From Microvenator marinus (lineage in GTDB: Bacteria > Myxococcota_A > Bradymonadia > Bradymonadales > Bradymonadaceae), in NCBI RefSeq assembly GCF_007993755.1, contig NZ_CP042467.1, positions 5,480,001 to 5,544,000 on the forward strand: DNA of 64,000 nt, read 5' to 3'. Positions within the stretch are counted from its first letter, which is position 1; each line of letters opens with the position of its first letter. The notes below the pieces were generated by a model that worked only from the letters and a program-made list of their open reading frames with translations, searched no databases and was not told where the DNA came from. Shown piece by piece: positions 1-64,000 of the stretch. Position numbers and translations under genes: made by a program.

Positions 1-2383
1 GACCCCAGGGTTCGAGACCGAGCCGCTGTCTATTTCCAGTCGCCAGCTCACGCATCACCTGAAGTCGCAAAAACTTCTTTCGCTCTTGTTGGTGTTGATT
101 TCCGGAACGTTCCTTTCGTGCCACACGCCAGACTTCCGGGATCAGAGCACGGGACAGGTCCTCATCGTTTTCTAAGAGTTCATCCAGAGCAAAGACCAAA
201 TCGCCGGGCGAGGTCGCTCCCGCCTGAATGATTTCATCCATCACGGCACGTAGTCGAAAACGCCGCGCGTGATCCTGCATCCATCCAGCTTGGAAGGCTG
301 CATCCTGTCGGTTATCGGCAAAGATCAAAAGGCGTCTTCGCTCCGCGTGTTGAAGCATACTCTGCGCGAGCACGTGGACATCAGAAACGTTCACAGCTTT
401 CACGGGACGCGCAGGTTCGCGGTGCCGTCCATGGCGTGTTCTGGAGGGCTGCTTACAGGCTACGCATGAGCTCAGCCTACCCGGAGCGTCGCGCTTTTGT
501 TGAACGGCAAAGAGTTCAATCAATGCGTCAGAGTTCCCACATGAACCACATCGTTCACGCGACGTAGAATGTAAGCCACCACAGAATCGACAATAGAAGA
601 TGGCCGAAAGTCGGTTGTGTTTGCCAAGGTCCGTCTCATCTTCCTCGTCCATGAATGCAAAACGATTCAGCAATACAACGCGGTTCGCGCCTTCCGAATT
701 CGACTCCAAGGCCGGCCACAAACGCATGCCGTCCAAGAGCTCGCCCCCGCCAGGTGATGCGCCCATGAATTCAAAGTCGGCCACAAAATGTTCAAAATAA
801 TGCTGTCCGCAAGTTGTGCAGGTCATCACATGAAGGCGATGAAGTTCCTCGGCTTCTTCAACTGCATCTTCCGCGGCGAGCCAGAGCTTGGGATCTGGAA
901 CTTGGGCAGGGAAGGTCACGACCGCACCATCCACACCTCGCACAAAAGCGTGAACCACGGGTCTTAGGAGCGGCCGCTCATTCTTTCGAGCGGCGGCTCC
1001 CAATGCCAACCACATGAGGAGTTCGGCCTCGTGAACGTTTCGTCCAAGCTTTTCTGCAACGGTCTCACAGAGCACCTTTAACGACGCAGGTTTATTGAGC
1101 TCGCTCGCGATATGAAAGACGGTCTCGTTGCATCCGAGCAAATCATAGAGACTTCGCCGCCAATCATTCATGTCCACTCGTGCACCGAGTAGGGTTTGAA
1201 GATAGGTCTTAAGCTGACTTAATGCGCGGTCGTCGGGACTATCCACGTCTGCATCGCGCAGAATGGTCAGGACCATTTCTAGCTGGACAAGCGGGTCGCC
1301 TGAAGGAGGCGCGCACGGAACAAGCTCATCTGCCCAGGTCTCTTCTTGATATTCCTCGCTGACGAGTTCGACATTTTCGGCACGAATTCCAAAGAAACGC
1401 GACGCAAACTCACGAGCAGCATGCACACCCGACTTTGGGTCGGCGATGGTCGCGGATGTAGCAATACACACTGTGTCATCAGGCGTATGGCCGCAGAACG
1501 CTCGGAGACGGCGAATCAAGCAGGCAGTCTCAGCACCCATCGCACCACTAAATGTGTGGGCTTCGTCCACCGCCAAAAACTCAAGCCTCGCCGCATCAAA
1601 AAGTTCCACGTCGCGTTGACGCGTGAGCAAAAGCTCGAGCTGTTTCACGTTGGTCAAGAGGATGCGTGGCTGCTTGCCAGAAGCACGCATTTCCTCGCGG
1701 CTAGCGCGCTCTTCCGGTGGATGAACGGCACGTGGCTCAGACGATTGGCGCTCGGTCTCCAAAGCCGCCAGATACGTCTCGCGAGACGCATTCTGTGGCA
1801 GTCTGATACCTGAGACATCAGCAGCACGTTCCGGCGTTGAGCCTACGTAGATTCCAAAACTGATCCCCGTTCCGCACAAAAGTTCTCTCAAACGTCCGAG
1901 TTGGTCTTCTGCGAGTGCATTCATCGGATAAACGATGACAGCTGTGATTCCAGCCGCTGTATTCTGATCTCTTAGCGCCAGACAACGGCTGATGATGGGA
2001 TAAAGAAAGGACTCGGTCTTGCCGGAGCCAGTTCCGGTGGACACCAGCGTATGTGTTCCACTGAGAATGCTCCTGACGGCCGTGTCTTGATGACCATAAA
2101 GATGGCTATACGATACAATCCGCTCCATATGCGGATGCAGAACCCCCTCAAGAATCAAATCCTTGACGGCAGTCCCTTGCCGGAACATCCGGCTCAGACT
2201 TACATAGGGACCTTTTAGAAGAGGGGTTTTGCGGGTCTCGTCCAGATTCAAGAGACTCCGCATTTGCTCCTGCATGCGGTCGTCAGCCAACGGATAAGCA
2301 GAGAGTTGATAGCGAAGGAAGTCGCGCGCGACATTCTCCGTGTACGTAATCGGATTAAGCATCGTTGCCCCGAACAGAGTCAT
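1..2383 (-). CDS. DEAH-box SF2 helicase with Cys cluster (partial, runs off window start)
   Basis: The minus-strand frame is open from the ATG at 2383 to base 1, about 794 residues, with no stop, so the C-terminus lies outside the window. Visible are a Walker A motif STGTGSGKTES near residue 116, a VDEAH motif, an SAT motif III, a Cys-rich region (CRFCGG, CGSCG, CVAC) near residues 590-650 and a helicase-C signature LLIFADNRQDAAFQ. This layout is that of YprA/MrfA-type helicases, which usually end in a DUF1998 domain. It does not look like canonical DISARM DrmA, although it sits in the place drmA would occupy after drmD and drmMI. It probably unwinds or translocates DNA for the defence operon. 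The ATG at 2383 directly follows a TGA; a second ATG at 2362 is possible. Confidence 0.85.
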   Translation of the reverse strand, partial: MTLFGATMLNPITYTENVARDFLRYQLSAYPLADDRMQEQMRSLLNLDETRKTPLLKGPYVSLSRMFRQGTAVKDLILEGVLHPHMERIVSYSHLYGHQDTAVRSILSGTHTLVSTGTGSGKTESFLYPIISRCLALRDQNTAAGITAVIVYPMNALAEDQLGRLRELLCGTGISFGIYVGSTPERAADVSGIRLPQNASRETYLAALETERQSSEPRAVHPPEERASREEMRASGKQPRILLTNVKQLELLLTRQRDVELFDAARLEFLAVDEAHTFSGAMGAETACLIRRLRAFCGHTPDDTVCIATSATIADPKSGVHAAREFASRFFGIRAENVELVSEEYQEETWADELVPCAPPSGDPLVQLEMVLTILRDADVDSPDDRALSQLKTYLQTLLGARVDMNDWRRSLYDLLGCNETVFHIASELNKPASLKVLCETVAEKLGRNVHEAELLMWLALGAAARKNERPLLRPVVHAFVRGVDGAVVTFPAQVPDPKLWLAAEDAVEEAEELHRLHVMTCTTCGQHYFEHFVADFEFMGASPGGGELLDGMRLWPALESNSEGANRVVLLNRFAFMDEEDETDLGKHNRLSAIFYCRFCGGLHSTSRERCGSCGNSDALIELFAVQQKRDAPGRLSSCVACKQPSRTRHGRHREPARPVKAVNVSDVHVLAQSMLQHAERRRLLIFADNRQDAAFQAGWMQDHARRFRLRAVMDEIIQAGATSPGDLVFALDELLENDEDLSRALIPEVWRVARKERSGNQHQQERKKFLRLQVMRELATGNRQRLGLEPWG

Positions 2384-2432
2384 TCATTTGAATTCTCGTG
2401 CAAGATAGCACGATCGGGACGATACGCACCAT

Positions 2433-2954
2433 TCAATCAAGATGGCTCAACACCCATTCCATTCGCCGTTCGTGTTCGTAAATGGGGCACCTGTGATTGA
2501 GACACTTCAAGCGTGCTGGCAACTCGCCGCGGGGGATACGCTGGAAGTAGAAGGATTTGTCTTTTATCAAAAGACTCTGGAGTCTAGTCAGAAGCCTTTG
2601 CTTTTGCCCCTCCGAGATATGGGCTTCAAAGTGGTCTTGTTGAATACAAGAGAAAGAGCGTAAATCTGGAATGCACGTTGGCTCTATTCCCAAACCGCGG
2701 AGCAGACGCCCGGGTAACACCAAATACTGAATCGTATCTTGACGGCTCTTGGCGTAAGCCGCCCATGCGGTCACCACATCGGATTCCCAATGAGCTTTAG
2801 GTTGGATGGCGCGAAGGCGCCACAAAGAAAGACCGCTTTCCCCGTCACGCAAACAGAAGTTTTCTCCTAAGGCGTCTAGGAATTCCGGTGCTTCCGGTTT
2901 TGCCACAGCTGCTGGTTTAATGCTCAAGATCCGAGCGAAGTATTCATCATCCAT
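2433..2954 (-). CDS. Uncharacterised protein in DISARM-like operon
   Basis: 173 residues with no family I recognise. It is soluble, with no signal peptide or membrane segment, and has a Trp-rich middle and a Cys pair near the C-terminus (CLNHRCP). Its ATG overlaps the 3' end of the upstream gene by 8 bases and the helicase gene starts 50 bases downstream, so it is almost certainly co-transcribed with the methylase and helicases. The position suggests an accessory subunit; that is inference only. Confidence 0.7.
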   Translation of the reverse strand: MDDEYFARILSIKPAAVAKPEAPEFLDALGENFCLRDGESGLSLWRLRAIQPKAHWESDVVTAWAAYAKSRQDTIQYLVLPGRLLRGLGIEPTCIPDLRSFSCIQQDHFEAHISEGQKQRLLTRLQSLLIKDKSFYFQRIPRGELPARLKCLNHRCPIYEHERRMEWVLSHLD

Positions 2955-3522
2955 TCGTGGCTTCTGCTAGAATCTCATCGAGTCGCTCCAAAGCATCCGC
3001 ATCGCGGCACTTTGAGCGAATTACCCTTAATCCCTCAAAGTCAGAGACACGGTCTAAACCTTCAACCACACCAAGCGGAACAAGGAGAGTTCCATTTGAG
3101 GCCATTTCAACTATCCTCCTCCAGTTGGTGTCGTCTGGGCGAATTGGGTTTTGCACTCGGGGATAAGAAATCTCTGAGCATTTAGGAAATGCGGCCTGGG
3201 TGAAGATCCTGGCTGCTATCGCCTGCAAGTCGTACCTCAAGTCAGGACTATGAATTGCTCGCCACCATATCTCGCGATTGAAACCACCGTCCCATGCTAG
3301 CGAGTCAATCTTGTCATCCACGTCATTGATGCTGGCTCTGTAAAGATCCTTTAACTTCCCATCGATTTCGGCAAGCAGATTTGCATTGAGTTGTCGAAGA
3401 GTCTCCTTTCGATCCTCAATTTGAAGAAAGCCTATCTTAGCGAAGATAAGTTTCTTCTTCGTCTTACGGATGTTAAGCGCGGTTAGTGTGTTCCCCGCAT
3501 AGTCTGATATCGCTTCCGTCAT
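2947..3522 (-). CDS. Uncharacterised protein in DISARM-like operon
   Basis: 191 residues, no recognised family, soluble, with a basic patch RKTKKKL near residue 20 and mostly helical-looking sequence. Start and stop are interlocked with both neighbours: its ATG forms an ATGA overlap with the upstream gene and its end overlaps the next gene by 8 bases. Such spacing implies translational coupling and a shared function in this defence operon. Confidence 0.7.
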   Translation of the reverse strand: MTEAISDYAGNTLTALNIRKTKKKLIFAKIGFLQIEDRKETLRQLNANLLAEIDGKLKDLYRASINDVDDKIDSLAWDGGFNREIWWRAIHSPDLRYDLQAIAARIFTQAAFPKCSEISYPRVQNPIRPDDTNWRRIVEMASNGTLLVPLGVVEGLDRVSDFEGLRVIRSKCRDADALERLDEILAEATNG

Positions 3523-4238
3523 GGTTGCCTCTCAAAGACTGAACGCTCCTCAGCATCAAAACAGTTCGCGCCAGGGCCGCCGAGATAATCTGGAGTTAAT
3601 GCCCTCCAGAATGCTTGCTTCTGCCAGCGATGGGCAGCCTCAAGCCATTCATCCGGCCTCTTGTTCAGGTTCTCAAATAATGCGTACGTGTCAAAAATCA
3701 CCAAACCAATAAAGCCCTCTACGTTTTCTTCATCTTCAAAATGATGGAACGTATAGTTCGTAAGGACATGGGAAGGCTCATTAGCCAGATTAAGTGCGTC
3801 GCTGTAGGTGAATTGACCTTCCTGAAAACTGCCTCCTTCCAACAAGGAATTGAGGATCTTCAAAGAAGCGGCAACGGCCGCCGGATTTTCTCCTTCAAAG
3901 CGATCCACATATCGAAGAAGCAGGCCTTCGATCCAACCCTCAGTGTAGACGCTGTGGGCCCTCAAAAGTGTATCCCATGCCAAATCTCTAAATATTTCCC
4001 AACTCTGGTATTCCCTGACGCTCACACCGATGGAGAGTGGGCCCACCAAAAGCGAAGGTTGGGAATCGTTCTCACTGATGAGCGCATGACTGGGGTCGAT
4101 TGGCTGCGTTTGCTCCAATTTTTCAAGGGTGTACCCATAGAACTCCAGCTGTAGAGCCTCGATAGGGACTTCAGACTCCGCGCCTTTCAAAAAGCCGACC
4201 AGGAGTGATTCTTTTAGCGGTATCGAAAACTTTGTCAT
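3519..4238 (-). CDS. TIGR04255-like protein
   Basis: 239 residues from the ATG at 4238; the frame stays open to a GTG at 4283. The segment SWEIFRDLAWDTLL followed by LLLRYVDRF matches the usual layout of TIGR04255 proteins, in which a W-x-x-F helix precedes a conserved R(V/I)GLRY(I/V)NR strand. That family has no established activity but recurs in defence and mobile regions. It is the first of three small genes between the methylase and the DEAH helicase and overlaps the next gene by 4 bases. About 106 bases separate it from the methylase stop, so a promoter of its own is possible. Confidence 0.6.
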   Translation of the reverse strand: MTKFSIPLKESLLVGFLKGAESEVPIEALQLEFYGYTLEKLEQTQPIDPSHALISENDSQPSLLVGPLSIGVSVREYQSWEIFRDLAWDTLLRAHSVYTEGWIEGLLLRYVDRFEGENPAAVAASLKILNSLLEGGSFQEGQFTYSDALNLANEPSHVLTNYTFHHFEDEENVEGFIGLVIFDTYALFENLNKRPDEWLEAAHRWQKQAFWRALTPDYLGGPGANCFDAEERSVFERQP

Positions 4239-4344
4239 GGACGCAACCTGCTTGTTAGCATGGTGAGGCGCTACAAAAAGCACTGCTCATCCTACAACTT
4301 CGAGAACACGAATGGGAACGGAAAACTTCCCTGACCCACGCCTA

Positions 4345-7300
4345 CTAGTCCCCTTGCTCCAGCAGACTCACCTGACGGGATTGGCTCTTCTTGCTGATGT
4401 TTACTGATGATTCAGGTGCATGAGTTGTGGGTAAAATCATTTCGAGAAGCTCGGCGTGGCGAGCACACTCCTCCCAGCTCTCCTCAACACTCTGCTCGAG
4501 TTGCCAATCGTAGAATCTTGGCCCCAGGTGACTTGCTACGGGTTGATACGCCTTGGCACGTTCATCGTGTCCCAATCCGTAATCCGCCAGACGAAGGCTT
4601 TTCGGTATCATCCATCCTTCCTTTGGATCGACATGTGGCACCGCTCTTTGAAGCGGTTGAAAATTTGGGAGTTCCTCAGAGTTACTCAATCCACAGAAGA
4701 TCGCGATAGCTTTCTCTTCATCCCCTAAAGCAGCGATAAGCTTCTGTAAGTCGGCAAACGCCACCTGTGTGAGTACAGTGTGCCTGAGTTCAGGATCCTC
4801 CCCTTTTTGAGAGCGCCAAAACCCCTTGGTGTTCAGACTCGACGTGAATTGATTGTCACCCGGTGGAAAATCACATTCCAATAAGATGTGCCGCATATCG
4901 GCTTCGGATAGTCCATAAAGTTGGGCAATCACAGCGTCCAAAATAACACGCTTTTCCAATCTGATGCAGTTTCGCAAATTCCACATACTCCTCCAGGCAG
5001 TTTCGCGACGAGGAAGAGTAATTGCCGCAGATGCGAACTGGACGTGTGTTAACCCAAGACCAGACACCAATTGAGACACCAATTTTAGCACCGGCAAGTC
5101 GGGATTAACCAAATTAGAGGACTCAAGTACGCTCCAAATTAGCGAGTTGCCACCCAGACTCATTCTGAGTTGATAGTCATAGATAAACGAGTTTGCGACA
5201 CCAATAAAAGGCGAAACGAGTTCCCGATTTAATGTCAAAGTGGGAGTTTTGTGACCACACGGGCGGTGCGTGAGACCAGCAAGTATGGCAGTACGAGAGT
5301 TTGTGGAGGAAGTGACGTCCATCAAAACTGCTTTGAAGTGCCTATGGTGTGACAACGAAAGACTACGATCCAAGTAGAATTCTGATGCAATCAAGAACTG
5401 CGGCTCAACTTCCTTCGCGTCAAAAGGTATATCGCGCCACACTGCACTCCGACCTTTTCCGCTGACCCAGCCCTTCTGACTGAAGTCGAACTGCCCAATC
5501 ATGCGGCCTTCGTAAAGGGGGAGGGCGACGTCCTCGACCTCACCGATATCCATGGCCATTTGACCATCGCGCGAAAGCACGACGCCTTTGGGACGATCAA
5601 GGATGGACCAATGTTTGTACTGTGGGTCCAGACGATGTTGATTCGGGTCAAAGCCGAATTCGGACACAGGTTTCCACGGGCCTTTCAACCAATGTCCGTA
5701 CTCGTCGGGACTATAGCCTTCCTTCTCCCACTTTTCGCGCGGCGGGAAGAGTTTGGCATCGTTGGTCATGTGGAACTCAGTCGCATACTTGATTCCCCAA
5801 CCGTTTTCCGAATCGTCGCCGAGGAGCACGCCGTTGCCGTAAATCTTCTGCAGAATCTCTAGGTCGCGCTCGCCTCTAATCTCCAAAATCGAAAGCGACT
5901 TGGGACTGAACTGCTTGATGCGTTCCGCCGGATAGCTCAAAACATGTTTGTCCGCGTTTTCCCAATCGGCGAGCTCACGGTGCATAAATGCGGCCTTGAT
6001 CGCCGTGGTGGTGCCACCTTTCTGAACAATGATGGGGTTGAATTTAAATCGGCTATCGATATCAAAAATCTTGTTACGGTTCTCAAACCCAAAGAGCCAG
6101 TGCCAACGCGATTTCTCCAGAAAAAGGCGGCGTAAGTCGGTGGTGCCTTTATCCGTATAAACCCCGGATGGCACGATGAATCCCATATAGCCATCATCAC
6201 GAAGCAGCCCGTGCGCTAGCTCAAGGAAGAGCTTATACGTATTGATATCTGCCGATCCTTGATGTTGATACGGATGTTCTTTCGATGCGTAGCCCTTGCG
6301 CGTTCGCCTCTTCTCAAGCCAGTTGTAGTGCAGGTTATCGCTGTCTTTTCCGAGGGATTTATTCTTGAAATCCTCGCCCAATCGCGCGCGATCGTCTCCA
6401 AAGGGATGGGCACGGTTGGAGTAGAAATTGGAAAGGGACTTAAACTGAGTGCGATACTCAAGCCATGCTCGCTCGTCTTGCTCGCTCTTTTCAAAGAGTT
6501 CTTGCTGGCGCCTCAGCGCCTCTGTTTTTCCATAACTGCGGTATAGCGGGTCGATGTTCGAGAAGAACTCTTTCGAATTGGGTTTGGAGATTTCCCAGGG
6601 TGGGTTTCCGAGGATGGCATCAAACCCTTGTCGGTATGGGTTGAAGACATCCGGAAACTCGAGTTCCCAGTGGAAAAATCGATGCTTCCCAGCTAGCTCA
6701 GAAATGACTTCTTTTGTGACTTCCGGCGTATCAAACCAGTTTTGGGGCGTGGGAAGATGCTCAATCGATTCACCGGGCCAGAACCAGATCGCACACCAGG
6801 TGTCCATGGCCATTTTGAGTCTGTCAAATGTGGGATTACTCGTGCGGCTCTCCCTGTAGAGTCTTTCTCGGGCGTGCGTTTCGTGAATCGGTAGCTTATG
6901 AAGTGCCTCCATCAACTCGAAAGCCTCGGTGTGCACGGATTCGTGGTCAAACTGGGTGACTGTCCCCATAAGGACTTGAATCTGTGACTCAATCATATGG
7001 CGAATACCCGGCTTCACCACGTCATTAAAAGCTTCCTTGTAGGCATTCCCAGTGAGGTTCTTTTCAAAATGATGTCCGTTGTGGGTCTTGTCGCCGGCGT
7101 CCCAGTTTTGTCGTGAAATGGCCAGAAGCGGATAGTCCTGGAATTGGTCTAACCAGCAGCCCACCAACGAGTTTCCGCATTTGATTTTATGGTCCAGGAA
7201 CCCAAAAGGTAGGTCTCGGTCCATGGTCTCGATCCACAAGGCCAGGCGACCAAGCTCAACGGCGAGCGGGTCAAAGTCTACCCCGTAGATGCAGCGCTCA

Positions 7301-9462
7301 ACCACATAGCGCTTGAGCCGCGCCTTGAGCATCCTCTCAAATTCTTCATGGTCAGGCGGTACAGGAATGGGATCGTCGGCCATCCCTTCTAACTCATGGC
7401 CATCCGCAAGCCGGATATAGGACTTGTTGTCCTTATCTAGGATGCACGAGTGGAAGAGGAGGCTCTGATACAGAGCCTCGGTTAGATAGCGCAACGCGGC
7501 CACAGGGAAGGAGGCCGAGCCCATTGCGGGGTCGCAAACCTTCAATGCCAGAATCTCTTCCGGTCTCTTGGGTTCGAGTGTGCCGTCATCCTGTCGGTTG
7601 TACGCCAATGGCTCAAGGGTGCGGCTGACGGTGGGTATCGCAAGTTGTGGGCGAGTATAATACGTGCCCGATCCTTTACGTGTGCCACCCCAACGTGCGA
7701 GGTACCATGTATCGGGTAGGAAGAGTCGGTCCTTGCTGACGAGCTTCTGGGCGGCTTTTTCGCGTTGCTCTGTGAATTCAATCGTCCACTTTTCAGGAGA
7801 TTTCGCGCCCTTGGGAGGAGTAACGAGTCCTGCCGCGATGACAGCGTTGCGCGCCCATTCAAGTGCAGCATGGTAGTAGCCGGTGTCGGTTGCAGGTTCA
7901 TCGTCCTCTTCGTCCGAATCATCGTCGGAGTCGTCGGATGCCTCGACTTCCTCGTCCTCACTTTCCTCATCAACCAGCTCGTCTTCTTCGGCAGCTTCCT
8001 CGTCATCCGCAGATTCTTCACCATCATCTGAGCCCAGCGCCTTTTTGTTTGCCTTTCCGAACTCACTCAGGAGCTCCTTCAACTTCTTCTCTGGCATTTC
8101 ACGCAAGCGTTCCAATGGCAGGATTGGCTCACTTCCAAGGGGAAGCATGATCATCGGTTCATTGGGTTGTACGCGATGCAGCTCGTAGTCGAGCAAACCT
8201 TCGTAGATGATGCCGATGTATTCCGTGGATAACGCCGAAAAATCGACGGGGACTGGGATTGACTTGTTTGATCCACCCACCTTGACTTTGGCTCGGCTCT
8301 CCGTCAGGAGCTCAAGGATATCGTGAATGACTTCATCAGAGAGATCATTGGAGGGGTCCTCAAAAACAGCAAGTGCTCTGCTTATTGGATTATTACTCTC
8401 AGTATCTCCCGGTCGGAAAAGCTCGCCCCCATATGCGTTGATGGTGAGCTCGCTGTGCGCAGATCCTTGATGAACGAGGCGAAAGAGCGCCAGAATTCGT
8501 GGCCATGCCGAGTAACGATGACGAAGTCGCTTCTTATTGCCTCCTGACTCTAGTTTCAGTCGTTGTGCGAGTCCCTGCAAACTATAGGAATGGTTATAGA
8601 CGGCGATGTTGCGTGGTAGCAGGTCTCGCGCTTCAGCGAAAAACACAACCACACATCGCATCATGATTCGGCAGGCGGCAATGTAGATGTCTCGTTTCTC
8701 GATCCCTGGGTCTTCGTCGAGCGCAATCAGTGCCTGAGGATTCGAGTGTCGGATGATAATCTCTATCGCCCGCCGCAGTCGCTCTCCCAATATGCTTGAG
8801 AGCTCGGACTGGCCTTGTCGTGTGGACTGGATGGCCTTGAGTAGTTTTGAAGTATCCCCTTCAACGAACTTGAGGGCTTCGATTCCCATAAGGTGTGTGA
8901 AGGCTGCGTGGTGGTCGCGGTCTTCAAGCACTTGCTGAATGTCAAAGTCCACCCAGGACTCGGAGTCCGGATTTGCGTAGAGGAGACGGTAGTAGCGACC
9001 ATTGGTAACCACGGCTAGGTTCTGCTCCGCCCGCCGCATCCATTCCACAACCTTAGCGATGTCCCGTCTACCTTTACCCACTCCGAGTGGTTTTTCGATG
9101 CAGGCGGGCCATTGACCTTGCGGCTTGACTCGGAACACAGGAATTGGCGCGTAGCCCTCAAGCCGCTTCCAAACCATGTCAGGTCGAAACGCTTCACGGG
9201 TAATGAGAATTCGGGACCAGCTCTTGTCTGGGGCGGCAATGATGCCCGAAATTGTCCAGCCCAACACGTTTATGCACACATACTTAACGCAATCAGCCAG
9301 ATGTTTGGGGTCCTGGTTGAGCTTACCAAGATGTTGTCGGAGCTCTGTGGCGGTATCTTCCGAAATGCCTGGGGTATCTCCGGAAAAAAACTCGATGACT
9401 TTGGCTGGCGAGATGAACAAGCCATTGAGGGTGAGTTGGGCGAACCATTGTGGGGTGCTCAT
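4345..9462 (-). CDS. drmMI: Eco57I-type adenine-specific DNA methylase (DrmMI-like)
   Basis: 1705 residues. Motif I reads DPAMGSASF at about residue 645 and the catalytic motif IV reads ILGNPPWE at about residue 950, which places it with the N6-adenine methylases of the Eco57I/PglX/DrmMI type. The first 450 residues are the long N-terminal region common in such proteins. Residues 477-524 form a very acidic low-complexity linker. The C-terminal third would hold target recognition. The ATG overlaps the SNF2 helicase stop as ATGA. In class 1 DISARM the pair DrmD plus DrmMI marks self DNA by methylation. The symbol rests on architecture and neighbour rather than a database match; a PglX-like stand-alone methylase is the alternative. 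Confidence 0.8.
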   Translation of the reverse strand: MSTPQWFAQLTLNGLFISPAKVIEFFSGDTPGISEDTATELRQHLGKLNQDPKHLADCVKYVCINVLGWTISGIIAAPDKSWSRILITREAFRPDMVWKRLEGYAPIPVFRVKPQGQWPACIEKPLGVGKGRRDIAKVVEWMRRAEQNLAVVTNGRYYRLLYANPDSESWVDFDIQQVLEDRDHHAAFTHLMGIEALKFVEGDTSKLLKAIQSTRQGQSELSSILGERLRRAIEIIIRHSNPQALIALDEDPGIEKRDIYIAACRIMMRCVVVFFAEARDLLPRNIAVYNHSYSLQGLAQRLKLESGGNKKRLRHRYSAWPRILALFRLVHQGSAHSELTINAYGGELFRPGDTESNNPISRALAVFEDPSNDLSDEVIHDILELLTESRAKVKVGGSNKSIPVPVDFSALSTEYIGIIYEGLLDYELHRVQPNEPMIMLPLGSEPILPLERLREMPEKKLKELLSEFGKANKKALGSDDGEESADDEEAAEEDELVDEESEDEEVEASDDSDDDSDEEDDEPATDTGYYHAALEWARNAVIAAGLVTPPKGAKSPEKWTIEFTEQREKAAQKLVSKDRLFLPDTWYLARWGGTRKGSGTYYTRPQLAIPTVSRTLEPLAYNRQDDGTLEPKRPEEILALKVCDPAMGSASFPVAALRYLTEALYQSLLFHSCILDKDNKSYIRLADGHELEGMADDPIPVPPDHEEFERMLKARLKRYVVERCIYGVDFDPLAVELGRLALWIETMDRDLPFGFLDHKIKCGNSLVGCWLDQFQDYPLLAISRQNWDAGDKTHNGHHFEKNLTGNAYKEAFNDVVKPGIRHMIESQIQVLMGTVTQFDHESVHTEAFELMEALHKLPIHETHARERLYRESRTSNPTFDRLKMAMDTWCAIWFWPGESIEHLPTPQNWFDTPEVTKEVISELAGKHRFFHWELEFPDVFNPYRQGFDAILGNPPWEISKPNSKEFFSNIDPLYRSYGKTEALRRQQELFEKSEQDERAWLEYRTQFKSLSNFYSNRAHPFGDDRARLGEDFKNKSLGKDSDNLHYNWLEKRRTRKGYASKEHPYQHQGSADINTYKLFLELAHGLLRDDGYMGFIVPSGVYTDKGTTDLRRLFLEKSRWHWLFGFENRNKIFDIDSRFKFNPIIVQKGGTTTAIKAAFMHRELADWENADKHVLSYPAERIKQFSPKSLSILEIRGERDLEILQKIYGNGVLLGDDSENGWGIKYATEFHMTNDAKLFPPREKWEKEGYSPDEYGHWLKGPWKPVSEFGFDPNQHRLDPQYKHWSILDRPKGVVLSRDGQMAMDIGEVEDVALPLYEGRMIGQFDFSQKGWVSGKGRSAVWRDIPFDAKEVEPQFLIASEFYLDRSLSLSHHRHFKAVLMDVTSSTNSRTAILAGLTHRPCGHKTPTLTLNRELVSPFIGVANSFIYDYQLRMSLGGNSLIWSVLESSNLVNPDLPVLKLVSQLVSGLGLTHVQFASAAITLPRRETAWRSMWNLRNCIRLEKRVILDAVIAQLYGLSEADMRHILLECDFPPGDNQFTSSLNTKGFWRSQKGEDPELRHTVLTQVAFADLQKLIAALGDEEKAIAIFCGLSNSEELPNFQPLQRAVPHVDPKEGWMIPKSLRLADYGLGHDERAKAYQPVASHLGPRFYDWQLEQSVEESWEECARHAELLEMILPTTHAPESSVNISKKSQSRQVSLLEQGD

Positions 9463-12400
9463 AGTCGGATCTCCACAGCGACAGGAAAGATGCTGATTTC
9501 CCCATCGAGCTCAAGGCGGTTGGGAAGGATGTGTTTCAAGAACTCTTCTTCTTGCTTTTTGACGGATTCCAGAAGCTGAGCGTAATGAGATTCGCGCAGT
9601 TTGATTTCGTCCTCAAGCGACCGAATCTTTTCCATTCGACGCTGTTTTGAGTCGCTGTCTAAAGCCTGTTGCGCTGTCTCTTTTTCGAGGTCAGCTTTAA
9701 GCTTATCGACGTTCTTTGACTGGCTCTCGCTTTTGATTTCGTTAATGCGTTCTGTATAACGTTGCTTCTCGGCTTTGATGACCGCAGGCCGGTGTTCTTT
9801 GAGAAGCGATTTGATCTGCTCTGACCTTGCCCCTTTAAGGGACTTTACGAACTCCATGCAGTCCAGGGCAATATCGGTCCAAATGTCGCGGGCGATTTCA
9901 AGTTGAACTGGTGTTGCGGATTCACCGGTTGGTACCTCTGTAGGCGGCCGATACGGCATTGGGGTTTGAAGTTGACCGTCCTTGATCGGGATTTCAATGG
10001 TTCGGACCCAATGATGCAGCGGTTCACGGAGCTTGTTTATGGCCAGCTCCTCGACGGTGAACAGGAGAAGTGCATCCATTCCGTTGGGGACTCCACCCGT
10101 CCGTACAATCCAACGGGATGCGTCAAGAGTGGTCGAATATTCACCCTTCACCACGCCTGCATTTGGGAAACGCGCTCGTGCAAACTGCGCCAGCGTTTGT
10201 TTAAATAGCGGATGGCCGAGGTGCATCAGGACTGTATCTTTTCTGTGCCGGAAAACGCGCCGCTCCCCAACTTGTTCGGTCATCGTACCCGAATCGAATG
10301 CCAGTCGCGGAAGGGCACCCGATTGGGCACGGTCGGCAATCCCTTTGCGCAAGGTTGAGTCGATTAGATAGTTCCAGTGAGGCGGAATGGGGTGATTGAG
10401 GCTGTATCGTCCACCATCGGAGGAGGATAGGCGTGGAAGTCCAGTCCCTATCCCTAAGGCAGCCTCCAAGGTTGACTTCAGTGAATCTGGGGTGAGATCA
10501 ATATGGTCTTGAAATTCTCCGATGCGTGCAGCTTCCTCCAGTAAAACATCATCTTGCGATTTGGTTTCACCCAGGTCGAGTTTGGCCTCACTTGTCTTTT
10601 GGACGTGTGCCGTCCGTCGATCCAGATTTGGCAAAGCATTTTTCGATTCTGTGAGCGACGAAAACTTCTCTTCGAATGCTCTTTCGAAGACTTCGCCCAT
10701 GGTTTGGAGGTCGTTGCGAATGGTATGTACCTTGGTAATAACCCGGGCCATAAATTTTAGGTCATCTGCAGCACTGCTATCGAAGTGATTGACTTCAACG
10801 GTTCGAGCCTGACCATGACGATCGAGGCGCCCGTTGCGCTGTTCAAGGCGCGCAGGATTCCATGGAATATCCCAATGAAAGAGCAGGCGTGCACTCTCTT
10901 GCAGGTTTAGACCTTCAGACGCGGCGTCTGTCGCGATCAGAATCCTGGCTCCTGAATCTGGGTCGTTGAAGATGAGCTTAATCTCCTCCCGTTCGGCACG
11001 TTGCATTCCGCCAAAGAGCTCGCGAATGTGAAAGCGTGTGTGGTCTTTGAACCGTGTTCTGAGTCTGTGAGACAGATAGTTCAGCGAGGTCATATATTCA
11101 GTGAAGATAATCAGGCGTTCATCCGAACGCCAACCTTTGTCTTGCCTCAAACGGTCCTCAATGAAGTTTGCGAGAATATCAAAGCGTGCGTCTTCTGTTG
11201 GGACTTGGACTATGCCTGACTCAACAGGTTTCAGTCCCAACGTGGCGAGACTTCTGTCTAGCGTCTCAATCTCAGACTTCAGTTTGTGGTAATATTGCTT
11301 GAACCATTCACCCGTGGTTTCTGCTGCAAAACGCTGAACACGCTCATGCTCGACATCGTCGTCTATCTCTCGATCCACAGCACGTTTGGCATTTGCTACG
11401 TCGCTCTGGTTGGCACTCTGAACGTCCTTTTCGGGTGAGCCGTCCATTCCATGGCGAAAGCGGAACCAAGAGTCAGCAAAGGTTGTGGGACCTGATAGTA
11501 GGCGCTTGTTGAGCACCTCCAAAGAGAAACGACCCGCCAGCAACTCCTTCATGTCATTCTTGGGGAGTTCCCTCAGCAGTGCCAATCGGAAGCTTTCAAA
11601 CGCGCGAAAAAGCTGAAGCTCGCCAGGACCAAAATTCACGTCATTGGACTTCAACTCCCGATCTGCAAATCGGGGGGGGCGGTTGTTTTCCAGGTCCAAA
11701 TTGTTGATGTCACTTTTCAAGCGCCTCACCACGACCTCGGAGATCCGTTTTTTCATCCCCTGGTTCCGTTTGTCGTGAAGATCGCTGGTGCGATGAAAGC
11801 GGCTAGGGTCCAACTGTTCCAAAAGACCTGTGAAGCAGCGCGTATGGCCGTTATGTGGCGTTGCGGTAAGAAAGAGCTTGTGTTCAAACCAAGGGCTTAT
11901 GATTCTCAACATGTTCGCTAGATCACTATCTTCGCCATAGTTTGCCGGCATAAGATTATGCGCTTCATCCACGATCAAGAGATCCCACGGCATGTGCGAA
12001 GGTTGAGTTGGGTCGTTTGACTCCGTAGCTGCACGGAACTCTTCCATCACATTGGGTTGCCTCAAATAATGGTAAGAAGCGATAGCCCTAGGAAAGACTC
12101 GCCAAGGATTCGCATCCATACCAAGGCGCTTCTTGAGGTTGATGGTCTCGTCCCGATCGATCACATCAAAGCTTAGGGCAAATTTCTCGTCCATCTCCTG
12201 TTGCCACTGGTCGCGAAGTGAAGCAGGGCACAAGATTAGAACTCGTCGGATACGTCTTCGGATGAGTAGCTCATTGAGGATCAGGCCGGCCTCAATGGTT
12301 TTTCCAAGACCCACATCGTCGGCGAGCAACAAGGATACACGCGGCATCCTTAAGGCTTTGAGCATTGGGACAAGCTGGAAGTCTTCTACTTGAACCGCAC

Positions 12401-12755
12401 CGTGGAAGGGGGCGGAGATCGGCTCTGCTCCTTTCTTGCTGGGATCTTCCGGCGCCAGGAAAGGCGTCAGAGCGCCCCAACGCGTTGCGCGCAAGAGCGC
12501 ATCATACTCATGAGCGAGCATTGGGGGCGACTTCTCGACAGCTGGAAGCGCAAGGGGAAGGACACAGGTTGCATTGGGTTCACGCTCCCAGATGACTTGG
12601 TCCTCTTGGACGCCGTCGGAGTCGGTGTAGCTGATCGTAACCAGGTGCAATATGCCGTCGGACTTGCCGTCGAAGGGGTGCAGATTGGTGATGATGCCGC
12701 GACGATTGCGGACTGTTGCCATCATGCCAACGCGAGGGAGTTGGAAGTCAGCCAT
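9459..12755 (-). CDS. drmD: SNF2-family helicase (DrmD-like)
   Basis: A Swi2/Snf2 helicase with motif I DDVGLGKTIEAG, motif II VDEAH, motif III LFLTATPHNGH, a helicase-C segment IFTEYMTSL, motif V ATDAASEGLNLQ and motif VI NGRLDRHGQ. A long Lys/Glu-rich coiled coil lies near the C-terminus. I chose the ATG at 12755 (protein starts MADFQLPRVG) because family members begin close to the VRNRRG segment and because this leaves about 160 bases for divergent promoters. The frame stays open to a GTG at 12893, which would leave only 24 bases to mcrB, and none of the candidate starts has a strong ribosome binding site. First gene of the DISARM-like operon. Confidence 0.82.
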   Translation of the reverse strand: MADFQLPRVGMMATVRNRRGIITNLHPFDGKSDGILHLVTISYTDSDGVQEDQVIWEREPNATCVLPLALPAVEKSPPMLAHEYDALLRATRWGALTPFLAPEDPSKKGAEPISAPFHGAVQVEDFQLVPMLKALRMPRVSLLLADDVGLGKTIEAGLILNELLIRRRIRRVLILCPASLRDQWQQEMDEKFALSFDVIDRDETINLKKRLGMDANPWRVFPRAIASYHYLRQPNVMEEFRAATESNDPTQPSHMPWDLLIVDEAHNLMPANYGEDSDLANMLRIISPWFEHKLFLTATPHNGHTRCFTGLLEQLDPSRFHRTSDLHDKRNQGMKKRISEVVVRRLKSDINNLDLENNRPPRFADRELKSNDVNFGPGELQLFRAFESFRLALLRELPKNDMKELLAGRFSLEVLNKRLLSGPTTFADSWFRFRHGMDGSPEKDVQSANQSDVANAKRAVDREIDDDVEHERVQRFAAETTGEWFKQYYHKLKSEIETLDRSLATLGLKPVESGIVQVPTEDARFDILANFIEDRLRQDKGWRSDERLIIFTEYMTSLNYLSHRLRTRFKDHTRFHIRELFGGMQRAEREEIKLIFNDPDSGARILIATDAASEGLNLQESARLLFHWDIPWNPARLEQRNGRLDRHGQARTVEVNHFDSSAADDLKFMARVITKVHTIRNDLQTMGEVFERAFEEKFSSLTESKNALPNLDRRTAHVQKTSEAKLDLGETKSQDDVLLEEAARIGEFQDHIDLTPDSLKSTLEAALGIGTGLPRLSSSDGGRYSLNHPIPPHWNYLIDSTLRKGIADRAQSGALPRLAFDSGTMTEQVGERRVFRHRKDTVLMHLGHPLFKQTLAQFARARFPNAGVVKGEYSTTLDASRWIVRTGGVPNGMDALLLFTVEELAINKLREPLHHWVRTIEIPIKDGQLQTPMPYRPPTEVPTGESATPVQLEIARDIWTDIALDCMEFVKSLKGARSEQIKSLLKEHRPAVIKAEKQRYTERINEIKSESQSKNVDKLKADLEKETAQQALDSDSKQRRMEKIRSLEDEIKLRESHYAQLLESVKKQEEEFLKHILPNRLELDGEISIFPVAVEIRL

Positions 12756-12917
12756 GAACACACTCAGGGTAAGAGAATTGCCACCAATGGATTCGAATTG
12801 TGCTTGTTGTAAACCTACCGCGCTCCCCGGGTCAATCTTCATCAGGATTCGAGTTGGTGGAATATGAGGAATCGCATATGGTTCGTGAAACACCTTCCCA
12901 AATGACGGTTAAATACG

Positions 12918-15374
12918 ATGGATGAAGCCAAGCTCAATCAGTTGGTCCAGGACCTCCGGCAGTTTCCCGAGTTGGTCGATACTGATGTCGTTCAAGCACT
13001 TACACTGTGTGAGAAATCGCTCCCCCGGTTGGCTGCTCTGGCGGAGGGGTATGGCGCGGAATGCAAACCCAACTACCATGATGAATCAACGGGGTTGCTC
13101 ACTGAGCAGCCCGCGTTCGACTTCGACTGGAAAGACTCTGGTCAGCATGCCCCCGTCTTGTTGATGCAGCTTTATTTTAGTCGGCATAAACCTGTTGGTT
13201 GGCGCCTTCGTATCGTGGGAAGTCAGGATCGCGGAGCAGCATGGTCGGAGCCCTTTCTGAACTGGCTTGAAACTCAACCCATTTCCAAGCGCTGGTCCAA
13301 CGTTGTGCAAGATCAAGTTTACTTGGAAAAGGAATTGGGAGAAGACCTGACTGAACTAGGAACCGAGTTGAGTTTAGGATTGGGATTTCTAAACTCGTAT
13401 GTGATAGCTAAGGAGCAATCCAAATCCGCGACCGAGCTTCTTGGCAAGCTAACGACACAATCCCATGTCGCCGAACAAAAGTTAGATTCTGTAGTGTTGG
13501 ACGCAAAGAACGTCATCTTCTACGGACCGCCTGGAACAGGTAAGACCTATCTGACATCAAGACGGGCAGTCGAGATCATTGATGGCAAGCGGGCTCCAGA
13601 GTCTTATGAAGAGGTGATGAAACGATATCGTGAGCTCTACGACCGTGACCAAATCGCGTTCGTAACTTTCCATCAATCTTACGGATATGAAGAGTTCGTC
13701 GAGGGAATTGCTCCCGACCTTCAGAGTGATGAGATCAAATACAAATTGCGTGATGGTGCTTTCAAGCGCCTTGCGCTTTTAGCGCTGAGCGAAGGGGTCA
13801 AAAAGGTTGATGATTTTGATAGTCGCTGGATGACTCTTTCGGCAAAGGCTGGGGATACCGGATTCAACGTTCAATCGAAGGAAAGAAAGGACTATATCCT
13901 GACGTTTGATGGGATGCGCTTTGCGCTCTCAGGCAACACAGAATACCCTTCAATAGCTCGCGACAAGCTCAGAAAGTTGTGGGACCAATTCAAAGATAGG
14001 GATCTGAAAGAGCTGACGTCCAAAGACTTTGCTGAACATGTACAAAACTTCACCCCTTTTTGGACTGTGCTCAACGCGATGAAAGAGCTGCCTGAGGCGG
14101 ATGTACGGCTATTCAGTGAGCCTGGGCAACTACCGTTGACGGAGTTGTTAGAACTCGCCAAGGAGTCGTTGGCACAACCTGAAGCCTTAGATTTCTCCAA
14201 TGCGCGTCGATACGTGCTCGTCATAGATGAGATCAATCGCGGGAATATCAGCAAGATTTTGGGGGAGTTGATGACGTTGCTTGAGCCCAGCAAACGTCTT
14301 GGTGATGTGCAAGCGATGATTGTAACTTTGCCTTCGGGCGAAAAGTTCGCAGTCCCGCCCAATCTCTATGTGATCGGGACCATGAACACGGCCGACCGGT
14401 CGATTGCGCTCATGGACGTGGCGCTGAGGCGGCGTTTCCGTTTCGAAGAAATGATGCCGAATGTATCAGTGATTGTGCGTTCTCTACTGATACATTTTGA
14501 GGAGAATTATCGCGACCTCAGTGAAGAGAACTTGCTTTTTGTGAATGTCTGTGTGGCAGTCTTTGAAAAGGTTAATCAAAGAATTCGTTTCTTGTACGAC
14601 GCTGACCACCAGATTGGTCATTCGTACTTCCTGAAAGTGAAGACTCTCAATGATCTCCAATTTGTCTTCTTGAATGAAGTGATCCCTCTTCTTCAAGAGT
14701 ATTTCTACGGTGCTTGGCGCAAAATCGCGCTAACCCTTGCGAACCCATACGATGATAAGGGTCTACCAAGGAGGAAAGATCTGCCGGCTAAGCACCACGT
14801 AATTTCTTGTACCAAACTTGAGGAGAAGAGCGTTTTACTCGTGGATGATGAAGACTATGAAGACCAGTATGAATTCGCGGTCTCAAACGAGTTCATGAGG
14901 GACTACCCGAAAGACGACTCAGATTTGCTTTCATTTTTCGCTGGTGTCGCAGGAGTTAGGATTGAGGAACTGAAGAAACTGGATGAACGTTTCAAAGAGA
15001 TCGAAGTGATGTTGGACTCGACTTCGGAAGTTGAAGTTTCAGGGGAGGAAAACGATGAGATTCAGCGAACCCGTCTGGCTATGGAGGTTAACGGTAAAAC
15101 CTATGAGGAACCCTATGTTCCGCGTTTTTTTGAAGCCGTCTTGTCTGACGTTTTTCAACATGCCAGCCCACCATTGCCGTATCGCCGCTCCTCACGACAC
15201 TTTGTCTCTCGTGATGGCCTGCATCCCGACGGCAAAGCGGCAATTCGACCAATTCCCATACAAACTCCGAACGGGATCGTTATCGTCGAAGGCAACTACG
15301 GTCGAAAAGATGCGTTGCGGCGATTGAGGGAACTGCTCACTGACATGGGCATAAGCCACAGGGACCCGGTTTGA
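12918..15374 (+). CDS. mcrB: McrB-like AAA+ GTPase of a McrBC restriction system
   Basis: 818 residues. The N-terminal 190 residues are of unknown fold and probably carry DNA recognition. The AAA+ module has Walker A GPPGTGKT at about residue 204, Walker B VLVIDEINRGN at about 433 and the family signature GTMNTADRS at about 487, followed by ALRRRFRF. The VTFHQSYGYEEFVEG segment after Walker A is also typical of McrB. McrB hexamers hydrolyse GTP and translocate DNA so that McrC can cleave, classically at modified cytosine. The stop overlaps the mcrC TTG start. It is divergent from the DISARM-like operon and lacks an obvious Shine-Dalgarno sequence. Confidence 0.9.
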   Translation: MDEAKLNQLVQDLRQFPELVDTDVVQALTLCEKSLPRLAALAEGYGAECKPNYHDESTGLLTEQPAFDFDWKDSGQHAPVLLMQLYFSRHKPVGWRLRIVGSQDRGAAWSEPFLNWLETQPISKRWSNVVQDQVYLEKELGEDLTELGTELSLGLGFLNSYVIAKEQSKSATELLGKLTTQSHVAEQKLDSVVLDAKNVIFYGPPGTGKTYLTSRRAVEIIDGKRAPESYEEVMKRYRELYDRDQIAFVTFHQSYGYEEFVEGIAPDLQSDEIKYKLRDGAFKRLALLALSEGVKKVDDFDSRWMTLSAKAGDTGFNVQSKERKDYILTFDGMRFALSGNTEYPSIARDKLRKLWDQFKDRDLKELTSKDFAEHVQNFTPFWTVLNAMKELPEADVRLFSEPGQLPLTELLELAKESLAQPEALDFSNARRYVLVIDEINRGNISKILGELMTLLEPSKRLGDVQAMIVTLPSGEKFAVPPNLYVIGTMNTADRSIALMDVALRRRFRFEEMMPNVSVIVRSLLIHFEENYRDLSEENLLFVNVCVAVFEKVNQRIRFLYDADHQIGHSYFLKVKTLNDLQFVFLNEVIPLLQEYFYGAWRKIALTLANPYDDKGLPRRKDLPAKHHVISCTKLEEKSVLLVDDEDYEDQYEFAVSNEFMRDYPKDDSDLLSFFAGVAGVRIEELKKLDERFKEIEVMLDSTSEVEVSGEENDEIQRTRLAMEVNGKTYEEPYVPRFFEAVLSDVFQHASPPLPYRRSSRHFVSRDGLHPDGKAAIRPIPIQTPNGIVIVEGNYGRKDALRRLRELLTDMGISHRDPV

Positions 15375-16756
15375 ATCGGCTTACGGCGGTCGAGTATGAA
15401 CGTGTCTATCTTGGGGACGAGGACACCATCACGGGTGAACGGGACTCGAGTGGAAAGACGCTCATTCATCCCAAACATTTTCGTACACTCCAAGAGTTTG
15501 ATGAGGGGCACGCAGAAGAGTCGAAGCAGATTTTTCAGTGGCGGAGCAAATATCTGCAGCCCAAGAATTGGATCGGGATAGTTCAGGTCGGAAGCCTAAT
15601 CGTTGAGATCTTGCCGAAGATCTATCGGGCTCCAAAAGCGCCAGGCACTGAGGGACAGGAAACCGAAGAAGTGTTTCAGCGCAAGAATCTGCTCTATATG
15701 CTGAGTCTGAGCGGCGATCTTCCACTCCGCGATCGCGACCTTGCCTCACAGAGCCTGCACAAAGCCCCCATCTCAGAGACGCTGATTCGGCTCTTCGCCG
15801 AACAGCTGCTCGAACAGCTTCTCCTGGGCGTTCAGCATGGATACGTCCATCAGGAGGATAATCTGCGATTCCTGAGGGGTAAGCTGAAGTTCTCGCAGCA
15901 TATCAAGCACAACTTCGCCCGAGCCGACCGCTTCTATACGGTCTACGAAGAATTCCTGGCCGACACTCCCTTGAACCGCATCTTCAAGGCTACGTGCGTG
16001 CGTTTGCGCGACATCACACGCAGACCAGCATCACAGGAGCGGCTGGACAGCTGTTTGAGCATTCTGGACGAAGTCTCACTCAAGCCACTCATTGCCGCAG
16101 ACTTCGACAACTTCACAGAGAACCGACAGAACGCTCGCTTCACTTCCCTGATTAACTTCTGCAGATTGGTATGGGAGGGCAACATCGCGACAGGAATGCG
16201 CGGCAAGACAGCTACGTTCGCGCTACTCTTCGATATGAATGCCGTGTTTGAACGATTTGTGGCTGAGTTCATGAGGCGGCACGTGATTCGCGACTTTCCC
16301 GATGCTCAATTGAGTCCGCAATCAAAAGGCCTCCGCGAGTACCTCCTTTGGAGGCTCAACGACAAAGACGAACGCAAAGGCGTCCTGGAGCTCAAGCCTG
16401 ATATACTTGTCATGTGTGGAGACTCACCACGTTTGATCATCGACACGAAGTGGAAGCAGTTGGCCACAGAGAAAGGTAATCGCTATGGCGTGACGTCTGG
16501 CGACCTTTATCAACTCTACGCATACGCCACGCGGTACGACTGTAGTCATAACATCTTGTTATATCCATGGGTGCCCGATGTGAAGGAGCGCGATTACGAA
16601 CTGAGGGACGATGCCCGTCACCGGATAAGTACGCGCTTTGTCGATCTCTCGATGGATTTGACTCAACGGGAAGGTAGGGAAAAGCTTACTGATTATCTGA
16701 AAATAATTGTGGAAGGCGCAATTCCGCAAGAGGAGCACCATGCCTCAGCCGAGTGA
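15371..16756 (+). CDS. mcrC: McrC-like nuclease subunit
   Basis: 461 residues beginning at a TTG that overlaps the mcrB stop (TTGA); there is no ATG in frame nearby. The C-terminal half holds the PD-(D/E)xK nuclease core: ELKPDILV near residue 340 and IIDTKWK near 357. McrC stimulates McrB GTPase activity and supplies the endonuclease. The N-terminal part contains the expected LRGKLKF and TPLNRIFK segments seen in McrC proteins. Its last bases overlap the start of the macro-HEPN gene, making a three-gene unit. Confidence 0.9.
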   Translation: MNRLTAVEYERVYLGDEDTITGERDSSGKTLIHPKHFRTLQEFDEGHAEESKQIFQWRSKYLQPKNWIGIVQVGSLIVEILPKIYRAPKAPGTEGQETEEVFQRKNLLYMLSLSGDLPLRDRDLASQSLHKAPISETLIRLFAEQLLEQLLLGVQHGYVHQEDNLRFLRGKLKFSQHIKHNFARADRFYTVYEEFLADTPLNRIFKATCVRLRDITRRPASQERLDSCLSILDEVSLKPLIAADFDNFTENRQNARFTSLINFCRLVWEGNIATGMRGKTATFALLFDMNAVFERFVAEFMRRHVIRDFPDAQLSPQSKGLREYLLWRLNDKDERKGVLELKPDILVMCGDSPRLIIDTKWKQLATEKGNRYGVTSGDLYQLYAYATRYDCSHNILLYPWVPDVKERDYELRDDARHRISTRFVDLSMDLTQREGREKLTDYLKIIVEGAIPQEEHHASAE

Positions 16757-17939
16757 ACCATGGAGTTGGTCCTTGGGGAGCGTGACGTTGGAGGTTCGCG
16801 GCCAAAGCCTCTTAGACGCACCCGAAAGGGCATGGGTGAGTAGTGAGGACTCTGGCTTCTACATGGCGCGGAATCCATCGGCTATATCCGGTCAGCTGCG
16901 TAGGCATTTCCCTTATGTTTTAGACGAGCTCCGAGCTCAGACGCGTGGTGAGGTATTACCACCTGGGACCACACTTCGAACGAATGGTCCGGAAGGACGC
17001 GTGATTTTTCATGCGGGGTTTCACCATCCCAATGACTGGGATCTCTCGGATGATGAACTTGTGGCCAAGCATGCGTCCATGATTCAGCGCTGTATTGAGG
17101 ATATTCTTGAGTCTGTGGCTGAGACCGGCCTAGAGAGTGTGGCGTTTCCTATGTTGGGAACCGGACTTTTTCATCTGCCTGTTTCTGTGTTTGCCGAGAC
17201 CTTCTTTGAGGCGGTGGCTATGTTCAGCCGGCGAACACATAGAGCTGTCAAAGTCGTCCTATGCATCCTTGAACCAGCGCTGATTGAAGAAGTTGTCCGC
17301 TTTGGTACGAGGGCGCTCGGCGCGATGGTGGGTGGGGGAGAACCACTATTGCGAGAGGCAGGAGGACACCCAATTGTGCAGGGTCTGAGGCATACTGCGC
17401 GGGCTTTGGCGGATGAAAAGTTACAAGAGCGCAATCTTCTTCACTTTGCCGAGATTGCGCTCATGACTGACCTCGCACTCTTTTACGATTTTGAGGACAA
17501 GCCTCCCTCTGTTTTGCTCGACAAAAACGGTGGTAAGGGCGAGTGCAACCTTACTTTCGGAATCATTCGAAACAGGCTGGAAGGATTACGAATAAGGCGC
17601 CGTATACCCGAGTGGGCGATGCATCGTTACCAGCAAATCTGCAGTCAACCCTTCCAGAAAGCAATTGGTCGTCTTGTAGGAGACCGTAATGATTACGCCC
17701 ATAACCGTCGCCCAAGGCCAGTGGAGGATATTGTAACGGATATCGAATCTTTGTTTGGACCGGAGGTTCTCACCGAGACATGGAAAGACGCAGAAACACA
17801 TAGGTGGATACGTTCATTTCCTGCCGGATATGGTCTTTTGGACGGCGTTGATCCAGTGCGCGGCCGTTGTTCGTGGTTGATTCCCGAGGTTAGGCAACGA
17901 GTTCACGAGGATTTTGAAATGGATGTTCAAGAAGTGTAA
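16740..17939 (+). CDS. Macro domain fused to C-terminal HEPN domain
   Basis: 399 residues from the ATG at 16740, which has a strong AGAGGAG site; an upstream in-frame start at 16707 lies deeper inside mcrC. Residues about 65-180 resemble a macro (ADP-ribose-binding) domain: VIFHAGFHH, then SVAFPMLGTGLFHL and a VVLCIL strand. The C-terminal half is helical and contains RNDYAH near residue 315, the R-x4-H motif of HEPN ribonucleases. The gene overlaps mcrC by 17 bases, so it is translated with McrBC. It may sense or remove ADP-ribose-type modifications and cleave RNA as a second line behind restriction; that is inference. It converges with the GTPase gene below, the two 3' ends overlapping by 50 bases. 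Confidence 0.72.
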   Translation: MPQPSEPWSWSLGSVTLEVRGQSLLDAPERAWVSSEDSGFYMARNPSAISGQLRRHFPYVLDELRAQTRGEVLPPGTTLRTNGPEGRVIFHAGFHHPNDWDLSDDELVAKHASMIQRCIEDILESVAETGLESVAFPMLGTGLFHLPVSVFAETFFEAVAMFSRRTHRAVKVVLCILEPALIEEVVRFGTRALGAMVGGGEPLLREAGGHPIVQGLRHTARALADEKLQERNLLHFAEIALMTDLALFYDFEDKPPSVLLDKNGGKGECNLTFGIIRNRLEGLRIRRRIPEWAMHRYQQICSQPFQKAIGRLVGDRNDYAHNRRPRPVEDIVTDIESLFGPEVLTETWKDAETHRWIRSFPAGYGLLDGVDPVRGRCSWLIPEVRQRVHEDFEMDVQEV

Positions 17940-18897
17940 GCGTGTCGAGGATGACTTTGGCGAGCGGGTCGATCATTGATTCCTGCAAAGCGACTTTCAC
18001 CAGCAGTTTCCTCTGAGCCAGCGTCCATTTCGAGGTTGCTCTAGGTAGGTCTTCGAGGAATTCTGAGTCGAGCAAGTGCCTGTGGTACTTCGTTAGTTCT
18101 TCGAGGGCCTTGGCTTCAATGCTTTTGGCGTCGCGTTGGAAATATTTGGCCTTGATTCTTGCGAACCAGGACTTATAGCCACCATACTCTTCGATCACGG
18201 AAGCAAGTAACCCAATACGGCCGGAGACCTTGTAGATTTGCCGATTCAAAGCGCTGGTAAAGCCTCTTTCGCTTTCTGCTCTAGCTATCATCCTGCGCAG
18301 CCTATCCTCCAATTGTCTTGCACTCGCATTTGGTTCACGATCGTTCAGAAAAATATCCACCTTGTTGAGTACATAGATGATGTTCGTTGGGTTATCTGAC
18401 AAACTCATAGCAAGGTTGAGCGAATCAAACTGTTTGCGCTCGTCAGTTTCATCGGCACCAAACACAACAACAGACACCGCACCTTCCGTCCGCCCGTGAG
18501 AGTGTCGGTCATCACCCACCCAGCGTACTCCAGGTGTATCCACCAACGAGATCGCCAAATCACGCCTTTTGATTCGACTTCCAATACGGGTGGGCCAGTT
18601 GATTTCAAATCTGGGTGGAGCCAGATCCCCTCGGGAATGGTATATTTCCATCACTTCGCGTAACCGCCCCCCGATCTGCTCAGGGCTCCGAAAGTCGAAA
18701 GAACCGCATTCCCAGCATGCACCATCCGTTTCGGCAATATTCAAAGACTTCCGTCTGGAATGGCTAACGCGGGTAAGACCAGCAGTCATTTCTTGAACTG
18801 CGTGAGGAAGAAGATCAGCCCCGATGAGCGCATTCGCAAGTGTGCTCTTGCCGGAACTTGTAGTTCCGAAAAAGAAGACTTCCCTTTGTTGTTTCAA
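17890..18897 (-). CDS. Short dynamin-like GTPase
   Basis: 335 residues. G1 is GTTSSGKST (11-19), G3 is DTPG (120-123) and G4 is NKVD (178-181). Shared segments AVQEMTAG and WPTRIG, and the C-terminal LPRATSKW, show it is a shortened paralogue of the large dynamin two genes upstream. The start is a TTG with AGAGG six bases before it and no better ATG. It lacks the long helical stalk, so it probably works with the large GTPase. It is the last gene of a four-gene operon, 9 bases after the membrane protein gene. Confidence 0.8.
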   Translation of the reverse strand: MKQQREVFFFGTTSSGKSTLANALIGADLLPHAVQEMTAGLTRVSHSRRKSLNIAETDGACWECGSFDFRSPEQIGGRLREVMEIYHSRGDLAPPRFEINWPTRIGSRIKRRDLAISLVDTPGVRWVGDDRHSHGRTEGAVSVVVFGADETDERKQFDSLNLAMSLSDNPTNIIYVLNKVDIFLNDREPNASARQLEDRLRRMIARAESERGFTSALNRQIYKVSGRIGLLASVIEEYGGYKSWFARIKAKYFQRDAKSIEAKALEELTKYHRHLLDSEFLEDLPRATSKWTLAQRKLLVKVALQESMIDPLAKVILDTLTLLEHPFQNPRELVA

Positions 18898-18906
18898 GTT
18901 TGCCTC

Positions 18907-19752
18907 TTAATGTTTGAAGCCAACAACTTTGGGGTCCGGAACTCCCATTGAGAAAACTCCCAGTCGGGTCAGCTCTACCTTGCCCAGAAAAGATGCGAAC
19001 TGGAACTTACTCTCCGGGAGGGCCTCGCCCTTCCAGGAATACGCAACAGCCCACAGGTTTTCAGTTGTTTCGGTCAAATCCTTGGAAGGGGTGAGAAGGG
19101 CTTCCTCTTGAAGCAATCTCCAATCCGCTGCCGATCCCGTCCAATAATAGCGGGCCTGACTTACCTGCTCCTTGAGCGACAGATGTTCTCCCGCGAAATC
19201 CTCGGCATTCTCAGTGTGTCGTGCAAAAACGACAAATTGTTCTGACGTACCTGACTCTGCTTTGGGAGTTGAACGCACAGGTTGAGGATTAGGCTCTTTG
19301 TCCGGCTTGTTCTCCTGCAAATTCACGGTGGGCTCTTTCCTGCTACGACTCCACACAACTAAGAGACCACCCGCGACAAGCGCAACCACGACGGCGACTC
19401 CGACCCATCTTAAGTCCAATTCCATGTCCATTGAATCTCCCCTGGAATCGTCCCTCACCGCATGTGAGAGATGATCTCGTTTACGTTGACGTGGCAAGCG
19501 TCCACCTCCATTCTCATCCAGAAAGTCTTGATAAAAGTCTCGGTTTCGGCGCGCTTTCGAAGCCAAAGTCGGGTTCACCAATTCTAAGCATTTTGTCGCG
19601 AGTTGTTCGCCGCGATAGTGTTGAGAAGAGATTGCCTCTTCGTAGAGTTCTCGATTCTGTTTTCCAAAGAATTCGAAGGTTTCATCAGTCCACGCGCCAT
19701 AGTCGTACGGCGCCTTTAAGGCTCTGATGTTTTCCGCCACAAGATCCTTCAT
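18907..19752 (-). CDS. Single-pass membrane protein in dynamin operon
   Basis: 281 residues from the ATG at 19752, which overlaps the large dynamin stop as ATGA and has GGAG nine bases upstream. Residues 1-110 are a charged, helical cytoplasmic-looking region. One transmembrane helix follows at about 116-134 (WVGVAVVVALVAGGLL), then a charged linker and a C-terminal domain rich in Trp and Glu. No family recognised. With no signal peptide the N-terminal part should lie in the cytoplasm, where it could recruit the GTPases to the inner membrane. Its place between the two dynamin genes argues for one complex. Confidence 0.7.
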   Translation of the reverse strand: MKDLVAENIRALKAPYDYGAWTDETFEFFGKQNRELYEEAISSQHYRGEQLATKCLELVNPTLASKARRNRDFYQDFLDENGGGRLPRQRKRDHLSHAVRDDSRGDSMDMELDLRWVGVAVVVALVAGGLLVVWSRSRKEPTVNLQENKPDKEPNPQPVRSTPKAESGTSEQFVVFARHTENAEDFAGEHLSLKEQVSQARYYWTGSAADWRLLQEEALLTPSKDLTETTENLWAVAYSWKGEALPESKFQFASFLGKVELTRLGVFSMGVPDPKVVGFKH

Positions 19753-22100
19753 TTGAGCTTTCTCCAATCTTCGCCGTCTTGAACACGCTGACGCAGCTTA
19801 TCTATACCTTTCTCATGTGATTCCACGATCCGGACTTTTACTTGAACACCTTTCTTGAGTTCCTTCAATCGGTCTTGCAGCTGCCGCCGGTACTCATTCA
19901 CGCCAGCCTCCAGTGTCGACTCCAGTTCATGGTCAAACCCCTTGATGGATTCGACGAGCCACTCTCGGACGCTGTCCTCGAGATTTGATGTCTCAAACGA
20001 GCCTCCGAAGCTGGCCAGAATGGACTCATAACTGCCAAACTTCATTCCGCTAGCAGATTTCTCGATAGTTACCACCACACTCTTCGTGAAGAAGGGGATA
20101 TATTTCCAACGTTGTTGTTTGACTATGTTGACCTCTTTCAAGGTCTCGCTCCAGCGCTCGATGTCGGGCTCAAAATGGATTCTTTGGATCTGCAATTTTG
20201 GAATGCTGAATTGGCGGTGAAAGAGGTCGCCAAGGCCCTTGAATTGATGACCATTCGCCGCAAGGATTTCATTTGCGTTCTTTCCCAACTGTTCAGCGAT
20301 CTTTGTTTCTATTTCCTGCAGCAGATTTTCGAGTCGCTTACCCTGGATTTCTGACTCACGTACAAGTAGTCGATTGGCCGTATTCGTAAGCGCGCGGCTG
20401 AAAGCATTAAGGTCTTTCTTCGTTTGTTCAGCCTGGCTGTCTTCAATCTTTCCGCCGGTTTGGGAAATGGCGCCATACGGGCCAGCCATCAAGTTTCGCA
20501 AACTCTTCTGAAGCTCCTTTCCTCCGATACCATCGAGGAGTTCGTCGTGCCCACCTTCCTGAGTGCCGCTCTCCCAAGTGTAGGCCATCAAGCGGTCTAG
20601 CGGTTGTTTAACAATATCATGAAACACGGACCAGAGAGGCGCCGCATTCAATCCCAATCCGGAACTCAAAATTTCGCCAGCGTTTACGAGGTGAATTTGA
20701 AGATCTTCGTCCTCCGGCAGATCTCTCAATGGCCCGACTAGCCCTAACACTTCGGCTTGGCTTGCCATTAGTTGCTGGTTGATTTCTTCTAGTCTTTGCT
20801 GGGCGTCCTCTACCTCCTGCTCACGTAGCAATTTGAAAGTCGAAATCCGAGTATCGAGGAATCTGAGGACGTTTCGTGCTGGTTCGGACGCTTCCTGTAC
20901 TAGGTGTGGAAGGAGAAGCTCGGGGAGATTCTTGGCGATATGGTCTCGCAGCGTGGCCTCAAATCTATCCAATCGTGCCCCTTTGGAACCAATCTGAACG
21001 AATTCCTTCTTTTCTTGGGCGGAAAAACGGGATGCGCTTCGCGGCAATTCGTTCAAGAACTCTCTTGGGAAAAGGGCGTTATAGTGTTTGTCGAGGTTGC
21101 TGATAGCAGTTTCTTGGCTCTCTGCAGAGCTGTTCGGATTATCAGCCATGAGTGTCATGAGCGCAGGTTCGCTGGAGAAGCCGAGTGGCAATATTTTCTT
21201 GATTTCATCTGCATACTCCGGAAGTGCCTCCCGTAGTTTCGATTGGACAGCGTGTGTGACCCGGTGCGTGAAAACCTTCTCGCTTTCCTCGGGGTTTGGG
21301 TCGGTCAGGAATGCATCAATTCTATTAAGGATGAACATCATTCGAGCGGGAGAGCCGCCTAGCACCTTGACTTGGTCGACCACCTGATTGAGCAACGCTG
21401 CTTGTTTGTTGGCGTCAGTCTCATAGGAGTTGTACGCCACAATACACATTGCTCCCTTCGCTTCACGCTTAACGACGTCTCCGTTAAGGTTATCGTCCAC
21501 ATACTTCAACCCAGGGAGGTCAAGGATACGTATCTTGCAGCCCTTTGGAAGGCCAAAGGCATCTGCATTAAGCCCGAGCCTCGTGGGCCACTGAACCGTG
21601 CATGAAGGAGGTTCAATCTCTTCGCATTCGTGAGGGGCCAGACCATCGAGGGCATTGCGATACGCCTCCATGAGCTTCGCAAGTCGGTCCTGAATTTCTT
21701 CGGCCGAAAGATCGGTCCACTCCCCCGTCTCCCACTTGGCGTTTTTCGTATCCGTTACTTTCAGTCGTCGGATCTGGTCGTGTTCGATTGTTACGACTCC
21801 AGCGCTCATCTCTTGAACTGCCTTAGGCAGGAGTGCATCGCCAACAAGTACGTTTGCAATCGTACTTTTCCCGGAGCTCGTTGTGCCGGTGGTGGCCAAA
21901 ACCACGGTGGGTTGTTGCGCCTCCCGTTTCAGCCTGACTACTGAGTCCTTCAGCTTTTGAAGCTCTTGACGTACTTCGGGCAGGGAGGTTTCCAAAGCGG
22001 CTTCAATATCAGGGACGAATTCCTCGAAAGCTTCCGTGGCCCGGTCCCATTGGAGTGCCACGTTCATCAGCAAGGTCCCTACAGAGCTCTGGTTAGGCAT
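19749..22100 (-). CDS. Large dynamin-like GTPase
   Basis: 783 residues. After a helical N-terminus come G1 GTTSSGKST (72-80), the switch-like segment AVQEMSAG, G3 DLPG (194-197) and G4 NRID (259-262). The remaining 400 residues are predicted helical with several coiled-coil stretches, as expected for a bacterial dynamin-like protein with a stalk. Bacterial dynamins bind and remodel membranes, and some (DynA, LeoABC) act in phage tolerance or vesicle release. The ATG has GAGG upstream and overlaps the preceding gene by 8 bases. Confidence 0.85.
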   Translation of the reverse strand: MPNQSSVGTLLMNVALQWDRATEAFEEFVPDIEAALETSLPEVRQELQKLKDSVVRLKREAQQPTVVLATTGTTSSGKSTIANVLVGDALLPKAVQEMSAGVVTIEHDQIRRLKVTDTKNAKWETGEWTDLSAEEIQDRLAKLMEAYRNALDGLAPHECEEIEPPSCTVQWPTRLGLNADAFGLPKGCKIRILDLPGLKYVDDNLNGDVVKREAKGAMCIVAYNSYETDANKQAALLNQVVDQVKVLGGSPARMMFILNRIDAFLTDPNPEESEKVFTHRVTHAVQSKLREALPEYADEIKKILPLGFSSEPALMTLMADNPNSSAESQETAISNLDKHYNALFPREFLNELPRSASRFSAQEKKEFVQIGSKGARLDRFEATLRDHIAKNLPELLLPHLVQEASEPARNVLRFLDTRISTFKLLREQEVEDAQQRLEEINQQLMASQAEVLGLVGPLRDLPEDEDLQIHLVNAGEILSSGLGLNAAPLWSVFHDIVKQPLDRLMAYTWESGTQEGGHDELLDGIGGKELQKSLRNLMAGPYGAISQTGGKIEDSQAEQTKKDLNAFSRALTNTANRLLVRESEIQGKRLENLLQEIETKIAEQLGKNANEILAANGHQFKGLGDLFHRQFSIPKLQIQRIHFEPDIERWSETLKEVNIVKQQRWKYIPFFTKSVVVTIEKSASGMKFGSYESILASFGGSFETSNLEDSVREWLVESIKGFDHELESTLEAGVNEYRRQLQDRLKELKKGVQVKVRIVESHEKGIDKLRQRVQDGEDWRKLK

Positions 22101-23496
22101 AGCTGACCTCCGCTTCTATCCTGGAATTCCAGTCTTCCTTTGAGAGAAAGTCTAAGACCGTCTCGAATTTCTCTTGGTCGAGAGATTTGGTTCCAAAAAC
22201 CTGCTCGACAGCTTGCGCAGAAACCGTCATGCGGCCGATAGTGGTTCCGCTCAACTCGTTCCAGGCAGCTTGTGAGCGCAAGCTTGGAAACTTGTACTCG
22301 CTTTCAAGCGAATTGCTGCCACTAAGACTGAAGTCACTCAGCTTCTCGCGTAGAGAATTCATTCCATCATCCCAATGCAGCAACTGCTCGGCAATGAAAG
22401 GCTCCATGCGAGTGCTGCCATCGGCGTCCACAATCTCCACGTACGTCACGAGGTTTTCTGACAAGGAGCGCCGCAAGTAGACATAGTGTGCAATGAGCTC
22501 GGCATTACCAAACGTTACTTGAAGGAAAGGTCCGTCAGAAAGTGCACGGATCTCATCGGCAATCTGCGTGCGAAGCTCCATCAGGGTGCTGTGTTTAGCC
22601 TCTGGTGCTTCATTCAGAATTGTTCGGGCATCGATCTCCTGACGCAGTGCCATGACTTGCCCGATAAAATAGGGCAGTCGTTGAGGATTACCTTTTTCAA
22701 GAGTGTTGATTCGAGTAGCTAACCAAGCCTGAAGTTCTATCGACTCTCGAACGATTCCTCTCAAATCGCTCTCGACTGCCTCGTCTCCGATCGCAATACG
22801 GTTTGTTACCGCTTCATAGTAGGTGTAGACCTTCCTCAATTGAGTTTCGAGGTCCAGCGCCTCCTGCCGCACAGTTTGATTCGCGATTGCGTCCAGAATT
22901 CTCTCGACACCGATTTCCACTTGTTTCGACAACTCCTCAATTGCTCCTGCCAGTTGCCCCTGTTGCTCAATAATTACACCGAGAAGTGCGCTGTTGTAGT
23001 TGATCAAATCGCTGAGTTGTTGCGTTGAGGCGTAGACAAGATCTTCGATGCGGTCGAGACGATAGCCAGTTTCAATACCCTGAGCCAGAACCACGTTTTC
23101 TAGATTGGCGATGCTTGTCTTGATCTCGCCGAGTTCACGTTTCGTGTGCTTTTGCATTTGATGCACCTTCCAAAGGGTCGCAACACCAACCCCAAGACCA
23201 ATAAGCCCAACACCCAAACCCAAACTGCCGACCACCAGTCCCGCCTTAGCTACAGCCAAAGACTTGGTCGCCACACTAAGCGTTTTGAGTCCTACGGCAA
23301 GATTGGAAGCGCTGAGTAGTCCCTGAAGGGGCGCTGCTCCTCCCATTGCCATTTTTGTCCCTGCGGCAACCACATGTGGTAAGAACTTCCCACTAGCGAG
23401 ATGTCTCGTTCCCCATCCTCCGCCCTTTGCGAGTTCAACCACGTAATCAGCTGCAACGCCACCAAGCCAAAGTTTCGGTCCAACACCAGGTAACAT
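22093..23496 (-). CDS. Gly-rich hydrophobic and coiled-coil protein leading the dynamin operon
   Basis: 467 residues, no recognised family. Residues 85-109 are a Gly-zipper-like hydrophobic stretch (GLVVGSLGLGVGLIG) that could insert into or span a membrane, preceded by an Ala/Gly-rich amphipathic region. Residues 110-210 look like a coiled coil (EIKTSIANLENVVL and onward). The C-terminal half is charged and helical. The start has an excellent AAGGAGG site at 23501-23507. As first gene it may be the membrane-active effector or anchor that the two GTPases act on; the sequence shows only the hydrophobic and coiled-coil character. Confidence 0.7.
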   Translation of the reverse strand: MLPGVGPKLWLGGVAADYVVELAKGGGWGTRHLASGKFLPHVVAAGTKMAMGGAAPLQGLLSASNLAVGLKTLSVATKSLAVAKAGLVVGSLGLGVGLIGLGVGVATLWKVHQMQKHTKRELGEIKTSIANLENVVLAQGIETGYRLDRIEDLVYASTQQLSDLINYNSALLGVIIEQQGQLAGAIEELSKQVEIGVERILDAIANQTVRQEALDLETQLRKVYTYYEAVTNRIAIGDEAVESDLRGIVRESIELQAWLATRINTLEKGNPQRLPYFIGQVMALRQEIDARTILNEAPEAKHSTLMELRTQIADEIRALSDGPFLQVTFGNAELIAHYVYLRRSLSENLVTYVEIVDADGSTRMEPFIAEQLLHWDDGMNSLREKLSDFSLSGSNSLESEYKFPSLRSQAAWNELSGTTIGRMTVSAQAVEQVFGTKSLDQEKFETVLDFLSKEDWNSRIEAEVSYA

Positions 23497-23873
23497 TCTG
23501 CCTCCTTAACCTAAAGCGCTCCAAACTCCGAACCTTTGAGGGAAATGGGAGTGCTGACAAATAAGTAGAATCGTTGTCGACGAACGATCTCACCTGTGAG
23601 CATCATGTCAATCGTGAATTGACTCCAAAGAACAACTTTCTTATTCGACGGTACGTATCATGCCGTGTTTGGTGTTTCTCTCCCAAAAGATTGGGGGCCG
23701 AGAGCATCGGATTAGGCACCTGTGTTCTCGAACGTACGAAAGCGACAGTGCCTCCAATTGGCCAGACGTTGAGATCTACGTACTTGAATCGCTTTGCAGA
23801 TAGCGATGTGTTGGTTGACATGGTGTAGTCTTGCGCAAACACTGGCTGTAAATCTCTCATAATGCAGGGTGAT
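23497..23873 (+). promoter_or_regulatory. Divergent intergenic region between dynamin operon and second mcrBC
   Basis: 377 bases with no convincing gene. It must hold the promoters for the dynamin operon (leftward) and mcrB (rightward). Leftward, the strong AAGGAGG site is at 23501-23507. Rightward, TTGCGC at 23831 and ATAATG at 23860 are weak core-promoter candidates. No clear operator palindrome was seen. Confidence 0.4.
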
Positions 23874-25982
23874 ATGAGTAACGATGAGCCACGGGCGAAA
23901 CATTGGTTGGTAAACACTGTCTCGCAGAAGAAGGAATACCTAGACGAGTTCGTGGAAGAAGGAGTTTGGCGCCTTCTCGGACCGTCTGCTAGGAATCGTG
24001 AGTTGGTGAAGTCGATGAGGGCCGGAGACCGGATTGCTGCCAAGACTACCTTTGTGACGAAGGCGGGCGTGCCATTCGACAACAGGGGAAATCCGGTTTC
24101 AGTGATGCGTATCAAGGCAGTGGGAACCGTTGTGGAAAACTCAGGCGATGGCGAGTCGGTGAAGGTTGAGTGGGAGATCCAGGAGCCAGCCCGCGATTGG
24201 TACTTCTTCACTTACATTCATCACGTCGCTTTGCTCGAAAGGAGTACTGGTCTTACTCCCGACCTGATTCGTTTTGTCTTTGAAGGAGAAGAGCAGGATC
24301 TTGATAAATGCCTGAGTCATCCGTTCTGGCACGATCGCTACTTGGACAAATTCGCGTGGACCCAGTTCTTTGAGGATTTTGCCACAACGCTACTCAGCTA
24401 TCGCGAAGATCGCTCCGGCTTGCTTCAAAAGCTAGTTTCCGTGGATGGTACGACACCAAGATTTAGTCTGATTGATCGCTTCTCCGATGGGACTCAGGGG
24501 GTACTTAGGGATATATGCCCCTTTACCACGATGGGGGTGTTCAACCGCACGATGACTTGGGAGAATCGGTATCGCATTGGTAAGGCGCTCGCTGAAGTAC
24601 TCGAGGTTCCAGGCGCACCACCCAAGGGGTTTACGGGAGTGCCGTGCCTCAACAACCAGAACACGTATTTTTTCCCTTTTGCGCACGATCGTCCCGATGA
24701 CCACATCGACAAACTCTGGCACGTGTTTGAATGTGGACTTGCCTTCGCGGACTCCGAGGGAACACAAGGGCGTGAGGAGTTTATCCGGGCGTTTGACGAG
24801 GCCAAGAAGCTCAAGTTCGTGCATTGGAATCTGACTTTTGGCCTCTATTGGGCGCGTCCTTGGTTTTTTGTGGGGCTCGATTCGCCGAACCGTGAGTTTC
24901 TCTCGAAAGTCTTCCGCATTCCTCTCAAGAAGGTACCTTCCGGCAAGGAGTACGTTGAACTTCTCGAAAAGTTGAAAGGCTACTTTGTGATGGAGGGCTG
25001 CCCCGTGGATTCGTTCCCGGCACTCGCGATGGGCGGCGACTTTAAGCCATTTCCCCCGATTTCAACGCAGCCCGAAAGAGACAAGGTGGTGGTTATGGTC
25101 GAGTACGCAGCGCAGGACATTTTGGATGAGGGGTGTTTTCTTCCTCTGGAGCAAATTGAGAAATTGCTGAAAAGAGTGCGGAGCAAGAAGAACCTGATTC
25201 TCCAAGGTCCTCCGGGTACCGGTAAAACATGGCTCGCGCGCCGATTGGGCTACGCGCTGGTGGGTGAAAGGGAAGAGGCTAAGGTTAAGTCAGTGCAGTT
25301 TCATCCGAACCTCTCCTACGAGGACTTTGTGCGCGGTTACAGGCCGAGTGGGGAGGGAAAGCTGGTCACGGCTGACGGAATCTTCATCAACATGGTCAAC
25401 ACGGCGCTCGCAGACCCTGAAAGCAACTATGTCTTGGTTATCGAGGAGATTAACCGCGGAAACCCGGCTCAGATTTTCGGTGAGTTATTGACGCTGCTGG
25501 AGGACTCAAAACGTCATGAGTCGGAGGCGATCGAACTCACCTATGCTGACCAAAACGGGGAGCGACGAGTCTATGTGCCTGAAAATCTGTATGTCATTGG
25601 GACCATGAATCTGGCAGACCGCTCACTAGCCTTGGTGGACCTAGCCCTTCGTCGCCGCTTTGCGTTTGCCGACCTAAAACCTGAACTTGGGTCTCAATGG
25701 CGAGCCTGGGTCCAAGCCATGGGACTTTCGGAGCCAATTGTGGAAGAGATTGCCAGACGCATGTCGGACTTGAATCAGATGATTGAGGACGACACGCGTT
25801 TGGGTAAGCAGTTTAGAGTAGGGCACAGCTATGTCACGCCATCGGTGGAGCTCTCGCATGAGAGCTGGACGTGGTTTCAAGACGTCGTCGAACACGAGAT
25901 AGCGCCGCTACTTGAGGAATATTGGTTCGATAGCCCCAAGGACTTCAAAGTGGCGGTTGAGCGTCTTAAACAGCCTTTCTGA
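23874..25982 (+). CDS. mcrB: McrB-like AAA+ GTPase with N-terminal EVE-like domain
   Basis: 702 residues from the ATG at 23874, which has AGGG five bases upstream; the ATG at 23862 lacks such a site. Residues 1-120 (KHWLVNTVSQKKEYLDEF, then SMRAGDRIAAKTTF) resemble the EVE/PUA-like domains that read modified cytosine in McrB-type proteins. The AAA+ module has Walker A GPPGTGKT at about 444, Walker B VLVIEEINRGN at about 519 and GTMNLADRS at about 576. The domain differs from that of the first mcrB in this window, which suggests a different target. Its TGA shares a base with the ATG of mcrC. Confidence 0.88.
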   Translation: MSNDEPRAKHWLVNTVSQKKEYLDEFVEEGVWRLLGPSARNRELVKSMRAGDRIAAKTTFVTKAGVPFDNRGNPVSVMRIKAVGTVVENSGDGESVKVEWEIQEPARDWYFFTYIHHVALLERSTGLTPDLIRFVFEGEEQDLDKCLSHPFWHDRYLDKFAWTQFFEDFATTLLSYREDRSGLLQKLVSVDGTTPRFSLIDRFSDGTQGVLRDICPFTTMGVFNRTMTWENRYRIGKALAEVLEVPGAPPKGFTGVPCLNNQNTYFFPFAHDRPDDHIDKLWHVFECGLAFADSEGTQGREEFIRAFDEAKKLKFVHWNLTFGLYWARPWFFVGLDSPNREFLSKVFRIPLKKVPSGKEYVELLEKLKGYFVMEGCPVDSFPALAMGGDFKPFPPISTQPERDKVVVMVEYAAQDILDEGCFLPLEQIEKLLKRVRSKKNLILQGPPGTGKTWLARRLGYALVGEREEAKVKSVQFHPNLSYEDFVRGYRPSGEGKLVTADGIFINMVNTALADPESNYVLVIEEINRGNPAQIFGELLTLLEDSKRHESEAIELTYADQNGERRVYVPENLYVIGTMNLADRSLALVDLALRRRFAFADLKPELGSQWRAWVQAMGLSEPIVEEIARRMSDLNQMIEDDTRLGKQFRVGHSYVTPSVELSHESWTWFQDVVEHEIAPLLEEYWFDSPKDFKVAVERLKQPF

Positions 25983-27094
25983 TGGAGCTTGCTCACGATA
26001 ACGCTTTTGTGGGTCGCATTCCGGTGCGTAACCTCTGGTTGCTCATGCTCTACGCGTCCGACTTGTTCGGGCTGCAGCGGGAGTTGGGCGAGGTGAGCTT
26101 TGAGGAGGAGCCGGACGAGCTGCCGGATTTGGTGGCGCGGATTCTGGTGGACATCGTCGACCGCCGCATTCGCCGCCAACTCAATCGCGGCTATCAGACT
26201 CGTCGCGAAAACCTCACGCGTGTGCGTGGACGTATCGATATGCTCAAAACCGAGCGCCACTCGCTCCTGCAGCGTGGCCTTGTGGCGTGTGAGTTCGAGG
26301 AGATGACCATCGACACGCCGCGCAATCGTTTTGTGCTCCACGCGCTGCAGACGATTGGTGTGCTGGTGAAGAATCAGGACCTCGCGCATGAATGCCGTGT
26401 GCTCGCTAATAGCCTGAAGTTGATGGGAGTGTCGGGCATCGCTCCTACGCGAAAAGTAATCGACGGTGAGCGCTTTGGGAGGCACGATGCGGCGGATAGG
26501 TTGATGGTTGCGGCAGCCAAGTTGGCAGTGGATTTGGCGATGCCCACCGAGTCCCTAGGGAGCCACCAGATGGTGCTGCCGGACCGAGAGGGGCATTGGG
26601 TCAGGAAACTCTTTGAAAAGGCAGTGGGTGGCTTCTACGCGGTTGTGCTGCCTTCTGAGTGGAGGGTGAAGCCGGGCCGGAAGCTAAGTTGGCAGGTGGA
26701 GGACCCGAGCCCCGGCATTCTGAGCGTTTTGCCCAACATGGTGACGGATATCGTCCTGGACCATACGCCGAGCGGGCAAAGGCTCGTCATCGACACCAAA
26801 TTCAACGATATCTTCACCAACGGACGTTTCGGCAACACGTCTTTGAGGAGTAAGTACATCTACCAGATGTACGGGTATCTGATGTCACAGACGGGGCGAG
26901 GCAAACCTAAGTGGGATAGCGCAAATGGACTTTTGTTGCACCCGGCGGTGGGTGCCATGGTGGATGAGTGGGTCACCATTCAGGGACACACGATTCGCTT
27001 CGCCACCGTGGATCTGACCGCTTCGGCGGCAGTAGTCCGCACGCAACTGCTCCGCGTCATCGAACCCGCGGGCTCAGCGCTCTTGCTCTGGTAG
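25982..27094 (+). CDS. mcrC: McrC-like nuclease subunit (second system)
   Basis: 370 residues. The N-terminal NAFVGRIPVRNLWLLMLYAS is characteristic of the shorter McrC class. The nuclease core is visible as MVTDIVLDH, then LVIDTKFN, followed by YIYQMYGYL. The start overlaps the mcrB stop. The 3' part of this gene is duplicated twice downstream (28095-28738 and 30389-30748), both copies broken; this one is intact, so it should be the working subunit. GC content is visibly higher than in the first mcrC. Confidence 0.88.
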   Translation: MELAHDNAFVGRIPVRNLWLLMLYASDLFGLQRELGEVSFEEEPDELPDLVARILVDIVDRRIRRQLNRGYQTRRENLTRVRGRIDMLKTERHSLLQRGLVACEFEEMTIDTPRNRFVLHALQTIGVLVKNQDLAHECRVLANSLKLMGVSGIAPTRKVIDGERFGRHDAADRLMVAAAKLAVDLAMPTESLGSHQMVLPDREGHWVRKLFEKAVGGFYAVVLPSEWRVKPGRKLSWQVEDPSPGILSVLPNMVTDIVLDHTPSGQRLVIDTKFNDIFTNGRFGNTSLRSKYIYQMYGYLMSQTGRGKPKWDSANGLLLHPAVGAMVDEWVTIQGHTIRFATVDLTASAAVVRTQLLRVIEPAGSALLLW

Positions 27095-27238
27095 CGTTTG
27101 GTCTTTCAAACTTGGACTTTGTCACTCAAAAGTTCAATGATATTCTGGGACCAAGTGGATTGGGAGAACCCGGTGGTCGTCTTTGCTTCGGTGAGTTCAT
27201 CGGGGCTTTTCGCGTTCTTGGGACACTCAATTTCGAAC
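27090..27238 (+). repeat. Direct repeat A, copy 1 (downstream of intact mcrC)
   Basis: About 149 bases following the mcrC stop that recur almost unchanged at 28734-28882 behind the broken mcrC copy. No convincing reading frame runs through it. It marks the right edge of the duplicated mcrC block. Confidence 0.85.
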
Positions 27239-27239
27239 G

Positions 27240-27438
27240 GTGGAGATATGCAAAAGTCAGAAGCAGAGAGCGTGACTACATGACAAACTCGACCCTTCGT
27301 GAGCGGTTTGGCATAGATGTGAAGAACAGTTCGATGGTGTCCAGAATCATCAAGGATTCCTTGGATGTCGGACTGATTCGCTGCCATGATGACGAAGTCG
27401 GAAGCCGCGCTCGGAAGTATCTTCCTAGCTGGGCGTGA
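27240..27438 (+). pseudogene. C-terminal winged-helix fragment of an AlbA_2-type ATP-binding regulator
   Basis: An open frame ending at 27438 carries NSTLRERFGI, SSMVSRIIKDSLD and a terminal SRARKYLPSWA. This is the usual C-terminal winged helix of AlbA_2 (Schlafen-like, divergent AAA_4) proteins found near restriction and abortive infection genes. The N-terminal 400 or so residues expected of such a protein are missing, replaced by repeat A, so it is a remnant joined to the mcrC block. Confidence 0.55.
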
Positions 27439-27448
27439 CTTTCGTCCA

Positions 27449-27558
27449 TTGGTTGACTGTTGTTTGACTGGAGGTAGCCAAACATGAGTCCGCGCTTTCA
27501 TAAGTATAGATTTTGCAAATACTTATGAGATTCTCGTTGTTTGACCGTTGTTTGACTG
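27449..27558. repeat. 22-bp direct repeats flanking a 10-bp-arm palindrome
   Basis: Near-identical 22-mers at 27449-27470 and 27537-27558 (20 of 22 bases equal, both ending GTTGTTTGACTG) flank an inverted repeat with arms TCATAAGTAT (27498-27507) and ATACTTATGA (27519-27528) and an 11-base spacer. No gene lies here. It could be an operator, a recombination site or the scar of a mobile element. Confidence 0.7.
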
Positions 27559-27606
27559 AGAAAGGCAAAACTGCCGTTAGACTGCACGAAGACAACCTCA
27601 GCTGTC

Positions 27607-28053
27607 TCAGTAGTCCTGTTCTAACTCTTGCGCCTGGTCCGCGAGTTCTTGGAGAGCGGCGCGACTTCGTTCACGGCTCTTCTTTCGATACGCCATGAGA
27701 TCACTCATTTTGATTCGACGATGGGTTCCAACCTTGTGATAGGGAATTGCACCAGCCTCCAGTTGTTGAACCACGTGGGGACGCGAAACATTCAGGACGT
27801 CAGCGGCCTCTTGTGTGGTGAGTTCGGCGTGATGCGGCACCACCGTCACGGCATTGCCATTCGCGAGTTCGGCGAGGACATCGGTCAGAACTTCAAACGC
27901 TGCGAACGGAATCGATACCTCAAGGTCTCCAATTTTCAAGGAAACCTTTGCTGCGCTCCTCCTTTGGTCTTCAGAGTCACCCGTGATTAACCGGAGCGCT
28001 GCTTTTGCCTCTTGTGCTTCATCCAGGGTCGGTATTTCTATTGCGGAGCTCAT
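27607..28053 (-). CDS. Excisionase-type HTH antitoxin, orphan copy 1
   Basis: 148 residues. The C-terminal half is an HTH_17/MerR-like DNA-binding region (LTTQEAADVLNVSRPHVV, then GTHRRIKMSDLMAY), preceded by a small domain (LEVSIPFAAFEVL). Proteins of this layout are antitoxins that usually precede a PIN-domain toxin gene with which they overlap. Here the 500 bases downstream hold no toxin, only repeats and a winged-helix fragment on the other strand. A near-identical copy lies at 29908-30354. It may still regulate nearby promoters or neutralise a toxin encoded elsewhere. Confidence 0.75.
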   Translation of the reverse strand: MSSAIEIPTLDEAQEAKAALRLITGDSEDQRRSAAKVSLKIGDLEVSIPFAAFEVLTDVLAELANGNAVTVVPHHAELTTQEAADVLNVSRPHVVQQLEAGAIPYHKVGTHRRIKMSDLMAYRKKSRERSRAALQELADQAQELEQDY

Positions 28054-28094
28054 ATGACTCCCCTCTTCTTGTCGAGTGTTAGAGGAGACAGGAA

Positions 28095-28738
28095 CGCGCA
28101 GCCAACCTGACGCGCGTTCGGGGTCGAATCGATATGCTCAAGACCGAGCGCCACGCGCTGCAGACGATTGGTGTGCTGGTGAAGAATCAGGAACTCGCGC
28201 ATAGATGCCGTGTGCTCGCTAATGGCCTGAAGTTGATGGGTGTGTTGGGCATCGCTCCTACGCGCAAAGTCATCGACGGCGACCGCTTTGGGAGGCACGA
28301 TGCGGCGGATAGGTTGATGGTTGCGGCGGCCAAGTTGGCGGTGGATTTGACGATGCCCACCGAGTCACTGGGAAGCCACAAGATGGTGTTGCCGGACCGA
28401 GAGGGGTATTGGGTCAGAAGACTCGTTGAAAAGGCTGTGGGTGGCTTCCACAAGGTTGTACTGCCTTCTGAGTGGAGGGTGAAGCCGGGCCGTAAGCTAA
28501 GTTGGCAGGTGGAAGACCCGAGTCCTGGCATTCTGAACGTTTTGCCCAACATGGTGACGGATATCGTCCTGGACCATAGTCCGAGCGGGCAAAGACTCGT
28601 CATCGACACCAAGTTCAACGATATCTTCACGAAGGGGCGGTACGGCAACACGTAGACCTCACCGCTTCGGCTGCCGAGATTCGCGCCCAACTGCTCCGCG
28701 TCATCGAACCCGCGGGCTCAGCGCTCTTGCTCTGGTAG
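28095..28738 (+). pseudogene. mcrC: Broken copy of mcrC 3' part (copy 2)
   Basis: Closely matches the intact mcrC at 26210-27094 but lacks its 5' part and carries two internal deletions. One, near 28153, joins GAGCGCCAC to GCGCTGCAG and removes about 72 bases in frame. The other, at 28653, removes about 170 bases after GGCAACACGT and causes an immediate stop. The nuclease segment LVIDTKFN is present but the protein cannot be whole. It is followed by repeat A copy 2. Confidence 0.85.
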
Positions 28739-28882
28739 CGTTTGGTCTTTCAAACTTGGACTTTGTCACTCAAAAGTTCAATGATATTCTGGGACCAAGT
28801 GGATTGGGAGCACCCGGTTGTCGTCTTTGCTTCGGTGAGTTCATCGGGGCTTTTCGCGTTCTTGGGACACTCGATTTCGAGC
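28734..28882 (+). repeat. Direct repeat A, copy 2
   Basis: Second copy of the sequence at 27090-27238, with only scattered substitutions. Here it is followed by the rhuM gene instead of the winged-helix fragment, so the block was copied and different sequence came to lie behind each copy. Confidence 0.85.
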
Positions 28883-28928
28883 TGTGAAGATTGGGACCAA
28901 ACTTCGATTCCAATAGGGAGAAGGTAGG

Positions 28929-29886
28929 ATGAGAGAGGATGATGGCACGTCGTCGGAGCTGATCCTGTATCAGACTCAGGATGGGGGAACTCGGATCGAG
29001 TGCCGATTGGAGAATGAAACAGTTTGGCTTTCTCAAAAGCAAATGGCCGACCTCTTTCAAGTCACGCCACAGAACGTCACCATGCATATCAAGGCGATCT
29101 ACGCCGAGGGAGAATTGGAGGAAACAGCAACTTGTAAGGATTTCTTACAAGTTCGAAGTGAGGGAAATCGTTCGGTTTCTCGCAATGTCAAGCACTACTC
29201 CTTGGAGATGATCTTAGCCGTGGGTTATCGCGTCCGCAGTCACAGAGGCACCCAGTTTCGCCAGTGGGCAACCGCCCGGTTGAGCGAGTACCTCATCAAG
29301 GGCTTCACCATGGACGACGATCGGTTGCGCGATCCGAGCCAGCGAACGGCGCTTTTACCAGAAGGTTCTGGACATCTATGCCACCAGTACTGACTACTCT
29401 CCACGTGCGGAGCAATCACAAATCTTCTTCGCGACGGTGCAGAATAAAATGCACTGGGCGACGCATGGACACACCGCCGCCGAACTCATTGTTGCTCGCG
29501 CGAATGCAGACGAACCATGGATGGGAATGCAGAGCACCCGCCCTGGTGGTGTGATCCGCAAGAAGGACGTGACGATTGCAAAAAACTACTTGACCGAGGA
29601 CGAGCTAAAGGTGCTGCATCGGATTGTGAACGCATACATTGAGTTCGCGGAACTCCAGGCTATGGAGCGCAAACCGATGACTATGCAGGGATGGATCGAC
29701 AAGCTAGACCAGTTCCTTACGTTTTCTGGCCGGGAACTACTCGATCACGCTGGCAAGGTGTCTGCTGAAGCTGCGAAGGTGAGGGCTGAGCATGAGTACC
29801 AAAGATACCAAGCCCTCGAAGACGCCAAACCGCGAGCGATTGATAGGGAGTTCGAGCAAGCTGTTAAGCGGTTGAAGGGGGATTGA
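28929..29886 (+). pseudogene. rhuM: RhuM-family gene disrupted by an internal deletion
   Basis: The 5' frame from the ATG at 28929 (with a GGTAGG site) encodes the typical RhuM N-terminus: TVWLSQKQMADLFQVTPQNV, HYSLEMILAVGYRVRS and FRQWAT. The frame is lost near 29338: after DDRLRDP the family sequence resumes in another frame as RASERRFYQKVLDIYAT and runs to 29886 (VQNKMHWATHGHTAAE). The segment normally between these is missing, so a short deletion with frameshift broke the gene. RhuM proteins are common in islands and restriction loci; their role is unclear. Reading through a frameshift is possible but unlikely. Confidence 0.8.
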
Positions 29887-29907
29887 GGAATCACAACCTC
29901 AGGTTTC

Positions 29908-30354
29908 TCAGTAACCCAGTCCTAACTCTTGCGCCTGGTCCGCGAGTTGTTGGAGGGTATCGCGGCTTTGTTCACGGCTCTTCTTTCGATACACCATGAG
30001 ATCACTCATTTTGATGCGACGATGCGTTCCAACCTTGTGATAGGGAATTGCACCAGCCTCCAGCTGTTGCACCAGGTGGGGACGCGAGACATTCAGAATG
30101 TCAGCGGCCTCTTGTGTTGTGAGTTCGGCGTGGTGCGGCACCACCGTCACGGCATTGCCATTCGCGAGTTCGGCGAGGACATCGGTCAGAATTTGAAACG
30201 CTGCGAACGGAATCGAAACCTCAAGGTCTCCAATTTTCAAGGAAACCTCTGCTGCGCTCCTCCTTTGGTCTTCAGAGTCACCCGTGATTAACCGGAGCGC
30301 TGCTTTTGCCTCTTGTGCTTCATCCAGGGTCGGTATCTCTATTGCGGAACTCAT
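29908..30354 (-). CDS. Excisionase-type HTH antitoxin, orphan copy 2
   Basis: 148 residues from the ATG at 30354, about 90 percent or more identical by eye to the copy at 27607-28053, with the same HTH (LTTQEAADILNVSRPHLV) and the same start. The frame stays open upstream but homology to copy 1 begins at this ATG. It again has no toxin gene downstream, where the rhuM remnant converges with it. An intact frame in both copies suggests the protein is still under selection or that the duplication is recent. Confidence 0.75.
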   Translation of the reverse strand: MSSAIEIPTLDEAQEAKAALRLITGDSEDQRRSAAEVSLKIGDLEVSIPFAAFQILTDVLAELANGNAVTVVPHHAELTTQEAADILNVSRPHLVQQLEAGAIPYHKVGTHRRIKMSDLMVYRKKSREQSRDTLQQLADQAQELGLGY

Positions 30355-30388
30355 ATGACTCTCCTCGTTTCGTCTCAAAGCACAGTAG

Positions 30389-30748
30389 GAAGCCACCAGA
30401 TGGTGTTGCCGGACCGAGAGGGGCATTGGGTCAGAAAACTCTTTGAAAAGGCTGTGGGTGGCTTCTACAAGGTTGTACTGCCTTCTGAGTGGAGGTGAAG
30501 CCGGGCCGGAAGTTAAGTTGGCAGGTGGAGGACCCGAGCCCTGGCATTCTGAACGTTCTGCCCAATATGGTGACGGACATCGTCCTGGACCATAGGCCGA
30601 GCGGGCAAAGGCTCGTCATCGACACCAAGTTCAACGATATCTTCACGAAGGGGCGGTACGGCAACACGTGGACCTGACCGCTTCGGCAGCAGAAATCCGC
30701 ACGCAACTGCTCCGAGTAATCGAACCCGCGGGCTCAGCTCTCTCCTAG
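30389..30748 (+). pseudogene. mcrC: Broken copy of mcrC 3' part (copy 3)
   Basis: Matches the intact mcrC from its GSHQMVLPDREGHW segment to the end, but with a one-base loss near 30497 (GGAGGTGAAG for GGAGGGTGAAG) that gives a stop, and with the same large deletion after GGCAACACGT found in copy 2. The shared deletion junction shows copies 2 and 3 descend from one already damaged copy. Confidence 0.85.
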
Positions 30749-30775
30749 TTTTTTCACACAAACGACTCCTTTTTT

Positions 30776-30802
30776 CCTTGGTGCACGTATTATTCACCAA
30801 GG
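30776..30802. promoter_or_regulatory. Perfect 8-bp inverted repeat upstream of Abi_2 gene
   Basis: Arms CCTTGGTG (30776-30783) and CACCAAGG (30795-30802) with an 11-base spacer, followed at once by TACAAT (30804-30809), a good -10 candidate, and the ATG at 30817. A run of T precedes rather than follows it, so it is more likely an operator than a terminator. If TACAAT is the -10, the transcript would be nearly leaderless. Confidence 0.5.
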
Positions 30803-30816
30803 CTACAATTCCACCA

Positions 30817-31788
30817 ATGCACGGGACGAGTGATGCCTTGAAGAACGTAAAGCCATGGAAGTCTCTTGATGATCAGATCGCCATTCTGAAGGGGCGTGGC
30901 CTGACTATCGAAGATGAAAATGCAGCGAAGGACTATCTTCGACGAATCGGATATTACCGGTTGAGTGGGTATTGGTATCCGTTTCGCGAGATGAACTCTC
31001 AGCACTTGGGAAAGAATCCCAGCCGATTGGACACTTTTATCCATGGGAGCCGATTCGAGGATGCGGTCAAGCTTTATGTGTTCGACAAGAAGCTTCGTCT
31101 ATTGGCCATGGACGCCCTTGAGCGTATCGAGATGGCACTGCGTGTGGATGTTGCTCATCTCCTCGGGAAGCACCACCCCTGCGCGCATCAAAACCCGCGA
31201 CTGCTTCACGGGAGTTTCGTCAAAAGGCCGATCAAGAAAAAAGGCCCGCATTTTGGCAAAACCGAGCATGAAGTTTGGTTAGAAAAACACGAGGAAAAAA
31301 CCAAAAAGTCGCGAGAACCGTTCATCGAACATCACAATCGTTTCTATAATGGCTGTATCCCGATTTGGGTTGCGATAGAGATCTGGGATTTCGGGATGTT
31401 GTCCCGACTTTTCGCGGGAATGCGCTATCCCGACCAAGACGAAATCGGAGCTCGATATGGGGTGAAGGGTGAGACGATTGAGCAATGGTTAAGAAGCCTT
31501 AACTTTGTCCGAAACGTCTCGGCGCATCACAGTCGTCTCTGGAACGCGAACATTGTTGAGGTTTCGGCTCCACACGTGCTCTTTCCCAAGGTCCCCAACT
31601 CTCGGGCATTCATGTACTTCTGCGCAATGAGTCACTTACTTTCCGTGATTTGTCCGAACACCAGCTGGCAATCTAGGTTCGTCGCACTTATGGAAGAGTT
31701 TCCGGAAGTCCCCAACGAATCTGTGAAACCTGAGGATATGGGCCTAGTTGAGGGCTGGAAGGAATGGCCGATTTGGGCCAAGAAATGA
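30817..31788 (+). CDS. Abi family protein (AbiD/AbiF type, Abi_2)
   Basis: 323 residues. The N-terminus (PWKSLDDQIAILKGRGL, then YLRRIGYYRLSGYWYPFR) is the hallmark of Abi_2 proteins, with RIEMALRVDVAHLLG in the middle. The late RNVSAH near residue 232, followed by HSRLWN, fits the R-x4-H motif of HEPN ribonucleases to which AbiD/F/J belong. Such proteins stop phage growth by killing or arresting the host, probably by RNA cleavage. I prefer the ATG at 30817 to the upstream TTG at 30778 because homologues begin near NVKPWKSL and the TTG lies inside a palindrome. Confidence 0.85.
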   Translation: MHGTSDALKNVKPWKSLDDQIAILKGRGLTIEDENAAKDYLRRIGYYRLSGYWYPFREMNSQHLGKNPSRLDTFIHGSRFEDAVKLYVFDKKLRLLAMDALERIEMALRVDVAHLLGKHHPCAHQNPRLLHGSFVKRPIKKKGPHFGKTEHEVWLEKHEEKTKKSREPFIEHHNRFYNGCIPIWVAIEIWDFGMLSRLFAGMRYPDQDEIGARYGVKGETIEQWLRSLNFVRNVSAHHSRLWNANIVEVSAPHVLFPKVPNSRAFMYFCAMSHLLSVICPNTSWQSRFVALMEEFPEVPNESVKPEDMGLVEGWKEWPIWAKK

Positions 31789-32084
31789 AAACCGACGCGT
31801 ACACAATGTGCAGAGGCGCCGGTCGTATTGATTGAAGTGTTAGCAAAATCACGGTCGCTGTCAACTGATTTTTCACAACGTCAAGAATCGCAGCCAAAGA
31901 TGTCCAACAGGTTGTTGCGTTTTGGCCGTCTCGAGTCCAAACGTGTTAGCCAAAGTGAAACAGGCGAGCGCGTTGGATATCTGCTTCGTCAATGCGATTG
32001 CCGTCTTGATCGGCTAGTATGACGTCTCATCATGACGAGCGTTTTTGCAAAATGAACCACGCCCCCTCTCTCCCTGAAACGTCA
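31789..32084. other. Intergenic stretch without recognised gene
   Basis: 296 bases between the convergent Abi_2 and surface lipoprotein genes. Short frames on both strands show no family signature. A minus-strand stretch near 31960-32010 reads like a fragment rich in Asp (ADQDGNRIDEADIQ) but is too short to assign. No convincing terminator hairpin with a T run was found. Confidence 0.4.
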
Positions 32085-35033
32085 CTATCGCACCCACAGG
32101 GCTCCGTTTCCGGAGCTTGCGTGGTGCAAACGAAAGCAACCGTTGTGATTGTCTCCGTTGTACTGCAAGAAGTCGTGTAGTGGGTAGGAGCCACCACCGT
32201 AGTCGGCTCCTCCCCAAACAACAGACGTTGGTGTTTCCCATGCGTTGGCAACTACGCAAGCGTAGTCGTCACACGAGTAGCGATATGTGAACATCAGAGT
32301 GCCTTCGCGTGCTTGCGAGTCCCAACCGTTCTCATAACGCAAAAAGTCAGACACACCATCGCAATCCATTCGATATACGCTTTGTGCTGTATTCGTGGCA
32401 CTAATCGCGTTGATTTGGGTGTCGGATAGCTTGGCTGAGAATGATTGATTGGGTCCGGTGAGCATGCCCACGGCTGATCGATTGACGTGAGCGCGGTCGG
32501 TATCTCGCATCACCGCTCCTAAGGACCATCCCCCACCGTTCGTAGTCATGTCGCAATAAGCGTTAAACGGGTTAATGGGGCCGGAACCGTCCGGATCAAT
32601 TTGATAGACTCCGCTTGGAGTGGTTGGAGACTGATTCTTGAGGTCCAGACAACTGGTAGGTGGTGTGGCGGACACCGATGACGAACCCGCTGGGCCCGCA
32701 TTTTCGCCATCAAAGGGTGTGACTCGGCATTCCCAAGTTTCGGCATCGCTCGTTGCAGAAGCCGGGACCGTGGCAGCCGTGTAGCCCGTAGATTGGCCGT
32801 TCCTCCACCATGCGTACGTGTAGGTGATGCTATCTTGGTCGGCATCGGTTGAAGGTACTGTGATCTGGCAGACGAGGTCGTCCGTGGACGCGGGTTGGGC
32901 GGGCGAAATGGCCACGGTTGGGGCGCTCGGTGGAGTGTTCAGGATGTTGAGGGACTGTGTGCCGGTGCCGCTTGTGGCGGTCCCGTCAGAGGCTTTAACA
33001 AGGCATGTCCAGTTCTCGGCTTTGGTGGTGGAGGCGGAGCTTACCACCTGGGTGGTGTTGGCGGTTGCCACACCGTCTTGCAACCACGAGTATTCATACG
33101 TTATCGGGTCGCCATCAGGGTCCACCGACGCCGTCTGGACCGAGCATACGAGGTTGTCGGTGGTTCGCGGAGCGGTGGGTGAAATGGCAGGTTGTGGGGT
33201 GCTCGGTGCCGAGTTTTGGATGGTAGCCGACGCGGTTGCTGGCGGGCCGCTCAGGCTTCCGTCGGAGGCGGTGGCGGTGCATTCCCATATCTGGCCTCTT
33301 GCGGTGTTGGACGCGCTCAATATGGCCCCGGTATTGGCTATGGGCGCGCCGTCTCGCCGCCATGCGTACGTGTACGTCAACGTGTCACCATCCGGGTCCG
33401 TGGCCGCTGTGACGATGTCACAGCTGAGGTCTTGAGTGGTGTTCGGCGAGCTTGGGGTAATGGCGGTTGTGGGGGCGCTTGGGGCTGTATTGAGGATTGT
33501 GGTCTGCACTTCGGTTGCAGGGCCGCTCAAGAGCCCGTCGTTTGCGCGCACCGCGCAGGTCCAGACTTCGCCCTTGCTTGTCTGAGAAGACGGAACTGTG
33601 GACGCCGTAAGGCCTGAAGGAGCGCCGTTGACACTCCAGCTGAAGAGGTAGGCGAGCGTGTCGCCATCGGCATCAGTCGCCGGAGTAACAACTTCGCACG
33701 TCAAGTCATCGGCTGTTCGCGCCGTGGCGGGGTTGATTGAAGCTTGCGGCGCGCCAGGCGCTTCGTTGACGATGACGCGGGTGGCGCTCGCGGTTGGGCC
33801 GTGATCGGTGCCATCATTGGGCGTTACTTCGCATGTCCAGGATTCGCCCTTGGCGGTGGCGCTTGCTGGTAGGGTGGCCTCGGAGTACGAGGTCGGCGAG
33901 CCGTTTTTCAACCACCGGTACGTGTAGGTGAGCTCGTCTCCGTCCGCATCGTTTGCAGGCGCGATGAGCTGGCAATTGAGGTCCACCGAGGTTGTGGAGG
34001 AGGGCGGCAGAATTTCCACCTGAGCTGCGCTTGGCGGCGAGTTTTGGATGGTGGTGGAGATAGTGGCTTCTGGGGAGTCGGCTTCGCCGTCATTGGCTCG
34101 GGCTACGCACTCCCAGGCTTGGCCGCGCTCGGTTTGGTCGGCACCCAACGTTGCGCCGGGCACCACCGAGGCTCCCAAACGCCATTCGAACGTGTAACTT
34201 AGCTCGTCTCCGTCCGCATCGGTGGCCGGGGTGGCGACATCACACACGAGGTCTGAGCTGCTCGTGGTAGGGTCTGGCGAAACTTGCAGGGTAGGGGCCT
34301 CGGGCGGCGTGTTGACGATGGCCACGGCAGCCGAGGCTTGTGGCTCGCCGTCTTCGATGCCGTCGTTCGGAGTGATGATGCAACGCCATTCCTGTCCTTT
34401 GGACGTGAGTGAGGCGGGGATTTCATCTGTGTTGTGAGTGGTCGGTGCACCGTCCAGAGTCCAGGCGAATTGCAGGCTCACTTCCTGGCCGTCTGGGTCT
34501 GAGTTGGTCGTGGGCACACATCTGAGCGGTGCGTGAGTGCGCGGTTCTGCGGGCTCGATCACGGGTGCCTCCGCTTCTGGAGGGCGATTGACGATCTGCA
34601 CGCTGGCGCCACCGATTGGCCCTTCGATACCGTCCGCCACGGGAGTGACCTTGCATGTCCACGATTGTCCAGGCTCGGTTCTGGAAGCCGCGACCGCCGG
34701 AACATTGATGGCCTGATCGGTGCCGTCCACTTCCCACGCGTAGGTGTAGGTGACCGACGCTCCTGATGGTGCCACAGATTCGGTCACGACCTCGCAATTG
34801 AGTTGGTCTGAGGTGAGAGGCTCTAATGGGGTCACCAGTACCACCGGTTCTGAAGGTGCATCCGGTTCGGGACCCGCATCCGGTTCGGGACCTGCATCCG
34901 TTTCTGAGCCATCGTCTTCTTCTGAGCCCATATCAACCGGTGGTTCTTCTGTTTTCCAATCCCTTGCTGGATTAGATTCGCTACAAGCCATCCAAGTCAG
35001 GGCAGACAATACCAATAAGATTCTAGCCGTCAT
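32085..35033 (-). CDS. Large surface lipoprotein with eight PKD/Ig-like repeats and fibrinogen-like C-terminus
   Basis: 982 residues. A signal peptide with lipobox WMAC (Cys 17) is followed by an acidic Asp/Glu/Pro linker. Eight repeats of about 90 residues come next, each with a DLxC strand, a DADGDxLxYxYxW core and a closing WxC, so each carries a likely disulfide. The last 190 residues (CLDLKNQSP, then FNAYCDMTTNGGGW) match the fibrinogen C-terminal-like fold seen in bacterial adhesion proteins. It probably stands on the outer membrane and binds glycans or other cells. A -24/-12-like palindrome lies about 66 bases upstream of the start. Confidence 0.85.
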   Translation of the reverse strand: MTARILLVLSALTWMACSESNPARDWKTEEPPVDMGSEEDDGSETDAGPEPDAGPEPDAPSEPVVLVTPLEPLTSDQLNCEVVTESVAPSGASVTYTYAWEVDGTDQAINVPAVAASRTEPGQSWTCKVTPVADGIEGPIGGASVQIVNRPPEAEAPVIEPAEPRTHAPLRCVPTTNSDPDGQEVSLQFAWTLDGAPTTHNTDEIPASLTSKGQEWRCIITPNDGIEDGEPQASAAVAIVNTPPEAPTLQVSPDPTTSSSDLVCDVATPATDADGDELSYTFEWRLGASVVPGATLGADQTERGQAWECVARANDGEADSPEATISTTIQNSPPSAAQVEILPPSSTTSVDLNCQLIAPANDADGDELTYTYRWLKNGSPTSYSEATLPASATAKGESWTCEVTPNDGTDHGPTASATRVIVNEAPGAPQASINPATARTADDLTCEVVTPATDADGDTLAYLFSWSVNGAPSGLTASTVPSSQTSKGEVWTCAVRANDGLLSGPATEVQTTILNTAPSAPTTAITPSSPNTTQDLSCDIVTAATDPDGDTLTYTYAWRRDGAPIANTGAILSASNTARGQIWECTATASDGSLSGPPATASATIQNSAPSTPQPAISPTAPRTTDNLVCSVQTASVDPDGDPITYEYSWLQDGVATANTTQVVSSASTTKAENWTCLVKASDGTATSGTGTQSLNILNTPPSAPTVAISPAQPASTDDLVCQITVPSTDADQDSITYTYAWWRNGQSTGYTAATVPASATSDAETWECRVTPFDGENAGPAGSSSVSATPPTSCLDLKNQSPTTPSGVYQIDPDGSGPINPFNAYCDMTTNGGGWSLGAVMRDTDRAHVNRSAVGMLTGPNQSFSAKLSDTQINAISATNTAQSVYRMDCDGVSDFLRYENGWDSQAREGTLMFTYRYSCDDYACVVANAWETPTSVVWGGADYGGGSYPLHDFLQYNGDNHNGCFRLHHASSGNGALWVR

Positions 35034-35098
35034 TCTTCCTCCATCCCGAGGTGAAGTTCCAAGGTGTTTTGAGATTTTTAGGATACTATCACAAGGTT

Positions 35099-35115
35099 CG
35101 GCACGATATGTGCCG
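35099..35115 (-). promoter_or_regulatory. Palindromic -24/-12-like element upstream of the surface lipoprotein
   Basis: CGGCACGATATGTGCCG. Read leftward it has GG and GC separated by 10 bases, as in sigma-54 promoters (TGGCACG-N4-TTGC), which would put the start of transcription near 35089 and leave a leader of about 56 bases to the ATG at 35033. Similar elements lie at 40778 and 56479. Confidence 0.4.
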
Positions 35116-35184
35116 GTGTCTCAGATTCTTCTCGTCTGCCTGACGAGGACGCAGCCTTCGTCGGCGACCCCATTCCACCTTAGG

Positions 35185-35284
35185 AAGTGCATGCACTTAT
35201 TGATAAGTGTTGGCGTTTTCTAAGTGAACAGCCAAGGGAAGGGGTCTTGCAAGTTCTTTACATTTGTTCGTAAGTGTGTAGGAT
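35185..35284 (+). promoter_or_regulatory. abiEi promoter with overlapping palindromes
   Basis: TTTACA (35257-35262) and TAGGAT (35279-35284), 16 bases apart, make a fair sigma-70 promoter for abiEi. Upstream are the palindrome AAGTGCATGCACTT (35185-35198) and CACTTATTGATAAGTG (35194-35209), with further TAAGTG half sites at 35221 and 35271. AbiEi antitoxins repress their own operon through inverted repeats, so these are likely operators. Confidence 0.5.
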
Positions 35285-35302
35285 ATGCATAGATGGGAGA
35301 AG

Positions 35303-35899
35303 ATGAGACACTACGACAAGATAACCGAACTGGCGGCAAACAAGGGAATCATCAGCGCCAGCGATGTTGAAGAGCTGGGGATCTCACGCAACTACCTTTA
35401 CGCAATGTGCCGCGAAGGACTGCTCGAGAGGAGCTCGCGAGGGCTATATATGCTTGCTGACTCGGACGTGAGCGCACACCACGGTCTTGCTGAGATTTCA
35501 AAAAGAATTCCCAGCTCCGTAATCTCACTCATATCCGCTCTTAACTTCCACGAACTCACCACCCAAATCCCGCACGAGGTCTGGTTCTCCATTCCTCGAG
35601 ACACGTGGCTGCCTGAGATAGACTATCCGCCTATTCAAGTCACAAGAGTTTCAGAGCCTGCCTACTCGTTTGGTGTAGAAGAACATACCATTGGAGGTGT
35701 GAGCGTAAGCATCTACTCCCCAGCAAAGACAGTCGCGGATTGTTTTAAATTTCGGAGCAAGGTTGGACTTGATGTGGCTATTGAGGCTCTTCGTTCCGCT
35801 TGGGATGCTCGGAAAATCACGGTGGATGAACTTGTCCAAGCCGCTCAAGTCGACCGGGTCTGGACGGTGATTCGCCCCTACGTGGAGGCAACGGTTTGA
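35303..35899 (+). CDS. abiEi: Type IV antitoxin AbiEi
   Basis: 198 residues from the ATG at 35303, which follows GGGAG; the earlier ATG at 35285 would precede the probable transcription start. An N-terminal winged helix (KGIISASDVEELGISRNYL, then GLLERSSRGLYML) leads into the typical AbiEi C-terminal domain (SVISLISALNFHELTTQIP, SPAKTVADCF). AbiEi represses the operon and counters the AbiEii nucleotidyltransferase. Here the downstream toxin is damaged, so the gene may persist as an orphan regulator. Confidence 0.88.
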   Translation: MRHYDKITELAANKGIISASDVEELGISRNYLYAMCREGLLERSSRGLYMLADSDVSAHHGLAEISKRIPSSVISLISALNFHELTTQIPHEVWFSIPRDTWLPEIDYPPIQVTRVSEPAYSFGVEEHTIGGVSVSIYSPAKTVADCFKFRSKVGLDVAIEALRSAWDARKITVDELVQAAQVDRVWTVIRPYVEATV

Positions 35900-36488
35900 G
35901 CCCTCTCTCGATACGCCATGGAGAGATTCCTATTTTGGTTTGCTACACAATGCAAAGATTCCGATTCAGATCGATATTGGCTTTGGCGACGCAGTAACCC
36001 CCGCTCTTGATCAAATTGAGTATCCGACATTGCTGGATGGACAACCTCCCAAACTAAAAGCTTACCCTCGATACACGGTGGTAGCCGAAAAAGTGGAGGC
36101 GATGGTTAAACTCGGCTTGGCGAACAGTAGGATGAAGGACTTTTACGATGTTTGGCTTCTTTCGAAGTTGTTTACTTTCGATGGTCAGCTTCTTGCACTG
36201 GCTTTCAAAAACACCTTTGAGCGTCGATCAACAACTCTGCCTCTCACAATGCCCACTGCTTTGTCTCCGTCATTCACCGAGGGTTCGCAGAAGTTGGTCC
36301 AGTGGAACGCATTTATCAGGAAGGCCAAATCAAAAATCGATGTTCCAGAGTTGTCCGTGGTTGCCGAAGAGATTGCGGCATTCGTGATGCCTGTCTTTGA
36401 TAGCCTGGGAATGGAGACTACTTTTGAACAGGCCTGGACTTCTGGCGACGGATGGAAAAGGTCCATTCTTGCAACCGAACACTTCTAA
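35898..36488 (+). pseudogene. abiEii: AbiEii nucleotidyltransferase toxin, N-terminally deleted
   Basis: The frame from 35898 encodes the middle and end of an AbiEii/AbiGii toxin: YFGLLHNAKIPIQIDIGFGD, then VVAEKVEAMVKLGL and NSRMKDFYDVWLL. The first 80 to 100 residues, including the GSxxL and DxD-type catalytic motifs, are absent, and no ATG or good start exists before the homology begins, directly after the abiEi stop. A deletion that fused the abiEi end to the toxin middle explains this. The toxin should be inactive. Confidence 0.75.
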
Positions 36489-36551
36489 AACCTCCTTCGA
36501 ACGAATCGACGACGCTGTCGCAACGGCGCCATACCGTGGTAACCTTGGCCC

Positions 36552-36881
36552 ATGAATGATGACGAACCGAAAATCGAAGAAGAACTTTTACAGAACGAAG
36601 CTGAGCCAGAGGAGTCGGAGGAGTCGGCGGAGCGGACGTATCCAAACGACCCCTTGCACGGGGTAACGCTCAAGGCTCTTCTCACGTCGCTCGTGGAACA
36701 ATACGGATGGGAGACGCTCGCCAATGCGGTACCTATCCGTTGTTTCGAAGAGAACCCTTCAATCTCTTCGAGCCTGAAGTTCTTGCGAAAAACACCTTGG
36801 GCTCGTGAGAAGGTGGAGCAGATGTACATCACAGGGGACGTGAGGCCGGCGTGGAAACGTCGAGGGCGGTCTAAGAGATGA
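36552..36881 (+). CDS. VF530 family (DUF2132) protein
   Basis: 109 residues. An acidic N-terminal tail of about 30 residues precedes the VF530 domain: [20 protein letters not shown], then [15 protein letters not shown]530 proteins are small helical DNA-binding proteins of unknown duty in many proteobacteria. The stop overlaps the next gene by 4 bases. Confidence 0.88.
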
Positions 36882-37371
36882 CTCCGGCAGAATTCGCGTG
36901 GGCCTTGGTCGCCGGTCACGGCCGCGCGCTTCAGTACATCAAGGAGCACGGCGATTCGCGCCCAGAAATCCGGGCAGCGCTGATGAATGCGTGCACGTCG
37001 TGCCCCTCCTTCGACCCACAGGTGGACCCTCGATGGCGTTGGGTGGCGGAGATGATTCTGCACACAGCTAGCCCTGACGACTACTTGAGCGAGATACACC
37101 GCCAGGCTCCACCGCGCTTCAAACTCGTGCCCGTCACGTCATTCCTGTATCCGAGGACGAGCTTGACGTGCATCACGATCTCGCGTTTTCAAGTGTGGAG
37201 GCAATGAAGGAGTCCAAGCACCCAAGTCTTGTGCCGCTAGCCGAGTGGGTAATCCATTTCAACCCCTGCTGCATGTGCCGTGAAGGTGCAATTGAGTTTC
37301 TTGCTGGCGTGGGCTCGCTGACACCGGAGCTCGCAACTGAGTCTCAGTACGATGCGGTCAGATTCGACTAA
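36878..37371 (+). pseudogene. Small uncharacterised gene with a frameshift
   Basis: The ATG at 36878 overlaps the VF530 stop (ATGA). The frame reads as a natural protein to about 37125 (APPRFKL); the sequence then continues sensibly in another frame as HVIPVSEDELDVHHDLAF and CCMCREGAIEFL to a stop at 37371. A single-base indel or sequencing error near 37120-37140 would explain both halves. No family recognised; the second half has a CCxxC motif. Confidence 0.5.
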
Positions 37372-37375
37372 CGAC

Positions 37376-37858
37376 CTATCTGGGCGAGTTGGTGACGAGT
37401 GTGACAGTTTCACCGAGCTCGAAGCTTTGTGAGACACACTCCGAAGCTGTGGCCTCGTCATCGCTAAGACTGTAGCACCATTCCACGGTGTAAAATCCGG
37501 CTTCCGCGATTGTTCGGGGCACACAGTCGTCAGTTCGCTCACCGTAGATATACCCCGCCCAAGTAGCTCTGCGCTCCGCTTCGGCGGCGAGCTCCTCGAG
37601 CATCGGAGGCTCGCCCGGTAAACACTCCCCGCAGAGGTCTGGCTCGCAGGGGTAGTTCCACGAAAAGAAGTCGCGTTCTGCGGTGCCAACTTTGATGAGG
37701 AATGTGCCGGTGTAGACCGGTTGGTCGTTCGCGTTTTGTAAGACGAATTCTGTGGCTGTCGGCATCGCTTCGTTGTTGGAATTGTTGCCCGACTTCTCAG
37801 CGTCGTCGCTGCACCCAACCAACATTGCCAATAGGAATGGTGGAATGAATTTCTGCAT
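37376..37858 (-). CDS. Small secreted lipoprotein
   Basis: 160 residues with a signal peptide and lipobox LVGC, then an Asn/Ser-rich linker and a compact domain with six Cys residues, including CEPDLCGEC. Family not recognised. It converges with the preceding gene, the two ends being 4 bases apart. Confidence 0.7.
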   Translation of the reverse strand: MQKFIPPFLLAMLVGCSDDAEKSGNNSNNEAMPTATEFVLQNANDQPVYTGTFLIKVGTAERDFFSWNYPCEPDLCGECLPGEPPMLEELAAEAERRATWAGYIYGERTDDCVPRTIAEAGFYTVEWCYSLSDDEATASECVSQSFELGETVTLVTNSPR

Positions 37859-38051
37859 GCTCTCCTCAGTTTGGGCTAAAAAACGAGGGTCTCATGAACT
37901 TGATTTTCGGGCAAATGGCGACGTCCTCACGAGTTTTGCCGGGATGAGATACGTTGTTCGCAGAGCCGTCCACCCAGCCGATATTGCCGGTTTGAGTGGT
38001 GGATGTTAGCCAGACCATGAGACGCTAACGCGCGACTTGGTAGGTATTGGG

Positions 38052-38651
38052 ATGAACTTTGCGGCCGAGGGAAATCCGGACGCGATGATTGAAGAGACAC
38101 TGGTCCACGCGTCTTCGGTGGGAATGGATGACGATGACTTACGCGTGTTAGCCGTGCTCACTACGTGGGTGGGCGTACACCATGCGTACGTTAACGCAGA
38201 CAGGTTAGTGCGCTGCGTTTCGGAACACGCATCGGAGAGGGTCCATGCGTATTGGGCTGCGGTTGCTGACTGGCTAGAGAAGGACCGTCGTTTCGCGCGT
38301 CTTCAAAAACACTACAGAGGTCTACCGATTGATGTCTTGCCTGTGGGGACTGACTTTCAGTTGGCTCGGCGAGGCGAAGATCCACGTTTTGTAGGCACGT
38401 CACTTCGAGTTCCCGCAGGGACCCTGCGTGATCGAGAGGCAGATGTGTTGACTCCCGACGCGCTCGTTCGTCGGCACAAGGTATATCGAACTCGAGTACT
38501 TATGGGTCCGACCTGGCGGGCTGACGCATGGGCGGTACTTGAGGACCAGCCAGACATCAACGTGGCGGAGGTGGCGCGCCGCGCGCGATGTTCTTTCGCG
38601 ACGGCATGGCGCGTTGTGCAGGACTTCAGGCTTCTGCATCAGACGAGGTGA
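38052..38651 (+). CDS. Uncharacterised protein with C-terminal winged-helix-like end
   Basis: 199 residues from the ATG at 38052 (AGGT seven bases before it). The N-terminal half is helical (MIEETLVHASSVGMDDDDLR). The C-terminus (DINVAEVARRARCSFATAWR) is a clear helix-turn-helix. It may be a DNA-binding regulator; no named family recognised. Its 3' end overlaps that of the convergent EVE gene by 26 bases. Confidence 0.6.
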   Translation: MNFAAEGNPDAMIEETLVHASSVGMDDDDLRVLAVLTTWVGVHHAYVNADRLVRCVSEHASERVHAYWAAVADWLEKDRRFARLQKHYRGLPIDVLPVGTDFQLARRGEDPRFVGTSLRVPAGTLRDREADVLTPDALVRRHKVYRTRVLMGPTWRADAWAVLEDQPDINVAEVARRARCSFATAWRVVQDFRLLHQTR

Positions 38652-39078
38652 GGAGCTGCCATTGAGCCTCTGTGACGCGCGAGACGCTCAGTCGTGGTTG
38701 TCCGAGGACCTCAAGGTCCGAAAGTGCCTCATTGTCTTTCATGGAATCTAGGGTCACGGGTTGGTCGAGCTCACGTTCGAACGCGATGTCCACGGCATAC
38801 CACCTGGGTTTCTTCTCGGTTGCCTTGGCATCAAAGTAGTCCGATTCAGGGTCAAATTGCAGTGGGTCTGGATACGGGTCGGAAACCACTTTTGCGATTC
38901 CGACGACGGCTGGATTTCGGCCAGAATGGTAAAAGAGCACAAGGTCGTCAGGAACGCATTCCTGCAAACGATTGCGGGCGCCGTAGTTGCGAATACTATC
39001 CCAACGGGTCGTCTCCGACTTCTTCAGGTCTTCGAGTGAGAATTCGTCCGGTTCAGTCTTAAAGAGCCAGTAAGCCAT
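38626..39078 (-). CDS. EVE domain protein (thymocyte nuclear protein 1 type)
   Basis: 150 residues, a complete stand-alone EVE domain: MAYWLFKTEPDEFSLEDL, RWDSIRNYGARN, DLVLFYHSGRNPAVVGIA and the late PRLSVSRVTEAQW. EVE domains belong to the PUA/YTH superfamily and bind modified bases in DNA or RNA. It is the same kind of domain as that on the second McrB in this window but is too diverged to be a recent copy. Confidence 0.9.
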   Translation of the reverse strand: MAYWLFKTEPDEFSLEDLKKSETTRWDSIRNYGARNRLQECVPDDLVLFYHSGRNPAVVGIAKVVSDPYPDPLQFDPESDYFDAKATEKKPRWYAVDIAFERELDQPVTLDSMKDNEALSDLEVLGQPRLSVSRVTEAQWQLLTSSDAEA

Positions 39079-39129
39079 TTTTTCTCCATGATTCAGCTGT
39101 GCGCTGGCACTATACGAGCAAATTCCTCG

Positions 39130-39591
39130 AATCCGAATAGCTCATGGAGAGCCGATTGTTTTACTTAATCGGCTCAAGAATTTGCTTTTGTTGAGCCGAT
39201 TAGGTGCTGCCCAGGCTAACTCGTTGGCTGGCCGCCTCGATGGTGTGGAGGAAACGCAGAGGCAAATGGCACTCATCGACTTGATGGTCACCGAGGCGGG
39301 AGTCGTTCGCTGAGCCATTGACCAAGGAGTTGTTGTGCCAGTGGCACGACTTGGTGATGACGGATGACGTTGTGCGGGAACGTGTGGTGGTGGGCGATTG
39401 GCGCGACGATGAAATGCAGATTGTCTCGGGACCGATTGGGCGCGAGAGGATTCACTTCCAAGCGCCTCCGCCTGAAAGGGTGTTCGAAGGCAACAGCGAC
39501 CCGAGACCTGGGCGAACTCGTGGAATTGGGTATTTTCCAACAACTGCCCGCTGGTGGCCGAAGTACAAGCTACGAGTTGGTCTTGGAATAG
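39130..39591 (+). pseudogene. Decayed Fic family gene
   Basis: Three pieces of a Fic protein lie in order in different frames. A DUF4172-like N-terminal piece (RLGAAQANSLAGRLDGV) is followed by a middle piece (GDWRDDEMQIVSGPIG, ending HFQAPPPERVFE) and by the C-terminal winged helix (KATATRDLGELVELGIFQ, ending GGRSTSYELVLE). The catalytic HPFxxGNGR region between the last two is gone. The 3' end overlaps the VWA gene. No functional product is expected. Confidence 0.7.
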
Positions 39592-40706
39592 AGTCGTGCC
39601 CTGGTCCCCGTTAATATCGACACAACTGTACGCTCAGGGTCAAAGCGTTCATCCTCGGGCCGTCCATAATAGCGCGCGTCCTGCTCTACTAGGATTTGGA
39701 TTTGCATTAGGCGAGGGTCGTAGGGGAGCTCGGCCACACGAGTCACAAAATCCATGAGGATCGTTTGGGCCTGCGCGTAGCGCTTTTTAGTTTCAAGCCA
39801 TTGGGCCTTTTCTCTCAATTCCAAAGCCTCTATGAATAGAGCGCCCGCGAGCGTATCCATGCACGTAACCTCAGGCTCGGCGTCCTCGGCTCTGAGTGAG
39901 AGTGTGGCAATGGTCTGTGAGTTACTGGACGCCACGCGAACCTTGATTTCTACCTCTTGGCCAATCTCCATAGCGGGTACATCGAGTCGAAAGAGAAGTT
40001 CGATCTTCTCCTTCGCCCAAGGGTCCCCAAGCACTAGCGTTGGGTTTTTGGGGTATCGGGAAGCCGGGAAGCTAGAGAGCAGCTCGGCGTGGACGTGGTC
40101 CGGTAGTTCGAGCTCCGCTCTCAGGTTTTCCGTGCCGACATCGACCGATGCCTCGAGCAGCTCAGCGAGCCCATCCCCTATCTGGTTGAGACTAATAGTG
40201 GAAGTCACCACACCCTTCGGTCCACCACTTCTGCATGCTTCGAGTCTCTCAAGTTCTTTCGGAGCGCCGACGAGCCCATCGCTGATAATAACCACGCGCT
40301 TGATTTGATTCCAGGAGGTCATGATTTGCGAACAGGCCTCCGTCCATGCGCTGGTTAGACAGGTGTAGCCATGAGCCTGAAGCCCCTTGATTTCCGCAAT
40401 CGCCGAGTTGATGCCTTTGAGACCTACCTCTTGGAGCTTCGCGATCCACACGGGTGTGGTTGAAAAGGCGATGATCCCGAACTCGTCGTCTATCCTCAGA
40501 CGACTCAGTGTCTGCACCAGGGCTGCTTTGACGCGCTCCAGGTTTTCGCCTTCCATGGACCGCGATGTGTCCACCACAAAGACTACGCTCAAGGGCGGCC
40601 TTTGCTTTCCTTTGCTCGACCCGGTCTGTACGCTAAGACGCAGATAGCGCGTTTGCGCTTTGCCTGCCTGAATTCCTTCCCTATCCGCACTAAAGGTGAC
40701 TTTCAT
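39570..40706 (-). CDS. VWA domain protein
   Basis: 378 residues from the ATG at 40706, chosen for its GAGGAG site. After a short beta region comes a von Willebrand factor A domain with MIDAS motif DTSRSME, then RVVIISDGLVGAP. The C-terminal part is a beta-rich region and a helical tail with YAQAQTILMDF. No signal peptide is apparent, so it acts in the cytoplasm or is exported by another route. It is divergent from the next gene across a shared palindromic promoter-like element. Confidence 0.85.
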   Translation of the reverse strand: MKVTFSADREGIQAGKAQTRYLRLSVQTGSSKGKQRPPLSVVFVVDTSRSMEGENLERVKAALVQTLSRLRIDDEFGIIAFSTTPVWIAKLQEVGLKGINSAIAEIKGLQAHGYTCLTSAWTEACSQIMTSWNQIKRVVIISDGLVGAPKELERLEACRSGGPKGVVTSTISLNQIGDGLAELLEASVDVGTENLRAELELPDHVHAELLSSFPASRYPKNPTLVLGDPWAKEKIELLFRLDVPAMEIGQEVEIKVRVASSNSQTIATLSLRAEDAEPEVTCMDTLAGALFIEALELREKAQWLETKKRYAQAQTILMDFVTRVAELPYDPRLMQIQILVEQDARYYGRPEDERFDPERTVVSILTGTRARLYSKTNS

Positions 40707-40777
40707 GGGGACTCCTCGTCGCACCAACGCATGGCTTCAGGCCATGGAGTGCGAGATATGTAGAGTAGCGGAGAGTG

Positions 40778-40794
40778 CGGCACGTTATGTGCCG
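40778..40794. promoter_or_regulatory. Palindromic -24/-12-like element between divergent genes
   Basis: CGGCACGTTATGTGCCG. Both strands show GG and GC 10 bases apart, so it could serve as a sigma-54-type promoter in either direction, with predicted starts near 40768 (leftward) and 40804 (rightward) and leaders of about 62 and 66 bases. Confidence 0.4.
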
Positions 40795-40869
40795 GGTATG
40801 CAGAATTGACCGCGGAACCCATTGTTTGAAGAGAGTTTGGTGATATGTTGGGGGCAGACAAGGAGGTGC

Positions 40870-41859
40870 ATGAAACTCGAGTGGATGCCATTTTTCTGGG
40901 ATGTTCGTCCCATTTTCGCCCCAAATATTCAGGTGATTTTCAAGGTGCCACGCGGCCCTGACGAGACGTCAGACAGGCTTTTCTTCGGGATGTTTTTGAT
41001 ACCCCATGGAGAGGACCGCTACGAGGTCGCCCGGGCGTTTCTGAGTTCACCTGACGTCTTTTACGCCGCAACGCATCTGGAACCCGAGCTCAGCCGGTTT
41101 GGGTTTCCCGAGCAGACATTCGAGTGCCGGGAGCGTTGGCACCATCGGATGTTGCGCCGCGTGGTGGTGCCGGAAAAGGTCAAAGATTGGGAGCAGGGGA
41201 CGGCTGCGCGGCCTCCAAGAGTGTCATTCAACGAATTGAGCCTTCCGGTCTGGGGGGCTCGATTCGAAGTGGTGTTAGAGACGTCGAACGCGACTTATCT
41301 CTACCCTGAAAACGCCATCGCGGTGGAACGTATGCCGTGGCGAGAAGCCGTCCGGTTCGGCTCGCCTGCTCAGCACGAACTAGCCTTTCGCATCTACGAT
41401 CATCTTGAAAGCAATGGTCTGAGCGTGTTGTCGTTCATTCGAGCCGCCTTGAATCCCGAAAAATGTGCCTTTCGTGTGTGGCGACAGATTCACTTTTTGA
41501 CCGGGCTCTTGCGTGGTTTAGATGTTTACCATTCAAGCGCGCATATGATGGTCAGAGATTTGTCAGGTATCAACGTCAGGGCTTTTGCGGAATTGTTCGA
41601 GAGTGGGGCGCCAAGTACGGACTTTGAGCCCTACATCGTGGTTCGAATCGGTGAGGAGACCGGTAGAATCCGCACGGATGCAAAGGGGTTTGCGAATCTT
41701 CTTGCAACTGCGCGTTCAAAGCCAGAGGCCGAATGGGGCTACGCTCAGGCTTCGAGATTCTTGATAGAGCATTGGGGTAAGGAGAATGAAGGTCTCTACT
41801 TCACCAACAAAAGTCCGTGCAGGTTTGCGGAGGATGTGCCTCCGAGTTTCATCACGTGA
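40870..41859 (+). CDS. Uncharacterised cytoplasmic protein
   Basis: 329 residues from the ATG at 40870, just after AGGAGG. Rich in Trp, Phe and Arg; no signal peptide, membrane helix or motif I can assign. The N-terminus (PFFWDVRPIFAPNIQVIF) looks like a beta region and the C-terminal half is helical. It shares a regulatory region with the VWA gene, which suggests a common pathway. Confidence 0.7.
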   Translation: MKLEWMPFFWDVRPIFAPNIQVIFKVPRGPDETSDRLFFGMFLIPHGEDRYEVARAFLSSPDVFYAATHLEPELSRFGFPEQTFECRERWHHRMLRRVVVPEKVKDWEQGTAARPPRVSFNELSLPVWGARFEVVLETSNATYLYPENAIAVERMPWREAVRFGSPAQHELAFRIYDHLESNGLSVLSFIRAALNPEKCAFRVWRQIHFLTGLLRGLDVYHSSAHMMVRDLSGINVRAFAELFESGAPSTDFEPYIVVRIGEETGRIRTDAKGFANLLATARSKPEAEWGYAQASRFLIEHWGKENEGLYFTNKSPCRFAEDVPPSFIT

Positions 41860-41871
41860 CTCTCAAACGCC

Positions 41872-44022
41872 TTAAGGTACCCAATTGGGTTCAGCGGGTG
41901 TGCCGGAAGAGATTTGTGGTGCCCATTCTGTGTCCGTTAGTCGCTCGAAGTTTTCGGTGATTTTTTCGAAGTAGCTTGAGCCTAGGCCGACGTAGGCGCG
42001 GGGACCTTCACAGGTTTCGACGGTGACAACCATGGCGTGTGCGTTCCCGGTGCCTACGTGGAGGACACGACCGACCGTGTTGCCGGCGGCATCGGTGGGT
42101 TGCGTGTGCACGTCCGCAATCGTCGGGTCAAACTTGACGGAGTCCTCGTCGAAGAAGAGCTGCGGATACCAACCTGTGGCCCATTCCGGGTCTTCTGTGC
42201 ATCCGTACTCGAGCACCACGGCCTGGTTGATCCACGCGACGTCTTCCTCGGCATGCGGCATGCCGGTCTCCTGTGCTACGGCCATGGCGTGGAGTCGGTC
42301 CGCGGCGTACTCAAGCTTGTCAAAGTAGGTGGTGTAGCGGTCATCAAATCCGGCGACCGCGACTTTGCCTTTCTGTGCAAAATTGCGGATTTTCTCAAAT
42401 ACCAATGGGTTCGGCTCCACGTAGACATCGGGGTACTCGCACGCGGCTCCGCCCGTGTACGACTGCTTGGTGTAGAGGAGCGTATCGTGCCGGAGCTCTG
42501 CCCAGCTCGCCATTTGCGCAGTCAGGAGACGGCGGCCCCAAGCCTCGGTTTGCGCCACTGCTGGTGCGGCTGCGTTGGGCGTGGCGGTTGGAGAGAGTGC
42601 GCGAATCGCGTCGAGCCAGCCGTTGTAGAGGTTGGCGTTCCAATAATCTTCATCGTGAAGGTCCACGAGGACGCGCATTGCGTTCAAATCGTGCTGGTAG
42701 CCGTACTCACGAAGCTCAGAATCAAGGAGCTGTGCCGCCTGGTCGTTGCCAAAGACGGAGAACGCAACGTCCAGAGGGTTCGGCATCATGCGCTTGACCG
42801 TGCCTGAAGCGACGCGGTCAAAGACCACGTTAGAGAAGACGTGCGAGTCCACCACATAGCGCTGGCTCATCAGTGTGAATGCGTGTGATAGCGGCTTTGT
42901 AGTGCCTTCGATTCCGTTGATCATGAAGTGACTGGAAATACGCTGCGCGCCAAACCGTTGCTTCTGTATGACCGTGGCAATCTCCTCATCGGTCATGTTT
43001 GTGACGTCTGTTGGAGAAGCTGCACCGAGCGCCGTCAGCAACGCCGGCACCTCGCTCAATATCAACGCATCCGGCTCGCCCACAAAGAGCCCAACAGTGT
43101 CCTCGATGAGTTGGTGTTGAGCCGAACTCTGTGTGTCCATGAGGTTTGCCATGGCAATCACGTTGTAGAATTGCCGCCGCCTGAATTCGAGTTGGTTCTG
43201 CTCATTGGGCTCAAGCATTCGGAAATCGAGCCGACTAAGCCACATCATCGCGCGGAAGTATCGCTCCAGGTTCGGGTTATCGGTGTAGTGTCCACGAGGC
43301 TCAAATTGCGACCAATCCATGAGGCGCTTCGAACCAAAAATCGTAATCTCTTCAGCGCCTTCGGCGGCCAGAGCTTTGGCTACCATCTCGTCTACGAGGG
43401 TCTGGCTCGCGCCGGCAATCGCGGGGCGAGGCGTTGTGTCCAGTAGAGTTCCGGCGACGGCGAGGTAGAGGTCGAGGTCGGTAATCTGTTCCGGCGTAAA
43501 TCCTTCGGCGCCTCCATCTGCCAGTCGCGCACGCATCGCGTCGATGAGGTCCGTCATTGCTGGAATCAGCTCGGTGAGTTCGATTCCCTTGAGAATCGCA
43601 TCATATGACCGGTGAACGGCGTGAAGGATTGAATCCGCGCTCACAAAAATGGGCAGGTCCTCCAGGTAGATGGTGGCGTAACCGTACGTAAACGTGGGGA
43701 ATTGCTGTTCGGTCCGCACGAACCCGTCGGCGGCCAGTCTGGCCTTCTCGTCTTGACTCAGGGCGAGCGAGGAGTTGTCGATAAGATCGAGGAACATCGC
43801 GTCTTCGGGGTTGTACCCAAGCGACGTCTCGAAGGCTGGCGTATAGGTCCCGAGGAACTCGTCCACCGACCAGTTTTCGCTGACCTCAATCAGCGCCTTT
43901 ACTTCGTTGTAGTCGGCAGGAACCTCTGTTGAGGGCTCGACGACCACGCCGGGTTCGGTGTCTTTTGGAACTTCTGCGTTACACGCAGAGAGCAAGAGGG
44001 CTGCAAGGAGGAGCTTTTTCAT
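41872..44022 (-). CDS. DUF3160 family lipoprotein
   Basis: 716 residues from the ATG at 44022, where a lipoprotein signal (MKKLLLAALLLSAC) begins; the frame extends upstream to 44214 but that part does not fit a secreted protein. The family signature is visible as PTFTYGYATIYLEDLPIFVS and ADSILHAVHRSYD, with FRAMMWLSRLDFRM and the C-terminal HVGTGNAHAMVV. DUF3160 proteins are secreted proteins of unknown function. Convergent with the preceding gene, 12 bases apart. Confidence 0.88.
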   Translation of the reverse strand: MKKLLLAALLLSACNAEVPKDTEPGVVVEPSTEVPADYNEVKALIEVSENWSVDEFLGTYTPAFETSLGYNPEDAMFLDLIDNSSLALSQDEKARLAADGFVRTEQQFPTFTYGYATIYLEDLPIFVSADSILHAVHRSYDAILKGIELTELIPAMTDLIDAMRARLADGGAEGFTPEQITDLDLYLAVAGTLLDTTPRPAIAGASQTLVDEMVAKALAAEGAEEITIFGSKRLMDWSQFEPRGHYTDNPNLERYFRAMMWLSRLDFRMLEPNEQNQLEFRRRQFYNVIAMANLMDTQSSAQHQLIEDTVGLFVGEPDALILSEVPALLTALGAASPTDVTNMTDEEIATVIQKQRFGAQRISSHFMINGIEGTTKPLSHAFTLMSQRYVVDSHVFSNVVFDRVASGTVKRMMPNPLDVAFSVFGNDQAAQLLDSELREYGYQHDLNAMRVLVDLHDEDYWNANLYNGWLDAIRALSPTATPNAAAPAVAQTEAWGRRLLTAQMASWAELRHDTLLYTKQSYTGGAACEYPDVYVEPNPLVFEKIRNFAQKGKVAVAGFDDRYTTYFDKLEYAADRLHAMAVAQETGMPHAEEDVAWINQAVVLEYGCTEDPEWATGWYPQLFFDEDSVKFDPTIADVHTQPTDAAGNTVGRVLHVGTGNAHAMVVTVETCEGPRAYVGLGSSYFEKITENFERLTDTEWAPQISSGTPAEPNWVP

Positions 44023-44231
44023 GAATTCACCCAATGAGGAGTCAAGGCCCAGAGTGTCTCCAAGTTTCGTGCCTGATTCAAGGATGCCGCGGAATGTCGC
44101 AGCCAGCTTGGTGTTTGGCGGTTTAGACGGCTTAGAATGACGCAGCAGGATGACAGTTATCTGATGGAGACCGCAGAAATCTGATGGTTTTCGCGTTCTC
44201 AGAAAGCCGCGCATCTGCCAGAATGGCCATT

Positions 44232-44333
44232 ATGAAATACCTGTTTATCTTATCCATTATCGCACTGGGATGCGCCAGTACTCGAGCCGAAGCGAAGGAC
44301 CCTTCCGAAGTTGAGAAGAACACGTGTGGTTAG
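44232..44333 (+). CDS. Very small lipoprotein
   Basis: 33 residues: a signal peptide with lipobox ALGC, then a short charged tail ending KNTCG. It resembles the leader of the lipoprotein at 52405 (both have GCAST). It may be a true small lipoprotein or the 5' remnant of a longer gene, as the following 270 bases hold only fragments. Confidence 0.45.
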   Translation: MKYLFILSIIALGCASTRAEAKDPSEVEKNTCG

Positions 44334-44599
44334 GGCCAGTGCCGTGTTTTCGCCGCTTCCAAGAAAGCCGAGCACGGATTGAGCCCGCTTGCAGCGGCGA
44401 AGCGGCCATCAGCCGAGAGTTTCACCGGCCGCGACATTCCTCGCCGATAGCTCCTGCCGTCTTGGCCAAGTCCCAGGGGACCCTTGAATTCAAAGGTGTG
44501 TTTGTTGCCCGGATTCATTCCCTCGGGTGGGTCGTTTGGATGACCAGCGACTCGTGTCCACTGCGAGTCCTGGCGCAAATCGCACGTCCAAAAACCCTC

Positions 44600-44964
44600 G
44601 GTGGTTAAAACTGCTGCATATCTTTTGGCGCAACCAAACCTCGGATTGGGGCTCGTCAGGTAGCTCAGATGACCCCTCATTGGATCTTGACGACCCTGAT
44701 GGGGCGGGGCCGGAGATTCTAACCCATAATAACCTCGAAAGTGGCCTCTCGTATCAGATTGGCGTGTATTACTACTTGGATAAGGACTTGGGGCCGTCAT
44801 TTGCTACCGTGCGCATATTCATCAACGGTGTTGAGACAAACGTCTATTCCAATGAGGAAATGGCAGGTACTGGAATGTTCTGGCGGCTAGGTGCTATTTC
44901 TTGGCCTAGTGGAGTAGTCACTACGCTAAACCAAAAGCAGCAAGGTTTCCCTGGTTCACCCTGA
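44600..44964 (+). pseudogene. C-terminal fragment of a secreted surface protein
   Basis: The open frame contains SGSSDDPSLDLDDPDGAGPE followed by SYQIGVYYYLDKDLG, SFATVRIFINGV and ISWPSGVV. This order is that of a conserved C-terminal domain of deltaproteobacterial surface proteins. The signal peptide and main body are absent, so it is a remnant. The bases between 44334 and 44599 show no gene. Confidence 0.6.
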
Positions 44965-45154
44965 GTTCAACCCGTCGGGTAGCGTCAACTTGGATCCTGA
45001 GCGGTTGACACCGCCCTCTCACCGCGATCTCTTTGCCCCACTCATCGACGATGCTCTGGCATCGTCTGCGTCGCGCGGCGTCGACCTCGTGCTCTATTGC
45101 TCCAAAGCAAGGTTCTCGTTCGGTGTCAGGCAAGGCACGTGGGGTTTTCGTTGG

Positions 45155-45227
45155 TTCCAAGAGTGGAAGTTCCAAGAGTGGAAGTTCCAAGAGTGGAAGT
45201 TCCAACATTGGAAGTTCTAACAGCGGG
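45155..45227 (+). repeat. 15-bp tandem repeat
   Basis: Three exact copies of TTCCAAGAGTGGAAG (45155-45199), a fourth with three changes and a partial fifth. Each unit contains TTCCA and TGGAA as short inverted arms. Being 15 bases long it keeps any frame open, but no gene around it is convincing. It lies about 55 bases before the HTH-ATPase gene. Confidence 0.85.
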
Positions 45228-45280
45228 GCTATCTCAAAAAGTTCAGCACGCTGTTGACTATTGGTGTTCATTAGTGTTCA

Positions 45281-46411
45281 ATGATTGTCATGAGTATCTA
45301 TATGACATTTGAAGAAGCCGCGGAATTCCTGAACACTTCTCGAAGCACACTCTATCGTTGGCTGCGCGAGGAAAGGGTTCCTGCCCACAAAATGGGACGG
45401 CAGTGGCGTTTCCTTCGCGACGAGCTTGAAGCGTTCAGTCGAGGGGACGTGCCAATGAACAATCTTTCGGAGCTCGCAAAGCTATTGCGCGACCGAAATC
45501 AAGAGGAGGACGAGATGCAGATGACACACCCAAGTGAGATTTCGAACGGGCTAATTTGGGACGCACTGGACCATGGGGCTTCCGTGATTCACATCGACCC
45601 CAAGGGTAGCAGTCACCAAGTGCGCTACCGCACTGATAAGGGGCTTGAGACACTCTTTGAGCTGCCCGCGCTTACCTTTGAGTCGCTGGATTCCGAGTGG
45701 ACGAAGAGCTCGAAGCCAGTACGCGGAGACCTCAAGAGGCGGCTTTTTCTGGAGCGCGACCAGAAAGGGAAGACCGACCGAGTTCAGGTGCGCTACCAGA
45801 AACTCGAGACGCTCGCCGGCTCCCGCGTGGTGCTGCGCCTGCTGCCTGAGAACACTTTCGCGATGGAGGTCGATGTGATCGCGCCTGAAGCCGAGGACGC
45901 TCAAACACTGCGGAAATGGATGAACGCAACTCATGGGCTGGTTCTGATATCCGGCCGCTCCGGTTCGGGCAAGACGACCACGGCTTATGTGTGTTTGAAT
46001 GAGCTTGCTCAAGCCAAAGATAAGGTCATTTTCACTATCGAAGACCCGATTGGGACGTACATTCCGGATGTGAATCAGCTCGAAGTCGACTTGAACGATG
46101 AGCGGGCCTATCGCGAGGCGTTCTCCGCGGTTTTTGATAGTGACGTCGACGTGCTCTTCATCTCTTCGACCATTGCGTCTCGTCACCGCCAGACCATGTG
46201 GCGAAGCGCGTTGAGCGCAGCGGAGTCTGGTCACCTTGTCTTTGTGCAGATGGAGGCGGACTCTGCGGAAGACGCTGTCGCGCGAATGCGTGCTGAAGTT
46301 GACGGTCCTTTGGACGACGTTTTGGTGGGCGCCGTGTGGCAGGAGCTCGTCGAGAAGAAGGGCGGTGGCCGAAAGGCGCGCTACGAGTTTTTCGAAGGAC
46401 CGAGCAGATAG
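45281..46411 (+). CDS. HTH domain fused to GspE/PilB-type ATPase
   Basis: 376 residues. Residues 8-55 are an excisionase-type helix-turn-helix (MTFEEAAEFLNTSRSTLYRW, then MGRQWRFLRDELEAF). A linker leads into a secretion-ATPase fold with Walker A SGRSGSGKTTT near residue 225 and an Asp-box IEDPIG near 252. The Walker B region reads VDVLFISS, lacking the usual acidic pair, and the N-terminal domain of a true PilB is cut short. It looks like a degenerate type II/IV ATPase used as a regulator. In-frame ATGs at 45281, 45290 and 45302 are all possible; none has a strong ribosome site. Confidence 0.75.
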   Translation: MIVMSIYMTFEEAAEFLNTSRSTLYRWLREERVPAHKMGRQWRFLRDELEAFSRGDVPMNNLSELAKLLRDRNQEEDEMQMTHPSEISNGLIWDALDHGASVIHIDPKGSSHQVRYRTDKGLETLFELPALTFESLDSEWTKSSKPVRGDLKRRLFLERDQKGKTDRVQVRYQKLETLAGSRVVLRLLPENTFAMEVDVIAPEAEDAQTLRKWMNATHGLVLISGRSGSGKTTTAYVCLNELAQAKDKVIFTIEDPIGTYIPDVNQLEVDLNDERAYREAFSAVFDSDVDVLFISSTIASRHRQTMWRSALSAAESGHLVFVQMEADSAEDAVARMRAEVDGPLDDVLVGAVWQELVEKKGGGRKARYEFFEGPSR

Positions 46412-46416
46412 TCCGT

Positions 46417-47031
46417 TCAGGGATAGAACCACGCGGTTAGGGCTGCTCGAGGCGCGTGGGTAGGCAGCACCTGGTGGTCCAAGACTTCGCTTAAGAAGAC
46501 CACTAAACGGTCAGCAACGGGTTCGATATCTTCGACCTTTTCGTCGGCGAAGAACACCCGTAACTGACCGCCATGAGTCGGCTCCCAGTGCACATTCGGA
46601 TAGTAGATTGCGGTCAGAGTTCGGCTGCTCTTGCCGTGAAACGCGTCGCGGTGACGGTCGTAATGAGCACCATTTCCGCTGTAGAGTGCGACTTGTGTGT
46701 CAAAGCGTTTGAGACCCATCCAGCAATGCTCGTTGGCCGCCGTTCGGACTCCCTCGAAGAGTGCCGTGACGCGCGAGAATTCGTGTGCGTTGGTCTCGTC
46801 CACCCAAGTGATGAGGTCTTGGCGTATGGCCGCATCTTGGCGAAGGTTGCCAGATCTTCCTACACCAGCATGTTTTAGGTTTCCGTCTTGGGCGAGTTTG
46901 AGAACGGTGTTGAAGGTAGAAGCGGCCGTGCCAAGACCTAAGACGGAGTCGAAAATCAGTACGCCGCCGTCGCCAAGCAGCTGCACCATCTCATCGGTCC
47001 AAGGACACCAATCCACTTGCGCACTTATCAT
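46417..47031 (-). CDS. 2-oxoglutarate/Fe(II)-dependent oxygenase (prolyl 4-hydroxylase type)
   Basis: 204 residues from the ATG at 47031, with a strong TGGAGG site; the frame runs on to a TTG at 47100. The iron site shows as HYDRHRD and a late His in LDHQVLP; an Arg in PRAALTAWFY matches the residue that binds 2-oxoglutarate. RTLTAIYYPNVHWEPTHGG is typical of the family. It likely hydroxylates a protein or small molecule. It lies 75 bases after the long helical protein gene on the same strand. Confidence 0.85.
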   Translation of the reverse strand: MISAQVDWCPWTDEMVQLLGDGGVLIFDSVLGLGTAASTFNTVLKLAQDGNLKHAGVGRSGNLRQDAAIRQDLITWVDETNAHEFSRVTALFEGVRTAANEHCWMGLKRFDTQVALYSGNGAHYDRHRDAFHGKSSRTLTAIYYPNVHWEPTHGGQLRVFFADEKVEDIEPVADRLVVFLSEVLDHQVLPTHAPRAALTAWFYP

Positions 47032-47106
47032 AAGCCTCCATCGCCCGAATTTTTCAGGGTCGAACGCATTATGGAAGCCATCATTTTTGCGTTTGGTCAA
47101 GCGCGT

Positions 47107-50100
47107 TTAGGCGTCAATTTTCGCGAGGCAAAGCTGTGAAATTGCATAGCTAGCTCCCCACAACTCGTGGGGTTCCAAGTCGTCCCCGGTAGAGGGGTCG
47201 AGCGCTGCGTCCAGAATTTGGTGGACAATGGGCAGCGAGATCTGGCTTTGAAAGTTATTGTGAATCATCTGAGCGAATTTAAGTTTGGTCAGAGCCGAAG
47301 CGTCTCTGAGTGCTGCGTTCAAGTACGCGGAGGCGATTCTCCTCAAGTTTTCGTGGCTATGAGCAAGGCAGTCGACAATGGCTTGAGGCCCCGTTTCCTC
47401 CACATGTTCTTCGTCCCAGATGCCGCTCAGAATTTGAAGGTCTTCGACTGTATCAGCCATATCCCCCTGTTCACTGCACCAAAGTAGCATTACCTCGACC
47501 TGATGCCGTCTGTAGTAGAGCGGCGAAGCAAACTCCGAAACCCCACGTCCGAGCTTCGTTGCCTCCTCTTGGGTCAGGGCCGAGGCCAAGTCGCCCGCAC
47601 CTAGCCAAAGCGTCAGGCTAGTTCCCGGAGTGAGTTCGGACTTTGCGAATTCTCGCAGGGTCTCCAAACGCTTCGGTCCACGCACAGCCACCTGCAGGTG
47701 TTGAAATGGGGTGCGCTCCTTTGGCGGGGTCGATTGGCTAGTCTGCGCAGCAAGGGCGTCCTCCACCAAGGCAGACAACCACTCCTTGTCGCCTGGGTTG
47801 CGGCTATATGCCTCGAGATGGCGCTTGAGGACATTTGCAGCTCCGGGGATTGGGTCCAGCTCGCGCAAGATGTGTGCATAAACCCAGACAAGCTCGAAAT
47901 GCTTTGCAGAGCGAAGCGCCTTCATCAGACTCTTTGTGTCTGGATCGAGCACCCAGCAATGCTGAAGTACGCGTGCCTGTCGCATGAGGATGTTTCCCTC
48001 GGAGGTAGACCCTAAGCTCCAGTAGATGTCCCTTGTGTTGAAGTCTTTGCGAATCTCAAACGACTTTGAAATCAAACTAACCAAGAGTTTAAACGGTAGG
48101 GCGACAAAGAGGTCGATATCGTAGAAAAAACCACAAAAATCTTCAGCTTTTGATTCACCCACCAGTTTGGAAAAAACGCGCAAGTGCCGCTCTCCAAGAG
48201 CCTGTATGATGCCGCGATCGATCGGACAATCTTGGCGGGCAAAATGAAGTCCACGCAGCGTATTTGTGCACGTCTTTTCGATGAGTTCGACGCGTTGCTT
48301 TGGACTAAATCCAGGGTGATACCAAATGATTTGCGTGAGGTGAGGGGGAGGGGACCAATAGTCTCCGTTGGCGTCAAACCACCGCATGGCTCGGGTTGCG
48401 TCAAGTTTGAGCAGTTCGGCGGCTGCCAACGCGTCCCAGGGGCGTCTTTGACGCCACGCGACAGAGTTTAAGAGTTCGATGTCAGCTTCCTCGCGACCGG
48501 AGAGAAATGCTTCTTCCACCTGAGCATCGAGACTTTTTTCAGGAAATAGTGAGTCTTCTTCGGGTTCCTCAGGGGTCCACTTCGTGAGCCCATCGTCATA
48601 CCAAAGGCGCCGGGGACCGTGGATCTGAGTGGGTTTCCCTTCTGCGGCAAGGTCTAATTTGCAATGCGTCACAAATGACCGAATGGCGGTGTCAACGGCT
48701 ACTTTGAGCTCCTTTGAGAGGTTAGGTGCGGTGGAGTAGAGCTCGTAGCCAATGACGCGATGTGACTGCGATAAGGCGATGAGTTTTCGCGCGATTCTCT
48801 CTCCGGAAGTGCGTGTGACATAAACCACATGTTTGTTGATATCGAGTGCATTGATGAGCGCACTCATGGCGTGTTCGCCATTTTCCAAAGAAAGACAGGT
48901 TTGTGCCATGGTTCCCATCTGCGCCGCCATCAGATAGGAAGTCTCGGTTGAGATTGTCAGTCTTTCGCCCAGAACCGCAACATCTGTCCTAAATCCTTCG
49001 GCCCAGAGTTCTAGACGTTCCCCGAGAGGGCTGGCCTTCATCCATGCTGCATTCAGGGGTAGGTCTCGAGCTGGCGTCTTCGTGATTGAGGCGCACAAAA
49101 AATCACGAAAGAGTGTTGGGTCGAGTTCTGCGTTCTGGGACACTGCAAGGGCGAGTCGAAGCTCCTCGGTGAGCTCCGAGGTGTTGAGAGTTTGGCCAGT
49201 TATCTGCTCAATCAGCTCACAGGTCGCCATGTCCAAAACTCTGTTCAAACTTCTGGCTTTAAGCTCCTCTATGCTTCTACGGATAAGATTCTTAGCCCGC
49301 TTGCGGGCCTTCAGGCGATCCGGCTGACCCAGAATCTTGAGAAGGTTTTTCGACGGGCACTCACTTTCGCCAGCAAGCGAGCGAAAGTGCAGATATTCGT
49401 TTAGAAGATCTTCGTTTTCAGGGGTGTTGCCGAGCTGCTCGAGCAGTGACAAGTCGGCATGTTTGCCAACGGTCTCCCAACGGTTCAAAGCCCTCTTGAT
49501 GGGAGAACCCTGGCCGGTAGCATTGGAGAGCGCGTGAAGGCGCGCAGCCAGAAGAGGTCCCGATTCCTGACTTCTAAGAGACCGGGTAAGGGCAAGGGTT
49601 TGTTCAGGGGCACTCCCAGACTCGAAGAGTCTTCGCAACCAGCCGGACTCAAGATCCAACTTCTCCAAGAGATCTTTGTCCAGTTGCATCAGGAAGGAGA
49701 GGTACTTCTCTAGTGTATTCTCGTCCTGGCGGAGACCGAGGCTGTCTTGATGCAGGGAGGGTGTCTCGGCTACAAAGTTCAGGTGTCTGGCGCTAAGAGT
49801 GGACTTTAGGAGTCGGGGTCCAAACCACACGGTCAAGAGGGAAGTGTGTTGTCTCAAGACGGGCCAGATCTCTGCGAGCCTCGCCGATGGAATCTCGCTA
49901 AGGATTGAGTTGAGCGATTTCACGTGCGACCAGTCGAATTGGTTGAGGCCCGGGAGTGAAATGCCGGGGTGGTGCAGGGGGATCGTGACTAGACGGTCGG
50001 CGCTCTCGGGGATGTCATCGCTAAAGATGCTCTCGAGGATGTTTCGTGAAGTATCGATGCCGAAGATCAGAGAAACTCGAACTAGAAAACGCGCAATCCA

Positions 50101-50622
50101 ATCGAGCTCCTCGGAGATTTGGCGTACTTTAGCGTCAACCTTGTGGTCGTTGTTGAAAACTCGGGACAGCGTCTTGAGAGACTGGTCCAAGCCAGACTCG
50201 TCAAGGAGCGTGAGTTGAGAGTTTTCTCTATCCTTGTGTGCGATTTTTAGAACGTCGAGTGAGTCTTCAATCTGGCCAAGCAGAGCCCCAATATCCACGT
50301 TATGGTAGCGTTTTAGAGGTGCTGTTCCAGCCTCGATGAGTTTTGGCAGTTCCTTGCTTGTCTTGAGAACTTTAAGTTGATAGCTCCAGCGCCCAAGTCG
50401 CCCACCATCCACTTTCAGGACTTCTCGTGCACCTACCAAACTTCCCAGTCTTTGCGCGTCTGGCAGTGTTTTTTGTCTGAGCGCCAGAGCCAGTTGGCTA
50501 AGGTCTTCCTTTAGGGCAGGTTGGCTGAGCAGCCAAAGTTCACCTTGAAAGAAGGGCACACCTTGTGACCTTCCAAGGTGTGCGAGGTGGCTCGCTAATT
50601 CTTCGGCAATTCCGTTCTTCAT
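47107..50622 (-). CDS. Large helical protein of unknown function
   Basis: 1171 residues from the ATG at 50622 (upstream TTG at 50652 possible). Almost entirely helical and Leu-rich, without signal peptide or membrane segment. One compact region near residues 560-650 (MGTMAQTCLSLENGEHA, then VVYVTRTSGERIARKL and IGYELYS) looks like a distinct domain with a conserved Cys and might be an enzyme-like fold. HEAT-like repeats are plausible in the C-terminal third (HENLRRIASAYLNAAL). I cannot name a family. Confidence 0.65.
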   Translation of the reverse strand: MKNGIAEELASHLAHLGRSQGVPFFQGELWLLSQPALKEDLSQLALALRQKTLPDAQRLGSLVGAREVLKVDGGRLGRWSYQLKVLKTSKELPKLIEAGTAPLKRYHNVDIGALLGQIEDSLDVLKIAHKDRENSQLTLLDESGLDQSLKTLSRVFNNDHKVDAKVRQISEELDWIARFLVRVSLIFGIDTSRNILESIFSDDIPESADRLVTIPLHHPGISLPGLNQFDWSHVKSLNSILSEIPSARLAEIWPVLRQHTSLLTVWFGPRLLKSTLSARHLNFVAETPSLHQDSLGLRQDENTLEKYLSFLMQLDKDLLEKLDLESGWLRRLFESGSAPEQTLALTRSLRSQESGPLLAARLHALSNATGQGSPIKRALNRWETVGKHADLSLLEQLGNTPENEDLLNEYLHFRSLAGESECPSKNLLKILGQPDRLKARKRAKNLIRRSIEELKARSLNRVLDMATCELIEQITGQTLNTSELTEELRLALAVSQNAELDPTLFRDFLCASITKTPARDLPLNAAWMKASPLGERLELWAEGFRTDVAVLGERLTISTETSYLMAAQMGTMAQTCLSLENGEHAMSALINALDINKHVVYVTRTSGERIARKLIALSQSHRVIGYELYSTAPNLSKELKVAVDTAIRSFVTHCKLDLAAEGKPTQIHGPRRLWYDDGLTKWTPEEPEEDSLFPEKSLDAQVEEAFLSGREEADIELLNSVAWRQRRPWDALAAAELLKLDATRAMRWFDANGDYWSPPPHLTQIIWYHPGFSPKQRVELIEKTCTNTLRGLHFARQDCPIDRGIIQALGERHLRVFSKLVGESKAEDFCGFFYDIDLFVALPFKLLVSLISKSFEIRKDFNTRDIYWSLGSTSEGNILMRQARVLQHCWVLDPDTKSLMKALRSAKHFELVWVYAHILRELDPIPGAANVLKRHLEAYSRNPGDKEWLSALVEDALAAQTSQSTPPKERTPFQHLQVAVRGPKRLETLREFAKSELTPGTSLTLWLGAGDLASALTQEEATKLGRGVSEFASPLYYRRHQVEVMLLWCSEQGDMADTVEDLQILSGIWDEEHVEETGPQAIVDCLAHSHENLRRIASAYLNAALRDASALTKLKFAQMIHNNFQSQISLPIVHQILDAALDPSTGDDLEPHELWGASYAISQLCLAKIDA

Positions 50623-50668
50623 TTGTCCAATCTTATTGGGCCAGAAAGGCAATAGCCAGGGTTGATGG

Positions 50669-51967
50669 TCAGTACTGTATTGGCGAGACCTTGATTTTCA
50701 AGGTTCCAGTGACCGTGTTTGGAGCGTAGGGGCAGGAAAACTTTGCCTGGCTCAAAATGGGTTGAGCACACTTGCCGAAGTCCTGCAGTTCGTCCGGCCA
50801 CGTTACCTCGATGCTCTTTGTGTTTCCTTGTGTATCAATCACAAATGCAACTCGGACGTCTTGCTCGGTTTCTGTCAGGTTCTTGGTGCAGCTTCTCAAT
50901 GCCTCGTAGCTAAGGGCGTTGGTTCCTAAAGCGCTAGCGTATGGGTCGTCACCGCTGAAATCGGCCAAGTATGCGGAGCGATTAAAATTGTCCACCCTTT
51001 CAGAGGAAAGAAATTTGTTGGACGAACCCGGGTAATAGTTGATGTATGCAGACATCCGGCGTTCTTGGCCTGGGCCGAAGTTGACCTTGCGTGCGATGGC
51101 ATCGCATTCACATGCGAAATTGGTCCTCGGTAGGTGGTCTGGCAGCGATGCCTCGCAACGCACTACCTCGCCTGCAGCATTGACTTCAAGCAGATGCCGC
51201 ATACCCCACCAGTCTCGCCAGGTCTTGGCCTCCTGTGCGCATTGAGAGAAGTCTGAAACTACGGCATCAAAGGCAGCGCGGGAGTACGTTTCACCCCATT
51301 CACCGCTAAATTCTGCGTCGCGCACCATGATTCCCGGTGAATCTTGTGCGAGTGTACCAAGGATTCCCAAGCCATCATTCTTAGGCTTTTCCAGCGGCAT
51401 TTTGGTAAACGTGGCGTTGGCAATTTGCGCCGCCCAGGTATCAACGTCACCGTCGAGTTCCAGCGTCCATTTGGAGCGCGCTCGGTCAAAGTAGTCGCGA
51501 CCTTTAGCTTTGGTCTCTGCGTCGCGAAGCGTCACGGTGAGCACGCATTTCTCGGTGCATCGGATTCCAATCTCGGCGCCCACTGCGTCTGGGTTCAAGG
51601 CGCGCATCGCGAGTGCAGGAGAGGGCGGATCGAAGCATTGGCCCTCTTTTACGTAATTCCCTTGAGCCACCCGCGTCCATTCGTTCAATAGATCCGTGTA
51701 GGGTGACGCCGAGTCATGAATTGGGCGGAAAGGCCCGAACTCGCCCAGCTTCAAGGCCAGTGCGTCACCAGCAGCCACGAGCTCGTCGTGAAATACCACG
51801 CGGCCGTATACCTTGAGTGAGTCCATCAATAAGGGCTCAGCGTCCTCCACGCTTCGGCTTTGTGCCGGAGTTGCGACCGTTTCCGGAGTGAGAGCAGGCT
51901 CGGCACCCCTCGTGGACGCAGAACAGGAGAGTGCAAATAGTGCCAGTGTGACCAAGAACGTCTGCAT
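50669..51967 (-). CDS. Lipoprotein with TonB-like C-terminal repeats
   Basis: 432 residues from the ATG at 51967, where a signal peptide with lipobox FALSC starts. Two segments resemble the TonB/AgmX-type pattern: HLLEVNAAGEVVRCEASLPD and VAFVIDTQGNTKSIEVTWPD, each followed by a Cys and a KF or KVNF strand. There is no clear ribosome site, and the frame continues 91 codons upstream to 52240. A protein with the signal peptide inside would not be secreted, so I place the start here. It is followed by the large helical protein gene, with a gap of 46 bases. Confidence 0.65.
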   Translation of the reverse strand: MQTFLVTLALFALSCSASTRGAEPALTPETVATPAQSRSVEDAEPLLMDSLKVYGRVVFHDELVAAGDALALKLGEFGPFRPIHDSASPYTDLLNEWTRVAQGNYVKEGQCFDPPSPALAMRALNPDAVGAEIGIRCTEKCVLTVTLRDAETKAKGRDYFDRARSKWTLELDGDVDTWAAQIANATFTKMPLEKPKNDGLGILGTLAQDSPGIMVRDAEFSGEWGETYSRAAFDAVVSDFSQCAQEAKTWRDWWGMRHLLEVNAAGEVVRCEASLPDHLPRTNFACECDAIARKVNFGPGQERRMSAYINYYPGSSNKFLSSERVDNFNRSAYLADFSGDDPYASALGTNALSYEALRSCTKNLTETEQDVRVAFVIDTQGNTKSIEVTWPDELQDFGKCAQPILSQAKFSCPYAPNTVTGTLKIKVSPIQY

Positions 51968-52240
51968 AGTTGAGTCCAAATCGGTTAAGATTTTGCGAAG
52001 ATGAGGTATCCCTTCAAGGGTCAAGAGGCCATCTCCCCACGATACCTTGAGTTCATCGAAACGTTGCGAGGCCAAGAGTCTATCGCCTTTGAATAGATAG
52101 AGGCAAGGTGCAGGAACCGAGGCCAAATTTCCGGAGAGGAGTCTTCCGTAAAAATCTTCTGGATCCATGGGTTCGAAGGTCTGATTGGCGAATTCCTCAG
52201 ATGCACCGAATCCGGTGTCGTTCTCTTTCCACAACTTCAT
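51968..52240 (-). other. In-frame upstream reading frame with coding-like sequence
   Basis: 91 codons from the ATG at 52240 run into the lipoprotein without a stop (MKLWKENDTGFGASEEFA, then GRLLSGNLASVPAPCLYLF). The composition looks like real protein. It may be a small gene that lost its stop, or the true N-terminus of the downstream protein. Confidence 0.35.
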
Positions 52241-52404
52241 CGAAAAACCGTGAGGAAAGGCTGTGGTGGAGCAACTCAGCGAGACCCCGAGGTGCTAAGG
52301 ATTCTGGACTTCGCAAGTGAAGGGCGGCAAACCGCTACAACGTGCCGAGTGTCGCGATGCGACACAAGGTTTATCGCAGTGATTTTTTCAGATACTATCC
52401 GAGG

Positions 52405-53229
52405 ATGAAACGAATCTTTTTGGTGGTCCTATTCTTGGTGGGGTGCGCCAGTACTCCTCCCGAACCTGAAACAACTCAGATTGCCGAGGCGCCGGTGGTC
52501 GTCGCGAGCGAGCCAAAACCGCCGGCTGAACCGGTGTCTACGAGCAAGTGGCCTGAACATTTCAAGATGACCGTCGCTCTTGAAGTGGAAGCTGGTGGGT
52601 TCAAGGCGCAAACATGCGAGTGGAAACTCGACTTCGTGCGCGAAGGCTCGTTCTATTGGGTACGTGGCGAGGAAACATATCCTGAGCTGGTGCCCGCGAG
52701 CACACTTGACGAGTACAAAGACAGTTTAATCAAGCTTACCTGCTTGTGGTTACCGACCAAGGTAGATGCTGAGAGTTTATTAGTTATTGAAAGGGCGCCT
52801 TTTCCAGCATCTGATATTGAACCGCGAGAAAGTCTGATGGCCTTTCATCGATTGCTGATGTCAGAGGAGGAAGCCATGGACGCCGCGCAAAGAGATCTTG
52901 ATGCGGTATTTCAGCGCGTGACGATCAACATGGACTTGTTTTCGTCCAATTCGTTTCCGTTGCCGTTCCTAAACGAATTGAGCGAAGGAGAGAGTCGAGA
53001 TCTGGATGGCAATCGTTTCACCTTCGTTGGAGAGCAAGACGAGGTCAGTGGAAACGCATGTCGGACCACGAAATTTGAAATGTTTGGTTCCTACCAGGGG
53101 CGAGATGTGGTGATTGATCACTGCTTCTCTGAGGAGTTCTACTTCAACCTTTTGACATCAGTAAACTTGCCCAAAGCGAGCGGTGTTGAGACTAGATCAT
53201 TCAGGGTCGTGGATGTGGTCGTCGAGTAG
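52405..53229 (+). CDS. Lipoprotein of unknown function
   Basis: 274 residues from the ATG at 52405, which follows CGAGG and begins a signal peptide with lipobox LVGC. After a Pro/Glu-rich linker comes a beta-rich domain without known motifs. The frame is open from 52342 but the earlier part lacks secretion features. It leads a group of small envelope genes running to 54389 on the same strand. Confidence 0.75.
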   Translation: MKRIFLVVLFLVGCASTPPEPETTQIAEAPVVVASEPKPPAEPVSTSKWPEHFKMTVALEVEAGGFKAQTCEWKLDFVREGSFYWVRGEETYPELVPASTLDEYKDSLIKLTCLWLPTKVDAESLLVIERAPFPASDIEPRESLMAFHRLLMSEEEAMDAAQRDLDAVFQRVTINMDLFSSNSFPLPFLNELSEGESRDLDGNRFTFVGEQDEVSGNACRTTKFEMFGSYQGRDVVIDHCFSEEFYFNLLTSVNLPKASGVETRSFRVVDVVVE

Positions 53230-53233
53230 AACA

Positions 53234-53779
53234 ATGCATGTCCCATCAATTTCAATTCTGGTTTTATCTGTTGGGATTTCTCTCGTGAGCTGCAAGGCTG
53301 ATGAGAAGGAAGCCGCGCCGGCGAGTCACGCTAGGTTAGAAGCTGTGCCGGCTAGCGCTACGCCTCCTCGTCCGGCGGTCGACGAGAGTGAGGAAGTTAA
53401 GATTGACGCGCATTGCGAGATGATCTCTCGTGACCCTGAAATGTTGGGGCGAGTACGTGTAGACGAGGGCCAAGTCCTCGTGGAAAGTCCGTCTCTTTTT
53501 GAGGATGGGACTGCTAAGATTCCCGTGGGTGCTTACGGACTGCTCAACGAGGTGTCGTATCAGATTTGCAAGACTCCTGAGATACGTCTCTTGGAGATTG
53601 GAGTTCATACGAGCACTCGGGGCTCCAGCGCGTTCAATGAGCGTCTAAGTCAAGATCGTGCTGACGCGCTGATGGAGTATCTTTCAGATTTCATCGAACC
53701 TAGTCGGCTTCAGGCCAAAGGATACGGCGAGTCAGAAGGGGTATCCGAGGGTTTCTATGAGTTTCGAATTGTTCAATAG
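53234..53779 (+). CDS. OmpA-like lipoprotein
   Basis: 181 residues from the ATG at 53234. The lipobox is LVSC. The C-terminal region holds an OmpA-type peptidoglycan-binding pattern: RLLEIGVHTSTRGSSAFNER, then LSQDRADALMEYL and LQAKGYGE. It starts 4 bases after the preceding lipoprotein gene and should tether the outer membrane to peptidoglycan. Confidence 0.78.
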   Translation: MHVPSISILVLSVGISLVSCKADEKEAAPASHARLEAVPASATPPRPAVDESEEVKIDAHCEMISRDPEMLGRVRVDEGQVLVESPSLFEDGTAKIPVGAYGLLNEVSYQICKTPEIRLLEIGVHTSTRGSSAFNERLSQDRADALMEYLSDFIEPSRLQAKGYGESEGVSEGFYEFRIVQ

Positions 53780-53799
53780 CAGTCAACTGAGGCGCATGA

Positions 53800-54099
53800 A
53801 TGAGCTCTAACGATTCAGAACAGAGCAAAAAAGTTGGTGTTCAGGTGTTTTGGCCAATCCTGCTGGTGGTTTTTCTGGCCCTTCTCGTTTTTCTCGTCAT
53901 GAGTCGCCCTTGTGAGTGGTTTCGGCTCCGCATTATCGTCTTTAGTTCGGACTATGGTTGGACGGATACGGTATCAGCTCCTTTTGGAAAGGAGTGCGCG
54001 GTTTGGTCCCAAGAAAATCCGATGTGGGCCATGGAGGGGGATTTTGACGCGCTCGGAAATCGGAAGAACAACGACATTATTCCTCTGGTAACGTTTTGA
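53800..54099 (+). CDS. Small membrane protein, tandem paralogue 1
   Basis: 99 residues with one transmembrane helix near residues 12-34 (FWPILLVVFLALLVFLV) and an exported domain beginning RPCEWFRL. The next gene encodes a related protein and overlaps it (TGATG). Function unknown. Confidence 0.65.
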   Translation: MSSNDSEQSKKVGVQVFWPILLVVFLALLVFLVMSRPCEWFRLRIIVFSSDYGWTDTVSAPFGKECAVWSQENPMWAMEGDFDALGNRKNNDIIPLVTF

Positions 54100-54389
54100 T
54101 GAAGTCGCGATTTAACAAAATAGAGCTTGCGCTCCTCGGTGTCTCGACGGTGTTGGCGATCTTCCTAGTTGCCCAGCTCTTTCGCCCTTGCGAGGTCTTC
54201 CGCATTAGGACCGTCGTGAGTTGGGAGGAGTTTGGTTGGTGGAACACTGGCGTGAACTTCGATCCTGACAACGGATGTGTGTGCTATCAATACGACCGTG
54301 ACGACCCACTGGTGCTCAAGGAGGGGGATGTGGCCCCTAAGCCATATGAGGAAGTTAGGCCTCCGGATGATGAGGTCCTGATTTGGTAG
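54099..54389 (+). CDS. Small membrane protein, tandem paralogue 2
   Basis: 96 residues from the ATG overlapping the previous stop. One transmembrane helix near residues 7-24 is followed by RPCEVFRIRTVVSWEEFGW, matching RPCEWFRLR and the Trp pattern in the upstream protein. The pair arose by tandem duplication. Function unknown. Confidence 0.65.
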   Translation: MKSRFNKIELALLGVSTVLAIFLVAQLFRPCEVFRIRTVVSWEEFGWWNTGVNFDPDNGCVCYQYDRDDPLVLKEGDVAPKPYEEVRPPDDEVLIW

Positions 54390-54408
54390 CATTTTTGACG
54401 GGAGGGTT

Positions 54409-55083
54409 ATGAAAGACCAAGAATCTTTGTGTTTTTACGGGACGCGAGTTGACCTTTCTCCGGGGGAAGAGATTCGTCCTGATGGAGGCGAACTATTTTG
54501 TACGCGAGAGCTGGATGCCGCGATTTGGGCGGCCGAGCTTGCCGACGGTGAAGGGCTTCCACGCGTGTTTCGGGTGGCTCCGAAGGGGAGTTTAGTGGAC
54601 TTATCCGAGTCGCCGGATTTTCAGCGCCCTCCACATCCGTCAATGACTTTGCGCACGACCGAGCCACTAGTGGTGCTCGGAGAAGTTACGTCCTGGAACT
54701 TCTACCACGGGACCAAGGCGGATTTGCGGCCTGGAGACTTGATTGCGCCGGGCTTTGCGGCCAACCATGGCCCCACGGCACGGTTGGCAAACTACGTCTA
54801 TTTTACCAAAACCCTGGACGCATCCATTTGGGGAGCCGAGCTGGCGGTAGGTGAGGGTCCTGGACGCATCTATATCGTTGAACCCATCGGTGAATACGAG
54901 GATGATCCGAACCTCACGAATATGAAGTTTAAGGGAAATCCAACCAAGTCATTCCGGTCCAAGGATGCCCTGCGCGTGGTGGCCGAGGTAGCTGAATGGA
55001 CGGGCCACGACGCCTCCGTAGTTCAGTTGATGAAAGAAGGGCTTCAACGCCTCGCAGAAGCAGGTGTGGAGCCTGAAGATTGA
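54409..55083 (+). CDS. arr: Tandem Arr-type NAD-dependent ADP-ribosyltransferase
   Basis: 224 residues with a strong GGGAGG site. The second half is a full Arr (rifampin ADP-ribosyltransferase) domain: NFYHGTKADLRPGDL, YFTKTLDASIWGAELA, GRIYIVEPIGEYEDDPN and NPTKSFRSKDALRVVAE. The first half repeats the pattern in shortened form: CFYGTRVDLSPGEEI, TRELDAAIWAAELADGEG and LRTTEPLVVLGEV, but lacks the first His and the DDPN region. Arr enzymes inactivate rifamycins by ADP-ribosylation. The fused first copy is probably not catalytic. The 3' end converges with the AAA+ gene, 7 bases apart. Confidence 0.85.
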   Translation: MKDQESLCFYGTRVDLSPGEEIRPDGGELFCTRELDAAIWAAELADGEGLPRVFRVAPKGSLVDLSESPDFQRPPHPSMTLRTTEPLVVLGEVTSWNFYHGTKADLRPGDLIAPGFAANHGPTARLANYVYFTKTLDASIWGAELAVGEGPGRIYIVEPIGEYEDDPNLTNMKFKGNPTKSFRSKDALRVVAEVAEWTGHDASVVQLMKEGLQRLAEAGVEPED

Positions 55084-55090
55084 TCTCGAT

Positions 55091-56446
55091 TCATCTCGTT
55101 AGCTGGTCGACCCAGTCCATGGTGATTTCAGTGACAATCTCCTCCGGTATCTCGCTAAAGTATTCTTTGAAGACTGCGAGGGGCTTGCCGCTCTTAAACC
55201 AATCCGGGACAGGCATGCCCACGTAGGGTTTGCCGTGATCTTTTGGTTTTTGAGGACGGAAGCCGTCGGTGTACGTGATGTCTCCGTTGAGCTCGTAGCC
55301 CCAGCCTTGCACTTTGGCGCGTCTGAAAACTTCGACGACATGGGCGGTGCTCGTTTCTTGAGCGATTTTCCTGAGGTGCTCGAGGTGTTCAGCGGGAATC
55401 TCAACACCCTCTCGTTCGGCTAGTCCTCGGATGACTTCGTCCAGAACCCAGGGTTCTGGATCGTCGAGTTTGAAAATCATATCGATGCGCCCGGGCCGGC
55501 GCAGAGCTTGAGGAAGGGTTTCGTGATCATTCGATGTCATGAGGATGTATGGGACATCACAATGGCCTTCTTCAAAGAGAGAGAGCTTGGATTCGAGATT
55601 GTAGGAAATCCGATCGATATCATCCACGATCACCATCTCGGGGTCGAGCATCTGCAAGAGCATCTTCCACTCGCTCGCCGCAACATTGCTGAGGTATTCG
55701 GAGGTCAGGATCAATGTTCTGGACGAAAGGCGGCGCGCAGCTTCGCGGCAGAGGGTAGACTTTCCGGTGCCAGGTTTTCCTTGGAAGAGGATGTTGCGTC
55801 TCAAGCCCTGAGCTCGAAAGTGGTCGAGTTCCTCAATCAAAGACGAGTTACCAAGGTAGGGAGAGTCGCTGAGGTCGACGGGACTTATGGACTCGCGGTT
55901 ATCAACGACGTCTAGAAGTAGGGCGGTTTCTTTGCCCCAGAAGTACGCTCGCACTCCCTCAAACACTCTCTTGAGTGCTACCGAATCAGCTGGGAGGTAG
56001 ACGGTTCCAAAGCTCGTATCTTCCAAGGGCTGGCGATCTCCCGAGCAGATGAATGATGCCCCGTTTGGCAATACAATTCGCACAAGCTGGGACTTCTGGA
56101 ATTTGTACGCGAGCTCACGGGGTAGATTCCAGATGAGTTCGTTCCAGAGTCGGAATTGCCGCGATTCAGAGACCTCAAATCCGTGGTCGAGGCACCATTG
56201 GAATTCGGTTTCCCAGGTGCGGTTTTCCAAAGTTCTGTCGAGGAGGCGAGCACCCATTCCAAACCAAGACCCGGGATTCGTGGGACTAAATCCTGAGGTC
56301 ATATCCGAGAGTTCCTCTAGCGACTCTCTTAAATCCTCAATGTGTACCCGGGCATGTTCAGGGATGCGTACTTCGCGAGTAAGCAGGCGGCTTGTAATGG
56401 CGAGTGCGGCTCCAATTCCTATTGCGTGCAACATGTACTTCTCCAT
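55091..56446 (-). CDS. Membrane-anchored AAA+ ATPase
   Basis: 451 residues. A short N-terminal hydrophobic segment (LHAIGIGAALAITSRLL) may anchor it. The AAA+ core has Walker A GKPGTGKST near residue 223, Walker B MVIVDDIDR, sensor 1 ILMTSNDHETLP and the arginine-finger segment LRRPGRIDM. The arrangement is like Bcs1-type and related single-ring AAA+ proteins. A -24/-12-like palindrome lies 33 bases upstream of the start. Confidence 0.8.
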   Translation of the reverse strand: MEKYMLHAIGIGAALAITSRLLTREVRIPEHARVHIEDLRESLEELSDMTSGFSPTNPGSWFGMGARLLDRTLENRTWETEFQWCLDHGFEVSESRQFRLWNELIWNLPRELAYKFQKSQLVRIVLPNGASFICSGDRQPLEDTSFGTVYLPADSVALKRVFEGVRAYFWGKETALLLDVVDNRESISPVDLSDSPYLGNSSLIEELDHFRAQGLRRNILFQGKPGTGKSTLCREAARRLSSRTLILTSEYLSNVAASEWKMLLQMLDPEMVIVDDIDRISYNLESKLSLFEEGHCDVPYILMTSNDHETLPQALRRPGRIDMIFKLDDPEPWVLDEVIRGLAEREGVEIPAEHLEHLRKIAQETSTAHVVEVFRRAKVQGWGYELNGDITYTDGFRPQKPKDHGKPYVGMPVPDWFKSGKPLAVFKEYFSEIPEEIVTEITMDWVDQLTR

Positions 56447-56478
56447 GGGTTGGTGACCATATTAAGTACCCTTGGGTG

Positions 56479-56495
56479 CGGCACGTTTCGTGCCG
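56479..56495 (-). promoter_or_regulatory. Palindromic -24/-12-like element upstream of AAA+ gene
   Basis: CGGCACGTTTCGTGCCG. Leftward GG and GC are 10 bases apart, predicting a transcription start near 56470 and a leader of about 24 bases. It is followed by AGTGTCACGATG, which is nearly the same as bases following a half site at 52341 (CGTGCCGAGTGTCGCGATG). Confidence 0.4.
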
Positions 56496-56499
56496 AGTG

Positions 56500-58155
56500 T
56501 CACGATGAGCAGCTATAATGAGAAACGCCACCCAAGCGGTTGTATTCCGCTGGACGTTTTTGAGAACTTAAGTGGGCCAACTCGCTCGTTTGTTCGACGT
56601 AGGGGTCTTGGAAAAGGGCTTGAAGTTCCCTGACTCGGGAGTAGTCACCACGCTCTGCCATTTCGTACGCCGGAGCCACCAGCCATTCTCGCCACGTATA
56701 CTTTGGATTGACGCGGCTCATTTTCGATTTGAGTGCGCCCGCATCTTGAGATTCTTCCTTGATCCTTGCCCGCCATTGCTCAAGCCAAGACCTGCAGTCC
56801 TCGGTATTCTGGGCGGATTGCAGCTGAAAACTCTCTTCCAAAGGCTCGATGCTTTCGGGGATCTCCGAGAGCGCACTAAAGAACATGGTGTAGTCGGCCT
56901 TGGACTTTTGCATCAAATTGATCAGGCTCGAAAAAAGGTCGGCATCGAACCGATCTAAGCCCAATTTGTTGGCCCACATCTGGCTGAGTTCGCGTTGCAT
57001 ATCGGCGGCAAAGAGTTGCTGAATCTGGTCCAGTTTTGCCAGGTGTTCATCGCTTTGAAGCAGGGGCCTTAGCGCGCTACAGAACGACTGGTAGTTCTTT
57101 TCGGCAGCTGCCGGCTGATTGAGGAACGAATAGTGTTGCCCTCCGCCGGTCCATGGCTGAAACCATGGGTCAAACGTTTCGCAAAAGCCAAACGGGCCGT
57201 AGTCGAGCGTGAACCCTCCAACCGCGCAGTTGTCGCTGTTGAAGTTTCCCTGACAATACCCAACACGAATCCAGTTTGCGACCAATGCCGTGAGGCGTTG
57301 GCGGAAGTGCTTTGCGAGTTCCAAAACCTGCTCAACAAACGGGAGCCCTTGGTCGATATCATCGGCATATTCGCGCTCGATGGCATGGGCCACTATCATT
57401 CGCAACTCTTCTTGGGCTTGAGGATGCGCGTTGCTCCGCGCGCGCCGGGCAAACAATTCGAGCTGGCCCACGCGCAAAAAGGAGGATGCCACGCGGGTCG
57501 AGATTGCAACTCGGTGAGGTTTCATGATGTCGGGTTCGAATGACTTTGAGCCTTCGGTGTACCACGGGCGCATCACCGACTCGGCGGTAGAGGCGTAGAG
57601 CGCAAGGGACCGGGATGTCGGGACCCCAAGCGCGTGCATGAACTCTTGAGCCAAGAACTCGCGGATGCTCGAGCGTAGGACCGCGCGGCCATCACCGCCA
57701 CGGCAATAGGGCGTGGGTCCGCCGCCCTTGAGCTGAAGTTCCCATCGCTTGCCATTGTGGACGACCTCGGCCACAGAAATCGCGCGTCCGTCTCCGTAGC
57801 CGTTGCCAGTCCGGAAGGGGCATTGCTGCGTGTATTCGGTTCCGTAGATGGAGAGCGCGTAGCCGGTGGCCCAGCCGGTGGGCTTAAACGGGTCAGGCGC
57901 CTCTGAGAGGTCTCCCGAGAAGATGGCCCGGAACTGCGGATCCTGAGCTAGCTCGTCGTTTAACCCGAGCTCTTGGAAGAGGCTATGGCTGTGGCTCACA
58001 TACTCTGGTGCGGCGATAGGAGTGGGTGCCACAGGTACAAAATGCCCCGACGTTACTTCGCGTGGTTGGTGGTCACGACCATCGGGCGCTGAATCTGGGG
58101 CCGCGTTGAGTCGCGAGGTAAACGAGAAATCGATCTTTTCCAATAGCTCTTGCAT
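56500..58155 (-). CDS. selO: SelO (YdiU) protein AMPylase
   Basis: 551 residues, full length for SelO/UPF0061. The pseudokinase-like core shows as [39 protein letters not shown] and [10 protein letters not shown], with [19 protein letters not shown] for the metal-binding Asn and Asp. SelO transfers AMP to Ser, Thr and Tyr of target proteins, linked to redox stress. The C-terminus is CSS, so Cys stands where eukaryotic SelO has selenocysteine. Its 5' end overlaps the 3' end of a decayed gene. Confidence 0.92.
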
Positions 58156-59003
58156 GCTTCACATTCTCGGTTTGTGACATAAGCCTTGAACTGCTTATGG
58201 GACAAGGAGCAGAGTACATCCCTATAAAATTCCCGCAATTCTCAAGGAGCGCAATTCGCAAGGCCTCTAAGGGGCCGTGAAAAGGCATAGTGTTACAGGA
58301 AGTCCAACATCTGCTGCCACGTAGAGGTAGTAGGTGTATCTCACGGTCAAACCCGTTGTTTTCGGACGCGGGATATGCCCCCAAGGCCTCAGAATTCACC
58401 CAGTTTGCCCCTAGGGCCAACCCGGTTGGGAAAAAACCGTTCATGAAGTTGTTTGGCTGGTCGATATCCCAGTTTGAGACCCCATCGGGCACTAGAGACG
58501 ATGCATGGCAGCACACGCAGGCGGTGGATTTGATCTGAGACTTCACCCAATCGAGTTCTTGAACGTACTCGGGATCCTCGAGTCTAGCGTCCTCCTTTTC
58601 CGCGTCTTCCGGACGTGGGTAAGCGTAGTAGGGCCGCTGCGTTCGGACCACCTCGCAAGAGGCGTAGTCTTGAAAGTTTCGTCCCTCTTCCGTGGCCCCG
58701 CTGATGAGCTGCCAGGTGCAAACTTGCCCGTTGGGGCCGTTTCCGGGAGCTTCGTCTCCGATGGGATCCACGCAGATCAATTCCGGTGGAATGAAGACGT
58801 TGACATCAACAGGTGTTTCCTCCTCATCGCATCGAGATGTCGGCTCCCAGATTCCTTTCGCCAGCACGTCGCAACCGAGTTTTGCAAACCTGCATCCTTC
58901 CGCATCACCGTACGCAAAGAGAACGGAGTCTCCGATACCCTCGGTCGTGATAATGCACGTGCCGATGAGCTCGTCGGTACCGCAAACACCCGGTGAGAGA
59001 GAG
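58073..59003 (-). pseudogene. Truncated Cys-rich secreted-type protein
   Basis: Coding-like sequence begins without a start codon near 59003 (PGVCGTDELIGTCIITTEG) directly after a stop, and runs through TACVCCHASSLVPDGVSNW and ALGANWVNSEALGAYPA. After NNGFDRE, near 58330, the sequence loses protein character and the frame continues 83 bases into selO, which points to a frameshift or a lost 3' end. The CVCCH segment is a haem- or metal-type motif. The signal peptide is missing. The only ATG-like start (58867) would cut away conserved-looking Cys residues. Confidence 0.5.
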
Positions 59004-59146
59004 CCTCTTCAGGCCAGTCTCCAAAATACTCTCGGCTTCGGCAGTGGCAACCCCGGTTGCCAATTCGTCCTCAAGTGTCGAGCCAGATGGCTAACTCGCC
59101 TTCCATACGAACTGGCGGAGGGCACTAAAAACCGTGCTCACCCCTG

Positions 59147-59162
59147 TGGCATGATATTCGCA
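59147..59162 (+). promoter_or_regulatory. -24/-12-like promoter upstream of lipoprotein
   Basis: TGGCATGATATTCGCA has GG (59148-59149) and GC (59160-59161) 10 bases apart, close to the sigma-54 consensus. The predicted transcription start is near 59173, leaving a short leader with AAGAGG before the ATG at 59196. Confidence 0.4.
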
Positions 59163-59195
59163 AAAGACGAGGACGAATCTCAAAAGAGGATAAGC

Positions 59196-60446
59196 ATGAA
59201 AACGTTTTGGTTCCCATTTCTACTTTCGACCTCAGCTCTGATTGCTTGTGGCGACGTTGAGAACTCTTCGGCAAAGGGAGAAGAAGAGAGCGCGCTCATC
59301 GATGGTAAAGAAGACAGTTTCTTCAGGCCAACGCAACACGGAGACCTCAGCTTTGGGCTCGAGAACCGCGCTACGGTCACGGCCGACGAGGTTTTTCATG
59401 CTTGGGAATTCACACTGACTGATGCTTCTTCCATTGAGTTGAAGACGGTCTTGGGAACGCGCAATCTTGACACTGTGATGTATCTCTATCGTCGCGACTC
59501 CTCGGAGGAGACTTGGGGACGCTACATCAAGAAGAACGATGACCATCAAGGCGAGATCTGGTCTCAAATCGATGGGGAATTTGAGGCTGGCCAGTACAGG
59601 GTCATCGTAAAGCCTTTCAAGACCAAGATGACCGGAAGCTTCCATGTTGCTGCCACGTGCGAAGGCGCTGGCTGCCCGGGTGCCGTTGGCGCCTGTGAGC
59701 CGGATGCTGGATTGCCCGCTGAAACCGGGTACGGTGCTTCGTGCGCAGCTCCAATTTTTGAAGTCTTGTCGACTGAGGTGCAGTCTTCCAATCAGTTCAG
59801 TGTGTCCTTGACCGAGAAATGCAACTTGCCATCTTTGGCTCAAAACGCTGTGAACCATTACATTGCGTATTGGGATGAAGTTGCAGGATTCGAAGAGCTT
59901 TTCGGCTACGACGGAGAAATCCAGCTGAATATCGAGACGACCACCTTTGAAAAGGGGCAGCTCATCTGGATTGATACCGGCGGAGACGAAGACGGGATGA
60001 ATCTTGTCTACGATGCGCAAGGGATGCTCTTGGCATTGCACCAATCTAACCAGAGCCCTGATGACCGGTTCTTCTGCAAAGAGAACCAAGATGAAGAGCT
60101 CGAGATACCCACTTGCTTTTCGGAGTCACTTCACACCTTTAAGGAGGTCAGTGAAGATGGCGAATTCCTTCAGGGTGTAACATCCGTCGAGAGTGTCAAT
60201 CAGGGCGAAGGTTTTGTTCCAGAATACGTGGCCCTTGCGGTCAAAGCCTATGCTCGCCAACACGGGTTGATTGATGGGTCCATCAAGTTCATCAGCACGA
60301 TCAACACTGGCGAATACAGTACGGGGGCCGACGTCGAAGTCTGGGACTTTGAAGGAGTGCTTCCACATGAGCGCTTCCTCTACGCAGACGAGAGGATCTT
60401 GATGCAGTCGGGAGAAGCAGGCGTTCAGTACGTCTGTGAGCGCTGA
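59196..60446 (+). CDS. Secreted lipoprotein of unknown function
   Basis: 416 residues from the ATG at 59196 with an AGAGG site. Lipobox LIAC. Residues 45-160 form a PPC-like beta domain (YLYRRDSSEETWGRYI, then EFEAGQYRVIVKPF). A Cys-rich link and a C-terminal region of about 230 residues without known motifs follow. Upstream frames beginning before 59196 overlap the decayed gene on the other strand and are not needed. Confidence 0.75.
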   Translation: MKTFWFPFLLSTSALIACGDVENSSAKGEEESALIDGKEDSFFRPTQHGDLSFGLENRATVTADEVFHAWEFTLTDASSIELKTVLGTRNLDTVMYLYRRDSSEETWGRYIKKNDDHQGEIWSQIDGEFEAGQYRVIVKPFKTKMTGSFHVAATCEGAGCPGAVGACEPDAGLPAETGYGASCAAPIFEVLSTEVQSSNQFSVSLTEKCNLPSLAQNAVNHYIAYWDEVAGFEELFGYDGEIQLNIETTTFEKGQLIWIDTGGDEDGMNLVYDAQGMLLALHQSNQSPDDRFFCKENQDEELEIPTCFSESLHTFKEVSEDGEFLQGVTSVESVNQGEGFVPEYVALAVKAYARQHGLIDGSIKFISTINTGEYSTGADVEVWDFEGVLPHERFLYADERILMQSGEAGVQYVCER

Positions 60447-60462
60447 GAGCTGGATAAACGGT

Positions 60463-62355
60463 TTAGAAGAGGACATCGACCGGTAGGCTGCTGTCTGTGT
60501 ACGACCCGTTTCCAAGCTGGCCGTCAGAGTTTCGCCCCCAACATTTTACCCCGCCCGTATTTAGCCGAGCACACGTGAAGGTTCCGCCCGCTTGGACATC
60601 GAGCGCCCCGCTGATATTGACCGGCGAAGGAATGTGTCGATTGATGGTAGTGCCATCGCCAAGGCGCCCCTCCTCGTTGTTACCCCAGCAGGATATGGTT
60701 CCGCTTTGGTAGCCACAGGCGTGCCGTTCACCCACGGAGAGGAAGCTGTACGTTCCACTTACTTGTACAGGGGACTCGGACACGGTTATGGCGGTGGTGC
60801 CGAGTTGATAGAAGTCGTTGTTTCCCCAGCAATATACTGAGTTCCCTGCGAGTGCGCAGGAGAATTCGGCGCCGGCGCCGATAAAAGTTCCTGTACGGTT
60901 GGACCCATTACTGTTCAAAACGTTGGTAGGTAGAGACGCGTCGCCAAAGAGTAGGTAGCTTCCAATCTGTCGATCTGTATTGCGGCCCCAGCAAACGAAG
61001 TTGCCGCTCGTGTAGCGTGCACATGTGTGCGCTACGCCTGCCGAGATTTGCCCTATCGTGTTTGAGCCGGAGTTAACCGGCGTCATTGGGTTGAACATAG
61101 ACGTGGTGCTGCCATCGCCGAGTCTTCCGTTCGCTCCCCAACCCCAGCAGTAAGTCCCGGTGGCCGTGATGGCACAGGAATGGTAGGTGCCTGTTTCTAT
61201 GGCAGTAGCAGAACTGGGGAGGCCTACGACTTGAACGGGTAGGGAGCGATTCGTGCCACTGGTTCCATTTCCGAGCTGGCCATCGGTGTTGAGCCCCCAG
61301 CACCAGACGCTGCCGTCGGTTCGCCGTGCGCATGTGTGAAAGCCGCCGGCGCTGATTTGAGCGACGTTCGTGAGACCGGACACGGTGACCGGGGTAGGGC
61401 TTGGGTTGGTGGTGCCGTTACCGAGTCGTCCGTCATCATTGCGGCCCCAGCATCGAGCTGTGCCGTCTGACATTCGGGCGCACGCGTGGGAGTAGCCCAC
61501 ACTCACCTGAGCCACTGTCGGCGTGTCCGAAACGCACCCAGAAACATCGAAGGTACAGTTGGCGGTGCAGGTTGGCGTTCCGGTTCCAGCATTCAGAGTG
61601 GCACAGGTTGCCGAGTTTAGCTGTGTTCCGTCGCAGTCTTCGTTGTTTTGTCGGATTCCATCCCCGCAGAATTGGGTAGCACCTGCGACAGACCGACACT
61701 GGCTATTACACACGGTGCACGAGGTCTCGCCGTAGGCGCAAGATGTTTGGGGTGCACCTCCGTGGTCGCAATCTTCGCCGCCAGCGGCTTGGGTCGCACC
61801 ATCGCCACAGAAACCGATGACCTGACCGGCAGTTAGCTGACATTGAGCGTTGCAGACCATACAGGACATTTCTCCATAGACGCACGCGAGCTGAACACTG
61901 CCCCCGTGGTCACACGCTTCGTCCGGGTCAACGGTACCGTTTCCGCAGCCATCTGGGATGGTGCATTGGGCACAAGGTCCACCGCAATCTATGCCGGTTT
62001 CTTCTCCGTTCTGAACGCCATCGGTGCAGGTCGGTGCGGCCGTGCATGCGGCGCAGGGTCCACCGCAGTCAGGCCCTTCTTCCGCCATGTCCTTGATACC
62101 GTTTTCACAGGAGGGCGTGAGGCAGACCTGAATCATTTCGTTGAACTCTTGACCCTCGTCGCATTCATCCGGGTTCATTTGTTCGACGCAGCTCCCTTCA
62201 ACGCACGAGAAGCCGTCGGAGCAGGTTGGAACGCACCCTTGCGGTGTGTTGTTTGGATCGATGTTGGACTTTTTTGTTGGGCCCTCATCGCCACATCCCA
62301 GGAACAAAAGGAAGAACGGCAATACAAACAGGTTTCTCTTCACGGCATACCTCAA
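60463..62355 (-). CDS. RCC1-repeat lipoprotein with Cys-rich N-terminal repeats
   Basis: 630 residues. Lipobox FLGC. Residues 40-275 are Cys-rich, with DCGGPCAAC-type units and DUF4215-like units (CGDGATQAAGGEDCDHGG). From about 280 to the end run RCC1 repeats, each with a SAGxxHTCAR and CWGxNxxGQLGNG core, which would fold into a seven-bladed propeller. Proteins of this plan are frequent on myxobacterial cell surfaces. Convergent with the preceding lipoprotein, 16 bases apart. Confidence 0.88.
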   Translation of the reverse strand: MRYAVKRNLFVLPFFLLFLGCGDEGPTKKSNIDPNNTPQGCVPTCSDGFSCVEGSCVEQMNPDECDEGQEFNEMIQVCLTPSCENGIKDMAEEGPDCGGPCAACTAAPTCTDGVQNGEETGIDCGGPCAQCTIPDGCGNGTVDPDEACDHGGSVQLACVYGEMSCMVCNAQCQLTAGQVIGFCGDGATQAAGGEDCDHGGAPQTSCAYGETSCTVCNSQCRSVAGATQFCGDGIRQNNEDCDGTQLNSATCATLNAGTGTPTCTANCTFDVSGCVSDTPTVAQVSVGYSHACARMSDGTARCWGRNDDGRLGNGTTNPSPTPVTVSGLTNVAQISAGGFHTCARRTDGSVWCWGLNTDGQLGNGTSGTNRSLPVQVVGLPSSATAIETGTYHSCAITATGTYCWGWGANGRLGDGSTTSMFNPMTPVNSGSNTIGQISAGVAHTCARYTSGNFVCWGRNTDRQIGSYLLFGDASLPTNVLNSNGSNRTGTFIGAGAEFSCALAGNSVYCWGNNDFYQLGTTAITVSESPVQVSGTYSFLSVGERHACGYQSGTISCWGNNEEGRLGDGTTINRHIPSPVNISGALDVQAGGTFTCARLNTGGVKCWGRNSDGQLGNGSYTDSSLPVDVLF

Positions 62356-62471
62356 ACGCGTTGTGCGACCCGTACTTAGTGAAGTCTGGATGAAGAGGCA
62401 AGCTCAAGCGGTTGGCCATTCCGCTTACAATAGGCTAAAATGGACATCACAATCTAAGTTGGCGGTTCAAC

Positions 62472-63647
62472 ATGCGTTCTTCGCTTCATTTTGGTTCGAT
62501 TTGTCTGGTCTTGATTCTGGGATTTCTTTCAAGTTGCGGGTCGTCCAGCACATCGGACCCCGAGGACCTCGGAGGCATAGAGGACATGGGAGGCGTCGAA
62601 GATTTGCGTTCGGCAGACATGAGTGCCGACCTTGATCTCGTCAACAATCTCGTAGATTCAGGTGCTGCTGACGATTCGGGGCCTGACCTCGTCACGATGC
62701 CGGACATGACTCAAAGGCCACCACACGAACAACTCTTGAGTGAGTTGGTAGGGTTCGGTCAGGAGACCACGGGCGGTGCAGGTGGCCCGGTTGTGACTGT
62801 GACAACTCTTGCGGATTCGGGAGCCGGTTCTCTTCGCGAAGCCGCTACCAGCCAAGGCCCTGCTTGGATCAGGTTCCTCGTAAGTGGCGTTATTGAGTTG
62901 GAGTCTGCGATCGAAGTCTTGAGCGACAAGACCATCGACGGGCGAGGGGCGGACATTACGATCACCGGAGAGGGGCTTTTTGTTCAGAACGGTGAGGGCA
63001 ATGTCATCATCAACAACATCAAGATTCGCGATACTTCGAATGATATGATTCGATTCTTTAACGGCGGCTCAAATATGTGGGTTCACAAATGTGACCTCTC
63101 GAATGGCGGAGATGGCGCATTTGATGCCACCGAAGGGGTTACTGGCGTCACCGTCTCCTACACACATATCTTCGACCATGACAAAGCGATGCTTGTGGGG
63201 GCCGGCTCGGACGATGGAGACGGCGTAAACATGCGTTGGACCGCACACCACAACTGGTACGAAAATGTCGTACAGCGGCTGCCAGCTATTCGTTTCGGTC
63301 AGGCCCATAGCTTCAACAATTTGATCGAATGGCGAAGTGGTACAGCAATGTCGACGCGCCTGAGTCCCAGCCAAATCTTAGTGGAGAACAATATCCTCGC
63401 GCCTCAAACCAACGTCGGGCACAAAGTAATCTCCCTTGCTGAGGACCGTGGCGCAGCAAAATTTGTTGGAAACTTGGAGCGTCCACTGCCTGGCGACACG
63501 ATTGAGTTCGAAGAGACCAACCCTGAATCTGTTTTCGATCCCTCGACTTCCTACTCTTACACAGCTGAGCCCGCTAATGGGGACCTCGACGCGTACATCC
63601 GTGCGAACGCTGGGTGGCAGGACGTTCCTTTTCCTGAAGTGCCCTAG
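62472..63647 (+). CDS. Pectate lyase family 1 lipoprotein
   Basis: 391 residues. Lipobox LSSC, then an Asp/Ser-rich linker of about 70 residues. The beta-helix domain carries SDKTIDGRGADITITGEGL, NNIKIRDTSNDMIRF, TVSYTHIFDHDKAMLVGAGS and HHNWYENVVQRLPAIRFGQA. These are the Ca-binding Asp and active-site Arg regions of PL1 pectate lyases. It is probably attached to the outer membrane and cleaves pectin-like polysaccharide. Divergent from the RCC1 gene. Confidence 0.88.
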   Translation: MRSSLHFGSICLVLILGFLSSCGSSSTSDPEDLGGIEDMGGVEDLRSADMSADLDLVNNLVDSGAADDSGPDLVTMPDMTQRPPHEQLLSELVGFGQETTGGAGGPVVTVTTLADSGAGSLREAATSQGPAWIRFLVSGVIELESAIEVLSDKTIDGRGADITITGEGLFVQNGEGNVIINNIKIRDTSNDMIRFFNGGSNMWVHKCDLSNGGDGAFDATEGVTGVTVSYTHIFDHDKAMLVGAGSDDGDGVNMRWTAHHNWYENVVQRLPAIRFGQAHSFNNLIEWRSGTAMSTRLSPSQILVENNILAPQTNVGHKVISLAEDRGAAKFVGNLERPLPGDTIEFEETNPESVFDPSTSYSYTAEPANGDLDAYIRANAGWQDVPFPEVP

Positions 63648-64000
63648 GCCTTGAAACCCAGCTTGGGTTGAAGGTAAGCGCGTGGATCATCAACATCCCA
63701 AGGCTCAAATCGGCGAAAGACACCGTGCAAATGATGCCGATGTGCAAACCCACTAGCGCTAGCCAGAGCCACGACCTAGCACGTGATATTAAGGCGATGG
63801 GAAGGGCTAAGAGCTCGATGCCGAGCGTTCCCCAGGTCAAGAACTTGAGGAGTGTCGGCAGCTCCAAGAGAAGGTCGCGCAGGGGCGAAAGGCGCGCGAG
63901 TGGACTCATCAAAACGTGTGTGATTGCCGTGCCGTCCAGCCATGAAGGGCTAATCAGCTTGGTGTAGCCGCTGTAGGTGTAACCTGCCGCCATGACCCAC
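63574..64000 (-). CDS. HTTM-type membrane protein (partial, 5' end outside window)
   Basis: The frame is open through the right edge, so the N-terminus is missing. What remains shows AAGYTYSGYTKLISPSWLDG, then two hydrophobic helices (LTWGTLGIELLALPIALI and LWLALVGLHIGIICTV) and IHALTFNPSW. This is the pattern of HTTM / vitamin K-dependent gamma-carboxylase-like membrane proteins. The 3' end overlaps the pectate lyase gene by 74 bases on the opposite strand; the tail after FNPSW is poorly conserved in character. Confidence 0.7.
   Translation of the reverse strand, partial: WVMAAGYTYSGYTKLISPSWLDGTAITHVLMSPLARLSPLRDLLLELPTLLKFLTWGTLGIELLALPIALISRARSWLWLALVGLHIGIICTVSFADLSLGMLMIHALTFNPSWVSRPRALQEKERPATQRSHGCTRRGPH

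Follow-up and report, generated by a model that had tools for sequence, protein, structure and literature searches.

Macro and HEPN domains occur separately in several described prokaryotic immune proteins. The macro domain of ThsA in type II Thoeris binds ADP-ribose derivatives (PMC11204291), so that macro sensors on membrane effectors are already known, as are HEPN ribonucleases on CARF sensors (Csm6 and Csx1). Genes of the pEK499_p136-like HEPN set are found in operons with restriction-modification genes, ART and Macro (PMC3710099, Table 1), and, among Metazoa, cnidaria have TRADD-N proteins in which HEPN, Macro and PARP domains are combined (PMC8195603). No two-domain macro-HEPN protein from a prokaryote was found in a literature search; the papers on macro and HEPN together, where checked, concerned other architectures.

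A probable protein of this kind is encoded in a 64,000-nucleotide stretch of the genome of Microvenator marinus (the window; Table 1). Like ThsA, which is a TM-macro protein, it would place a macro sensor of an NAD-derived signal on an effector part, and ThsA thus offers an analogy for the sensor; unlike ThsA, it has a predicted HEPN RNase instead of the membrane segment, and no TIR-domain ThsB was found by Pfam or PADLOC among the scanned neighbours of any copy. Csm6 and Csx1 offer an analogy for the layout, in which a domain that senses nucleotides precedes a HEPN RNase carrying Rx4-6H, but here macro replaces CARF. The pEK499_p136-like set similarly brings HEPN and macro together in restriction-modification neighbourhoods, as separate genes rather than one polypeptide; a search of 189 genomes with PF18736 gave no match, but its controls were silent too. 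The cnidarian TRADD-N proteins likewise combine HEPN and Macro in one immunity-type protein, but are eukaryotic and multi-domain, whereas the protein described here is prokaryotic and has two domains.

Table 1. Features of the macro-HEPN gene and its neighbourhood (positions in the window, except for the last line, which refers to locus L010 of the Myxococcota genome G205).
Feature	Position	Strand	Basis or remarks
IIG/DrmMI-like DNA methyltransferase	4345..9462	-	PADLOC E=0
DrmD-like SNF2 helicase	9459..12893	-	PADLOC DrmD 4.9e-189; divergent from mcrBC
mcrB	12918..15374	+	Walker A and NxxD motifs intact
mcrC	15371..16756	+	Pfam McrBC 1.8e-76; PD-(D/E)xK intact, motif PD..DTK
Shine-Dalgarno GAGGAG	16730..16735	+	4 nt before ATG, within mcrC; read directly from the sequence
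macro-HEPN gene	16740..17939	+	399 aa, ORF intact; full-length homologs at 54% and 30% identity
Macro domain, residues 8-195	16761..17324	+	Pfam PF01661; PARP14 macrodomain 2 by sequence and fold
Predicted HEPN four-helix domain, residues 207-340	17358..17759	+	AF2 helix order; top Foldseek matches
Glu238, invariant acidic residue, predicted helix 2	17451..17453	+	Alignment; AF2 model; HEPN definition in PMC3710099
RNDYAH (R316, H321; residues 316-321), Rx4H, end of predicted helix 3	17685..17702	+	
C-terminal tail, ~60 residues, predicted strands	17760..17936	+	Conserved W356, R358, F360, G365, L366, P382
Diversity-generating retroelement of G205 (L010)	TR/VR 4968-5091 and 7162-7285; RT 5085-6113; FGE-sulfatase 7152-8831		

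The N-terminal half is certainly a macro domain. It matches the Pfam Macro family (PF01661) with E=5.5e-7 and a score of 30 bits, above the cut-off of 22, and two homologs in Thiorhodococcus minor score 31.2 and 34.4 bits, so that the domain exceeds the cut-off in the three of four copies scanned as proteins, the fourth being recognized at the level of the genome search. The closest solved relative by sequence is macrodomain 2 of PARP14 (2e-8 for the full protein, 2.1e-9 for the N-terminal half alone), which is also matched in fold (Foldseek E=2.1e-8, probability 1.00) and similarly lacks the MacroD catalytic residues, but belongs to a eukaryotic PARP protein with no HEPN domain and is only about 22% identical. 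The segment PMLGTGLFHL, from which an earlier note on this DNA, made from the sequence alone, had recognized a macro-like region, corresponds to residues 137-146 in macro loop 2, where AFPxxGTGLF is invariant in an alignment that includes other Myxococcota macro domains.

The same note had listed binding and removal of ADP-ribose as known activities of macro domains, and of these two removal is the less likely here. Hydrolysis of the MacroD type depends on two residues, the Asp in GGGVDG and the second Asn in NAAN, and in this family their loss points to a reader over an eraser. Both are replaced in all four copies in the alignment, so removal of ADP-ribose is unlikely, and the residues present favour a macro half that reads rather than erases. 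The domain may instead bind or sense, but, unlike ThsA, the Myxococcota copies have lost some of the canonical ADP-ribose-binding residues: other residues stand in place of the adenine-binding Asp of GDI and of the first Asn in NAAN, so that ADP-ribose itself may not be the ligand. DarG was tried as an identity for the macro half and rejected, its match (E=0.027) covering 36 residues of the generic macro loop rather than the length of DarG.

The C-terminal half had been assigned to HEPN from the motif RNDYAH, which does lie in a helical region. The Rx4H pattern in itself is uninformative, being present in 54% of shuffled C-terminal halves, but RNxxAH occurs in only 0.1% of the shuffles, and the four copies carry RNDYAH, RNEAAH, RNHLAH and RNRLAH, with R, N, A and H invariant. 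Because it is rare in shuffles and kept across four divergent sequences, RNxxAH is more than chance; the Asp preceding it (DRNxxAH) and Glu238 are invariant as well, down to 29-30% identity. The full-length AF2 model was poor in the C-terminal half, which was therefore folded alone, giving a model of low confidence (mean pLDDT 56) that is best near the motif (74-81). In this low-confidence model RNDYAH ends helix 3, Glu238 lies in helix 2, and a long insert separates helices 2 and 3, each of which is a feature of HEPN domains (PMC3710099). Searched against PDB with Foldseek, the model has HEPN-MNT toxins (8xeh/8xdj) as its top four matches, at a non-significant E=0.25, and further HEPN-superfamily structures (MtlR, YutE, HepT-type and the sacsin HEPN) among its top 30, at E>=0.25. 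The HepT-type toxins of HEPN-MNT systems are thus the best, though non-significant, fold matches of this half and likewise carry Rx4H, but differ in that here a macro domain is fused and no MNT nucleotidyltransferase gene was found nearby. By sequence, a PDB profile search and Pfam down to E 10 gave nothing meaningful for HEPN in this half, and the C-terminal tail had Tudor-like matches alone, none of them significant.

A HEPN identity for the C-terminal half is accordingly rated as likely, the fold search being significant for the macro half and leaning, without significance, towards HEPN for the other. The missing family match by sequence and the low confidence of the model would also fit a helical binding or dimerization module without nuclease activity, in which RNxxAH is fortuitous, but such a module is unlikely: Glu238 and the D, R, N, A and H of the motif do not vary among the four divergent copies and are placed as HEPN catalysis needs, and the top folds are HEPN. 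A second reading of the same domains is a toxin-antitoxin in one chain, with a HEPN toxin and a macro domain that restrains it or reverses its ADP-ribose- or AMP-type mark. Macro domains serve as antitoxins in DarTG, although antitoxins are normally separate proteins. The weak DarG match described above and the AMPylation control of HEPN toxins in MNT systems (title of PDB 8xdj) speak for a one-chain pair, which is nevertheless very unlikely, as the MacroD catalytic residues are absent and neither a DarT partner nor an MNT nucleotidyltransferase was found among the neighbours scanned.

The macro-HEPN architecture is supported, and it was found again, in full length, in two other genomes. One copy is in the Myxococcota metagenome-assembled genome G205 (L009-L011), with 54% identity, and two are in T. 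minor (L012 and L013), with approximately 30% identity, making four copies in three genomes. A scan of genome contigs gave no locus with a single-sequence query and three loci with a two-sequence alignment, one of which was the known G205 locus. Profile or sequence searches of approximately 1,400 distinct genomes yielded no more full-length copies, and no relatives were found in collections of viral contigs, phages and plasmids; a pattern-based scan of 84,980 species was insensitive, and the rarity of the fusion is consequently an estimate. Weaker matches (L002-L007, L017 and L018) are macro-only. In two of these (L005 and L006, from two other genomes of the class), the macro domains are by eye fused behind Ser/Thr protein kinases.

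In M. marinus the macro-HEPN gene is closely joined to mcrC. As noted earlier, its start codon (ATG 16740) lies inside mcrC and is preceded by a good ribosome-binding site; the two genes overlap by 17 nt on the same strand with zero intergenic gap. The start is supported by alignment, since the T. minor homologs begin at nearly the same place. These sequence signals support translational coupling of the macro-HEPN gene to mcrC in this genome, by which the protein would be made in step with McrBC. Codon usage and G+C content do not clearly distinguish the gene from its island.

The coupling was not seen at the other mcrBC loci compared. The drmD-mcrBC pair corresponds to the McrBC group that PMC11090510 names as DISARM-like-associated, and its gene order is kept without macro-HEPN in G003, a genome of the same family (window 9459-16756; L031 7000-14001); drmD-mcrBC is thus an older unit. 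The macro-HEPN gene is missing behind all four of the closest mcrBC operons in the class (McrC 42-45%), and none of the three other copies is near mcrBC. No McrC was found in G205 or T. minor with Pfam at E<=1e-5, a setting at which both McrC proteins of the M. marinus genome and the single McrC of G003 were recovered. The text of an McrBC census contains the word 'macro' 0 times, and a literature search for McrBC together with a macro domain found no paper. Judged by these gene arrangements, macro-HEPN is a local addition behind mcrC in M. marinus. The idea of the earlier note that the gene forms a second arm of McrBC does not hold as a conserved trait, and its proposed survey of mcrBC loci for a third gene of this type turned up none elsewhere in the sample reached. 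That the protein is a dedicated third subunit of McrBC/DrmD, a suicide arm fired by blocked or failed restriction, is most unlikely: the start codon within mcrC, the good ribosome site, the shared strand and the lack of a gap favour such a subunit, but the absence of the gene from the closest operons, one of which shares the drmD-mcrBC order, the lack of McrC in both other genomes and the silence of the census weigh against it.

The contexts of the other copies have conflict loci, not McrBC, as their common theme. In T. minor, an AAA/DUF3150/CobT-VWA cluster that ends in a RadC gene precedes each copy. On the other side, tail-to-tail with the copy, lies a gene for an RtcR-type CARF-sigma54 regulator, and beyond it come ARPP-1 and then Druantia genes. 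At one locus these encode DruH3 (1.4e-85) and DruE3 (E=0), and at the other a DruE-like helicase and a 1153-aa partner. The G205 copy lies directly upstream of an FGE-sulfatase gene that is targeted by a complete diversity-generating retroelement, which has a reverse transcriptase and whose template and variable repeats form a 124-nt pair whose 19 differences all fall at adenines of the template. Together with the mcrBC/drmD island, the Druantia genes and the retroelement support, as context, a role in conflict or defence. Neither TIR, ART nor another signal-making enzyme was found among the neighbours scanned, and no type III CRISPR genes were seen in the parts scanned.

In the T. minor loci (11200-21000 of L012 and L013), the RtcR-type regulator is divergent from ARPP-1 with the Druantia genes behind, at two loci in one genome, which suggests that Druantia is under CARF control in T. 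minor. In G205, a Ser/Thr kinase gene is divergent from macro-HEPN (L010 10716-14255), and its N-terminal RYRNDVIGHG is HEPN-like by eye.

The T. minor regulators also bear on a possible role in RNA repair, in which the macro domain would bind RNA ends that are ADP-ribosylated or carry a terminal phosphate, and the HEPN domain would trim or cleave such RNA as part of an RNA-repair response to damage. Both T. minor copies are tail-to-tail with the regulator, and RNA ends with a cyclic phosphate, left by metal-independent RNases, may be what CARF and WYL regulators sense (PMC9503650). Such a role is quite unlikely, however, because neither RtcR nor an RNA ligase was found beside the M. marinus gene or the G205 copy, and the regulator is divergent from ARPP-1 and may serve only ARPP-1 and the Druantia genes.

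Because the fusion recurs usually beside other anti-phage systems and never with McrBC, we tentatively prefer, at a little short of an even chance, an autonomous, ligand-gated effector, a mobile accessory carried by defence islands. The macro half, without MacroD hydrolase residues, would read a molecule of the ADP-ribose type, or an ADP-ribosylated target, arising during infection; once bound, it would release the C-terminal HEPN domain, which would cut RNA and stop growth or phage production. As no signal-producing enzyme was found near any copy, the signal could come from phage or host ADP-ribosylation. In M. marinus, co-translated with McrBC, the effector could act once restriction is overwhelmed. 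The ligand, RNase activity, gating and anti-phage effect that we infer would link ADP-ribose signalling directly to RNA cutting within one chain. It is rather unlikely that these proteins form a new class of signal-gated immune ribonucleases in which macro reads an ADP-ribose-family second messenger or phage ADP-ribosylation and directly switches HEPN, much as CARF does for cyclic oligoadenylate in Csm6, and which serve as a plug-in second line for DNA-targeting systems such as McrBC/DISARM-like ones and Druantia. With the effector placed behind mcrC in one genome and in unrelated islands elsewhere, a modular design of 'restriction plus back-up suicide arm' becomes an idea open to test.

The home island of the M. 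marinus gene contains several further defence genes. A second mcrBC operon (window 23862-27094; McrC Pfam 8.1e-19) lies approximately 7 kb downstream of the first. Between the two, a block of four genes on the minus strand (window 17890-23496) encodes a 467-aa protein and two dynamin-like GTPases that weakly match LeoA/LeoBC; its last gene shares 50 bp with the 3' end of macro-HEPN. Beyond the second operon (window 28929-31788) lie an AbiD/Abi_2 gene (4.7e-66) and a fragment that resembles RhuM.

Follow-up and report, generated by a model that had tools for sequence, protein, structure and literature searches.

Bacterial dynamin-like proteins (DLPs) have been connected with phage infection. 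The DynA protein of Bacillus subtilis delays or reduces phage-induced lysis, acting at the membrane (PMC8844932), and Eleos has been included among dynamin-like defence systems (PMC11811056); LeoABC has been linked to vesicle release (PMC4159319). The pairing of two DLPs in one operon is common (PMC6104087), the tandem dynamins Nostoc BDLP1 and Campylobacter Cj-DLP1/2 being the relevant comparison here, and SynDLP of Synechocystis (Slr0869) is described to form ordered oligomers alone (PMC10104851). In this work we analyzed a 64,000-nucleotide stretch of the Microvenator marinus genome (NZ_CP042467.1, hereafter the window), containing a four-gene locus that we tentatively read, at slightly less than an even chance, as a variant of a horizontally spread dynamin module acting at the membrane and most likely serving phage defence in this genome.

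The ORF listing contained all four minus-strand genes postulated in the earlier note, namely GZ (22093-23496, 467 aa, the first gene), Dyn1 (19749-22100, 783 aa), TM (18907-19767, 286 aa from a TTG start or 281 aa from an ATG at 19752), and D335 (17890-18897, 335 aa, TTG start). Of the spacings given previously, the 8-base overlap of GZ and Dyn1 and the 9-base gap between TM and D335 were confirmed, and the 4-base overlap of Dyn1 and TM holds for the ATG start of the latter, becoming 19 bases when TM is read from TTG. Shine-Dalgarno-like sites precede GZ (AAGGAGG), Dyn1 (GGAGGT), and D335 (AAGAGG), and the four genes apparently form one operon; a promoter and terminator scan yielded signals no better than the shuffle level.

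Dyn1 matches Pfam Dynamin_N (E=3.7e-11), with intact G1, G3, and G4 motifs. In its AlphaFold2 (AF2) model (pLDDT 84.4), long helices at residues 377-454, 554-615, and 704-775 correspond to a neck and trunk (stalk) beyond the G domain, and a beta-hairpin (647-688), whose tip carries YIPFF (667-671) and has low pLDDT, is a candidate membrane-binding paddle. A Foldseek search of the PDB with this model gave Nostoc BDLP (2j69, E=9e-11) as the best match, followed by mitofusins; IniA, SynDLP, and LeoA were also among the matches. Having both a G domain and a stalk, Dyn1 belongs to the dynamin superfamily as a bacterial DLP, with a modelled BDLP/mitofusin-like fold and a predicted soluble character. 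GTPase activity, oligomerisation, and membrane remodelling are predicted for it.

Pfam holds no family for TM or GZ, and PDB sequence searches with both returned marginal, probably spurious matches only. Hydropathy predicts a single transmembrane helix in TM (residues 115-133), and alignment revealed a conserved C-terminal domain with a YWxG..W motif. Profile comparison (hhalign) linked the window TM with its counterparts in type B cassettes (E=2e-5), and these in turn with the type A ones (E=1e-9), which places the TM proteins of the module variants in one family.

A neighbour search revealed Dyn1 and TM together with one third partner in about 80 loci, the TM family standing beside Dyn1 in nearly all intact ones. 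When loci with at least 3.5 kb of downstream sequence were counted by partner type, 32 (from cyanobacteria and Methylococcales) had the order Dyn1-TM-Dyn2, Dyn2 being a large second dynamin, and 15 carried GZ, i.e., 13 with the order Dyn1-TM-GZ and two, the window and a Gluconobacter locus (L011), with the order GZ-Dyn1-TM. This last order was also found in one Acetobacter locus (L017). Dyn2 and GZ occurred together in none of the loci. The window copy thus shares the composition that defines the module (Dyn1, a TM-family protein, and one third partner), and no second instance of its exact four-gene set was found. As a set, the four genes are not conserved; judged by homology, Dyn1 and TM form the conserved core, and the third partner is either Dyn2 or GZ.

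The module was found mostly in cyanobacteria, and it spans several phyla. It was present in 26 of the 245 genomes of one cyanobacterial order and in 2/300 genomes of the family of Gluconobacter, and relatives were detected in three of the 379 genomes of the window's phylum; the window's own family and class gave nothing past weak P-loop matches. In the Dyn1 tree, the window is united with the Gluconobacter and Acetobacter loci (support 99/97). One copy resides on a conjugative Nostoc plasmid, next to ArdA and DUF499/DUF1156/SNF2 genes; it was the only plasmid copy found, a plasmid search for TM gave no match, and viral contigs and phage records contained no relative. This distribution is best read as that of an unnamed, sporadic module, horizontally spread across phyla.

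The closest described systems were compared with this module. As the earlier note had supposed, no named system has this gene set: PADLOC, Pfam, and NCBIfam gave matches at the level of the GTPase domain or none. The PADLOC models LeoA (1.2e-6) and LeoBC (0.0017) matched the operon in the P-loop region only, and membership in Eleos/LeoABC was rejected; membership in MADS (mad8) was likewise rejected, the weak matches being mostly at the P-loop level. The locus resembles Eleos/LeoABC in that one operon holds more than one dynamin GTPase, and LeoC (PMC4159319) is likewise a shortened GTPase head with a gene of its own. However, LeoA ranks 26th by fold among the matches of the Dyn1 model, Leo as described has no TM or GZ partner, and D335, unlike LeoC, is a complete G domain that lacks a membrane helix. 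The tandem dynamins are nearer in fold, with BDLP closest to Dyn1, but the module has an uncharacterised membrane family between or beside the GTPases, and its second dynamin can be replaced by GZ; no such cluster appears among the six cyanobacterial DLP clades of the main text of PMC5827413. DynA, in turn, is a single two-headed fusion without TM or GZ, whereas the second head of the window is separate and stalkless. SynDLP is the sole sequence relative of solved structure of the type A Dyn2 (2e-6, over about 100 residues only).

The partner in the window, GZ, shows by hydropathy a single hydrophobic segment rich in Gly and Ala (residues 80-101), with a long coiled coil after it; "Gly-zipper" is used for it as a descriptive label only. 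Its AF2 model is all-helical and of low confidence (pLDDT 53). Homologs were found by phmmer in the Gluconobacter (2e-11) and Acetobacter (8e-8) loci, and within the window's phylum GZ is present in its own genome only. The window-type and type B GZ proteins are probably homologous, which is not proven: a Nostoc GlyZip protein gave a weak pairwise match (E=4e-4), and hhalign assigned the two types a probability of just 7%. The hydrophobic segment with the coiled coil, together with the exchangeability of the third partner (as is often the case for effectors), might suggest abortive infection, a sub-case of our preferred reading committed to permeabilisation, in which GZ would be a membrane-inserting toxin released or assembled by the dynamin and restrained by D335. 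Moreover, the Gluconobacter GZ carries an additional fused N-terminal part, which weakly matches HNH_4 (E=0.034). This match lies below the Pfam cut-off, though, and the HNH part has no PDB relative, which leaves it as a lead; furthermore, neither Pfam nor the PDB sequence search revealed a toxin fold or homolog for GZ, its model is of low confidence, and Dyn2, which occupies the same slot, is not obviously toxic. We consider this scenario improbable.

D335 matches Pfam Dynamin_N (E=1.4e-13) and aligns with Dyn1 in BLASTP (E=2e-42, 30% identity over about 350 aa). The motifs AVQEM(S/T)AG and WPTR(L/I)G, on which the proposed paralogy of the two GTPases had been based, were located at residues 94 and 171 of Dyn1 and 33 and 101 of D335, and the paralogy is upheld. 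By hhalign, D335 is nearer to Dyn1 (E=3e-43) than to Dyn2 of the related cassettes (E=4e-5); similarity to the latter is limited to the P-loop, and D335 was rejected as a Dyn2 ortholog. The description of this protein as a 335-residue dynamin is accurate as far as the dynamin GTPase is concerned, but not for a full dynamin, since by sequence D335 is a stand-alone GTPase domain of the Dyn1 type without a stalk. In the tree it pairs with the window Dyn1, with weak support (88/27), inside the clade of the window and Acetobacteraceae (99/97). No other locus of the module has a stand-alone GTPase head in its position, and D335 is an addition specific to the window copy. Its branch is very long (3.38 vs. 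0.58 for Dyn1), which could reflect decay, and D335 might then be merely a decaying duplicate beside a working three-gene GZ-Dyn1-TM system. Against this stand the uninterrupted 335-codon frame, the intact G1, G3, and G4 motifs, the Shine-Dalgarno-like site, and the tight spacing, and we regard such a degenerate D335 as rather unlikely.

The window copy lies in a defence island. Its position between two McrBC systems, pointed out in the earlier note, was borne out by Pfam and NCBIfam: one (McrB-like, 818 aa, and McrC-like, 461 aa; 12918-16756, plus strand) matches Pfam AAA_5 and McrBC (1.8e-76) and NCBIfam McrC, and the other (23862-27094, plus strand), divergent from the operon, matches NCBIfam McrB (9e-82) and McrC (4.8e-114). 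The surroundings also include a DISARM-like pair recognized by PADLOC and Pfam (4345-12893, minus strand), i.e., a DrmMI/type IIG-like methylase (1705 aa) and a DrmD-like SNF2 helicase (1144 aa), as well as an abortive-infection protein, AbiD (Abi_2; 30778-31788, plus strand; Pfam 1.4e-53, PADLOC AbiD 4.7e-66). Defence-gene enrichment did not emerge as a general rule for the module: 139 cassette-neighbour genes, mostly of cyanobacterial copies, matched 45 PADLOC families, and 139 control genes from two cyanobacterial chromosomes matched 56. A local phmmer comparison gave little signal apart from WYL regulators, found near four loci (L011, L023, L038, and L043) and absent from a 1.02 Mb control. 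McrBC was called at L009 by similarity to the window's McrB, and a NERD-helicase adjoins the cassettes of L038 and L041. Neighbours of these three kinds occur at a few loci outside the cyanobacteria. A number of the copies in cyanobacteria (e.g., L072) are surrounded by genes of housekeeping type.

The defence reading is thus supported by the island of the window, the McrBC, WYL, and NERD-helicase neighbours of some loci, and the DynA precedent (PMC8844932), and weakened by the lack of a PADLOC excess, the housekeeping-type neighbours, the absence of viral or phage copies, and the single plasmid. The possible decay of D335 and the unreliable GZ model weaken it further. The module could instead be an accessory device for membrane repair, remodelling, or vesicle release, unrelated to phages, whose window copy landed in a variable region that gathers defence genes. 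In keeping with this, most copies are cyanobacterial, from hosts that carry many DLPs (PMC6104087, PMC5827413), there is no general PADLOC enrichment, and LeoABC has been tied to vesicle release (PMC4159319). Yet the patchy occurrence (26/245) over several phyla would be unusual for a housekeeping membrane function, and McrBC, WYL, or NERD-helicase genes stand near the module at several loci outside the cyanobacteria; we hold such a device to be a possible, though not the favoured, explanation. Recruitment for defence has probably taken place in the window genome.

If the operon acts in defence, TM would anchor Dyn1 at the inner membrane, or report to it there, and the third, exchangeable component (GZ in the window, Dyn2 elsewhere) would set the output. 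D335 would most likely form G-domain pairs with Dyn1 and limit or trigger oligomerisation of the latter. Membrane perturbation during infection might lead to Dyn1-TM assembly, and GTP-driven assembly with GZ could then stabilise or permeabilise the membrane, resulting in less phage release. It is conceivable, if doubtful, that such loci make up a still unnamed class of dynamin-based immune systems in bacteria, with a fixed core of dynamin and anchor, an effector slot taken by a second dynamin or a membrane-inserting coiled-coil protein, and, in the window, a detached GTPase head as regulator.

Bacterial dynamins are common and mostly without known function, and the core of Dyn1 and a dedicated single-pass membrane protein, with its alternating partner slot, offers a genetic handle on the interaction partners of dynamins. 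If the module protects against phages, membrane-acting immunity of the kind represented by DynA and Eleos would extend to a multi-component class, in which one could test directly what dynamin pairing and a GTPase head without a stalk contribute.

The four minus-strand open reading frames that the earlier note had placed at window positions 17890-23496 were all re-found there, in the 5' to 3' order GZ (Gly-zipper/coiled-coil protein, 467 aa), Dyn1 (dynamin-like GTPase, 783 aa), TM (single-pass membrane protein, 286 aa, or 281 aa with the ATG start at 19752) and D335 (short dynamin-like GTPase, 335 aa, TTG start), together with the 9-base gap and the overlaps of 8 and 4 bases (the latter if TM begins at its ATG). 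Ribosome-binding-like sequences lie upstream of GZ, Dyn1 and D335, and the supposed paralogy of the two GTPases was borne out by BLASTP (2e-42).

A genome-wide scan for relatives yielded 79 loci, in which two cassettes prevail: type A, Dyn1-TM-Dyn2 (Dyn2 being a large second dynamin), and type B, Dyn1-TM-GlyZip (GlyZip being the probable counterpart of GZ). The third-partner counts are restricted to loci in which 3.5 kb or more follow Dyn1: Dyn1+TM+Dyn2 was found in 32, type B Dyn1+TM+GZ in 13, clade A Dyn1+TM+GZ in two (the window and Gluconobacter L011), and GZ together with Dyn2 in none. Profile comparisons join the TM proteins of the variants into one family (E=1e-9 between types A and B, 2e-5 between the window type and B, 7e-6 between L009 and B). 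In the Dyn1 tree, the window groups with Gluconobacter and Acetobacter (support 99/97), the gene order GZ-Dyn1-TM being common to all three, and D335 is placed next to the window Dyn1 with weak support and a long branch. The four-gene set is therefore not conserved across the relatives; what is conserved is a core of three genes in which the third partner can be exchanged.

There are exceptions. In L009, from a proteobacterial MAG, Dyn1 and TM are type B-like and occur together with a Dyn2, and in two Clostridia loci Dyn1-TM has a different upstream partner of about 470 aa (L088 8497-9897 and L085 66-1459), which has no Pfam match and may be a third type of exchangeable component. In the Acetobacter MAGs RGIG5182 and RGIG1504 (ruminant abomasum), Dyn1 occurs in several scattered and partly broken copies (L012-L017, L061, L086, L087), many of them split or solitary, as if amplified and then decaying.

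Further genes accompany some cassettes. In a Chamaesiphon MAG (L016 15321-16730), Dyn2 is followed by a second Dyn1-like frame of 469 aa, a further example of an additional, short GTPase of the Dyn1 type. In Methylococcales, two more GTPases, one of which weakly matches IIGP, lie ahead of Dyn1-TM-Dyn2, and a Gly-zipper-like protein of 212 aa comes after it (L023 7068-9778 and 15385-16023; L038 16151-17779, the latter locus also with a NERD-helicase). The Gluconobacter GZ homologue (924 aa, L011 7149-9923, plus strand) carries an HNH-like motif in its N-terminal part (HNH_4 E=0.034, below cut-off).

Dyn1 matches Dynamin_N (Pfam, 3.7e-11), and in its confident AlphaFold2 model (mean pLDDT 84.4) very long helices and a beta-hairpin (647-688) come after the G domain; YIPFF (667-671) lies at the tip of the hairpin, where the model is poor. 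Foldseek placed Nostoc BDLP nearest, then mitofusins, IniA, SynDLP and LeoA. Global TM-scores were low, as is usual for hinged multi-domain proteins compared across different conformations, so that the model argues for membership of the dynamin superfamily rather than for a particular conformation. D335 (profile E=3e-43 against Dyn1; 4e-5, P-loop only, against Dyn2) is a Dyn1-type G domain without a stalk; its nucleotide motifs are intact. TM has a single hydrophobic helix (residues 115-133) and, in its C-terminal domain, a YWxG..W motif common to its relatives, while GZ has a single hydrophobic stretch (80-101) followed by a coiled coil (structure model unusable, pLDDT 53). Neither has a family match in Pfam or NCBIfam.

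The window setting is clearly a defence island. As the earlier note had it, the operon lies between two McrBC systems. Its neighbours are a DrmMI/type IIG-like methylase and a DrmD-like helicase (4345-12893, minus strand; PADLOC), McrBC, a macro-domain protein, the second McrBC and AbiD. The macro-domain gene (16707-17939, plus strand; PF01661, 5.8e-7), located between the first McrBC and the operon, is convergent with D335 and overlaps its end by 50 bases; by eye, the C-terminal part of its product contains RNDYAH, an Rx4H motif resembling the one in HEPN nucleases. A 190-aa frame (28083-28655, plus strand) just downstream of the second McrBC is a partial mcrC duplication (3e-106 to the second McrC). 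DrmD-like helicases also follow the type A cassettes of L031 and L054.

Among the relatives, McrBC adjoins L009, a NERD-helicase gene adjoins the L038 and L041 cassettes, and WYL regulators are found near L011, L023, L038 and L043 (three of these four loci being related Methylococcales); control DNA totalling 1.02 Mb contained no such regulator. The WYL regulator of L011 is divergent and upstream of the GZ homologue. A general enrichment of defence genes was unsupported, as 45 PADLOC families (E<=1e-8) were matched by 139 mostly cyanobacterial neighbour genes, against 56 by an equal number of control genes taken from two cyanobacterial chromosomes, although this is a weak test, since the models include unspecific families. 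A defence role is thus reasonably supported, by location, for the window copy but unproven for the module family.

The module was present in 26 of 245 genomes of the order of a Nostoc host, 2/300 of the family of Gluconobacter and 3/379 of the window's phylum; 38 near relatives of the window genome gave only weak P-loop matches and no module. Frameshifts or stops, some of which may be assembly errors, interrupt several of the copies, and one copy resides on a conjugative Nostoc plasmid, adjoined by ArdA, DUF499, DUF1156 and SNF2 genes; viral contigs and phage records yielded no copy. Such sporadic spread is the pattern of an accessory function that moves horizontally, not of one at the core of cell biology.

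In the most economical reading, TM would hold or recruit the dynamin at the inner membrane and the third partner would decide what the dynamin assembly does, which may be either to seal or to break the membrane. D335, lacking the stalk, would have to work through its G domain, for which, from dynamin biology, pairing with that of Dyn1 would be the obvious route. Bacillus subtilis DynA is a dynamin able to delay phage lysis (PMC8844932), and operon pairing is usual for most bacterial dynamins (PMC6104087). Identity with Eleos/LeoABC was ruled out by the available models; LeoABC is likewise a dynamin operon with a separate GTPase head (PMC4159319).

The dynamin itself is of an already known kind. 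No description of the Dyn-TM-(Dyn2/GZ) cassette was found in the searchable literature, and it is absent from the main text of a cyanobacterial survey (PMC5827413), which there describes clades with KGK, HSR1, DnaK or tandem partners; it may nevertheless have been mentioned before. The composition of the cassette is now defined and testable.
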